Of a stretch of DNA of 39,337 nucleotides, positions 1-39,337 are shown piece by piece (position 1 is the stretch's first letter; every line of letters begins with the position of its first letter). A program made the position numbers and the translations under genes. The DNA is from Alphaproteobacteria bacterium (GTDB taxonomy: Bacteria; Pseudomonadota; Alphaproteobacteria; TMED109): assembly GCA_022819905.1 (NCBI GenBank), contig JAJEGJ010000017.1, positions 1-39,337 on the forward strand, written 5' to 3'. The notes beneath the pieces were generated by a model. That model worked only from the letters and a program-made list of their open reading frames with translations. It was not told the origin of the DNA and did no database searches.

Positions 1-272
1 ACCGCCGGCTGTCCGGTCTTGATGCGGGCGATGACGTCGGCGGCGTCCTTGCGGGCCTGGTCGGCGGTGAGGGGGTTGCCATGCTCACCGAGGGTCACGC
101 GCTTCGAGCGGCCGAAGGCGCGGGTCTGGACGACGAAGACCTTCTTGCCCGAGGGGTAGACCCGGACGCCGAAGCCGAGCAGGTCGCGGTCCCAGAAGAT
201 GGCGTCCTTGTCATTGACGGAGAGACCGTCGACGATGCGCTTGGAGAGGGTGTGATACTCGCGTTGCGGCAT
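1..272 (-). CDS. Tyrosine integrase, N-terminal part (cut by window edge)
   Basis: The reading frame runs leftward from ATG at 270-272 and is open to the window edge, giving about 90 residues. It reads as the arm-type DNA-binding domain (DUF4102-like) that begins P4-type tyrosine integrases: an opening segment ending in LSKRIVDGL, then FWDRDLLGFGVRVYPSGKK, a strand VFVVQTR, and then RVTLGEHG followed by a helix starting LTADQARKDA. Such enzymes recombine an island attachment site with the chromosome, often at a tRNA 3' end. The catalytic R/H/R/Y domain would lie outside the window, so intactness cannot be judged. No tRNA is visible beside the start. The gene points away from the rest of the window, so the element it belongs to probably lies to the left. 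Family assignment is confident; activity is unknown. Confidence 0.85.
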   Translation of the reverse strand, partial: MPQREYHTLSKRIVDGLSVNDKDAIFWDRDLLGFGVRVYPSGKKVFVVQTRAFGRSKRVTLGEHGNPLTADQARKDAADVIARIKTGQPA

Positions 273-516
273 GGTGTCGTGCTCCGGGGGGAATGGTCCT
301 GTGGCGGAAGGGGTCGGAATTACCGTAAGCGCGGCGGTGGTGCGAACGTGGGCGATCGGCGCGTAGTCAGAATTGCGGCTGGGCACGCTTGTCCAAGGGA
401 ATGGAAATCTAGCAGACTGAAATACTTCCGTCAATACAATGAGATAGGACACAAACGGGCAGTGTTGGAAGCGGCTGGAAGGTGGTGGCAGGGGTGCCGC
501 GAAAGGGTCAGTTGAC

Positions 517-954
517 GTGCGTTACTTCATTGTCACCAATGTCCTGATCTACGCAGTCGATGAGGATTCGCCGTATCACGACCCATGTCGACAGCGCGTC
601 CTGCAGGCCCGCAACGATCCATCGCCGGCGTACCTCACCTGGAGCATCTGTTACGAGTTTCTGCGGGTTACCACCCATGCGCGTGCGTCCGCGTCTCCGT
701 GGAAGCCGGCACAGTCCTGGAATTTTCTCTCGGCATTGCTCGAAACTCCTGGATTTGACCTGCTCGTAGCGACGTCTCGCCATGGGGCGGTATTGGCACA
801 GGTCATGAGGGAGTTGCCCGACGTGAGCGGGAATTTGTTCCACGACCTGCACACCGCGGTTCTGATGCGCGAGAACGGCGTAAGCCGGATCTGCACCCGC
901 GATACCGACTTTTATCGGTTCCCGTTTCTCAGTGTGGTCGATCCCTTGCGATAG
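517..954 (+). CDS. VapC-like PIN-domain protein with a mutated first catalytic Asp
   Basis: This 145-residue protein has the length and layout of a VapC toxin ribonuclease. PIN nucleases coordinate Mg/Mn through conserved acidic residues. Here the first strand reads FIVTNVLIYA where the family has an Asp before TN; codon 532-534 is GTC (Val6), one base from GAC (Asp). The other acidic positions look intact: Glu47 in CYEFLR, Asp110 in FHDLHTA, and Asp129/Asp131 in TRDTDF. The start is GTG at 517. No VapB-like antitoxin frame precedes it; the only open frame upstream (ending at 515) has no antitoxin features. I infer an orphan, probably catalytically disabled toxin left beside the integrase. 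It might still bind RNA or a partner. A sequencing error at this codon is possible. Confidence 0.8.
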   Translation: MRYFIVTNVLIYAVDEDSPYHDPCRQRVLQARNDPSPAYLTWSICYEFLRVTTHARASASPWKPAQSWNFLSALLETPGFDLLVATSRHGAVLAQVMRELPDVSGNLFHDLHTAVLMRENGVSRICTRDTDFYRFPFLSVVDPLR

Positions 955-1374
955 CCTCGGGCGCCAGCTCGACAACGCCGGTCAAACCCCCGGGCTCTGG
1001 CCAATGTTCTGCCCTCGCCACTTCCCACCATCGTGCAAACCCGGCAACGAAAGCGCAGCTCTACCGTGATTGGGTCCATATCGAAGCCCGCATATCCGGG
1101 CGAGTAGATCAACACAAGCGTCTGCTCGCCGGAACCTGCACGGTGCTGACAACATCCGGGTGGAACTGTCCCGGTTCGCGGTCGGATTCTTGCTTCGCAG
1201 GGACCCGTTTCACGCGACAGGGGTGCGCCCGCCGTTAGCCGGCGGCGCCACGCCAGAACGCGCCCCCGGAGCCCAGACTTTCAGACGAATGCCGCGTCAC
1301 CGCGAAGCCGTTCGCACGCATCGCGCCGCTGGATGCAAGCGGACCCCTCGCGGATCGGGATGCCTCGCGGGCAG
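955..1374. other. Gene-free stretch, 420 bases
   Basis: I see no credible gene. Short open frames on both strands have no family features. The only structural signal is a GC hairpin at 1225-1248, listed separately. Confidence 0.5.
1225..1248 (-). terminator. GC hairpin downstream of the alcohol dehydrogenase gene
   Basis: GCGCC-C-GCCG, loop TTAGC, CGGC-GGCGC forms about 9 pairs with one bulged C. It lies about 125 bases past the stop codon of the leftward alcohol dehydrogenase gene. There is no T-run on the minus strand, so it is at most a weak intrinsic terminator or a 3'-stabilising stem. Confidence 0.3.
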
Positions 1375-2520
1375 CTACATGCAGGCCTCGAACAGTGCCC
1401 GGGTATTCGCCTCCGTCATCGGCACCGGATTGCTCCCGGCCGACGGATCTTCGAGCGCCATTGTCGTGAGTTCATCCAGGCGCTGGTGAGAAACCCCCAT
1501 CTCGGTCAGCGTCTTCGGAATGCCCAGCTTTTCGCGAAGTTCCATCACCCGGTCGTAGAACGCGGCGAAACCGCCCCGAAGCCCGAGATAGGCGGCAGCA
1601 ATGGCAAGCCGGTCCTCGATCGCCGCGCGATTGAAGTCGAGGACGTATGGCATCACGCATGCGTTCGTGGTGCCATGGTGGGTGTCGTACACGGCGCCGA
1701 CCGGGTGGCTGAGTGCATGGATGGCGCCCAGTCCCTTCTGAAAGGCGACTGCCCCCATGGTGGCGGCCGCCATCATGTTCGCCCGGGCCACCAGGTCCGT
1801 ACCGTCAGTGTACGCGCCCAGCAGATTCTCGTGCACCAGACGCATGCCCTCGAGCGCGATGCCCTGACCCATGGGGTGGTAGTGCGGTGAACAGTACGCC
1901 TCGAGGCAGTGCGCAAAGGCATCCAATCCGGTACCGGCGGTGATCGGCTTGGGCAGGTCGACGGTTAGTTCCGGATCGATGATCACCACTGTCGGCAGCA
2001 CCCGGGGATGGAAAATGATCTTCTTCACGTGAGTTTCGGCATTGAGAATGACGCTGGTCCGGCCCACTTCGGATCCCGTACCGGCAGTAGTGGGAACAGC
2101 CACCACGGGCGCAATGCCGTCGGGGATCGCCCGCCGCCACCAATCGCCTATGTCCTCGAAGTCCCATACCGGGCGTGACTGGCCGGACATGAAGGCAACT
2201 GCCTTGCCGAGATCAAGGCCGGAACCGCCGCCGAACGCGACGACGCCGTCATGCCCTCCTTCGCGAAAGCGTGCGAGGCCAGCTTCCAAATTCCGGTCAC
2301 TCGGATTGGTATCGACGTCGGAGAAGATCGATCGGCCTAGCCCGCCGGCATCCAGTACGTCGAGGGTGGCCCGCGTCAGTGGTAGCGTGGCCAGTCCCCG
2401 ATCCGTGACGAACAGCGGGTTGCGGATATTCGCTTCGCCACACGCGCTCGGCAGTTCCTGAATTCGTCCCGCGCCGAACCGGATGGTCGTCGGGTACGAC
2501 CAGTCCGCCGTGAGCGTCAT
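1375..2520 (-). CDS. Iron-containing (group III) alcohol dehydrogenase
   Basis: This 381-residue protein oxidises a primary alcohol, or reduces an aldehyde, with NAD(P) and an active-site Fe(II). It shows the family pattern in order: nucleotide-binding GGGSGLD (97-103), PTTAGTGSE (143-151), then the metal ligands Asp200 and His204 in LDAFAHCLEA, His268 in the AIHALSHP segment and His282 in THHGTTNA. Length is typical. I chose the ATG at 2518-2520 rather than an upstream in-frame start at 2625 because the protein then begins at the family's usual N-terminus and the ATG overlaps the stop of the aldehyde dehydrogenase gene as ATGA, a translational-coupling arrangement. Paired with that dehydrogenase it probably carries out an alcohol-aldehyde-acid conversion. 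The substrate cannot be read from sequence. Confidence 0.93.
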   Translation of the reverse strand: MTLTADWSYPTTIRFGAGRIQELPSACGEANIRNPLFVTDRGLATLPLTRATLDVLDAGGLGRSIFSDVDTNPSDRNLEAGLARFREGGHDGVVAFGGGSGLDLGKAVAFMSGQSRPVWDFEDIGDWWRRAIPDGIAPVVAVPTTAGTGSEVGRTSVILNAETHVKKIIFHPRVLPTVVIIDPELTVDLPKPITAGTGLDAFAHCLEAYCSPHYHPMGQGIALEGMRLVHENLLGAYTDGTDLVARANMMAAATMGAVAFQKGLGAIHALSHPVGAVYDTHHGTTNACVMPYVLDFNRAAIEDRLAIAAAYLGLRGGFAAFYDRVMELREKLGIPKTLTEMGVSHQRLDELTTMALEDPSAGSNPVPMTEANTRALFEACM

Positions 2521-3899
2521 CCGGACGCCTTCTTCAGGTGGAAGGACTTCGGCCGGGTCAGGTTGTGGTAGCCGATTTCCGACAGTCCCCCACCCTTGCC
2601 GGTGAGCTTGCAGCCGGTCCAGCACAGCGCCGGATCAAGGTAGTCGGCCCGATTCATGAAGACGGTCCCGGTCTCGACACGGCGCCCGAGAGCCTCGGCG
2701 CGCTCGGCATCCGTGGTCCACAGCGAGGCGGTGAGCCCGAAATCGCTGTCATTCATCAGCCCGAGCGCTTCGTCATCGCTCTCCACCTTCATGATCCCGA
2801 CCACCGGCGCAAAGGTCTCGTCACGCATGATCCGCATCGAGTGGTCCACGTCGGTCAGGACCTGCGGCGAGAGATAGGCGCCGCCGTCATCCTCCGACAA
2901 GATCCGGACATGCGCCGTGGCGCCGGCCTGCACCGCCTCGGCGACCTGGGCGCGGGCCTCGTCCGCAAAGCGCCGGTGGGCCATGGGGCCGAGTGTGGTC
3001 TCCTCGTCGAGCGGGCTTCCCAGCCGGTAGGCCTCGGCAAATTCCACCGCCCCGTCGACGAAAGCGTCGTAGTTGGCGGCATGGACGTAGATTCGCTCGA
3101 TCCCGCAGCAGCACTGGCCGGAGTTGTACATGGCGCCGTCCATGAGCGTGCTCACAGCGGCAGCGAGGTCGGCATCTTCCATCACGTAGCCCGGGTCCTT
3201 GCCGCCAAACTCGAGGCCGAGGCTGGTAAAGGTACCGGCCGCCGCTTGCTCGATGGCCCGCCCGCCTTTCACGGAGCCCGTGAAATTCACGAAATCGAAC
3301 GCCCGTTCACTGATCAGCGCCAGGGTGGTGTCGTGCGCCAGGAACAGGTTCTGGAACACCTCCTCAGGCACGCCAGCCGCGTGGAACGCGTTCGCCAGGC
3401 GCTCGCCGACAAGGAGGGTCTGCGTGGCATGCTTCAGCACCACGGCGTTGCCGGCGATCAGCGCCGGAAGCACCGTGTTGATCGCGGTCATGTAGGGATA
3501 GTTCCACGGAGCCACCACCAGGACGAGGCCTCGGGGCTCGCGGCGGATCGTGCGGCGGAACCGGGCACTGTCTTCCACCTCAATGTCCCTGAGCGCCGCC
3601 GCTGCGATGGAAGCCATGTGGGTCGCACGCTCATTGAAGCCGCCCCATTCGCCGCCGTAGCGGACCGGGCGTCCCATCTGCCACGCGAGCTCCGTCACGA
3701 TCTCGTCATTCTCGGCGCCGATGCGGGCAACTCCCTCGAGGACGAGGTCGATGCGCTCCTGCAGGGGCCTCGCCGCCCACGCCCGTTGAGCCGCCCGGGC
3801 GCGCGCCACGATCGCCCGCGCCGCGTCGTCAGCGAGGGCTGGGCGCTCGGCGTAGACCGTCCCATCGACGGGGGAGATGCATTGCAGCTTCTTGGTCAT
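2517..3899 (-). CDS. NAD(P)-dependent aldehyde dehydrogenase
   Basis: This 460-residue cytosolic enzyme oxidises an aldehyde to the carboxylate. Visible motifs are the oxyanion Asn in PWNYP (131-135), NFTGSVKGG (205-213), the general base Glu230 in LEFGGKDPG, and the catalytic Cys263 in NSGQCCCGIER. EETTLGPM and the C-terminal EIGYHNLTRPKS are also family-like. The start is ATG at 3897-3899, preceded by GGGAG with 6 bases between; longer in-frame starts up to 4049 lack such a site and family similarity. Its stop overlaps the ATG of the alcohol dehydrogenase by four bases. It is somewhat short for the superfamily and resembles semialdehyde-type members, but substrate assignment would be guesswork. 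A TRAP operon lies 434 bases upstream on the same strand. Confidence 0.93.
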   Translation of the reverse strand: MTKKLQCISPVDGTVYAERPALADDAARAIVARARAAQRAWAARPLQERIDLVLEGVARIGAENDEIVTELAWQMGRPVRYGGEWGGFNERATHMASIAAAALRDIEVEDSARFRRTIRREPRGLVLVVAPWNYPYMTAINTVLPALIAGNAVVLKHATQTLLVGERLANAFHAAGVPEEVFQNLFLAHDTTLALISERAFDFVNFTGSVKGGRAIEQAAAGTFTSLGLEFGGKDPGYVMEDADLAAAVSTLMDGAMYNSGQCCCGIERIYVHAANYDAFVDGAVEFAEAYRLGSPLDEETTLGPMAHRRFADEARAQVAEAVQAGATAHVRILSEDDGGAYLSPQVLTDVDHSMRIMRDETFAPVVGIMKVESDDEALGLMNDSDFGLTASLWTTDAERAEALGRRVETGTVFMNRADYLDPALCWTGCKLTGKGGGLSEIGYHNLTRPKSFHLKKASG

Positions 3900-3911
3900 C
3901 TGAAACTCCCG
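3892..3911 (-). promoter_or_regulatory. Ribosome-binding site that sets the aldehyde dehydrogenase start
   Basis: The minus strand reads CCGGGAGTTTCAG then ATG at 3899-3897. GGGAG is a good Shine-Dalgarno match at normal spacing, favouring this start over longer in-frame options. Confidence 0.6.
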
Positions 3912-4333
3912 GTACGCTCCTGGTCTCAGGCGAACTTCCGGTTGATCAAGGCCATGGCCACGGCTTCCCCGTCCGGCTCGGCGCCACGGGTCCGAGCAAC
4001 GAGAGTTCATCGCCAATGGCCGCGACCGACCCGCGCGCGCGGGGATCACGCCCGGTCGCGCCCCTAACGCGGGTACCCGACCGCTGCCGCGGGCATGACG
4101 TGATCGCAGCGCCGATGGTCGGGCGAGTCGCGCTCGAGGACGGCAGCCATCTCAGCGGGCTTTTCGCGCGGCCCCGGCGCTGGTCATTAGCGCAAGTCAG
4201 CGCCGCATGGAATGCGCGGCTCTTGCAACAGGAACGCCAGCCGTGAAGCATGAACCTGCCGGACATCAGGCAGTCCGGGGGATGTGAATCTGGCGGGGCC
4301 CCGCCGGGATGGCGGGGCCGCCGCAAAGGCGGA
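3900..4333. other. Gene-free stretch between TRAP operon and aldehyde dehydrogenase
   Basis: The 434 bases contain no frame with protein-family features. A strong hairpin sits at its right end (4297-4319). The remainder presumably carries the leader or promoter of the aldehyde/alcohol dehydrogenase pair, but I cannot point to convincing -35/-10 boxes. Confidence 0.5.
4297..4319 (-). terminator. Perfect 9-bp GC hairpin after dctP
   Basis: GGCCCCGCC, loop GGGAT, GGCGGGGCC pairs perfectly. It begins 15 bases past the dctP stop on the minus strand. No T-run follows, but position and strength suggest a terminator or RNA-stabilising stem closing the TRAP operon. Confidence 0.5.
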
Positions 4334-5365
4334 TCAAGTGTAGCGATACGGCCGACCCGCTCGCTCCATGTCCGCGTTGTAGCGCTTGAAGATCTCGACC
4401 ACCCTGGCCTTGGTCTCCGACTCCGCGGCGACTTCGTCCCAGAAGACCCGCGCGGCCGCCTCGACCTGAGCCCATTCCTCGTCCGGGATCGATGTGAGCT
4501 CCATCTTCGTTCCGTTGACGCGCAGGCTCGCTTCACCACCCCAGTACCACCATTGGCGGTAGTAATGGGACTGGTCGCAGATGACGCGCAGCAGGAGCTG
4601 GAGATCCTCGGGAATCTCGTTCCAGCGGTCCATGTTGGCGTAGAACGACCCGATCCAGGCGCCGGAGATGTTGTTCGTCAGGAAGTAGTTCGTGACGTCG
4701 GCCCAACCGACCGTGTAGTCCTCGGTGATCCCTGACCAGGCGATACCGTCGAGCTCGCCCGTCTGGACAGCAACCTCGATGTCCTCCCATGGGAGGGTGA
4801 CGGGGACGACCCCAAACTGCGTCAGGAAACGGCCCGCCGTCGGGAAGGTGAACACGCGCTTGCCCTGCAGGTCCGCGAGCGAGTGAATAGGGTCCTTCGT
4901 CGCAAAGTGGCAGGGGTCCCAGGCGCCGGCGGAAATATGCTTCACACCGACCTTGGCATACTCGGCGTCCCAGATCTCGTTGAGGCCGTACTGGTTGAAG
5001 AGAACCGGGACGTCGAGCGAGTAACGTGATGCGAAGGGAAAGTACCCGCCGAACACGGTGACCTCGGTCGGTGACGCCATGGAATCGTCGTCGGACTGGA
5101 CCGCGTCGATCGTCCCGCGTTGCATCGCGCGGAACAGCTCGCCCGTGGGCACGAGCTGGTCAGCGTAGAACAGCTCGATCTGCATCCGCTCGCCCGCGAT
5201 CTTGTTGAACATGTCGATCGCCGGCTTCACCACGTGCTCGGCCAGGGCGGGACCGGCGTAGGTCTGCATTCGCCAGGTGATCTGTGCCTGGGCGAAGACA
5301 GGAGTCGCGATGGCAGCGGCCGGGGCGACGGCGGCGGCTTTCAGAAGATGGCGCCGTGTGGTCAT
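4334..5365 (-). CDS. dctP: TRAP transporter substrate-binding protein (DctP family, TakP-like)
   Basis: This 343-residue periplasmic binding protein delivers an organic acid to the DctQM permease encoded just upstream. The N-terminus TTRRHLLKAAAV is a twin-arginine (Tat) signal followed by an alanine-rich segment with a likely cleavage site around residue 25. The body has DctP-family features: LVPTGELFRAMQRGTIDAVQ, LQGKRVF and TGELDGIAWSG. Start ATG at 5363-5365 follows AGGAGT with 6 bases between, so the longer in-frame start at 5398 is rejected. It ends the four-gene leftward operon (amidohydrolase, DctQ, DctM, DctP), 45 bases after dctM. The ligand is unknown; TakP-like members often bind keto acids or other monocarboxylates. 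Confidence 0.93.
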   Translation of the reverse strand: MTTRRHLLKAAAVAPAAAIATPVFAQAQITWRMQTYAGPALAEHVVKPAIDMFNKIAGERMQIELFYADQLVPTGELFRAMQRGTIDAVQSDDDSMASPTEVTVFGGYFPFASRYSLDVPVLFNQYGLNEIWDAEYAKVGVKHISAGAWDPCHFATKDPIHSLADLQGKRVFTFPTAGRFLTQFGVVPVTLPWEDIEVAVQTGELDGIAWSGITEDYTVGWADVTNYFLTNNISGAWIGSFYANMDRWNEIPEDLQLLLRVICDQSHYYRQWWYWGGEASLRVNGTKMELTSIPDEEWAQVEAAARVFWDEVAAESETKARVVEIFKRYNADMERAGRPYRYT

Positions 5366-5410
5366 GGTGTCACTCCTTGCAGGCAGGCGCGCCGGCATCC
5401 GCCGCTCCGG

Positions 5411-6736
5411 CTAGTTCGCGTATACGTAACCGGGCAGCCACAGCGCGATTTCCGGAAAGCTGATGACGAGGGAAAGCGCCACGATCATCACGCCGACAAA
5501 GGGGATGATCGACCGGTAGATGTCACCCAGGGTGACTTCTGGCGGGGCCATGGCGCGCATCAGGAAGAGATTGTATCCAAACGGTGGGGTCATGTAGGCG
5601 ATCTGCGTGGTGATCGTGTACAGGACGCCGTACCAGATCAGGTTGAACCCCAGGGCGTCCACGAGCGGGACATAGAGTGGCGCCACGATCACGAGCATGG
5701 CCGTATCGTCGAGGAACGTTCCCATCAGGATGAACGACAGCTGCATGAGGATCAGGATCGTCCATGGCGACAGTCCCATGCGCTCCGTAAACAGGTTCTC
5801 GATCGCGCGCACGGCGCCAAGGCCATCGAACACGGCACCGAACGCGAGGGCGGCGAGAATGATCCACATGAACATGCAGCTGATCCGCAAGGTATTGCGG
5901 AGTGAATTCTCGAACACCTGCCGGGTCATCCGGCGTCGCACGACGGCTGCGAGGAACGCGGCCAGCGCGCCGATCGCGGACGACTCCACCAGCGACGTCC
6001 AGCCGTTGACGAACGGAATGATCATCACCGCGAAGATGAACAGCGGCAGCAGGCCAGCCCGCAGGAGCCGGTATTTCTCGGCCCGCGCCACGTCGCGTTC
6101 GGCCTTCGGCAGGACGGGACCGAGCGTGGGCGTGATCCGGCAGCGCAGCCAGATGTAGAAGACGAAGAGCCCGGCCATCATGAGCCCTGGGAACACCCCC
6201 GCGAGCCAGAGCTGCCCCACCGGCTGGCGGGCGATCATGGCGTAGAGCACAAGGACCACCGAGGGCGGCACAAGGATGCCGAGCGAACTCCCCGCTTGGA
6301 TCACCCCCGTCACCATGCGCTTGTCGTAGTTGCGCTTGAGCAGCTCGGGGAGCGCAATGGTGGCGCCGATGGCCATGCCGGCCACGCTGAGACCGTTCAT
6401 CGCCGAGACCAGCACCATGAGGCCAATCGTCCCCATGGCGAGGCCGCCCGCCATCCCGCCGGTCCAGACGTGGAACATGCGGTAGAGATCGTCGGCGATC
6501 TTCGACTCCGAGAGGACATAGCCCATGAAAATGAACATCGGCAGCGTCAGGAGCGGGTACCACTTCATGAGTTTCATGGCGGCCGCAAAGCCCAGGTCGT
6601 AGCCGCCACGGTCACCCCATAGGAGAAGGGCGGCGACGACCGCGACGAAGCCGATGGCACCGAAGACACGCTGGCCGGTAGCCAGCATCACCATCATCGT
6701 CGAGAACATGAGGATGGCGATGAGCTCGTACGACAT
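5411..6736 (-). CDS. dctM: TRAP transporter large permease (DctM)
   Basis: This 441-residue integral membrane protein is the ion-coupled transport subunit of a TRAP system. It opens MSYELIAILMFSTMMVML and contains about a dozen hydrophobic segments, with family stretches such as YPLLTLPMFIFMGYVLS, GSSLGILVPPSVVLVLY and MTPPFGYNLFLMRAMAP. An in-frame extension to 7312 exists but is the out-of-frame shadow of DctQ and is rejected. The ATG at 6734-6736 overlaps the DctQ stop as TGATG, so translation is probably coupled. Together with the adjacent DctQ and DctP it forms a complete TRAP transporter. Confidence 0.94.
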   Translation of the reverse strand: MSYELIAILMFSTMMVMLATGQRVFGAIGFVAVVAALLLWGDRGGYDLGFAAAMKLMKWYPLLTLPMFIFMGYVLSESKIADDLYRMFHVWTGGMAGGLAMGTIGLMVLVSAMNGLSVAGMAIGATIALPELLKRNYDKRMVTGVIQAGSSLGILVPPSVVLVLYAMIARQPVGQLWLAGVFPGLMMAGLFVFYIWLRCRITPTLGPVLPKAERDVARAEKYRLLRAGLLPLFIFAVMIIPFVNGWTSLVESSAIGALAAFLAAVVRRRMTRQVFENSLRNTLRISCMFMWIILAALAFGAVFDGLGAVRAIENLFTERMGLSPWTILILMQLSFILMGTFLDDTAMLVIVAPLYVPLVDALGFNLIWYGVLYTITTQIAYMTPPFGYNLFLMRAMAPPEVTLGDIYRSIIPFVGVMIVALSLVISFPEIALWLPGYVYAN

Positions 6737-7233
6737 CAGGGCGCCTCGCCGCGAATCCGAAGGACGTCCTTGAAGAACTCGGCCACCGCCTGCAGCAGCA
6801 TCAGCACGATGCCCACTACCATGATCACCTTGATCGGCCAGAGGTACGGGCGCCAGGCGGAGGGGCTGCGTTCGCCGCCGTACTGAAAGCTGTAGGCAGT
6901 CGAATCGATCCCACCCCAGAGCAGCACCACGAGGTAGAAGATCAGGAAGAACACCGTGAAGGCGTCGAACCAAGCCTTCGTGTGGGCCGACCACGAGCCG
7001 TAGAAGAGGTCCATGCGCACGTTCGCGCCGGTTTGGATCGCGTAGGGACCACCCAGAACGTAGTACGTCACCATCGCGAACTGCGCCATCTCGAGCGTCC
7101 AGAGCGAGGGATCGAAGAACGTCTTGGACATCGACGACCAGAGGAGGATGCCCATGATCGCGAAGATGCCGTACATCACGACGCGCCCAAGCCGGCGGTT
7201 CATCGTGTCGATCGCGGTGATGTAGCCGCGCAT
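6736..7233 (-). CDS. dctQ: TRAP transporter small permease (DctQ)
   Basis: This 165-residue membrane protein has four hydrophobic segments: VVMYGIFAIMGILL, MAQFAMVTYYVLGGPYAI, FTVFFLIFYLVVLLWGG and VIMVVGIVLMLLQAV. The family hallmark of a central ANVRMDLFYG segment after helix 2 is present. Start ATG at 7231-7233 is 8 bases past the stop of the amidohydrolase gene; a longer in-frame start at 7275 would overlap that gene by 34 bases. DctQ pairs with DctM in the inner membrane. The tight spacing on both sides supports one operon. Confidence 0.9.
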   Translation of the reverse strand: MRGYITAIDTMNRRLGRVVMYGIFAIMGILLWSSMSKTFFDPSLWTLEMAQFAMVTYYVLGGPYAIQTGANVRMDLFYGSWSAHTKAWFDAFTVFFLIFYLVVLLWGGIDSTAYSFQYGGERSPSAWRPYLWPIKVIMVVGIVLMLLQAVAEFFKDVLRIRGEAP

Positions 7234-7241
7234 CGTGCCGG

Positions 7242-8060
7242 TCACTCTTGTCGCGCCCGCATGCCGACCGCGCACGCCGCAAGCGACGGGATAAGCACAC
7301 CCGCAAGCGCATCGGCCATGCGATTGACGGCGGCAGCGCCCTGCAGGAGGTCGTTCCTGACCTCGATCATCAGCGGCAGGAGACCGCGGGGCTCGGCAAA
7401 GGTCCGGAGCGTATGCGTGACGCCCTCGTCAGGTCCGTACGGGCGATTCCGTTCCCAGCCCAACATGTTCGCATGCGCGAGGACCGCGTCCGCAAGCCGC
7501 GCATCGCGGTCGTGAATGACCCCGACTTCGGTCGTCCGGGGCATCCCCGCGAAGACCGGCGTGAAGCTGTGAACGCTGATCAGCGCGTCCGGACGGGCAG
7601 CGTCGATGGCCGCCGTGAGGGCGGCCACCCAAGGCGCATAGACGGTGTCGACCCGGACCTGCCGCTCCGCTTCGGTGAGGCCGAGGTTGCCGGGAATGTC
7701 CGTCGTTTCGCTGCGTTCGGTGATCGCGTCCGGAGCGCCCGGCGGCCGGTTCAGGTCGAACACGAGACGCGATACCCGGGCGCTGAGCAATGGCGCCCGG
7801 AGCCGCGATGCCAGGGCCTTCGCAAGGTCAAGCGCCCCGAGGTCCCACGCGATGTGGCTCGCTCGGTCCTGGTCGCCGAGGCCAAGCGAGCCGAATCGGG
7901 CGGGGATGGCGTTGGACGCGTGCTCGCAAACGACTAGCACCGGTGCCGGGCCGACACCGTCGAGCTTCGCAACCCGCGGTGGGTCGTCCATCGCGCTCGC
8001 CGCCGGCTCGCAAATCGCCGACCGGGACAGTTCCCCACGGATCGGACGAGCCTGCTCCAT
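7242..8060 (-). CDS. N-formylglutamate amidohydrolase-family hydrolase
   Basis: This 272-residue protein matches the FGase (HutG-like) metallohydrolase family: VCEHASNAIP (residues 44-53), HIAWDLGA, RLVFDLNRPPG and ISVHSFTPV, with the His and acidic residues expected for zinc. Classical FGase cleaves N-formyl-L-glutamate to formate and glutamate in histidine degradation, but no hut genes are nearby. Instead it heads a TRAP transporter operon, so it more likely hydrolyses an imported formyl- or acyl-amino compound; that is inference. The start is taken as ATG at 8058-8060; an internal ATG at 7991 is possible because neither has a good ribosome-binding site. The true promoter must lie in the long gene-free region upstream. 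Confidence 0.88.
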   Translation of the reverse strand: MEQARPIRGELSRSAICEPAASAMDDPPRVAKLDGVGPAPVLVVCEHASNAIPARFGSLGLGDQDRASHIAWDLGALDLAKALASRLRAPLLSARVSRLVFDLNRPPGAPDAITERSETTDIPGNLGLTEAERQVRVDTVYAPWVAALTAAIDAARPDALISVHSFTPVFAGMPRTTEVGVIHDRDARLADAVLAHANMLGWERNRPYGPDEGVTHTLRTFAEPRGLLPLMIEVRNDLLQGAAAVNRMADALAGVLIPSLAACAVGMRARQE

Positions 8061-8884
8061 CAGCGCGGCAGGAGGGCACCAGTCAACGGCGGCAGGGCAT
8101 CACTGACCAGGCAGGAGCACCGCCAATCTCGGGCGATCTGCTTCGGACAGGCCGCCATCCATCCCTCCCGCTACCGCTGTTATCCGGTCGTGAGTGTAGT
8201 TCCCGGTGGACCGCCTTGCATTCCCGCATTGGCGGTACTGGGCGTACCGTTCCGCGCGATCGGGCGCCGACACGGAATGCACCCGGAGACTTCGGAGAGC
8301 GCTCGCTCCGCGGCGGTCAACCTGCGCACCGCCTGGTACGGCGCGCGGTGCAACCGATGAGAACGCAGCTTCTACGGGATACAGGTCGTCGGAATGTCAG
8401 CGCAATGGGGGCGTCGGGGTCAGCATTACCGCGTCAATGATCCGGTCTCGTAACCTCCCTGGTTCACAGACTTGCGGCGATCGTCCTCTTCCGCTCGGTG
8501 TAAAGCATGAGGCACCCGATCGACAGCCGGCAACACTACCGGCCCACCTGCTTGTCTCAGCCTGATATGTCGATATTACGTCGTTTTATCGACACATCAG
8601 CGTGAAATGTCGACAAGATCGACATGTGTAGCCCGGTGTCCGGCTGACGTTGGTCGACCAAGTCGACTCCAGAGGGTTCGCTACCCTCAAAGCCGAAGTT
8701 CATCCGCTAGCTTCCCGAAATAGAGGGGCTCCGGTATCCCCTGAGATCGCCCTTCAGCCGGTAAAGTCGGTCGCTGGCACAATCCGGGTCCGAGGCGCCT
8801 GTAGCAGCATCATTGCCAGCCGAGGCCAGCGCATGCCGTCCTCCGCCCTGCTTCGGTGACGGGCTCTAGATCCCCGCCCGCCCG
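8061..8884. other. Long gene-free region, 824 bases
   Basis: No frame in this region shows protein-family features. It separates the start of the amidohydrolase-TRAP operon from the end of an acyl-CoA dehydrogenase gene, so it should carry the operon's promoter. It contains four copies of TGTCGA/TCGACA arranged as two inverted repeats (8567-8625), a 6-bp stem at 8672-8688, and a hairpin at its right end (8856-8888). Confidence 0.5.
8567..8625. promoter_or_regulatory. Cluster of TGTCGA inverted repeats, possible operator
   Basis: The first repeat is TGTCGATA (8568-8575), an 11-base spacer, then TATCGACA (8587-8594). The second is ATGTCGA (8607-8613), CAAGA, TCGACAT (8619-8625). The two share the same half-site. 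The block is AT-richer than its surroundings. Paired, repeated half-sites are typical of regulator-binding DNA. It lies about 510 bases upstream of the amidohydrolase-TRAP operon. The regulator is not identifiable and no regulator gene is adjacent. Confidence 0.45.
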
Positions 8885-8888
8885 TCAC
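8856..8888 (-). terminator. Hairpin spanning the stop codon of the small acyl-CoA dehydrogenase
   Basis: GTGACGGGC (8856-8864) pairs perfectly with GCCCGTCAC (8880-8888) across a 15-base loop. On the minus strand the stem begins at the gene's stop codon (8885-8887). No T-run follows. It is a candidate terminator or 3'-end stabiliser. Confidence 0.4.
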
Positions 8889-10015
8889 GCATCGCCGGCG
8901 AACCGGTCGAGGTGGTGGGCGGCATCACCGAAGAACGTATCGATCATGGTCAGGCGCTTGAAATAGTGGCCGACCTTGAGTTCGTCGGTCACGCCCATGC
9001 CGCCATGCAGCTGCACGGCCTCTTGCCCGACTTTCCGGCCTGAGTTTCCCATGTGGGCCTTTGCCGCCGACACCGCGCGCCGCCGCTCCGGTGCCGACTT
9101 GTCAAGGCTGAGGGTCGCCATCAGAGCCAGCGAGCGGGCTTCCTCGCACGCGATCAGCATGTCCACCGCGCGATGCTGCAGGACCTGGAATGCTCCGAGC
9201 GGCCGCCCGAACTGCTGGCGGGTCTTGAGATACTCCAGCGTGGTTTCCCGCAACAGATCCATCACTCCCACTGCTTCCGAACAGACGGCGGCAACCGCCC
9301 GGTCTGTGACAGCTTCGATCGCCGGGTACGCCCCGCCTTCCTCGCCCAGCAGGGCATCCTCGCCAACCTGGGCCCCTTTAAGAACGAGTTCCGCCGCTCG
9401 AAAGCCGTCGACCGTCCGATAAGGGCGCACGGTCAGGCCGGGCGTTTCGCGCGGCACCACGAACAGCGAAATACCGTCCTGTGCCCGCACCTCGCCGCTG
9501 CCTCGAGCCGAAACAATGATGAAGTCGGCCGCCTCGGCGTTGTGCACCACCGCCTTATGCCCCGACAGCGTGAAGCCGCCGGCACCGCCTTCCGCGCGGG
9601 TCGCCACATGCGCCAGCGCGTACCGCCCGCCCGGTTCGCCGTGCCCGAACGCCAGCTGGATCTTGCCCTCAATCAGGTCGCCGAGATAACGAGAGCGCTG
9701 CTCGGCGCCTCCCATTGACGCGATCAGTCGACCGCCGAGAAGGATGCTCGGTACATACGGCTCCAATACCAGCCCGCGACCAAACTGTTCCATCAGGATC
9801 ATTACGGACACCGGGTCGGCGCCAAGCCCACCCTCATCTTCGCTAAACGGGATCGCCAGCCAGCCCAGGTCCGCAAACTGCTGCCATACCGTCGGATCGA
9901 ACCCGAGGTCGCTGGCAGCAATGCGGCTCCGGGTCTCGAAGTCGTAGTCGTTCTGGATAAACCGGGCGATGCTCTCGGATAGCAGGGTGTGGTCTTCGCC
10001 GTATGACAGGTCCAT
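8885..10015 (-). CDS. Acyl-CoA dehydrogenase, pimeloyl-CoA dehydrogenase small-subunit type
   Basis: This 376-residue flavoprotein has the acyl-CoA dehydrogenase fold: an N-terminal helical domain, a middle beta domain (FTLSGHKAVVHNAEAADFIIVSA) and a C-terminal helical domain with TRQQFGRPLGAFQVLQHR and QLHGGMGVTDE. The end reads TMIDTFFGDAAHHLDRF where most family members have an IYGGTNEI-like motif. This degenerate end is what I recall from PimD-like small subunits, which pair with a catalytic PimC-like partner. The partner is the next gene upstream, ending 9 bases before this ATG (10013-10015). It probably oxidises medium-chain or dicarboxylic acyl-CoA as a heteromer, feeding electrons to ETF. 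The exact substrate is inferred. Confidence 0.9.
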   Translation of the reverse strand: MDLSYGEDHTLLSESIARFIQNDYDFETRSRIAASDLGFDPTVWQQFADLGWLAIPFSEDEGGLGADPVSVMILMEQFGRGLVLEPYVPSILLGGRLIASMGGAEQRSRYLGDLIEGKIQLAFGHGEPGGRYALAHVATRAEGGAGGFTLSGHKAVVHNAEAADFIIVSARGSGEVRAQDGISLFVVPRETPGLTVRPYRTVDGFRAAELVLKGAQVGEDALLGEEGGAYPAIEAVTDRAVAAVCSEAVGVMDLLRETTLEYLKTRQQFGRPLGAFQVLQHRAVDMLIACEEARSLALMATLSLDKSAPERRRAVSAAKAHMGNSGRKVGQEAVQLHGGMGVTDELKVGHYFKRLTMIDTFFGDAAHHLDRFAGDA

Positions 10016-10024
10016 CGCTACGCC

Positions 10025-11224
10025 TCACAGTTCCAGTACAAGCTTGGCGACGATACCTTTTTGGATTTCGTTCGAACCGCCGTAAATCGAGGCCTTGCGC
10101 CAGTTGAAGTACCTCGGCGCCACGCTGGCGGCGTACTCGGGCCCGATCGGCTCTTCGTTCCAGCCGTCCTTGAGGGCTTCGGGCACGTACGGATTGGCGT
10201 AGGTCCCCACCGCCTCGAGTGCAAGCTCGGTGATTCGCTGCTGGACCTCCGTACCGCGGATCTTGAGGATGTTCGCTTCGGTTCCCGGCTCCTCGCCCGA
10301 AGTCTGCCGGCTTAGCGCCCGCAATTCGGTGTACTCCAGCGCGAGCAGGTCGATCTCCAGAGAGGCGATCTTCTCGCGGAACCGATCGTCTTCGGACAAC
10401 GGGCGCCCGTTGGACAGTTCCGCGGCTGCGATGCGCTTGAGACCGGCAAGCTGCTTCTTTGAGCGCCCCACGTCGGCAATCCCCGCCCGCTCGAAGCTCA
10501 GGAGGAATTTGGCGTACGTCCAGCCGCGATTCTCCTCGCCGACCAGATTCTCCACTGGCACGCGAACGTCCTCGAAGAAGACGTCATTCACCTCATGGCC
10601 ACCATCGATCGTGATGATCGGCTTCACTTCGATTCCGGACGATCGCATGTCGATCAACAGAAACGAGATGCCCTGCTGCGGCTTGGCGGCATCCGGGTCA
10701 GTGCGCACCAGGCAGAAGATATGGTCGGCCCAGTGGGCGGATGTGGTCCATGTCTTTTGGCCATTGACGACATAGACGTCCCCGTCTCGCTCCGCGCGGG
10801 TGCGCAGGTTGGCCAGGTCGGAGCCTGCGCCGGGTTCCGAGTAACCCTGGCACCACCAGTCCTCTCCCGACAGGATCCGCGGGAGGTATCGGGCCTTCTG
10901 CGCACTGTTCCCGAAGGTGAAGATCACCGGGCCCACCATGTTCACTCCGAACGGCATGATCCGAGGTGCGCTGGCGGCCGCGGACTCCTCGTCGTACAGG
11001 TAGCGCTGCATGTGCGTCCAGCCGGTGCCGCCATGATCAACCGGCCAGCCCGGTGCCACCCAGCCCTTCTCGTAGAGGATCCGGTGCCAGGACGCGTAAT
11101 CCTCGCGCCCCAGTTCGAGGCCGTTCTCGACACGCCGCTTGATGTCGGGCGGCAGGCTCGTGGCTAGGAACGCACGCACCTCGTCGCGAAACGCGCGGTC
11201 CGCGCTGGTCAACTCGATGTTCAT
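10025..11224 (-). CDS. Acyl-CoA dehydrogenase, pimeloyl-CoA dehydrogenase large-subunit type
   Basis: This 399-residue acyl-CoA dehydrogenase carries the canonical motifs: the FAD/substrate segment QGYSEPGAGSDLANLRT, VNGQKTWTTSAHWADH, and the C-terminal SIYGGSNEIQKGI signature that its neighbour lacks. Start ATG at 11222-11224 follows GGAAGAG with 6 bases between; an in-frame extension to 11470 is rejected because it has no such site and no family similarity. It is the first gene of a two-gene leftward operon with the small-subunit-type dehydrogenase. Its 5' end faces the rightward CoA-transferase operon across 244 bases, so the two acyl-metabolism units are divergently expressed and probably serve one pathway (inference). 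Confidence 0.92.
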   Translation of the reverse strand: MNIELTSADRAFRDEVRAFLATSLPPDIKRRVENGLELGREDYASWHRILYEKGWVAPGWPVDHGGTGWTHMQRYLYDEESAAASAPRIMPFGVNMVGPVIFTFGNSAQKARYLPRILSGEDWWCQGYSEPGAGSDLANLRTRAERDGDVYVVNGQKTWTTSAHWADHIFCLVRTDPDAAKPQQGISFLLIDMRSSGIEVKPIITIDGGHEVNDVFFEDVRVPVENLVGEENRGWTYAKFLLSFERAGIADVGRSKKQLAGLKRIAAAELSNGRPLSEDDRFREKIASLEIDLLALEYTELRALSRQTSGEEPGTEANILKIRGTEVQQRITELALEAVGTYANPYVPEALKDGWNEEPIGPEYAASVAPRYFNWRKASIYGGSNEIQKGIVAKLVLEL

Positions 11225-11468
11225 GACAACTCTTCCTTCGCACGCCGCGCCGCTGTCGGGCCTCACGGCGCCGCTAATGTAGATGCAATCCGGCCGAACC
11301 AGTAGCGTTGCCACGCCGCAGCCCGAGGCGGTCATCCCGTACCGGTTCCCGGGGCCGATACCATCTGCAGCAAATTCCCCGCGGGTCCGGTACATACCGT
11401 TCGCGGTGAACCCCGCTTCTATCCGCTCTTGAAGACGAAGCGACCTCGCGAACCGCCGGAGCCGACGC

Positions 11469-12644
11469 ATGGATCATCCCGCCGCCGCACCCGTCTCCCC
11501 GCCGGGTCCCCTTTCAGGAGTGACGATCCTCGATCTCACGCGCGTACTTGCAGGCCCCTTCGCCACCATGGTTCTCAGCGATCTCGGCGCCCGCGTGATC
11601 AAGGTCGAACCGCCCGACGGGGACGATGCGCGTACCTTCCCTCCGTGGATCGGCGACACCTCCGCGTACTTCGGATCCCTCAATCGCGGGAAGGAGAGCA
11701 TCGCACTCGATCTCAAGGACGACACCGACCAGTCCCTGTTCAGACAGCTCCTCGGGCGGGCCGACGTGTTGGTCGAGAACTTTCGACCCGGCACACTTGA
11801 CCGCCTCGGCTTCGGCTGGGAGGCACTCAACGCCACCCACCCGCGCCTGATCCTCGCGTCCGTTTCAGGGTTCGGCCAAACCGGGCCGTGGGCCAGGCGA
11901 CCTGCCTACGACATGATCGTTCAGGGGATGGGCGGATTGATGTCGCTCACGGGACATGCAGACGGCCCGCCCACCAGGGTCGGGACATCGATCGGGGACA
12001 TCGCGGCGGGACTGTTCACGGCGGTGGGAATCGCCGCCGCCCTCCATGAGCGTAACCGCACGGGACTCGGGCGGTGGATTGACGTCGCCATGCTCGACTG
12101 CCAGATCGCGATTCTGGAGAACGCGGTAGCCCGTTACTTTGCCACGGGCGTCGCCCCGCCCCCTTCCGGCGCGCGTCACCCTGCGATCGCCCCGTTCGGA
12201 TGCTATCGGGCGGCCGATGGGCATCTTGTACTGGCGGCCGGCAACGACCGAATGTTCCGAACCCTCATGACGGTTCTCGGGCAACCGGAACTTGCAGACG
12301 ATCCTCGTTTTGCAGCCAACCGCGGCCGCATCGAGAACGTCGAGAGCCTGGAGGCCGAGCTCAATGCGTGCTTCCAGACCGCGTCGCGTGCCGAGTGGCT
12401 GGCAAAGCTTGAGGCGGCCGGCATTCCAGCCGGCCCCCTGAACGACGTCGCTGATGCGGTATCGTCCCCGCAGGTGCTCGCCCGGAACATGCTGGTCGAG
12501 GTTGCCGGCGGGACCGTCGACGGCATGAAAGTCGCCGGCAACCCCATCAAACTGTCTGGGCATCAGGACCCGCCCACGCGGGGGCCGGTGCCCGAACTCG
12601 ATGCAGACCGAGCCAGCGCCCTGGACCTGGTGCGTGACAGGTAG
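11469..12644 (+). CDS. Class III (CaiB/BaiF family) CoA-transferase
   Basis: This 391-residue enzyme moves CoA from one carboxylic acid to another through an aspartyl-CoA intermediate. The opening GVTILDLTRVLAGPFATM, DLGARVIKVEPP, then LNRGKESIALDLK and ENFRPGTLDRLG are diagnostic, and the catalytic Asp is Asp148 in PAYDMIVQG. The C-terminal segment AAGIPAGPLNDVADA is also typical. Length fits the family. The start ATG at 11469 lacks a clear ribosome-binding site. It leads a rightward cluster: its last 44 bases overlap the start of a penicillin-acylase-family gene, suggesting coupled translation and a shared pathway. CoA donor and acceptor are unknown. Confidence 0.93.
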   Translation: MDHPAAAPVSPPGPLSGVTILDLTRVLAGPFATMVLSDLGARVIKVEPPDGDDARTFPPWIGDTSAYFGSLNRGKESIALDLKDDTDQSLFRQLLGRADVLVENFRPGTLDRLGFGWEALNATHPRLILASVSGFGQTGPWARRPAYDMIVQGMGGLMSLTGHADGPPTRVGTSIGDIAAGLFTAVGIAAALHERNRTGLGRWIDVAMLDCQIAILENAVARYFATGVAPPPSGARHPAIAPFGCYRAADGHLVLAAGNDRMFRTLMTVLGQPELADDPRFAANRGRIENVESLEAELNACFQTASRAEWLAKLEAAGIPAGPLNDVADAVSSPQVLARNMLVEVAGGTVDGMKVAGNPIKLSGHQDPPTRGPVPELDADRASALDLVRDR

Positions 12645-14931
12645 CCCCCGAGCACGCTTCGGGCTAGCGCCAGCTCTCAGCCTCTGCCTGGCTGCGGCGC
12701 TGACCGCCGTGGCCGTCGGGCTTGCCCTGCCGTTGCTGGCGCTGCAGGCCGCCCTTCCCCGACTTGAAGGCCAACTTGAGGTTCGGGGCCTCAACACCGC
12801 GCTGCGGATCGCGCGCGACGCGCACGGCGTTCCGCACATCGCCGCCGGCAGCGAACGCGACGCCTGGTTCGGGCTCGGGTTCGCGCACGCTCAGGACCGT
12901 TTCACCGCTATGGAATTTGCCCGTCGGGCAGGTCGTGGCCGCCTGGCCGAAATCATGGGAGCGGCCGCGGTCCCGCTGGACCGCAAGTTCCGGACAATCG
13001 GTTACGCTCGGTCGGCCGAAGCCGTTGCGGCTTCGCTGGATCCCGAGACCCGGGATTTGCTGCAAGGCTATGCCGATGGCGTGAACGCCGCCCTCGAAAG
13101 CAACCATCGCCCGTTTGAATTGCGGGTCCTCGGTTTGTCACCTGAACCATGGCTGCCCGCCGACAGCATCCTCGCCATCAAGATGATGGGGACACTCCTC
13201 TCCGGCAACGCGGACACGGAAGCCGAACGGGCACGCCTCCTCCCGCGACTTGGCGAAGCCCGGCTCCGGGAACTCTCGCGCTCGGTCGACGACCTCCTCG
13301 CGGGGTCCAACGCCTGGGCAGTTGCCGGCCGCCATTCCGCCAGCGGCAAGCCGCTCCTGGCGAGCGACCCGCATCTTCGCCTTGCCGCGCCGTCAGTCTG
13401 GTACCTCGCCCATCTCGAGGCACCTGGCCTGCGGGTGTGGGGCGCGACGTTGCCGGGGATTGCTGCGGTCCCGATCGGCCGCAATGAGCATGTGGCCTGG
13501 GGCATGACCTCGGTCTATGCCGACGTCCAAGATCTCTACGTCGAGACCCTGGATCCGACCGAAGCCGGATCGTACCTGACCCCGGTGGGCTCGGAACCAT
13601 TTCGCGTCCGCTCTGAAACGATCGCGGTGAGGGGTCGGGACCCGGTCCATCTCACCATCCGAACCACCCGGCACGGGCCCGTGGTATCCGACCTTCCTGA
13701 ATTCGGGTTCGCCGGTCCCGGGCAGGTCGTGGCTTTCCGCTCGCAGGAGCTGGCCGACACGGACCTGTCCCAGCGGGCGGCGTTCCGGAGCGTACGCGCC
13801 GCGACCGCCGCCGCCTTCCGCGTGGCCATGCATGAGCTTGAGGCGGTCGTCCAGATCGCCGTGCACGCCGACGTCGACGACAATATCGGCTATGTGATGA
13901 CCGGCCGAATTCCGGTCCGCGCCACGGGCGACGGCTTTCTTCCGGTCGAGGGGACCGACTCCGGGGCCGCGTGGATCGGCAGCTTGGAGGGCGCCGCACT
14001 TCCGAGCGAAACCAATCCGCCCGACGGATGGGTCGCCAGCGCGAACGAGTACCTGGCACCCGCCGGATATCAGGCATTCATCATGCGGGACCGCCCTTCT
14101 TCCTACCGGGCAGAGCGCCTGCGGGAACTCCTCGCCAGCGTCCCCTCGGGAGGATTCACGCCTGCGCGGTTCGCAGACATGCAGACCGACATTGTGTCGC
14201 CGGCCGCGCGTGCGATCGTGCCCCTGCTCCTTGCCGCTGGCCCCTTTCCCCAACCCGACACCGACGCGGCCGATCTGCTGAGCCAATGGGATTTCCGCAT
14301 GGAAGCCGGCCGCCCGGAACCACTCGTGTACGCGGCCTGGCATCGCGCGCTGACGCAACGCCTGTCGTCCGCAGTGTTCGGCAACGGCGCCGTCCCGCTG
14401 GCGCCTCGGCCCCAGCTGCTCGTCGATCTGCTGACCGGCCGTGTGCCCGGGTGTGGCGACCCGCAACGCGCCTGCGTCGACGTTGTTCGCGGCGCATTGC
14501 GCGATGCAGTGCAATGGCTGCAGGAGCGGGACGGCGACGACTTGCAGGCCCTGCGCTGGGATTCTGCGGCAAGCGGCGTCCACCGGCATCGTCCCCTGGG
14601 CGAGCTCCCCCTTGTCGGAAATCTGGTCAACATCGTTCGCTCGCATGAGGGCGGACCGTTCACGCTCATGCGGATGCACTCGGACTGGAGCGACGATGGA
14701 CAGCCGTTTGCCGGCATCCATGGAGCGGGCGTGCGGATGGTGCATGATCTGGCCGAGCCGACGCGATCGTGGGCCGTGCTGTCCACCGGACAGGCCGGCC
14801 ATCCGCTCTCGCCGTGGTACCGCGATCACGCCGATCAGTGGTTCGCCGGGCGCCTCCTGCCGCTCGAATCGGACTGGGCCGAGATCAGAACGGAGCAGCA
14901 ACTCATGCTGCTTCCCCGACGTGACCCATAA
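12601..14931 (+). CDS. Penicillin acylase-family N-terminal-nucleophile amidase
   Basis: This 776-residue precursor belongs to the Ntn-hydrolase family of penicillin G acylase, PvdQ/QuiP acyl-homoserine-lactone acylases and related amidases. A hydrophobic segment near residues 22-50 directs export or anchoring. RDAHGVPHIAAGSERDAWFGLGFAHAQDR is the alpha-chain hallmark. The nucleophile is Ser236 at the autocleavage site LLAGSNAWAV; cleavage would give an alpha chain of about 200 residues and a beta chain of about 540, matching the family. IGRNEHVAWGMTSVYADVQDLY follows in the beta chain. The start may be ATG 12601 or GTG 12634; both overlap the CoA-transferase gene. It should cleave an N-acyl amide in the periplasm. 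The substrate is not determinable. Confidence 0.92.
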   Translation: MQTEPAPWTWCVTGSPRARFGLAPALSLCLAAALTAVAVGLALPLLALQAALPRLEGQLEVRGLNTALRIARDAHGVPHIAAGSERDAWFGLGFAHAQDRFTAMEFARRAGRGRLAEIMGAAAVPLDRKFRTIGYARSAEAVAASLDPETRDLLQGYADGVNAALESNHRPFELRVLGLSPEPWLPADSILAIKMMGTLLSGNADTEAERARLLPRLGEARLRELSRSVDDLLAGSNAWAVAGRHSASGKPLLASDPHLRLAAPSVWYLAHLEAPGLRVWGATLPGIAAVPIGRNEHVAWGMTSVYADVQDLYVETLDPTEAGSYLTPVGSEPFRVRSETIAVRGRDPVHLTIRTTRHGPVVSDLPEFGFAGPGQVVAFRSQELADTDLSQRAAFRSVRAATAAAFRVAMHELEAVVQIAVHADVDDNIGYVMTGRIPVRATGDGFLPVEGTDSGAAWIGSLEGAALPSETNPPDGWVASANEYLAPAGYQAFIMRDRPSSYRAERLRELLASVPSGGFTPARFADMQTDIVSPAARAIVPLLLAAGPFPQPDTDAADLLSQWDFRMEAGRPEPLVYAAWHRALTQRLSSAVFGNGAVPLAPRPQLLVDLLTGRVPGCGDPQRACVDVVRGALRDAVQWLQERDGDDLQALRWDSAASGVHRHRPLGELPLVGNLVNIVRSHEGGPFTLMRMHSDWSDDGQPFAGIHGAGVRMVHDLAEPTRSWAVLSTGQAGHPLSPWYRDHADQWFAGRLLPLESDWAEIRTEQQLMLLPRRDP

Positions 14932-14976
14932 CGGCGGCAGTTGCGCGGGCCCGGCGCCGTTCGCATAGTCGCGCCC

Positions 14977-15438
14977 ATGCCGACACCAGCCCAAGCATCA
15001 CCCAGACCGGAAATCCCGATCCTGGAAGACTACGCGCACCGGGTCGACCGGGATATCCGGTTCTTCGATCTGGACGGTGTGGGACACGTCAACCACGCGG
15101 CCGTCGCGCGCTACCTGGAAGAAGGCCGGCTCACGTATCTCGACGGCATCAATGACCCGATCAAGGCAGATCCGGTTTTCATGCTGGCCCACATCGCGAT
15201 CGACTACCTGGCCCAACTGCATTGGCCTGGGATGGTTACGGTCGGCACCAGAATCGCGCGCTTCGGCCGGTCCTCCGTCCATTGGGACCAGGCGGTATTC
15301 CATGGCGGCGTGTGCGCAGCGAAGGCACGCGCGGTCATGGTGCTTGCGGACCGAACCCGCGAAGCGAGCGTGCCGATCCCCGATCATCTCCGAGTTCAGT
15401 TGACCGAGCGGGGAGCTGGGCCCCGCCAGCGATCCTGA
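14977..15438 (+). CDS. Hotdog-fold acyl-CoA thioesterase (4HBT-like)
   Basis: The 153-residue protein (from ATG 14977) has the 4-hydroxybenzoyl-CoA-thioesterase-like pattern: FFDLDGVGHVNHAAVARYLEEGR, with the catalytic acidic residue in the DLDGVGHVNH segment, then HIAIDYLAQLHWPG and VHWDQAVFHGG strands. It should hydrolyse an acyl-CoA to acid and CoA in the cytosol. A TTG start at 14941 would add 12 residues, but the conserved domain does not need them. It lies 45 bases after the amidase gene and 31 bases before the permease gene, consistent with one operon. It may recycle CoA from the same acyl groups handled by the neighbouring transferase and dehydrogenases (inference). Confidence 0.87.
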   Translation: MPTPAQASPRPEIPILEDYAHRVDRDIRFFDLDGVGHVNHAAVARYLEEGRLTYLDGINDPIKADPVFMLAHIAIDYLAQLHWPGMVTVGTRIARFGRSSVHWDQAVFHGGVCAAKARAVMVLADRTREASVPIPDHLRVQLTERGAGPRQRS

Positions 15439-15469
15439 CGCCCATCCCGGCGGGGACGGCTGACCCGTC

Positions 15470-17266
15470 ATGACGCTGCCCATCGCGTTGACGCTGTCGA
15501 TCGCTGTGGTGGCCGTCGCGGCCTTCGTTTCGGGCCGCTTCCGTCTGGAAACCGTAGCTATTGGGCTGCTGCTCGCGCTCCTGTTCCTGTTTGTCTCGGT
15601 CGAGATGCCGGATGCGCGCGCCCAGCCGGGCATGGTCTTCGCGGGATTCGCGAACACCGGCCTCATCACGCTGATGGCGCTGCTGATCGTCGCCCGGGGA
15701 TTGACCGAAACCGGCGCACTCAGCCGGGTTGCGGACGTCATCAACCGGATGGCGCGTCACCGCCGGTGGATGGTATTCGTCCTCCTCCTCCTCGTCGCAG
15801 CATTGACGTCGAGCCTGATCAACAACACGCCCATTGTCCTGATCTTCATTCCCATTCTGATCCTCGTCGCATCCGATCGCCTGCCCCCCTCGCGCACACT
15901 CATTCCGCTGAGTTACGCCAGCATCCTCGGCGGCATGACCACCCTCGTCGGCTCCAGCACCAATCTCATCGCAGCCGGTGTCGCCGTGGACCTCGGACTT
16001 CCCCCGTTCGACTTTTTCGCGTTCACGATTCCCGGCCTGGTCGTGGCCGGAGCCGGTCTCGTGTATGTCACCGCCGTCCTTCCGTGGCTGCTGCCGAAAC
16101 TGAAGACCGAAGCGGTGACGCCCGTGGAATCGCGGCAGTTCGTGACCGAGCTCGAAGTCCGCTCGGATGCGCCCGCCGTGGGGGAGGCGTCGATCGGAGG
16201 GATGTTTCCCAGCCTCCAGGAGATGACGGTCTTTTCGGTGCGGCGCGGGCTGGATACCTATCTGTTCCCATTTGACGACGTGGCGCTGCAGGCCGGGGAT
16301 GTGCTCGTGGTCGCGCTCGCCCGTACCCGTTTTCCGGCGATTCTCGGCTCTCTCGGCGGTGTCTTCCGAACAGCGCGTATCCGTGCCGAGAACGAGGCGA
16401 ACTTCTTTGCGGAAGCCGTGGTCACGGTGGATTCGCCGTTTACCCAAACCCCGCCGATGACGCCCGAGACGTTCCGCCGGCGAACCGGGTGCACGATCCT
16501 CGGCCTCCGGCGCACCCGCTTGACCAACCGTCGCGTCCGGCCGCTGGAGGTGCCGCTCCAGAGCGGGGACATGTTGCTGGTGGAAGGTACCCAGAGCGCG
16601 GTAGGCGAGCTTCGCCAGTCAGGCATCGTGGTGCCGACGGAATGGCGGCAGAGCCAGCTGCCGCCCGTCAAGTTCCGCTGGCGCGCGGCCGGCATCTTCC
16701 TGGGCACCGTGCTGGCCGCATCGAGCGGGCTCGTGCCGGTGGTCGTGGCCGCCGTAGCCGGTGCGTTTTCGATGATTGCCTCAGGCACGCTCTCTGTCGG
16801 GCGGGCGCTCGGCGCAATCGACGGCCGCGTCGCCCTGCCGGTGGCAGCGATGCTTGGCCTGAGCGGGGCCATGCAGATGAGCGGGGCGGCCCAGTGGGTG
16901 GCGGACGGCGCCGTGCGGGCCATGGAGATGTTCGGGTTCGGGCCGGCGGCCATGATGTCGGCGCTCTTCCTGGTCACGGCGATCACGACGGACATGCTGA
17001 CCAACAACGCGGCGGCCCTGCTCTACATGCCGATTGCCATTGGCATCGCCCAGATTCTCGGGGTCGACCCGTTTCCGTTCGCAGTCACGGTGATCTTTGG
17101 CGCCAACATGTCGTTTTCGACGCCCATCGGCTACCAGACCAACCTTCTGGTGATGGGCCCCGCTGGTTACCGCGGCCGCCATTACCTGCGAAGCGGTCCT
17201 CCGCTCACACTGATTTGCTGGGGGACCTTCACGCTGTTCGTGCCCTGGTACTACGGGATCGCGTAG
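15470..17266 (+). CDS. SLC13/DASS-type carboxylate permease with two TrkA-C domains
   Basis: This 598-residue membrane protein has two hydrophobic halves (about 1-210 and 400-598) separated by a soluble region with two RCK_C/TrkA-C-like repeats, each ending in a QAGDVLVV- or QSGDMLLV-type strand. DASS transporter signatures are SSTN (162-165) in the first half and the related QTN (556-558) in the second, with SLINNTPIV and TDMLTNNAAALLY helical hairpins. Members import di- or tricarboxylates or sulfate with Na+; the RCK_C-containing subgroup is poorly characterised. Its place at the end of the CoA-transferase/amidase/thioesterase cluster suggests uptake of a carboxylate used there. The start is ATG 15470; no strong ribosome-binding site is visible. 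Confidence 0.9.
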   Translation: MTLPIALTLSIAVVAVAAFVSGRFRLETVAIGLLLALLFLFVSVEMPDARAQPGMVFAGFANTGLITLMALLIVARGLTETGALSRVADVINRMARHRRWMVFVLLLLVAALTSSLINNTPIVLIFIPILILVASDRLPPSRTLIPLSYASILGGMTTLVGSSTNLIAAGVAVDLGLPPFDFFAFTIPGLVVAGAGLVYVTAVLPWLLPKLKTEAVTPVESRQFVTELEVRSDAPAVGEASIGGMFPSLQEMTVFSVRRGLDTYLFPFDDVALQAGDVLVVALARTRFPAILGSLGGVFRTARIRAENEANFFAEAVVTVDSPFTQTPPMTPETFRRRTGCTILGLRRTRLTNRRVRPLEVPLQSGDMLLVEGTQSAVGELRQSGIVVPTEWRQSQLPPVKFRWRAAGIFLGTVLAASSGLVPVVVAAVAGAFSMIASGTLSVGRALGAIDGRVALPVAAMLGLSGAMQMSGAAQWVADGAVRAMEMFGFGPAAMMSALFLVTAITTDMLTNNAAALLYMPIAIGIAQILGVDPFPFAVTVIFGANMSFSTPIGYQTNLLVMGPAGYRGRHYLRSGPPLTLICWGTFTLFVPWYYGIA

Positions 17267-17320
17267 GTCCCACACCGCTGCCCGGAGCCCACGCCGGCTG
17301 GTCGCCATGCTCAACCGGCC

Positions 17321-17340
17321 ACCGGGCCCCGCCGCCCGGT
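17321..17340 (+). terminator. GC hairpin after the SLC13 permease gene
   Basis: ACCGGGC, loop CCCGCC, GCCCGGT forms a perfect 7-bp stem 55 bases past the permease stop and 80 bases before bpt. No T-run follows. It is a possible weak terminator between the acyl cluster and bpt. Confidence 0.35.
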
Positions 17341-17420
17341 CCGTGACCGGCCGCGTGCGCGGTGCGTCGTCAGATTGCTAGCATGGTTGCCAATCACTCG
17401 TTTCCCGGCAGGGCCCGGCC

Positions 17421-18161
17421 ATGACGCTTCCACTCGGCGACACGATCCCGATCTTCGTCGGAACGTCGGCCCTTCCCTGCCCGTATCTGCCGGGCAAGAT
17501 CGAGCGCAAGGTCATCACCCAAATCCCGACGCAGCACGCCGACCAGTTTCACGCCGACCTCATTCGTGCCGGGTTTCGACGCAGCCACGGAATGGCCTAC
17601 CGGCCGGCGTGTCCCGCCTGCACCGAGTGTCGACCCGTGCGCATCGACGCCAGCTGCTTTCAGCTTGGTCGCCGGTTCCGTCGGGCTCGCCGGGCCTGCC
17701 GGGTTCTCAAGTGGCGCGAATGCGACCCGGTTGCCACCCGGGAGCAGTACGGCCTCTTCCGGCGCTACCAGACCGATCGCCACATCGGCGGCGATATGGA
17801 GGGGATGAGCTACGCGTCGTACCAGGCGATGATCGAGGAAACGCCGGTTGACACCCGGGTGGTGGAAGCCCGCGACCAGGACGGCAGCCTGATCGCGGTA
17901 TCGCTGACCGACCGGCTGTCTGACGGGCTGTCCGGGATCTACAAGTTCTGGGATCCCGAGCGCCGGCAGGACAGCCTCGGCACCGCGACCATCCTCTGGC
18001 ACATCCTGCGGGTGCAGTCGCTGGACCTTCGCTACTTCTACCTGGGGTACTGGATTCCGCGATCATCCAAGATGGCCTACAAGCGACGCTTCCAGCCGCT
18101 GGAGGAACTGACCGAGCGGGGATGGGTTCGGCTGGGCGGGAGCGCCACTCGAGCGTCGTAA
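17421..18161 (+). CDS. bpt: Aspartate/glutamate leucyltransferase (Bpt)
   Basis: This 246-residue enzyme transfers Leu from leucyl-tRNA to proteins with N-terminal Asp or Glu, marking them for ClpS/ClpAP degradation in the bacterial N-degron pathway. Family features are CPYLPGK (20-26) with Cys20, then AYRPACPACTECRPVRI with Cys64, Cys67 and Cys70, and the C-terminal GNAT-like fold including GIYKFWDPE, YFYLGYWIP and MAYKRRFQPLE. Length is typical. The start is ATG 17421, with no obvious Shine-Dalgarno site. In some alphaproteobacteria the gene stands alone, and here it lies between the acyl cluster and an unrelated TRAP gene. I see no functional link to its neighbours. Confidence 0.94.
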   Translation: MTLPLGDTIPIFVGTSALPCPYLPGKIERKVITQIPTQHADQFHADLIRAGFRRSHGMAYRPACPACTECRPVRIDASCFQLGRRFRRARRACRVLKWRECDPVATREQYGLFRRYQTDRHIGGDMEGMSYASYQAMIEETPVDTRVVEARDQDGSLIAVSLTDRLSDGLSGIYKFWDPERRQDSLGTATILWHILRVQSLDLRYFYLGYWIPRSSKMAYKRRFQPLEELTERGWVRLGGSATRAS

Positions 18162-18245
18162 TCGGCAGGCAGGCGCCGTTTGCGACTATGCTGTTCACGG
18201 GGACAGCGAACCCCCACCCCTCCGGCAGTACCTGCCGCATTTCGT

Positions 18246-18262
18246 GAGGAGCTTCTGAGTTG
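18246..18262 (+). promoter_or_regulatory. Ribosome-binding site that supports the TTG start of dctP
   Basis: GAGGAG at 18246-18251 lies 8 bases before TTG 18260-18262. The next codons encode the twin-arginine motif DRRTFL, so this non-ATG start is well supported. Confidence 0.75.
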
Positions 18263-19399
18263 GATCGTCGAACTTTTCTCTCCGGCGCCGCCGTAGTCAG
18301 CGCCTCGGTCGCTCTAGCCGCGTGTGGTGAGGGCGAAGACCAAGAAAACCAGCAAACTGCGGAAACCGGTACCCCGGACAACCCGGCCGAGGCCCCCAGC
18401 GTGAGTCGCGGTATGCGCGAATGGCGGCTGGTCACCACATGGCCGAAGAACTTCCCTGGTCTGGGAACCGGTGCACAACGGCTTGCCGACCACATCACCA
18501 CTGCGTCGGAAGGTCGACTCACCGTGAAGCTGTATGCCGCGGGCGAGCTCGTGCCCCCATTCGAGAATTTTGATGCCGTTCGGGAAGGCAAGGCGCAAAT
18601 GAGCCACGCGGCTGCCTACTACTGGATCAACAAGCATCGTTCGACCCCGTTCTACGCGGCCGTGCCGGGCGGCCTCGTGGCCCAGGAGCACAATGCCTGG
18701 GTGTACCACGGCGGCGGTCAGGAGCTTTGGGACGAACTCTACGCGGAATTCGGCTTGAAGGCGTTCCTGGCCGGCAATTCCGGGACCCAGATGGGCGGCT
18801 GGTTCCAGAAGGAGATCAACTCCATCGAAGACTTTCAGGGCCTCAAGATGCGCATTCCCGGCCTCGGGGCCGAAGTCATCAACCGGCTGGGTGCCACGGC
18901 GGTGAACCTGCCGGGCGGCGAGATCATGCCCGCCCTCCAGTCCGGTGTGATCGATGCGACCGAATGGGTGGGCCCCTGGAATGACCTGGCGTTCGGGTTC
19001 TACAAGATCACGAAGAACTACTACGGCCCAGGGTTCCACGAACCGGGCACGGCGTCGGAATTGCTCCTGAACAAGGCGGCATGGGACGGCCTGGAGCCGG
19101 ACCTGCAGGCGATCGTGGAAGACGCGGCCGCTGCCACCAACGTACGCATGCTCGCCGAGTTCACCGCGGCCAACAACGAATCACAGCGCGTACTGGTCGA
19201 AGAGCACGGCGTTGAGTTGCGGCCGTTCCCGAAGGACGTGTTCGACGAGATGCTCGTACACAGTGACGACGTGGTTCGGGCCACCGCGGAGGAAGGCGAT
19301 TTGGCGCGACGGATTTTTGAGAGCTGGGAGCGGTTCCGGAGCGAAGCGCGCGCCCGCAATCCGTACGCCGAACAGGGGTACCTCCAGCTGCGCGGATGA
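18260..19399 (+). CDS. dctP: TRAP transporter substrate-binding lipoprotein (DctP family)
   Basis: This 379-residue protein starts at TTG and opens with a Tat motif (DRRTFLSG) and a lipobox LAAC with Cys22, so it is probably a Tat-exported lipoprotein held at the inner membrane. An acidic Gly/Glu/Asn-rich linker (about 23-55) precedes the binding domain. Family features are EWRLVTTWPKNFPGLGTG, KLYAAGELVPPFENFDAV, GLKMRIPGLGAEVI and ATEWVGPWNDLAFG; the last resembles the ligand site of TakP-type keto-acid binders. The gene faces the convergent dctM/dctQ pair 406 bases away, an unusual layout for a TRAP system, though these are the obvious partners. It follows bpt by 98 bases. Confidence 0.92.
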   Translation: MDRRTFLSGAAVVSASVALAACGEGEDQENQQTAETGTPDNPAEAPSVSRGMREWRLVTTWPKNFPGLGTGAQRLADHITTASEGRLTVKLYAAGELVPPFENFDAVREGKAQMSHAAAYYWINKHRSTPFYAAVPGGLVAQEHNAWVYHGGGQELWDELYAEFGLKAFLAGNSGTQMGGWFQKEINSIEDFQGLKMRIPGLGAEVINRLGATAVNLPGGEIMPALQSGVIDATEWVGPWNDLAFGFYKITKNYYGPGFHEPGTASELLLNKAAWDGLEPDLQAIVEDAAAATNVRMLAEFTAANNESQRVLVEEHGVELRPFPKDVFDEMLVHSDDVVRATAEEGDLARRIFESWERFRSEARARNPYAEQGYLQLRG

Positions 19400-19805
19400 A
19401 TCACCCTGCCCGCCGACGACCGGATCGGGCATTCGAATCAATCTAGGAGAGATGCTGAAGGCATTGAAACTGAACACGGTTACCGGATGACTCCCTCTTC
19501 CTCGTGTCGGAGCACGCGCGTTGCAGATGGAGCTGACGCGGACGCCAAACCTCGCCGACTGGGCCGAGCAGGCGACATACGGCCTCAGCCGGCGTTCAAA
19601 GCCTGATTCGGGGCCCGGACCATCCGGATTCTGTCTGCCCGACCCCGCCTTTCTCCAGGCGGTTCGCTGTCTGTCGGTCGACTCGGAGGAACGTCCCTCC
19701 GCCGGGACCGGCAGCCTCACCGGTCGTGCGAGCGACCGCGCACCGGACACGTACGATCGACCCGGGCGCCACAGTCCTCGAAGTAATTGGTGTTGTCTCT
19801 CTGTC
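19400..19805. other. Gene-free gap between convergent dctP and dctM
   Basis: Both flanking genes end here. I see no protein-family similarity in any frame. A 6-bp stem with an 8-base loop (GACCGG 19706-19711, CCGGTC 19720-19725) could help terminate transcription, but no T-run is present. A 12-codon frame at 19451 directly after an AGGAG is probably chance. Confidence 0.45.
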
Positions 19806-21197
19806 CTACTGCGGGTAGACGACCTTTGGCAGCCAGGTAGCGAGCTCAGGCACCAGGGCCAGTACTCCCAGCATGAGCAGCTGGATGGCCACGAAGGGTA
19901 CGGCTCCCCGGTAGATCGCAGCGGTCGGCACCGACTTCGGCGCCACGCCCCGCAGGTAGAACAACGAGAAGCCGAACGGCGGGGTCAGGAACGACGTCTG
20001 CAGGTTGATTGCCACCAGGATCGCGAACCAGACAGGGTCGATGCCGAGCATCAGGATGGGCGGCCCGATGATCGGGATCACGACGTAGGTGATCTCGATG
20101 AAATCGAGGAAGAAGCCGAGCAGGAACATCAGGACCATGGTGAGGATCAGGACCGTCACCACGCCACCGTGGAGTCCGCCGAGGAACTCGGCCACCATCT
20201 CATCGCCGCCGAAACCCCGGAAGACCAGAGAAAACAGGGCGGCGCCAACCAGGATCGTGAAGACCATCGACGTCATGCGAACGGTCGATCGCATGACGTC
20301 GCTGAGGATTTTAAGGGTGAACTGCCGTCGATGAAGCGCGAGCAGCATCGCCCCGACCGCACCGACGCCGGCCGATTCGGACGGCGTGGCCAAGCCGGCC
20401 AGGATCGATCCGAGGACCGCCACGATCAGGAGCAGCGGCGGGACCAGGGCCCGGAGCACCCGGGCGCGGAGTTCCGCCGCGGAAACCGCTGCTCGCTCGC
20501 TCTGTGGGATGGACGGCATCGCGTCCGGCCTGATGGTCCCGTAGAAGAACTGCCACAGGATGTACAGCGCCACGAGGGCAAGTCCCGGCAGCAGCGCTCC
20601 GACGAACAGGTCCGTGACGGTCACGGCCTCCGGCGAAAAGTTGCCCTGAGCCAGCTGCGCCTGCTGATAGGCCGCTGAAATCTGGTCACCGAGAAGGATG
20701 AGCACGATTGACGGGGGGATGATCTGACCAAGCGTACCGGCCGCGCAAATGGAGCCGCACGCTATCTCCGGTTCGTATCCCCGCTTGAGCATGGTCGGCA
20801 GCGACAGAAGTCCCATGGTGACCACGGTCGCACCGACAATCCCGGTCGAAGCGGCCAGCAGCGCGCCGACACACGTCACGGCGATTCCTAGGCCTGCGCG
20901 CATACCGCCCAGCAACAGCCCCATCGTCGTCAGCAGTTCTTCGGCGATTCGCGAGCGCTCGAGCATGACGCCCATGAAGACGAACAACGGCACCGCGATA
21001 AGGAGGTCGTTCGTCATGATCCCGTAAATGCGATTCGGGAACGCCGCCACGAAACTGAAATCGAACATGCCCACGGCAGCGCCCAGTGCCGCGGCCAGCA
21101 GGGCAACGCCCGACAACGTGAAGGCAACCGGGAACCCGGCGAGGAGCGCTGCCATCAGGGCAAGCAGCATGCCGCCGACAAGTAGCTCCGGAGTCAC
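19806..21197 (-). CDS. dctM: TRAP transporter large permease (DctM)
   Basis: This 463-residue membrane protein has roughly a dozen hydrophobic segments and DctM-family stretches: DLLIAVPLFVFMGVMLERS, GTLGQIIPPSIVLILLGDQ and LTPPFGFSLFYLRGVAPKS. The hydrophilic loop near the middle (FFYGTIRPDAMPSIPQ) is typical of the TakM subgroup. The start is GTG at 21195-21197, which overlaps the dctQ stop as GTGA. With the upstream dctQ it forms the membrane half of a second TRAP transporter; the likely binding protein is the convergent dctP at 18260-19399. Confidence 0.93.
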   Translation of the reverse strand: MTPELLVGGMLLALMAALLAGFPVAFTLSGVALLAAALGAAVGMFDFSFVAAFPNRIYGIMTNDLLIAVPLFVFMGVMLERSRIAEELLTTMGLLLGGMRAGLGIAVTCVGALLAASTGIVGATVVTMGLLSLPTMLKRGYEPEIACGSICAAGTLGQIIPPSIVLILLGDQISAAYQQAQLAQGNFSPEAVTVTDLFVGALLPGLALVALYILWQFFYGTIRPDAMPSIPQSERAAVSAAELRARVLRALVPPLLLIVAVLGSILAGLATPSESAGVGAVGAMLLALHRRQFTLKILSDVMRSTVRMTSMVFTILVGAALFSLVFRGFGGDEMVAEFLGGLHGGVVTVLILTMVLMFLLGFFLDFIEITYVVIPIIGPPILMLGIDPVWFAILVAINLQTSFLTPPFGFSLFYLRGVAPKSVPTAAIYRGAVPFVAIQLLMLGVLALVPELATWLPKVVYPQ

Positions 21198-21715
21198 TTC
21201 GAGCTGTTTCCAGAAGACCGGAGCGAGCGGGTCGTGCGGATGATCGTGGCAATTCCTTGCAGGATCAACAGTCCCGCGAACAGCCAGATGCAGGTCTTGA
21301 GGAGATACACCGCATGCAATCCGCGCTCCTCAATCGAGCCCTCGAAGTCGGCCCACGAGTTCAGCACATAGGTCCAGGAGAAGTAGATGACCGAGAAACA
21401 GACGGGGAGGAGAAAGAGCAGCGTCCCAAGGAGATCGACCCAAGCCCGCCGCTTCAGGCCCATGCGTTCATAGAGCATGTCGACACGGACATGACCGTCA
21501 TGCTTGAGCGTGTAGCCTGCTCCCAGCAAGAACACGGCCGCGTACATGAAGCGCACGGATTCCTGCATCCAGATGAAGCCGATGTTGAAGCCGTACCGCA
21601 GGACCACGATGACGACTGTCACCAGCACCATGAACAGCGTCAGCCATGCGATCCACCGACCGATCAGCTCGTTCAAGCGATCGATCGCAGCGACGATGGC
21701 GGAGCTTTGGCTCAT
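21194..21715 (-). CDS. dctQ: TRAP transporter small permease (DctQ)
   Basis: This 173-residue protein has four membrane segments, including WLTLFMVLVTVVIVVLRY and LLGTLLFLLPVCFSVIYF. The DctQ hallmarks IGFIWMQESVRFMYAAVFLLG and LKHDGHVRVDMLYERM are clear. The start is ATG at 21713-21715; no strong ribosome-binding site is visible. Its stop overlaps the GTG of dctM by four bases. It lies 195 bases downstream of parC on the same strand, so either its own promoter lies in that gap or it is read through from the housekeeping chain. Confidence 0.92.
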   Translation of the reverse strand: MSQSSAIVAAIDRLNELIGRWIAWLTLFMVLVTVVIVVLRYGFNIGFIWMQESVRFMYAAVFLLGAGYTLKHDGHVRVDMLYERMGLKRRAWVDLLGTLLFLLPVCFSVIYFSWTYVLNSWADFEGSIEERGLHAVYLLKTCIWLFAGLLILQGIATIIRTTRSLRSSGNSSK

Positions 21716-21910
21716 GACGGCACGGCAACCTGGAGTCGTGACATGCGGTGAGTCGTCCCAATACTTTGCTGCGGCAGCACGACCATCGGACGCGTCGGCA
21801 ACGGTTCCGCCCTGTCGTGCCTTGGGCCCGCACCGAGGGATGACCCGGGCTCGAACCTGACTGCAGGATAGCCTGCTTGGATCGAAAGTCGCGCAGACTC
21901 CGAATCTTGC

Positions 21911-24124
21911 TCAGTCGAAGCGCAGCGAGGCGGGAAATCCCTTGGGAACGGTCCGCCCGGCTTGGCCCCGCTTTCCCATCCAGGGAGCAAGGGCCTCGAT
22001 CGGAAACGTCCGCATTCTGCTGCCGGTCCGGCACACCAGGCCGCCCTCTTTCGCGAATACCACCGCATCCGACAATCGGCCCGTCCGGTACCGCTGCAGA
22101 TACGCCCCCTGCCCTCGGCTCCGCTGCGGCAGTTCCGACAAGGGGAGGATCAACAGTTTCCGGTTGGTGCCGACCACGGCAACATGATCCCCGCTCGCCG
22201 GACGGCAAACGACCAGCTTCGCTCCCTCTGCCGCCGTGACCACCTGACGGCCGGAACGGCTGCCGATCAGGTCTTCCGCCTGGGCCAGGAAGCCCTTGCC
22301 GTCCTCGGTGGCCAGCAAGGCAGGCCGATCGTCGGCCGGCCAGCATGCGATCAGCTCCTCGTCGTTGCTGATCTGCGCATGCAGCCGGATCGGCTCCCCG
22401 AAGCCGCGGCCGCCGGGTAGTCGTGACATGGCGAGCGTGTAGAGCCTCCCCTTGTCCGTAGCCACCAGCACATCGGCGGTACTTTCGGCGCGCACGACGA
22501 AGCGGCCCTCGTCGTCGTCGCGGTAGCGAAGCTCGTTTTCGTTCTCCACGTGGCCGCGGACGACCCGCACCCAGCCCCGACGCGAACAAATGAGGGTGAC
22601 CGGTTCCGCTGCTTCGACATGTTCCAGGCGCGGCTCAACCGGAGCGGCATTCGAATCGATCCTGGTGCGCCTCGCACCGCCGTCCGAGCCGGCGCCGAAT
22701 CGGGCGCGCACGTCCCGGATTTCCTCGTCGATGCGATCGGACTGGAGTTCTTCGGACTCCGTCAGCTCGATCAGTTCGCCGCGTTCCGCGGCGAGCCGGG
22801 CGTGCTCGACGCGGAGTTTCTCTTCCTCCAGGCGTCGCAACGTCCGCAAGCGCATGTTGAGCACCGCCTCGGCCTGCGTCTCGGTCAGGCGGAATACGAG
22901 CATCAGTTCGGATCGTGGCTCGTCATTCTCGCGAATGATCTGGATGACCGTATCAAGGTCAGCGAAGACGAGGAGGTAGCCCTCCAGCACATGGATCCGC
23001 CGTTCCAGCACTTCCAGCCGATGGCGACTTCGTCGCAGCAGGACATCGCGCCGGTGATCCAGCCAGGCCTGCAACACCTCGGGCAACCCCATGACCCGGG
23101 GGATGCGGCCGCCGTCAAGCACGTTCAAATTCAGGGAAATGCGTGTTTCCAGATCCGTCAGCCGGAACAGCACCTCCATCAGTTCGGCTGGCTCACCACT
23201 TCGAGCCCGTAGTTCGAGCACGATCCTGACGTCGTCGGCGGATTCGTCGCGGATTTCGGCCAACCACGGCAGCTTGCGAGCCTGGACCAGCTCATCGAGC
23301 TGCGTCACGATGCGAGCCTTCGGAATGCTCCAGGGTATTTCGCTGACCGCGATGCGCAGCCGTCCGCGGGACATGGGCTCGGCAGTCCACGTGGCGCGCA
23401 GGCGGAAACGGCCTCTTCCCGACCGGTACGCCTCTTCGAGCGCCGCCTCGCTTTCGACCAGCACGCCGCCGGTGGGAAAGTCGGGGCCCGGCAGGTACCG
23501 CAACAAGGTCGCGAGACGGGCGCCCGGGTTCTGCAGCAGATGGAGCAGCGCCCGGCAGATCTCATCAACGTTGTGCGGTGGGATGGACGTCGCCATGCCG
23601 ACGGCGATGCCCTGCGACCCGTTCGCGAGCAGGTTCGGGAATGCGGCGGGCAGCACGGCGGGCTCCGAGTCCTCGCCGTCGTAGGTGTCGACAAAATCGA
23701 CGGCGTCTTCGTCCAAGCCATCGAGGAGCGCATCCGCAACCGCCGTGAGCCTCGCCTCCGTGTACCGCATGGCGGCCGCCCCGTCGCCGTCGACGTTGCC
23801 GAAATTGCCCTGCCCATCGACCAGCGGGTATCGAATCGCGAACTCCTGCGCGAGCCGTACCATGGCGTCGTACACGGCCTGATCCCCGTGCGGGTGGTAC
23901 TTGCCGATGACATCGCCGACCACACGCGCGCATTTCTTGAACCCGGACGCGGGGTCCAGCCGCAGCGCCCGCATGGCGAACAGCAGGCGTCGATGCACCG
24001 GCTTCAGGCCATCGCGCACGTCCGGGAGCGACCGCGACATGATGGTGGACAGGGCATAGCTGACGTAGCGCTCCCCGAGCACGTCGACGAACGGGGTGTC
24101 GCGGATGTCCCGGGCTTCGTTCAT
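21911..24124 (-). CDS. parC: DNA topoisomerase IV subunit A
   Basis: This 737-residue protein is the DNA-cleaving subunit of topoisomerase IV, which unlinks daughter chromosomes. [24 protein letters not shown] opens the breakage-reunion domain, GKYHPHGD precedes the quinolone-resistance region, and the DNA-linking Tyr121 lies in AMRYTEARL. The length and the short, irregular C-terminal beta-propeller distinguish ParC from GyrA. The residue equivalent to E. coli ParC Ser80 is Gln82 here ([12 protein letters not shown]). Fluoroquinolones usually contact a Ser there; substitution is linked to reduced drug binding, so this may be natural low sensitivity. The ATG overlaps the recO stop by four bases. 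ParE is not in the window. Confidence 0.95.
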
Positions 24125-24876
24125 TGGCGGTCCGACCCCTCGGGCGGCTTGGATGATGCGCTTGCGGCCAGTCTGTCGACCAACCGCATGCGCGCGGGCG
24201 GCAGGGCGCGCCGACCGTGCGTGACGGCGTTCTGGTGAAGGAAATACCCGGTCATCTGGAGGGCTGCCAGCAAGTCATCTTGCGCCGGCGCCGCGCCGGT
24301 ACGCAGGAACTCCGGCAGCGGCAGCAGCCGCGGCGCCCACGACCCTGCGCTGGTCTTCGAAACCGCCCGGCCGGTCCGCGGCGACACGTAGACGAGGTCG
24401 TCGGTGCCGCCGGTGACTGCGCACCTAGTGAGATCCAGGCCCGCCCCGGTTTCTCGCAGCAAGGTGAGTTCCCAGAGAACGTAGTCGGTCTGCCAGTCGG
24501 CCGCGCCGGCAAGCCGGTCGAGGATGGCCTCACTCGCCGCATGCACGTCGGGTACCGGTTCCCGCTCCGCCAGGAACCATTCGGCGAGCGCGCACACCGA
24601 CGACACCGCGGCCAGTCGCAGCGGATGATGGAGGACACGGGCCGACCGCGCGTCAACCAACTCGCAGGTGAAATGCCCGAGATGTTCGGGAAGCCGGCCG
24701 CTCCAGCGGGCGTTCACGCGGTTGCCCGGCGTATAGATGTGCGCCCGTCCGGCGGTGCTGGCGCTACGCACCAAGCCCACATGTCGCCCGTGCGCCTGGG
24801 TCAGCAGTTGGACGACCCGTGACGTCTCGCCCCAATGTCGAGCCGACAGGACAACGCCCTCGTCCTCCCACCTCAT
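24121..24876 (-). CDS. recO: DNA repair protein RecO
   Basis: This 251-residue protein matches RecO: an N-terminal OB fold ([33 protein letters not shown]) and an alpha-helical C-terminal part with [22 protein letters not shown] and [13 protein letters not shown]. RecO acts with RecR, and RecF where present, to load RecA on SSB-coated gaps. Zinc-finger cysteines seen in some homologues are reduced here to one obvious Cys. Start ATG at 24874-24876 is 13 bases past the era stop; the stop overlaps the parC start as ATGA. The era-recO linkage is common in proteobacteria. The length is normal. Confidence 0.93.
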
Positions 24877-24889
24877 GGCAACCAGCGGG

Positions 24890-25786
24890 TCACGTGATGA
24901 ACTCCAGGCCTAGCGCGTCGTAATGCTCCTGCCGATCCTGCCAGGAGGGATCCACCTTGACATGGACAAACAGGTGGACCTGACACCCTGCAGCCTCGGA
25001 GAGCGCGTGGCGCGCCGCGGTGCTGATGGATCGAATGCGCCGACCGCCTTGCCCGATCACGATGGGTTTCTGGCTCGGTCGACACACCAGCACGCAGACG
25101 TCCACCCGGGCCGAACCGTCCGGTAGGTCCTTCCAGCTCACGGTCTCGGTGGCGAGATCGTACGGGATTTCCTGATGCAGCTGGATGTAGGCCTGTTCGC
25201 GCACGCACTCCGCGGCCAGCATGCGCAAGGGAACATCGGCAGCCTGATCCGGCGGGTAATGCCAGACTCCCTTGGGGCAGCGGCCAGCCAATGCCGCCCG
25301 CAGCTCATCGAGCCCGTCTCCGTGCAGGGCGGAGATCAAGAAGAAGTCCGTGAGCAGGGGATTCGAACGAAGCTCGTCGATTAGGTGCAGAAGCGTATCG
25401 CGACGGACCCGGTCGATCTTGTTGATCACGCACAGTGCTTCGGTCTTTCGTTCCCGGAGCCCCGAGAGGACCGTTTCGCTCTCCTCGTTCAGCCCGCGCC
25501 CGGCATCGATCAGCACGCATCGCGCGTCTGCCGAGCGACTTTCCCGCCAGGCGGCGCGGGCCATCGCTCGATCCAAACGCCGGCGGGGTGCGAAAACGCC
25601 GGGCGTGTCGATCAGCACCATCTGGGCATTGCCATGGTGAGCGATACCGCGGAGCCGGGCCCGGGTGGTTTGGACCTTGGCCGTGACGATCGCCACTTTC
25701 TGACCTACCAGCGCATTCACCAAGGTGGACTTGCCCACGTTCGGAGCCCCCAGCAGGGCAATCATTCCGAAGCGTTGCTCCGTCAT
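24890..25786 (-). CDS. era: GTPase Era
   Basis: This 298-residue GTPase binds the 3' end of 16S rRNA and assists 30S subunit maturation. G motifs are visible: G1 GAPNVGKS (13-20), G3 DTPG (60-63), G4 NKID (122-125) and G5 SAL. The C-terminal KH domain carries the PIVIGQGGRRIRSIS GXXG loop. Length is typical. The ATG at 25784-25786 overlaps the stop of rnc by four bases (ATGA), the classic rnc-era coupling. Confidence 0.97.
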   Translation of the reverse strand: MTEQRFGMIALLGAPNVGKSTLVNALVGQKVAIVTAKVQTTRARLRGIAHHGNAQMVLIDTPGVFAPRRRLDRAMARAAWRESRSADARCVLIDAGRGLNEESETVLSGLRERKTEALCVINKIDRVRRDTLLHLIDELRSNPLLTDFFLISALHGDGLDELRAALAGRCPKGVWHYPPDQAADVPLRMLAAECVREQAYIQLHQEIPYDLATETVSWKDLPDGSARVDVCVLVCRPSQKPIVIGQGGRRIRSISTAARHALSEAAGCQVHLFVHVKVDPSWQDRQEHYDALGLEFIT

Positions 25787-26469
25787 TGACGCTGCAACAA
25801 GCGTTCCAACAGCCGCGCGGCGGCGTCCTTTTCCGCGGCCCGCTTGGTCCGCCCGCTCGCTTCCGCTGCCATGCTCTCGCCGGCTACGGGCTCAACCCGG
25901 ACCTCGATCTCGAAGACCGGGCCATGGTCCTTGCCGATCTGGCGCAGCAGCGTGTATTTCGGAAACTCCAACCCGCGGGCGAGCGTCCATTCCTGCAAGG
26001 CCGTCTTGGCGTCCTGTGGAGGATCCGTCAGCGCGGCGATGCGAGACGCCATGTGCTTCCGCACGAAGTGGCGCGCGGCATCGGTACCGCCGTCGCTCCA
26101 GAGCGCTCCAAGGGCCGCCTCGACGCAATCGCCCAACACCCGGCGATGATCGGGAAACGGCTCGGGTTCCATATCCTTCGCGACCGCGTCGGCAAGGCCG
26201 GAGTCGCGGGCTATCAGTGCGAGCACATCGCCACTCGCCAAGTATGACAGGCGGATCGACAGTGCGCCTTCCGGTTCGTTCGGATACTCGACAAACAGCT
26301 GTTCCGTCAGCAGAAGACCGAGAACCCGGTCACCGAGGAATTCCAGCCGTTGGAACGTGGCCGTCTCAGGACAGGACGGCGATGGGGGCAGCAGGGACTG
26401 GCGAAGCGCGCGATCTCGGAAGCGATAGCCAAGGACCCGTTCGACCGCAGACGACTTCGCCCGACTCAC
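25783..26469 (-). CDS. rnc: Ribonuclease III
   Basis: This protein cleaves double-stranded RNA in rRNA and mRNA processing. The signature QRLEFLGDRVLG holds the metal-binding Glu and Asp; the Gln in place of the first Glu of NERLEFLGD is common in alphaproteobacteria. The second metal site lies in GDCVEAALGALWSDGG, and a double-stranded-RNA-binding domain follows (DAKTALQEWTLARGLEFPKY onward). I chose the GTG at 26467-26469, which overlaps the lepB stop as GTGA and gives 228 residues, matching the coupling seen throughout this operon. An ATG at 26511 would add 14 residues and overlap lepB by 46 bases, so it remains possible. Confidence 0.94.
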   Translation of the reverse strand: MSRAKSSAVERVLGYRFRDRALRQSLLPPSPSCPETATFQRLEFLGDRVLGLLLTEQLFVEYPNEPEGALSIRLSYLASGDVLALIARDSGLADAVAKDMEPEPFPDHRRVLGDCVEAALGALWSDGGTDAARHFVRKHMASRIAALTDPPQDAKTALQEWTLARGLEFPKYTLLRQIGKDHGPVFEIEVRVEPVAGESMAAEASGRTKRAAEKDAAARLLERLLQRQ

Positions 26470-27203
26470 AGCAACGTGCCTATCCGTGAGAAGCGGATCG
26501 CCTGAGGCCAACGCCAGACCTCCCAGAACCGGGCCGAACCGTTGAACGAAATAAACACTATCTCCGCACGACCAACCAGATTCTCGGCCGGGATGAAACC
26601 GACGCGGTCGAGCAGGCGGCTGTCCGAGGACTGGTCCCGGTTGTCTCCCAGCGCGAAGTAGTGGCCCTCCGGCACCCGGTAGAGGTCAGTATTGTCGAGC
26701 GCACCGATCGGCGTGGCGTCGTATACGAGCCAGTCCCGGCCGTTCGCGAGGGACTCCCGAAAGACCTGGTAGGTCTGGGTGGCACCGTGCCGGTCCGTCA
26801 CGCGCTCTTCGCCCAGCGCCGTGCGCGGGACTGCAACATCGTTCAGGTAGAGCACCCCGTCGCGAATCTGGATCGTATCTCCTGGCAGGCCGATGATCCG
26901 CTTGATGTAGTCGGACTTCGGGTTCGGCGGAAACTTGAATACGGCGATGTCGCCGCGCTCAGGCTCCCGTTCCAGCACCCTCTCGGAGATCGGCACGAGC
27001 TGCCAGGGAAAGGAGTACCGGCTGAATCCGTACGCATACTTGGACACGAAGAGGTAGTCGCCGACCTGCAGGGACGGCTTCATGGACCCCGACGGAATGC
27101 TGAAAGGCTCGAACGCGACTGAACGGATCACCAGCGCCGCCAGCAAGGCGAGGACGAGCGTGCCGAAATTTGAAGAGGCCAGGCGGCGCAAGTATCGAAA
27201 CAC
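26466..27203 (-). CDS. lepB: Signal peptidase I
   Basis: This 245-residue membrane protease removes Sec and Tat signal peptides on the periplasmic face. One N-terminal membrane segment (about 14-30) is followed by IPSGSMKPSL with catalytic Ser40, SDYIKRIIGLPGD with the general-base Lys101, and the late box ALGDNRDQSSDSR. The start is GTG at 27201-27203, 12 bases past the acpS stop. It has a single transmembrane anchor, unlike the two of E. coli LepB, as is usual in alphaproteobacteria. Its client proteins here would include the exported binding proteins encoded in the window. Confidence 0.96.
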   Translation of the reverse strand: MFRYLRRLASSNFGTLVLALLAALVIRSVAFEPFSIPSGSMKPSLQVGDYLFVSKYAYGFSRYSFPWQLVPISERVLEREPERGDIAVFKFPPNPKSDYIKRIIGLPGDTIQIRDGVLYLNDVAVPRTALGEERVTDRHGATQTYQVFRESLANGRDWLVYDATPIGALDNTDLYRVPEGHYFALGDNRDQSSDSRLLDRVGFIPAENLVGRAEIVFISFNGSARFWEVWRWPQAIRFSRIGTLL

Positions 27204-27215
27204 GTAACAGGACTC

Positions 27216-27614
27216 TCAGTCGGAACGCGCAGAAATAATGACGATCGCATATGCGAGATCACGATCGTCCGTAAGGGTCAGCTGGATATCTGGCGCCATT
27301 CCAGCCGGTATTAACGTCTGAAGCCGATCAGCAGCCTGGCCGGTCAGCCGCAACGTCGGCTGGCCGCTCGGCAGATTCCTGACCTCGAGGTCACGCCAGC
27401 GTACCCCTTGGCGGATTCCAGTACCCAACGCCTTTGCGCAGGCCTCCTTGGCCGCGAACCTCCGTGCATATCCCTCGGCTCGCGCCCGCCGTCGGTCGCA
27501 GCGACTGCGTTCCACCTCAGTGAACACCCGCTGCGTGAACCGCGCACCGAATCGAGCCAGCGTGCCTCGGATCCGGCGCACGTCGCAGACGTCGTGTCCT
27601 AGTCCGACAATCAT
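27216..27614 (-). CDS. acpS: Holo-acyl-carrier-protein synthase
   Basis: This 132-residue enzyme transfers 4'-phosphopantetheine from CoA to acyl carrier protein, activating fatty-acid synthesis. It has the two metal-binding motifs: GLGHDVCDVRRI with Asp8 and RRFAAKEACAKALGTG with Glu57. Length is typical. The ATG at 27612-27614 overlaps the pdxJ stop by four bases (ATGA). The pdxJ-acpS-lepB order is widely conserved in proteobacteria. Confidence 0.96.
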   Translation of the reverse strand: MIVGLGHDVCDVRRIRGTLARFGARFTQRVFTEVERSRCDRRRARAEGYARRFAAKEACAKALGTGIRQGVRWRDLEVRNLPSGQPTLRLTGQAADRLQTLIPAGMAPDIQLTLTDDRDLAYAIVIISARSD

Positions 27615-28354
27615 GCGGAGGTCCCGGCCACGTCATCAAGGACACGACGCATGCCACGCACGACGGCTTCGAGGCCGGTGAACACGGCCTCGCCGATCAG
27701 GAAGTGCCCGATGTTCAGTTCGCGGACATGTTCGACTGCTGCAACCAGCCCGGCGGTGTTGTAGTCCAGCCCGTGACCGGCATGCACCTCGAGGTCCAGT
27801 GCTGCGGCCGCTGCGGCCGCTTCGCGCAATTCGGCCAGGGCGTCGCCCTGCCCCGATGGCGCAGCGTTCGCGAGCCGGCCGGTATGCAGTTCCACCGCCT
27901 GCGCGCCCAGGTCCGGCGCGCGCGCCACCATCTCCAGGTCCGGGTCGATGAACAGGGTCATCGGGATCGACGCGGCCGCCAACGCCGCCTGGGTACGCAG
28001 CACGCTCTCCTTGGCGGCCGTCAAGTCCAGCCCGCCTTCGGTCGTGAGCTCCGCGCGCCGTTCCGGCACCAGGCAGACACGCGCCGGTCGGGCAATCAGC
28101 GCCGCACCCACCATCTCCTCGGTCGCCGCCATCTCCAGATTGAGGGGCAGCGGAATGGCGCGGCGCAGCAAGTTGACGTCCGCGTCCGAAATATGCCGAC
28201 GATCTTCCCGCAGGTGTACCGTGATGCCGTCAGCGCCGGCCGCCGCCGCGATACGGGCAGCTCGTACGGGATCGGGATGACGCCCGCCCCGCGCATTGCG
28301 GATCGTGGCCACGTGGTCGATGTTCACGCCCAGTCGGACGCGGGTCCCGCTCAA
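27611..28354 (-). CDS. pdxJ: Pyridoxine 5'-phosphate synthase
   Basis: This enzyme condenses 1-deoxyxylulose 5-phosphate with 3-amino-2-oxopropyl phosphate in de novo vitamin B6 synthesis. Family motifs are LGVNIDHVATIRNARGG, GITVHLREDRRHI, LNLEMAATEEM, CLVPERRAELTTEGG, ELHTGRLA and VHAGHGLDYNT. The open frame extends to 28477, but that part is a shadow of the DUF2062 gene. The start is best placed at TTG 28352-28354, which overlaps the DUF2062 stop as TTGA and puts six residues before LGVNIDH, as expected. GGAG lies about 11 bases upstream. The product is then 247 residues, a normal length. Confidence 0.94.
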   Translation of the reverse strand: MSGTRVRLGVNIDHVATIRNARGGRHPDPVRAARIAAAAGADGITVHLREDRRHISDADVNLLRRAIPLPLNLEMAATEEMVGAALIARPARVCLVPERRAELTTEGGLDLTAAKESVLRTQAALAAASIPMTLFIDPDLEMVARAPDLGAQAVELHTGRLANAAPSGQGDALAELREAAAAAAALDLEVHAGHGLDYNTAGLVAAVEHVRELNIGHFLIGEAVFTGLEAVVRGMRRVLDDVAGTSA

Positions 28355-28983
28355 GGATTCACGTCTCCGCCGCGCAGGCGGGCCAGCCGACTCTGCCGTA
28401 CCGACTTGATGCGCAAGCGCCGGATCTTCTGGTACTGCGACACCGAGGAACGGATCAGGTAGTACGACGCCACCCACATGGTGATCGTGTACGGGATCGA
28501 TCCTACTGTCATCGTCGGCAGCAAGCGTAGTTGTCCGAGATCATCAATCACAGAATCAATATCCCAGCCCAAGGCGAGGTTGGCTGTGGCGGACGCGAGG
28601 ACCAGCAGTTCATTCGTGACCGCCGCTACCGACAAGTCGTCGACGGCAACTCCCGGCACCAATATTGCCCCCGTGTGGTAGATGAGGAGCCAGATCAGCG
28701 GAAACGTCCACGGATTGCCGATCGCGGTGCCGATCAGGGCGGTCACCCAGCTGCCCCCCAGCGCCCAGGAGAGCACGATCGCGCCAACGCCATGGAGACC
28801 GATGAACGGCGTCATCGACAGCGCCGAGCCACAGGCGAAGCCGATCGCCAAACGGTGCGGAGTCCCTGGGATGCGCTGCAGGCGACGGATCATGTAGCGG
28901 CCTGACCGCACCATGCCGCCGCGCGGCCAAACCCATCCCCACAACCGGTTGGGCCAACCCACGGGATGCCGCGAACGAAACAT
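28351..28983 (-). CDS. DUF2062 membrane protein
   Basis: This 210-residue protein belongs to the DUF2062 family of small inner-membrane proteins of unknown function. It shows RRLQRIPGTPHRLAIGFACG, FIGLHGVGAIVLSWALGG and the conserved IGTAIGNPWTFPLIWLLIY, with two or three membrane helices and a basic C-terminus (KIRRLRIKSVRQSRLARLR). An in-frame extension to 29433 overlaps pyrE and is rejected. The ATG at 28981-28983 overlaps the pyrE stop as TGATG, and its own stop overlaps the pdxJ start as TTGA. It is therefore embedded in the coupled chain, which hints at a general envelope role. No function is assigned. Confidence 0.88.
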   Translation of the reverse strand: MFRSRHPVGWPNRLWGWVWPRGGMVRSGRYMIRRLQRIPGTPHRLAIGFACGSALSMTPFIGLHGVGAIVLSWALGGSWVTALIGTAIGNPWTFPLIWLLIYHTGAILVPGVAVDDLSVAAVTNELLVLASATANLALGWDIDSVIDDLGQLRLLPTMTVGSIPYTITMWVASYYLIRSSVSQYQKIRRLRIKSVRQSRLARLRGGDVNP

Positions 28984-29588
28984 CAGGAAGAAACGAGATC
29001 GCGGCTCCCCGGCTTCTCGGCCGGTAGCGCTGCCAGTTCGCTTGGCAATGCGTCCGGCTGATAGGCGGGAACCTCGTAGCTCAGCAGCGCCACCAATGGC
29101 ACACCGGGATTGGACTTCCCGGAACTCCGATCCACGAGGCAGGCTTCCGCGACGACTTCCCCGCCGGCCGCCTGGACGCAGGCAATGCACTCTCGCGACG
29201 ACAGCGCGGTGCTGATGACGTCCTCGACGACCAGGACGCGGGTCCCGGGCCGGATGGCGAAGCCCCGGCGCAACGCGAACGTGCCCTCGACCCGTTCGGC
29301 AAAGATAGCCGGAAGCCGCAGATGCCGGGCAGTCTCGTAACCGACGAGAATTCCGCCGACCGCCGGCGCGACGACCAGCTCGAAGCGGGCATCCGGGAGG
29401 GTGGCCTGCACCTTCGCTGCCAACGCCGCACACAGGCGTTCACCGCGCGCCGGGTCCTGCATCACCAGTGCGCACTGGAGATAGGTCGGGCTGTGCAGCC
29501 CGGACGTCAGGATGAAATGGCCCGTCCGGATGGCGCCAGCCGTCTCGAATTCCGCCAAGACCTCCGCCTCACCGGGTATCCGTGTCAT
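28983..29588 (-). CDS. pyrE: Orotate phosphoribosyltransferase
   Basis: This 201-residue enzyme joins orotate to PRPP to make orotidine 5'-phosphate in pyrimidine synthesis. Features are [31 protein letters not shown], the flexible-loop region [13 protein letters not shown] and the PRPP-binding [14 protein letters not shown] (118-131). The PRPP loop has Ala where most homologues carry Gly after the Thr, a mild oddity. The ATG at 29586-29588 overlaps the stop of the (p)ppGpp synthetase gene by four bases. Overlaps on both sides indicate coupled translation. Confidence 0.95.
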
Positions 29589-31708
29589 CGCTTGGTCACC
29601 CGCTCGGCCTTGTAGATCTCGGCAGACGCTTCCAGCGCCACCTGGATCTCGTTGAGGTGCCGGATGTTCTCTACCTCAACATCAACGTCCAGGTCGAAGA
29701 AGTCGACCGAGCGGCGCTGGATTCGCAGATTCGCGATATTTGCGCCAGTCCGGGCGATACCGGCAGCCAGCGCGTTGAGGCTGCCCGGGCGGTTGGTCAG
29801 TTTGACCCGAAGCCGGCCAATCTGGCCCGGCAGGTTGTCTCCCTCGGCCCAGCTCAGATCGTACCACCGCTCCGGATCGCCCGAGAAACGCTCGAGGGTC
29901 TCACAATCGATCGTGTGGACCCGGGCCCCGAGTCCCTCCGTCATGATCCCGACGATCCGCTCGCCCGGCAGCGGCGAACAGCAGGTCGCGAGGTGCACGG
30001 CGATCCCGGGCTTGAGCCCCTTGATTCCCACGGCTGCACCCTTGACGGGACGGCCCTTGCGGGTCTTGGCGGCAAACTTCCTGTGCGCCTTCGGATGAAT
30101 GGCGCGAACCACCTTCGCCCCTTCGAGTTGCCCGGCACCTATCGCAGTGAAGAGTTCGCGCTGGGTCTTGTAGCCGAACACCTTCAATACCGGCGACAGC
30201 GTCTTGGGCACGAACTTCTCACCCGCCATTTCGAACTCATGTTCGATAATCGCCTTCCCCAGCTTCAGGTGCTCCCGCTCGCGGCTTCGCCGCAACGACT
30301 TTCGGATCTGGCTGCGGGCGCGGCCGGTCCGCACAAACGTCTCCCACACGGCGCTGGGCTGCTGGCTGCGCGACCGAAGGATCTCGACCTGATCGCCGCT
30401 CTGAAGTGGGGTGTCGAGCGGCGCCGGCCGGTCATTGATCTTGCAGCCCACGCAGGTCGCACCGACGCGGGAATGAACGGCGTACGCAAAATCCACGGGC
30501 GTGGCGCGCTCGGGCAACGAGATAACGTCACCCTTCGGGGTAAAGCAGAACACGAGATCGTTGTAAATCTCGAGTTTCGTGTCCTCAATTCCCTCCGAAT
30601 GGTGTGTCGCGCTCTCAAAGATCTCGCGCAGGCCGCGCAGCCACTGAAGCGTGTCGGGGCTGAGTTGCTCCGGGCCACTTCCCTGTGACTTGTACTGCCA
30701 GTGCGCCGCGAGCCCGTACTCGGCGACCTGATGCATGTCCTTGGTCCGGATCTGTATTTCAATGGCGCGCTTGTGTGGTCCGATCACCGTGGTATGCAGC
30801 GAGCGGTAGCCGTTGGGTTTCGGCAGGCTGATGTAATCACGAAAGCTGCCCGGCACGAAGCGCCACTGTCGGTGCACCACGCTCAGGGTGCGGTAGCACT
30901 CCTCCTCCGAGGGTGTCACTACCCGGAACGCGAACAGATCGGTGACCTTCTCCGTGGTCACACGCTTGCGCTGCATCTTCTGCCAGATCGAATGCGGTCG
31001 CTTCTCGCGACCGGTCACCTCGCTCTCGATGCCCGACGCTTCCAGAACCCGGCGCAGCTCATTGAGGGTTCTCCCAACCTGGGAGGGATACCGCTTCTTG
31101 AGAAAGTCCAGCCGGCGACAGATGGCGTCGTGCTCGGCAGGCTGCAACTCCGCGAACGCCAGATCCTCAAGTTCCTCGCAGATCGCCATGATGCCGACCC
31201 GGCGGGCCAAGGGGGCATAGAGATCAAGTGTCTCGCGCGCGATGCGCTGCCGCCGTTCCGGCCGTTGGATGTGCTGGAGGGTCCGCATGTTGTGAAGTCG
31301 GTCGGCAAGCTTGACCAGCAGAACCCGGACATCCTTCGACATGGCCAGCACGAACTTGCCGAGGTCGCCGCGGGTGGCCGCCGCCCGCGGCTCGATCTTG
31401 GACAGCTTCGTGACGCCGTCCACGAGCTTGGATACCTCTGTACCGAACTCGCGCCGGATCTCCTCCTCGGTCGCCACCCCATCCTCGATGGTGTCGTGCA
31501 GCAGACCGGTGGCAATCGTCGCGGAATCCAGCCGGTACCTTGCCAGGATGCCGGCGACCTCGAGCGGATGCGAAAAGTACGCCTCACCAGATTCGCGCTT
31601 TTGCGCGTGATGACGCTCCATGGAGAATGTGAACGCGCGGTTGAGTTTCGCCTCATTGACCGAAGGGTCGTATTCGCGAACCCGTTCAATCAGTTCTTGC
31701 TGGCGAAT
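29585..31708 (-). CDS. rsh: Bifunctional (p)ppGpp synthetase/hydrolase (RelA/SpoT, Rsh) with likely AUU start
   Basis: Rsh makes and degrades (p)ppGpp, the stringent-response alarmone. The hydrolase domain has [13 protein letters not shown] and the intact LLHDTIED motif; the synthetase domain has [21 protein letters not shown] and [15 protein letters not shown]; a TGS domain ([18 protein letters not shown]) and a C-terminal ACT domain follow. The first in-frame ATG is 31619-31621, but coding similarity continues upstream ([15 protein letters not shown], the usual Rsh N-terminus) to an in-frame TAA at 31733-31735. Between them there is no ATG, GTG or TTG. ATT at 31706-31708 lies 7 bases after a perfect GGAGG, giving 707 residues. 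Both enzymatic sites look intact. The stop overlaps pyrE; rpoZ lies 45 bases upstream. Confidence 0.93.
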
Positions 31709-31720
31709 GGTGGATCCTCC
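31706..31720 (-). promoter_or_regulatory. Shine-Dalgarno GGAGG and AUU start codon of rsh
   Basis: The minus strand reads GGAGG (31720-31716), seven bases ATCCACC, then ATT CGC CAG CAA. The spacing is ideal. Upstream frame codons back to the TAA stop contain no standard start. The downstream CTG at 31693-31691 is poorly spaced. E. coli infC is the known precedent for AUU initiation, where it serves autoregulation by IF3. Confidence 0.7.
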
Positions 31721-31753
31721 GTCACGGTGAGCAGCTTAATCCGTCGCCGGCAC

Positions 31754-32278
31754 CTAATCCTCGCCGGCCTCGTCAAAGCCCGCGTCGCCGGGTTCGGCCT
31801 CAAGACCCAACGCCATGTCCGGCTCCTCCCGATCATCGAGGTCGCCCTCCACGTCGGAGTCCTCGTCGTCTTCCGAGCTCAACTCCGCGGCCGAATCCGC
31901 GACATGCATGCCGGCCTGCTCAGCGTCCGGCACACTGGCGGCCTCAACCTCGCTTGAGGACAGCATGTCTGCGTCCGGAACGACAGGAACCCGGTCCAGC
32001 CCCAGCGAGCGCGCGTATGCCTCGATGGGGTCCTCGTCAGCCTCATCGCGCTCGAAGTGATTCTGAAGCGATCGCACGATCCCTTCCTGCAGCGCCTCGA
32101 GGTCGAGGTTGCCCTCCGCGATTTCCCGCAGCGCGACCACGGAATCCTTGTCGTCGTCCTTTTGCACCGTAATCTCGGATCCTCGGGCGATCGCGCGCGA
32201 CCGCTCCGCCGCGTAGAGCACCAGCTCGAAGCGATTGTTGACGACAGGAATGCAGTCTTCGACCGTTACGCGCGCCAC
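31754..32278 (-). CDS. rpoZ: RNA polymerase omega subunit with long acidic tail
   Basis: The first ~75 residues are a standard omega subunit: MARVTVEDCIPVVNNRFELV, AAERSRAIARGS, KDSVVALREIAEG. Omega helps fold and retain beta' in RNA polymerase and is part of the ppGpp site 1 in proteobacteria. The remaining 97 residues (78-174) are low-complexity and strongly acidic, with 35 Asp/Glu and only 3 Arg, including EDDEDSD and GDLDDREEPD. Alphaproteobacterial omegas often have some extension, but this tail is longer than the core itself. The start is GTG at 32276-32278, with GAGGAG 7 bases upstream. It precedes rsh by 45 bases, the common rpoZ-spoT/rsh pairing. Confidence 0.92.
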   Translation of the reverse strand: MARVTVEDCIPVVNNRFELVLYAAERSRAIARGSEITVQKDDDKDSVVALREIAEGNLDLEALQEGIVRSLQNHFERDEADEDPIEAYARSLGLDRVPVVPDADMLSSSEVEAASVPDAEQAGMHVADSAAELSSEDDEDSDVEGDLDDREEPDMALGLEAEPGDAGFDEAGED

Positions 32279-32352
32279 AGCATCTCTCCTCGGTAACAGC
32301 GAGACGGCCCGGATGGGGCTGCCCCGCCAAGGTTCGCCCGTTTAGCCTGAAA

Positions 32353-33030
32353 CTAGCGCGTTTTCAACCGTAATGCCCCCTTTCGTTGCCGGCTGGACCG
32401 CTTCCACGCCCACGTATCCCCCGGTCGCGATACTCTCGCCAGCAGTACCGACAGCGGGGACGTAAGAACGGGATGGCGCCAGCGCGGGCACACATCAAAT
32501 AGTGGCCGCAACACGAACGCTCGATCGTGCAGCCTCGGATGTGGAAGGACCGGGTCGCAGGCTGTTCCCGACACGGTCGTGCCGGCGGCCAACAGGTCGA
32601 GGTCCAGCGTACGTGGGTCGTTCCGACGACGTCGCCGGCGGCCGAACGCGCGCTCGATCTTGAGCAGGCGTCCGAGAATGACCGGCGGTGCCAGCCTGGA
32701 CCGAACCAGCGCGACCGCGTTGACATACGCCGGGCCCAGTCCGACTGGCCAGGGACGCGCGCAGTACAGCCGGGAAAGTCGTTCTGGACGCAAACCGGCG
32801 CGCGCCAGACGAAGCGACACGAGCGCCGGTCGAGACGTCAGCGGGCCGAAGCCCGGGGCCCGAAGATTGGCCCCGATGGCGATCAGGACCGCGTCCGACT
32901 GCGGAACCTGCAGGCCCCGAGGCCGGGTGCGCGCACCGGGTGGCGAACGACGCCGTGCGCCCGACGTCGCGGGCAACCGGGGCTTTGCTGGACCCCTTGA
33001 TCTCCCGAATGGGCCTGGCCGCCGTTTCAC
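32353..33030 (-). CDS. folK: 2-amino-4-hydroxy-6-hydroxymethyldihydropteridine pyrophosphokinase
   Basis: HPPK transfers pyrophosphate from ATP to the pterin precursor in folate synthesis. The signature NDPRTLDLDLL follows a run of arginines (AFGRRRRRR), and AVLIAIGANL, YVNAVALV and LPHPRLHDRAFVLRPLFDVCP are family-like. The core starts near residue 46 of the longest frame. The start is uncertain: GTG 33030, TTG 32976 or CTG 32913, none with a good ribosome-binding site. The expected length of about 160 residues favours a start near 32913-32976, so the given coordinate is the maximum. The arginine run replaces the RxxRWGP form of the motif and is unusually basic. It sits between smpB and rpoZ on the same strand. 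Confidence 0.88.
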   Translation of the reverse strand: MKRRPGPFGRSRGPAKPRLPATSGARRRSPPGARTRPRGLQVPQSDAVLIAIGANLRAPGFGPLTSRPALVSLRLARAGLRPERLSRLYCARPWPVGLGPAYVNAVALVRSRLAPPVILGRLLKIERAFGRRRRRRNDPRTLDLDLLAAGTTVSGTACDPVLPHPRLHDRAFVLRPLFDVCPRWRHPVLTSPLSVLLARVSRPGDTWAWKRSSRQRKGALRLKTR

Positions 33031-33276
33031 GTCAGCAACGGCCGGTCAGCGGCCTGGACCAGTTCCACCGGGCGCAAATAGGCCGGCATCGGCGGCGCGC
33101 TGTGCCGCTCGGCCACCCCAATCGAGTGCGCCGGCCCTGTAGGGCGTCCGGAACGATCGTGTCGCCCCATCCAAAGCCACGATCCGCCGAGCCGCCGCGC
33201 ATCGTCCCGTGCCGGCTGTCCCCCTAGGCAAATCCGTTGGGCGGCGCCGGCGCTTTCCTGGCTGTTCCCGACACAT

Positions 33277-33732
33277 TCAACCTCGTTCCCGCATTACGCG
33301 CGCCCGCTCGCGCTGCCATTCCCGCTTGCCTATGTCATACCGCCGATCACGGCTCTTGCGCCCGCGGGCAAGTGCGATCTCGGCCTTGGCAGTACCGGTC
33401 TCATTGAAGTAGATCGACAACAGGGCGACCGTCATGCCCTGCTCGTTGATGGCCACCGTGATTCGTTCGATCTGCCGTCGGTGCAGCAGGAGCTTGCGCG
33501 GGCGCTTCGGTTCGTGTTGGTGCCCTTTTGCCGCCGAACGCCAGGGCGCGATGTGGGCATTGACCAGCCAGAGTTCCCCGTCCTTGGGCTCCGCATACGC
33601 CTCGCGAAGGCTCGCGCCACCGGCACGAAGCGACTTGACCTCGCTGCCCTGAAGCACGAGTCCGGCCTCGTACTTCTCTCCCAGCTCGTAATCGTGGCGG
33701 GCGCGGCGATTAACCGCGACCGGGTGTCTCAC
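33277..33732 (-). CDS. smpB: SsrA-binding protein SmpB
   Basis: SmpB carries tmRNA to stalled ribosomes for trans-translation. The 151-residue product shows NRRARHDYELGEKYEAGLVLQG, GSEVKSLRAG, LWLVNAHIAPW, the RPRKLLLHRRQI segment and the basic C-terminal tail (RGRKSRDRRYDIGKREW) that enters the mRNA channel. I use the GTG at 33730-33732, four bases after the dapA stop; the longer open frame to 33867 is a shadow of dapA. The tmRNA gene is not in the window. Spacing suggests co-transcription with dapA. Confidence 0.94.
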   Translation of the reverse strand: MRHPVAVNRRARHDYELGEKYEAGLVLQGSEVKSLRAGGASLREAYAEPKDGELWLVNAHIAPWRSAAKGHQHEPKRPRKLLLHRRQIERITVAINEQGMTVALLSIYFNETGTAKAEIALARGRKSRDRRYDIGKREWQRERARVMRERG

Positions 33733-33736
33733 CGCG

Positions 33737-34627
33737 TCACCCGGCCCCGTCTGCGAGGAGATCGAGACTGGCCATGGCCGCCCGCACCGCCTGTTGCGTC
33801 GATGGCCCCGGCTCCACCAGCGGTAATCGAATCTCCGAACTGCACCTGCCGAGCAGTGAAGTTGCAAACTTCACGGGCCCCGGACTGGTCTCCACGAACA
33901 ACGCCTCATGCAGAGGCATCAGGCGTTCGTGCAGTGCCAGTGCCTTCGCGGCATTGCCCGCCTGCCATGCCTGATGCATGGCCGCGCATTCGCGAGGCGC
34001 GACGTTCGCGGTGACAGAAATCGTTCCATGGCCCCCGCATGCAAGGAAGGCAAGCTGAGACGCGTCTTCGCCCGACAACTGGTTGAATTCGCGATCCGCC
34101 AGCGCAGCACGCAACTGATGCGGCCGAACGGGATCGTTGCTCGCATCCTTGACCCCGACGATCCGCGGGAGCTCAGCCAGTCGGACCATCGTGTCGATCG
34201 ACATATCGACCACGCACCGACCCGGGATGTTGTAGATGTACAGAGGCAGATCGGTGGCGTCGTGCACCGCCCGGAAATGGCCGTACATCCCTTCCTGTGT
34301 CGGTTTGTTGTAGTACGGCATGACCAGCAGGGCCGCATCGGCGCCGGCGACCCTCGCGTGTTGCGTGAGGCGGATGGCCTCCCTGGTCGAGTTCGAACCC
34401 GTCCCGGCCATCACCGGGATTCGGCCAGCGGCGCACTCGATCGTCAGGCTGACAACCCGATCATGCTCCTCGTGCGACAGGACCGGCGATTCGCCGGTTG
34501 TGCCGCACGGCACGAGGCCGGTCGTGCCCTCGGCTACGTGCCAGTCCACGATCTCCCGGATCGCGGCCTCATCCACTTCGCCATCGCGAAACGGGGTGAT
34601 CAACGCACAGAGGGAACCCTGAAACAT
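33737..34627 (-). CDS. dapA: 4-hydroxy-tetrahydrodipicolinate synthase
   Basis: DapA condenses pyruvate and aspartate semialdehyde, the first committed step to diaminopimelate and lysine. The 296-residue enzyme has the (beta/alpha)8 landmarks: LITPFRDG, CGTTGES with Thr43/Thr44, Tyr132 in YIYNIPGRC, Arg137, and the Schiff-base Lys160 in VGVKDASND. Length is typical. The start is ATG at 34625-34627. It is the first gene of the long leftward housekeeping chain; an AT-rich patch about 40-55 bases upstream is the probable promoter region. Confidence 0.96.
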   Translation of the reverse strand: MFQGSLCALITPFRDGEVDEAAIREIVDWHVAEGTTGLVPCGTTGESPVLSHEEHDRVVSLTIECAAGRIPVMAGTGSNSTREAIRLTQHARVAGADAALLVMPYYNKPTQEGMYGHFRAVHDATDLPLYIYNIPGRCVVDMSIDTMVRLAELPRIVGVKDASNDPVRPHQLRAALADREFNQLSGEDASQLAFLACGGHGTISVTANVAPRECAAMHQAWQAGNAAKALALHERLMPLHEALFVETSPGPVKFATSLLGRCSSEIRLPLVEPGPSTQQAVRAAMASLDLLADGAG

Positions 34628-34659
34628 GGCACATGTGTATCCGTTCGCGCGAAGGCGCG

Positions 34660-34680
34660 ATCCATGACTATATTATGCTT
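34660..34680. promoter_or_regulatory. AT-rich patch in the dapA / dioxygenase divergent gap
   Basis: In the 169-base gap between divergent dapA and the dioxygenase gene, ATGACTATATTATGCTT stands out from the GC-rich background. On the minus strand it offers TAATAT/TATAGT as a -10 for dapA, leaving a leader of about 40 bases. It could also serve the rightward gene. No clear -35 box is visible. Confidence 0.4.
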
Positions 34681-34796
34681 CCCGAGGTTGCTGCTCCAGC
34701 GCACAACCAGATACTGCGCCAGGACCGGCAGTCTTCAGTAGTGAGGGATCGCGCGCGACCGGCGCGTTCGGGCTCGGTCGAAGGAGGCCTTCCAGC

Positions 34797-35684
34797 ATGC
34801 TCACGCCTGCCCAAATCGATACCTATCGGGAGAAGGGTTATCTCGTCATCGAGGACGCCATTCCCGCCTCCACGATCGACAGGCTCAAAGCGCTGACCCA
34901 GGAATTCGTAGACAATGCGGCGGGCGTACCGGGACACGATGACGTCTACGACGTCGCCGACGGTCACACTCCTGAAGCTCCGCTGGTTCGACGGATCAAG
35001 CTCCCCCACAAGGCCCACCCCGAATTCCGCCAGTTCGCCGCCGATCCCGTCCTCACCGACATCATGGCGGACCTGCTGGGAAGTGACGTCCGTCTGCATG
35101 GCGGCAAGATCAACCTCAAGCCAGGCAAGGCCGAAGATGCCGTGGAATGGCACCAGGACTGGGCCTTCTACCCTCACACCAATGACGATCTCCTCGCGGT
35201 CGGCGTGATGCTGGACGACATGGACCTTGAGAACGGCCCGATCTTGATGCTTCCCGAGACTCACCGGGGGCCGGTGTACAACCACCACGCCGAAGGCAAG
35301 TTCTCCGGCGCGATCGATCTTGACACCTGTGACCTGGATTTCAGCAACGTCGAAACCGTAACCGGCAGGGCTGGGTCAATCAGCGTGCATCACGTCCGGC
35401 TCGTGCACGGTTCCAGCGCCAACCGTTCCGGCAAGCCGCGGCGACTGCTGTTGTGGGAGTACGCCGCTGCGGACGCGTGGCCGCTGATGGGAGCGGGTGA
35501 TCTCGAGGAGTTCAACGAGCGGGTGGTCCGAGGCAGACCGACGCTTACGCCCCGTCTGGAAGACGTCCCGGTACGCATCCCCCTGCCGCCCGCCCTGCAT
35601 CCGGGGTCCATCTTCGAAAACCAGCGAGCTGCAGCCCACCGGTTCTTCGACGAAGCAGATACCCGGCAGGCAGCCTACTCGTAG
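34797..35684 (+). CDS. Phytanoyl-CoA dioxygenase-family (PhyH) Fe(II)/2-oxoglutarate oxygenase
   Basis: This 295-residue protein has the PhyH-family jelly roll. The Fe(II) triad is His119 and Asp121 in EWHQDWAFYPHTNDD, with His204 in RLVHGSSANRSGKPRR; nearby Arg (209 or 215) would bind 2-oxoglutarate. The opening TPAQIDTYREKGYLVIEDAI is characteristic. Such enzymes hydroxylate diverse small molecules, and bacterial members rarely act on phytanoyl-CoA itself. The start ATG follows a perfect AAGGAGG with 9 bases between, so translation should be strong. It is a single gene, divergent from dapA, and its last 10 bases overlap the end of the convergent Sel1 gene. The substrate is unknown. Confidence 0.92.
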   Translation: MLTPAQIDTYREKGYLVIEDAIPASTIDRLKALTQEFVDNAAGVPGHDDVYDVADGHTPEAPLVRRIKLPHKAHPEFRQFAADPVLTDIMADLLGSDVRLHGGKINLKPGKAEDAVEWHQDWAFYPHTNDDLLAVGVMLDDMDLENGPILMLPETHRGPVYNHHAEGKFSGAIDLDTCDLDFSNVETVTGRAGSISVHHVRLVHGSSANRSGKPRRLLLWEYAAADAWPLMGAGDLEEFNERVVRGRPTLTPRLEDVPVRIPLPPALHPGSIFENQRAAAHRFFDEADTRQAAYS

Positions 35685-36172
35685 GAGCCGACGAAATCGC
35701 GGGCGCGCTGTTCGGCTTCGGCGACCTCGCCCGCGGTTAGCTGCTCCGCCAGCACATCCATGTAGTAATCCGCGTTGGGTTCGCCGGATAGGCGAAACCA
35801 CTTGTACGCTTCTACGAGATCGACATCCGTTCCCTGTCCGTTGGCGTAGTACTTGCCCAAGTGAATCTGCGACAGCGCGTGGCCCCGCATGGCCCCCAAC
35901 AGAAACATCTCGAAGGCGTCGCCAAGCTGAAATACCGACGCATACCGCAGTCCTTGCATGTAGCGGACATTGGTATCCCTCAGCAGGTAATCAGTGCTCT
36001 GGTAGGGACGCTTGGGATCGTGGGGGTATTCGATGACGACACCAGCATCCGCCGCTCGCGCACGCATGTCGTCGGTGATCTCAGCGGCATCGACCAGCAC
36101 CGCCCACCCGAACACGGCCGCCGCCGCCAAAACCGCGCACCATGCACTGCCAATGGAAACTGTCGTCCGCAT
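35675..36172 (-). CDS. Exported Sel1-repeat protein
   Basis: The 165-residue product starts with a signal peptide (MRTTVSIGS, hydrophobic core AVLAAAAVFGWAVLV, cleavage near DAA-EI). The middle has two Sel1-like (TPR-related) repeats: FEMFLLGAMRGHALSQIHLGKYYANGQG and DLVEAYKWFRLSGEPN. A short acidic helix (GEVAEAEQRARDFV), typical of Sel1 protein C-termini, ends it. Such proteins are periplasmic scaffolds; no specific role can be assigned. Its 3' end overlaps the end of the convergent PhyH gene by 10 bases. No obvious operon partner. Confidence 0.85.
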   Translation of the reverse strand: MRTTVSIGSAWCAVLAAAAVFGWAVLVDAAEITDDMRARAADAGVVIEYPHDPKRPYQSTDYLLRDTNVRYMQGLRYASVFQLGDAFEMFLLGAMRGHALSQIHLGKYYANGQGTDVDLVEAYKWFRLSGEPNADYYMDVLAEQLTAGEVAEAEQRARDFVGSYE

Positions 36173-36355
36173 AACCGCCTGCCGCAGCTGTTGGGCTGAC
36201 CCTGTCTCAAATCACGATGCCGCGTAATTAGCCCACCGACATGGTTCAGGCAACCGTGATCGTCTGGTTGCGACGACACCGGTACTATCGAGAACGCCGG
36301 TCACCCGACCGACGTCACCCCCCCCGCCGCCACATGTGCCGACAGGGCGCCGCAG

Positions 36356-36392
36356 GGCCGCGTGCGGCCAGCCCCGCAGGCGCGTTCCTGCG
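36356..36392 (-). terminator. Tandem hairpins after the PhzF-family gene
   Basis: CGCAGG, CGCGTT, CCTGCG (36375-36392) forms a 6-bp stem starting 5 bases past the phzF-like stop on the minus strand. GGCCGC, GT, GCGGCC (36356-36369) follows. Neither has a T-run. Their position suggests a role in ending or protecting the transcript. Confidence 0.4.
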
Positions 36393-36397
36393 AAACC

Positions 36398-37219
36398 TCA
36401 ATCGTCGGCAAGCCGTGGGCTCGGACCGCCTCCATCCGGTATCTCGATCCATCCCTCCATGTAGAAGGTGCAGCTGCCTGTGAGACCGACACGATCGCCA
36501 TCCAGCGTGCATCGGAGTTCACCGCCTCGGGCTGACACCTGGCGAGCTGTCAGGCTCCGCTTCCCTAGTCGCTTCGCCCAGTAGGGAGCGAGGATGCAAT
36601 GCGCACTGCCGGTTACCGGATCTTCTGCAATGCCGGATCCGGGGGCGAAGAAACGGGAAACAAAATCCACTTGCGCGCCCTCGGCCGTCACGATCAGGTG
36701 GCCCGCCGTCAACTCCCCCATCCGGTCAAGATCGGGCGCCGTGGCGCGAACTTCCGCCTCGGTACCCAAGACTGCCATGCAGTACCGGCCCATCAGCACC
36801 GCCTGGGGCGTGGCGCCGAGCGCCGCTTCCAGACCGTCCGGCACGCGAATGGAGGCCGGCGGGTCCGCCGGGAAATCCATGCGGAGGCCACTGTCACTGC
36901 GTCGGACGGTCAGGCGCCCTGAGCGCGTCGCGAATCCGACTTCTTCCTGATCAGGGGCCAACCGATGAAGGATCAGCCAGGCGGACGCGAGCGTGGCATG
37001 CCCGCAGAGGTCGACCTCCAGCGTCGGCGTGAACCAGCGAAGCTCGTAGTCTCCGTTGTCTTCGGCGACCAGGAACGCGGTCTCGGACAAATTGTTCTCG
37101 AGCGCAATCGCCTGCAGCGTGGCATCGTCCAGCCACTCGTTCAGCAGGCACACGGCAGCAGGATTGCCGCCGAATGCCCGATCGGTGAACGCGTCGAGCT
37201 GATAGATCGGAAGGCGCAT
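36398..37219 (-). CDS. PhzF-family isomerase-like protein
   Basis: This 273-residue protein belongs to the PhzF/diaminopimelate-epimerase-like fold. It opens LPIYQLDAFTDRAFGGNPAAVCLL, has the catalytic-position Glu46 in NNLSETAFLV, ELRWFTPTLEVDLCGHATLA, and GIAEDPVTGSAHCILAPYW in the second half. PhzF itself isomerises DHHA in phenazine synthesis, but most family members are uncharacterised and no phenazine genes are present here. The start ATG at 37217-37219 follows GGAG with 5 bases between; an in-frame extension to 37576 overlaps the vapB promoter region and is rejected. It is divergent from vapB. Confidence 0.92.
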   Translation of the reverse strand: MRLPIYQLDAFTDRAFGGNPAAVCLLNEWLDDATLQAIALENNLSETAFLVAEDNGDYELRWFTPTLEVDLCGHATLASAWLILHRLAPDQEEVGFATRSGRLTVRRSDSGLRMDFPADPPASIRVPDGLEAALGATPQAVLMGRYCMAVLGTEAEVRATAPDLDRMGELTAGHLIVTAEGAQVDFVSRFFAPGSGIAEDPVTGSAHCILAPYWAKRLGKRSLTARQVSARGGELRCTLDGDRVGLTGSCTFYMEGWIEIPDGGGPSPRLADD

Positions 37220-37481
37220 CGGGACTCCGTCCGCGGTTGCGGCCAGCGTACCCGAGAACATTCTGGCGCGCGAGCTCGAAGCACGCGTGCGTCGAGCGGA
37301 GCAGCGCGTTCCCCTGCCGTCCGCGAGCCAAACCGCACACCCGGTTCCGGAGGACGCAAACCCGAGAAGAGAGCCGGTTACAGCCGCCGAATCCGGAAGC
37401 CGGAGGCCAGCCGCCGCAGGCGTGCGGAGTCGGCGAGTTTCGGCGTTGCGTGTCCTGACCGCTTCGCGATTTGGTTCGGCT

Positions 37482-37494
37482 GTATCAGTGATAC
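37482..37494 (+). promoter_or_regulatory. Palindromic operator-like site before vapB
   Basis: GTATCA G TGATAC is a perfect 6-bp inverted repeat centred 18 bases before the vapB ATG. VapB-type antitoxins usually autorepress by binding such palindromes over the promoter. There is no Shine-Dalgarno site before the ATG, so the message may be leaderless or nearly so. Confidence 0.5.
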
Positions 37495-37505
37495 GGTAGA
37501 CCAGT

Positions 37506-37751
37506 ATGAAAACCACCATAGAAGTTCCCGACGAGCTGATCAGGCAAGTCCGCCGTGTCGCACAACGGGAAGGCACCTCGCTCCGGGCACTGGTTGAAGA
37601 AGGGCTGCAGCGCAGCCTTGAAGCCCGCCGGCAACCGGTGCGTCGGCCGCTCGACTTTCCGGTGTACGGTGGGAGTGGAGCGACGCACGAATTCCAGGGC
37701 GCGTCGTGGAGTCGAATCCGGGACGAGATCTATCGGGAGCGTGGTGCGTGA
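37506..37751 (+). CDS. vapB: VapB-like ribbon-helix-helix antitoxin
   Basis: The 81-residue protein begins MKTTIEVPDELIRQVRRVAQ, a ribbon-helix-helix DNA-binding domain (strand then two helices, with REGTSLRALVEEGLQRSLE as the second half). The C-terminal part (RRPLDFPVYGGSG, WSRIRDEIYRERGA) is the usual toxin-binding region. It is preceded by a perfect palindrome and overlaps the start of vapC as GTGA (37748-37751). It looks intact and could still regulate its own promoter although its toxin gene is frameshifted. Confidence 0.88.
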   Translation: MKTTIEVPDELIRQVRRVAQREGTSLRALVEEGLQRSLEARRQPVRRPLDFPVYGGSGATHEFQGASWSRIRDEIYRERGA

Positions 37752-38184
37752 TCGCCGTCGATGCGAACTTGCTCGTCTATGCGCATCGCCCGGAGATGCC
37801 TTTTCACGAGCGTGCTCGAGACGTGCTGACCGCAGCCGTGGGCGGGAGGGAGCCGGTGTCCGTTCCCTGGCCGTGCGTCCACGAGTTTTTTGCAATCGTC
37901 TCCAACCCCGAATCTTCAGGGACCCGACACCGATTGGCGAAGCCCTCGGTGCCGCGCGACGGCTCCTGGCGAGTTTCTCCGGCGGAATTCTGGCTGAAGG
38001 CGGGGGCTACCTCGATGCCGTGGAGCGAATAGCCCGACCCGCCCTCCTGCAGGGAGGAATCCTGCACGACGCCAGAGTTGCCGCTCTTTGCCGCTATCAC
38101 GGGGTGCGTGCGCTCTGGTCCGCAGACCGAGATTTTTCCCGTTTCCCTGGTTTGTCGGTCATCAATCCGCTGCAACGTGGTTGA
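37748..38184 (+). pseudogene. vapC: VapC PIN-domain toxin, frameshifted
   Basis: The N-terminal half reads from GTG 37748: VIAVDANLLVYAHRPEMPFHE (first catalytic Asp present), then PWPCVHEFFAIVSNP. The C-terminal half continues one frame back: RIFRDPTPIGEAL, HDARVAALCRYHGVRALWSADRDFSRFPGLSVINPL, including the remaining acidic residues. The two halves join exactly at a run of four C (37906-37909); one more C would restore a single 146-codon toxin. In the current frame the protein goes out of register at residue 54 and ends at 38032. I infer a one-base deletion in a homopolymer, real or from sequencing. Programmed -1 slippage is possible but unsupported by a classic slippery site. Confidence 0.85.
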
Positions 38185-38200
38185 CGCGCGACCATCACCG

Positions 38201-38429
38201 GCCGCGACGAGGCGCCGGGCGGCTTGGACGGTGCGGGCCGGGCGCACCAAGGCAAACCGCGAACATTGCGTCCCGCCGCCGAAGCAAGCGCCAAAGATGT
38301 TCGCGGACGCGGCGGAGTTGAGCGACGGACCCGGACCTGTGTTCCCGCGACTGCGGCGGGCGCCCGCTAAGTGGGAACCCGCGGGCCAAGCTGCCCAAGG
38401 AGCTGGTGCTCGGCGACCGGTCACGCCCA
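38201..38429 (+). pseudogene. Tyrosine integrase relic (catalytic-domain fragment)
   Basis: In one frame the stretch encodes AAWTVRAGRTKANREHCVPP followed by PKQAPKMFADAAELSDGPG and PVFPRLR; in the next frame it continues GRPLSGNPRAKLPKELVLGD from 38358. Together these follow the order of the P4-type integrase segment WT(V/I)PAxRMKAxREHxVPLSxxAxxIL, then ELxDGxxLVFPSxRGRPLSxxxLSKLLREL. It lacks start, the upstream catalytic Arg and the HxxR/Tyr end, and carries a frameshift, so it is dead. It lies between the frameshifted vapC and the ABC transporter gene. The similarity is judged by eye against remembered family consensus. Confidence 0.6.
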
Positions 38430-38650
38430 CCACGCCGATGCCCGAGAGTCGCCCGGCCGGAACACGCGTGATCAAGCGCGGCCACGCCTACAGGCAGAGA
38501 TCAGTGAACGTGCCCTCGATGCGGCTACGATCCCCCATCGGCGTTCCAAGTTGATCGAGATTCCCGTCTGGTGCAGGCTTCAGGCAAGGCTCGACGTCGG
38601 CAGCACCCGCTTCGACGATGCATGTTTGGGCCGCAAAGGAGGAAATCGTG
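38430..38650. other. Gene-free leader of the ABC binding-protein gene
   Basis: No further coding similarity is visible after the integrase relic. This stretch should contain the promoter of the binding-protein gene. I cannot identify convincing boxes or a riboswitch. It ends with a perfect AAGGAGG (38636-38642) eight bases before the ATG. Confidence 0.45.
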
Positions 38651-39337
38651 ATGAGGTGGAAGATCATCGGAGGGCTTGGGCTCGCTTCGATCATATGGGC
38701 CACGAGCCCCCTACTGGCCCTGGCGGAAACCGATGCGGAATGCGGCACCGTGACGGTCGCGGACATGAACTGGAATTCCGCCACATTCATCGCCAACCTT
38801 GACCGATTCATCCTGGAACACGCGTACGGCTGCGACGCCCAGCTCGTGCAGGGCGACACGATGCCGACCGGCACGTCGATGGTGGAGAAGGGCGAGCCGA
38901 ATGTTGCGCCGGAGCTCTGGAGCAACTCGTTTCGGGCCGCCATCAACGTTGGCGTGGCGGAAGGCCGGCTGCTGGTGGCCGGCCGGGTCTTCTCGGACGG
39001 CGGCGAGGAAGGGTTCTGGGTGCCAAACTACATGGTTGCAGAGCGGCCGGAGCTTGCCACCATCGAGGGCGTGATCCAGCACGCCGGACTGTTCAAGAAC
39101 CCCGAAGACCCCAGCGAATCGCTGTTCATGGGCTGCCCGTCAGGCTGGAACTGCCAGATCTCGGGCGAAAATCTCTTCCGGGCGCTGGGACTTGGAGAGG
39201 CCGGGTTCGTCCTGGGCGACCCAGGTTCCGCGGCTGGTCTGGACGGTTCCCTGGCCAAGGCCTATGAGCGCGGAGAGCCGTGGTTCGGCTACTACTGGGC
39301 GCCAACCGCGCTGCTTGGCAAATACACCATGGTCAAG
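38651..39337 (+). CDS. proX: Glycine betaine/proline-type ABC transporter substrate-binding protein (cut by window edge)
   Basis: The first 229 residues are present. A signal peptide (MRWKIIGGLGLASIIWATSP, cleavage after ALA near residue 25) is followed by VTVADMNWNSATFIANLDRF, GDTMPTGTSMVEKGEPNVAPELW, CPSGWNCQ and GYYWAPTALLGKYTMVK. These are hallmarks of OpuAC/ProX-like periplasmic proteins that bind quaternary ammonium compounds such as glycine betaine, with Trp and Tyr residues supplying the aromatic cage. The start ATG follows AAGGAGG with 8 bases between; a GTG three bases upstream is less well spaced. Permease and ATPase genes probably follow outside the window. Confidence 0.92.
   Translation, partial: MRWKIIGGLGLASIIWATSPLLALAETDAECGTVTVADMNWNSATFIANLDRFILEHAYGCDAQLVQGDTMPTGTSMVEKGEPNVAPELWSNSFRAAINVGVAEGRLLVAGRVFSDGGEEGFWVPNYMVAERPELATIEGVIQHAGLFKNPEDPSESLFMGCPSGWNCQISGENLFRALGLGEAGFVLGDPGSAAGLDGSLAKAYERGEPWFGYYWAPTALLGKYTMVK

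Follow-up and report, generated by a model that had tools for sequence, protein, structure and literature searches.

The CoA-transferase gene and the amidase gene that follows it are a real recurrent unit across several distant families of Alphaproteobacteria. In the reading that we favor, and to which we give somewhat better than even chances, a type III CoA-transferase and then a membrane-anchored periplasmic S45 amidase make up a two-gene unit that was inherited within a class-wide alphaproteobacterial gene order. The genes, the active-site residues, the conserved tight spacing, and the recurrence of the pair were observed directly. The amidase precursor would be cut before Ser236, and this serine would then act outside the cytosol to hydrolyze an N-acyl amide carrying a hydrophobic acyl group, location and substrate being proposed from the gene products. 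The freed carboxylic acid would be imported, and the coencoded CoA-transferase may load it with CoA.

The window is the whole stretch of DNA analyzed, 39,337 nucleotides in length. Its gene set was recovered by Pfam as the initial annotation had described it, comprising CoA-transferase III, Penicil_amidase, 4HBT, and CitMHS/TrkA_C members with divergent acyl-CoA dehydrogenases (Table 1).

Table 1. Features of the locus, with positions in the window
Feature	Position	Strand	Evidence or remark
Acyl-CoA dehydrogenase, small-subunit type	8885..10015	-	Three Pfam domains; TIGR03203, 386 of 652.7 bits
Acyl-CoA dehydrogenase, large-subunit type	10025..11224 (longest frame to 11470)	-	PF02770/PF00441/PF02771; TIGR03204, 495 of 623.85 bits
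CoA-transferase family III (CaiB/BaiF), 391 aa	11469..12644	+	PF02515 (CoA_transf_3) over the whole domain, 447.7 bits (Pfam gathering score, 23.3)
S45/penicillin-acylase-type Ntn amidase	Probably 12634..14931 (longest frame 12601-14931)	+	PF01804 (Penicil_amidase), 649.3 bits
Probable 11-nt overlap between the CoA-transferase and amidase genes	12634..12644	+	Genus-wide start-codon comparison
Catalytic Ser codon, beta-chain N-terminus (Ser236 in longest frame)	13306..13308	+	Falls on the first beta-chain residue in the alignment with solved S45 enzymes
4HBT-fold thioesterase	14941..15438 (start TTG 14941 or ATG 14977)	+	PF13279 (4HBT_2), PF03061 (4HBT)
CitMHS/SLC13-like permease with TrkA_C domains	15470..17266	+	PF03600, 219 bits; PF02080
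Arginyl/leucyl-tRNA--protein transferase (bpt/ate), ancestral gene-order anchor	17421..18161	+	PF04377/PF04376; NF002343, 287.8 bits (cutoff, 267)

The solved proteins nearest to the CoA-transferase are YfdE, which scored 364 bits against it in phmmer, and succinate-hydroxymethylglutarate CoA-transferase (SUGCT). All NCBIfam equivalog cutoffs were missed. The top model, NF008511, gave 405.2 bits against a cutoff of 522, and an assignment as CoA:oxalate CoA-transferase of the YfdE type was rejected on this score. The amidase had been placed with its start inside the CoA-transferase gene, at 12601. The overlap itself was retained, but it probably measures 11 nt rather than 44, because the genomes of the genus do not all share the ATG at 12601, while amidase codon 12, at 12634, is a start codon in all seven of them (GTG in six and ATG in one). 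The upstream ATG is present in five of these seven genomes, with ACG in two of the six other than the one studied here, and the conservation pattern within 12601 to 12644 is that of the CoA-transferase frame. With a start at 12634, the nucleophile would therefore be numbered Ser225 instead of Ser236. A scan of the locus for sigma-70 promoters and terminators returned no promoter, and terminators were found at chance level.

The amidase gave a whole-domain match to the S45 family PF01804 and has a beta-chain N-terminal serine, a GSN motif, and the active-site His, Asn, and Arg. Ser236, named as the nucleophile from the outset, was confirmed in this role by alignment with solved S45 enzymes, where it falls on beta residue 1, and serine occupies the position in all 40 rows of the clade alignment. 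Beta-chain residues S1, N2, W4, H23, N247, and R268 were invariant in the same 40 rows, beta-24 was Leu in 39, and beta-57 was Leu or Ile in 37. In sequence, a Gly-Ser junction is present at the putative alpha/beta cleavage point. The N-terminus has one hydrophobic helix (residues 25 to 50 in the structure model; hydropathy, 2.44). The model has a mean pLDDT of 75.9, with values below 50 for residues 1 to 28 and 685 to 710. Overall, the protein resembles an Ntn hydrolase anchored in the membrane, and its beta-24 residue is hydrophobic. The earlier term "exported" is better replaced by "anchored," itself a prediction from the single helix. In the periplasm, the enzyme probably hydrolyzes an N-acyl amide whose acyl group is hydrophobic.

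Among the 60 genomes of the class with this amidase, a close CoA-transferase homologue (at least 51% identity) was found in 28. In 14 of these, from eight families, the CoA-transferase lay directly upstream on the same strand, and in 3 more it was upstream with about one gene between. It is this adjacency that identifies the pair as a recurrent unit. Two genomes were undecidable at contig edges, and the CoA-transferase was elsewhere in nine. Thirteen of the adjacent loci have an in-frame amidase start no more than 58 nt after the CoA-transferase stop; in the fourteenth, none was found. The coupling proposed in the initial annotation therefore held, as it recurs in eight further alphaproteobacterial families. 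It should be noted that the amidase does not depend on the CoA-transferase, since the latter is elsewhere in those 9 genomes and the other 32 have no close homologue. The sister genera of the family have the CoA-transferase without the amidase, which was detected in 0 of 21 cases. Weaker amidase matches were seen in G030, G039, G045, and G059. Our literature search found no paper linking an S45 amidase with a CoA-transferase or threonine dehydratase.

Neighborhoods were compared for 53 of the 60 genomes (all but G069, G104, G172, G279, G312, G330, and G336). The class-wide order is hemB–caiB–amidase–threonine ammonia-lyase–motAB–RDD–[thioesterase–permease]–bpt–parC; hemB was upstream in 34 neighborhoods, bpt downstream in 33, MotA present in 28, and MotB present in 30. 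The best-kept downstream partner of the amidase elsewhere, in about half of the loci, is threonine ammonia-lyase, which is missing at the locus studied here. In this genus motAB is missing from the locus as well, and the absence of the lyase and motAB brings the thioesterase and permease beside the amidase. The neighbors other than the CoA-transferase are thus mostly a shortened class-wide gene order, the thioesterase and permease belonging to the bpt side, and a shrunken ancestral order of this type can mimic a purpose-built catabolic operon. "Carboxylate permease" is only a guess from the family, with 68.7 bits on the DASS model TIGR00785 against a cutoff of 198.6. For the large dehydrogenase, whose domain sets in only around residue 83 of the 481-residue longest frame, 11224 is the probable start, about 244 nt from the CoA-transferase. 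The dehydrogenase pair is a genus-level neighbor with one partial parallel elsewhere.

A slowly evolving chromosomal block could hold the two genes together without a shared function, and that they merely adjoin is the strongest of the competing explanations, although we regard it as unlikely. Of the 53 amidase loci, 47 keep one or more of the block anchors hemB, motA/B, and bpt, and the CoA-transferase maps elsewhere in about a third of the genomes that have both genes. Against this stand the spacing of 0 to 58 nt across eight families and one locus (L181, in genome G382) that keeps the pair without any hemB, mot, or bpt anchor. In the two-gene unit, a cytosolic transferase is joined to a presumed periplasmic amidase by assumption. 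The initial annotation went further and combined amidase, permease, CoA-transferase, thioesterase, and both dehydrogenases in one pathway of cleavage outside the cytosol, import, activation, and oxidation. Such a pathway would fit the presence of the whole set, with slightly varying spacing, in all seven genus genomes, as well as the distant G382, where CoA-transferase, amidase, and ammonia-lyase are followed 4.7 to 6 kb downstream by a dehydrogenase pair (49 and 52% identity). However, homologues with at least 49% identity occurred near the amidase outside the genus in only 3 (thioesterase), 7 (permease), and 1 (dehydrogenases) of the 53 neighborhoods, and the thioesterase in those loci adjoined the permease or bpt, never the amidase. 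In the sister genera, which lack both amidase and thioesterase at this place, the permease is directly behind the CoA-transferase in 11 of 12 neighborhoods, the twelfth ending at a contig edge. Of the gene set proposed earlier, only the CoA-transferase/amidase pair recurred, the remaining genes being inconsistent partners, and we consider the single pathway improbable. Still less probable, in our estimate, is a new alphaproteobacterial N-acyl amino acid module formed by the S45 clade, CoA-transferase, and threonine ammonia-lyase. Its anchored amidase would split N-acyl amino acids (e.g., N-acyl-threonine or -serine) outside the cytosol, the lyase would deaminate the amino acid, and the transferase would load the acid with CoA; the genus would have a reduced version without lyase, with thioesterase, permease, and dehydrogenases nearby instead.

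The nature of the substrate was weighed by phylogeny, profiles, and fold. A 92-row tree, which omits L012, L033 to L037, and L061 as duplicates and L054, L055, L056, and L058 as partial or poor, placed the amidase in an S45 clade, mostly from Alphaproteobacteria, that is well separated from PvdQ and the PvdQ-like rows (supports of 100 and 99). The second tree used a subset of these rows and the plasmid loci, without L203 and L204, two of the seven, in which no frame passed the filter; MacQ and QuiP are rows in neither tree. The placement, among cephalosporin or unrelated acylases, is one that the initial annotation had named as telling against its reading. Profile A2, built from the amidase's own clade and used for ranking relatives, gave 466 bits for D-succinylase, 337 for a cephalosporin acylase, and 94 for the beta chain of PvdQ; with profile A1, mostly from other phyla, the cephalosporin acylase and D-succinylase scored about equally. 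Use of acyl-homoserine lactone quorum signals, suggested earlier, is consistent with the shared S45 superfamily and with a fold match to the acylase MacQ (Z, 33.7; rmsd, 3.8 over 619 residues). We nevertheless consider it highly improbable and rejected it on the separate clade, the score on PvdQ model NF051460 (87.1 bits; cutoff, 950), and the absence of signaling domains. No LuxI domain was found in the seven genus genomes, in a search whose positive control was silent, and no AHL-binding LuxR domain, in one that detected the Escherichia coli control. LuxI occurred in only 11 of the 60 class genomes (the control run matched 2 of 7 Pseudomonas genomes). Hydrolysis of dicarboxylic acid amides, as by D-succinylase and glutaryl-7-ACA acylase, with the product passed to a CoA-transferase of the dicarboxylate type (YfdE/SUGCT), would agree with the closest solved structures, D-succinylase (Z, 41) and cephalosporin acylases, with the closest solved CoA-transferases, and with a permease of the CitMHS/DASS superfamily. 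This specificity is weakened by the Leu at beta-24, where D-succinylase, 4hst, and 14 of 18 rows from other phyla have Arg (whose role is itself inferred), and by the Leu or Ile at beta-57; we think it quite improbable. We assign a slim chance to a periplasmic deacylase maturing an N-acylated peptide, as PvdQ does for pyoverdine. A same-clade member on a Methylomagnum plasmid (clade support, 95) is clustered with a PvdA-type monooxygenase, MbtH, and an NRPS, and on a Bradyrhizobium plasmid two NRPS genes flank another S45 relative. In contrast, no NRPS gene was recognized among the window open reading frames scanned with Pfam, and across the class it is the CoA-transferase and threonine ammonia-lyase genes that recur as partners.

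Compared with known systems, the CoA-transferase shares family III over its whole length with YfdE and SUGCT but remains below the equivalog cutoffs. PvdQ and the AHL acylases have in common with the amidase the superfamily, the serine nucleophile, and a hydrophobic beta-24 residue (Phe in PvdQ, Leu here), but form a long separate branch (support, 100). The glutaryl-7-ACA/cephalosporin acylases 4hst and 3s8r have the same fold and catalytic residues at 22 to 28% identity in structure alignments, 4hst being in a different clade. D-succinylase of Cupriavidus sp. P4-10-C (PDB 7eby/7ea4), the top A2 match, has the S45 Ntn fold along almost its entire length (rmsd, 3.2; 679 residues aligned), the serine nucleophile, His23, and the active-site Asn and Arg, but differs at beta-24 and is only 26 to 29% identical. 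Membership in its clade was rejected, since L075 and the Cupriavidus sequence together form a separate one (support, 100). Annotated relatives of the amidase are named only "penicillin acylase family protein," and some superfamily members are quorum-quenching enzymes. A clade apart from PvdQ-type acylases, together with the recurrent partners, argues against a quorum-quenching label and suggests testable substrates. The Azospirillum protein of that name belongs to the same S45 clade, and its gene is followed, with a 4-nt overlap, by the threonine ammonia-lyase gene that is absent from the locus described here.

The genes described in the initial annotation stand, except that the probable start of the amidase moves from 12601 to 12634. 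In two of the six other genomes of the genus, the ATG at 12601 is replaced by ACG. Comparison within the genus showed that variability between 12601 and 12644 is highest at the third codon positions of the CoA-transferase, each of which falls on a second codon position in the frame of the amidase. The segment therefore does not vary as sequence coding for the amidase would. All seven genomes have a start codon at codon 12 (12634; GTG in six, ATG in one). The true overlap is likely to be 11 nt (12634 to 12644), a length that would be consistent with translational coupling. Downstream of the permease come bpt/ate and the gene for a TRAP binding protein and, at a greater distance, parC (of the topoisomerase IV/gyrase A type), recO, and era. 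A separate group on the minus strand (1375 to 8060), comprising an Fe-type alcohol dehydrogenase, an aldehyde dehydrogenase, a TRAP transporter (DctP, DctM, DctQ), and an N-formylglutamate-amidohydrolase-like protein, was retained across the genus genomes. In one of them (G003, locus L060) the transporter had no match, and an FGase fragment adjoins the alcohol dehydrogenase.

Genes of the window and clade members of the amidase on plasmids
Sequence	Feature	Position	Strand
Window	Acyl-CoA dehydrogenase pair	8885-10015 and 10025-11470	-
Window	CoA-transferase, family III	11469-12644	+
Window	Amidase, S45 penicillin-acylase type	12601-14931 (longest frame)	+
Window	Thioesterase, 4HBT fold	14941-15438	+
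Window	Permease, CitMHS/TrkA_C	15470-17266	+
L198, large Azospirillum plasmid	Amidase-clade member and threonine ammonia-lyase	8416-12512	
L199, large Azospirillum plasmid	Amidase-clade member and threonine ammonia-lyase	8602-12521	
L201, large Azospirillum plasmid	Amidase-clade member and threonine ammonia-lyase	4845-8521	
L200, Methylomagnum plasmid	Amidase-clade member with SidA/IucD/PvdA monooxygenase, MbtH, and large NRPS	4899-12253	

Sixty genomes of the class carry the amidase, and neighborhoods were taken for 53. These loci share a fixed gene order, with hemB upstream on the same strand at 34, bpt downstream at 33, MotA at 28, and MotB at 30. At least one of these anchors was present at 47 loci, and anchors flanked both sides at 25. 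At 25 loci the next gene on the amidase strand, no more than 200 nt away, encodes a threonine ammonia-lyase, whose representative from locus L146 scored above the NF005600 and TIGR01127 cut-offs. Of the 60 genomes, 28 encode a protein closely homologous to the CoA-transferase of the window (51 to 65% identity). Its gene lies immediately upstream of the amidase in 14, representing eight families (f16, f26, f35, f38, f79, f80, f119, and f124), is separated from it by about one gene in three (f12, f61, and f144), and is located elsewhere in nine; contig edges left two undecidable. An in-frame start within 58 nt past the CoA-transferase stop was present at 13 of the 14 adjacent loci. The CoA-transferase–amidase pair is thus a recurrent unit, bearing out the linkage proposed initially. 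The same analysis did not support the idea of one long catabolic pathway: matches to the thioesterase occurred at 3 of 53 loci, always next to the permease or bpt, to the permease at 7, and to the dehydrogenases (at least 49% identity) at 1.

The window's order is represented in this sample by 28 genomes of a single family. All seven genus genomes and none of the other 21 contain the amidase; the CoA-transferase (E value of 1e-100 or better) is present in all seven and in 15 of the 21. Outside the genus, 11 of 12 family neighborhoods have the permease as the next gene after the CoA-transferase, with neither amidase nor thioesterase between the two; the twelfth is truncated by a contig end. Threonine ammonia-lyase with 40 to 46% identity to the L146 protein was found in 10 of 12 other family genomes searched; matches in the genus reached only 35 to 38%. 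Given the gene content and order of the sister genera, the best reading of the window's "cluster" is that it combines a compressed remnant of the class gene order with a local dehydrogenase pair. At L112 to L122, from sister genera lacking the amidase, the CoA-transferase and CitMHS permease may be the functional pair, since their longest frames either overlap or are separated by 1 nt. The related genus records are metagenome assemblies; isolates named SB0662 come from a sponge.

Linkage was also seen away from the anchors. The Azospirillum amidase is carried on large plasmids, distant from hemB, mot, and bpt. Even so, threonine ammonia-lyase still comes next: in two annotated records (A. ramasamyi and A. 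lipoferum) the two genes share 4 nt, and in A. brasilense their longest frames overlap. Locus L181, from a distant genome, keeps the order CoA-transferase–amidase–ammonia-lyase without anchors. Together, these loci are independent evidence of linkage. The clade occurs in other settings as well, since the Methylomagnum member adjoins a PvdA-type monooxygenase and an NRPS, which suggests a PvdQ-like maturation role there. On a Bradyrhizobium plasmid (L203, 4800 to 7241), an S45 acylase gene with overlapping ends lies between two NRPS genes.

The initial annotation had considered use of quorum signals (AHL). In a 92-row tree, the window protein and its genus fell inside a 40-row alphaproteobacterial clade (support 99), apart from a 26-row group of PvdQ and PvdQ-like proteins (support 100), which argues against an AHL acylase. 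The latter rows were chosen by the curated model NF051460, with seven loci above its cut-off and the rest below. D-succinylase and one cephalosporin acylase formed a third group (support 97). Another tree, which included relatives from plasmids, gave the same picture, the clade (41 rows, support 95) also taking in Azospirillum, Methylomagnum, and Burkholderia proteins. Domain searches of the seven genus genomes detected neither LuxI, for which the control was also silent, nor an AHL-binding LuxR domain, for which the E. coli control was positive. Of the 60 class genomes that carry the amidase, 11 had LuxI, as did 2 of 7 PvdQ-carrying genomes, termed Pseudomonas type from the PvdQ model. A genus without its own signals could still degrade those of others, yet nothing points there. 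Neither the AHL reading nor the longer pathway is supported. The most likely role is that of an anchored Ntn enzyme hydrolyzing an N-acyl amide, and the acid released would possibly be loaded with CoA.

An N-terminal hydrophobic helix (hydropathy of at least 1.6) was present in the window protein and 35 of the 39 other clade rows, the four below threshold including L064 and L140, both cut at contig ends. Being so widespread, it makes an anchored periplasmic enzyme likely. The window's genome encodes another S45 acylase (L002; L061, 8821 to 11115 and 13075 to 15312), which shares about 31% identity with the first and has counterparts in the other genus genomes. Close to it is a gene of the ADP-forming acyl-CoA synthetase type, whose product combines CoA-binding, succinyl-CoA-ligase-like, and ATP-grasp domains.

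By alignment, Ser236 of the longest frame corresponds to beta-chain residue 1 of solved S45 enzymes. The clade profile scored D-succinylase at 466 bits, the cephalosporin acylase beta chain at 337, and the PvdQ beta chain at 94. A fold search with the structure model (pLDDT 75.9, pTM 0.82) likewise ranked D-succinylase best (Z 41), followed by cephalosporin acylases (Z 35 to 37) and MacQ (Z 34). Beta-chain residues S1, N2, W4, H23, N247, and R268 were invariant in the 40 clade rows. Position beta-24 is occupied by Leu in 39 of them, by Phe in all seven PvdQ rows, and by Arg in D-succinylase and 4hst, as in 14 of 18 rows from other phyla; from this pattern we infer that the acyl pocket of the window's clade may be hydrophobic.
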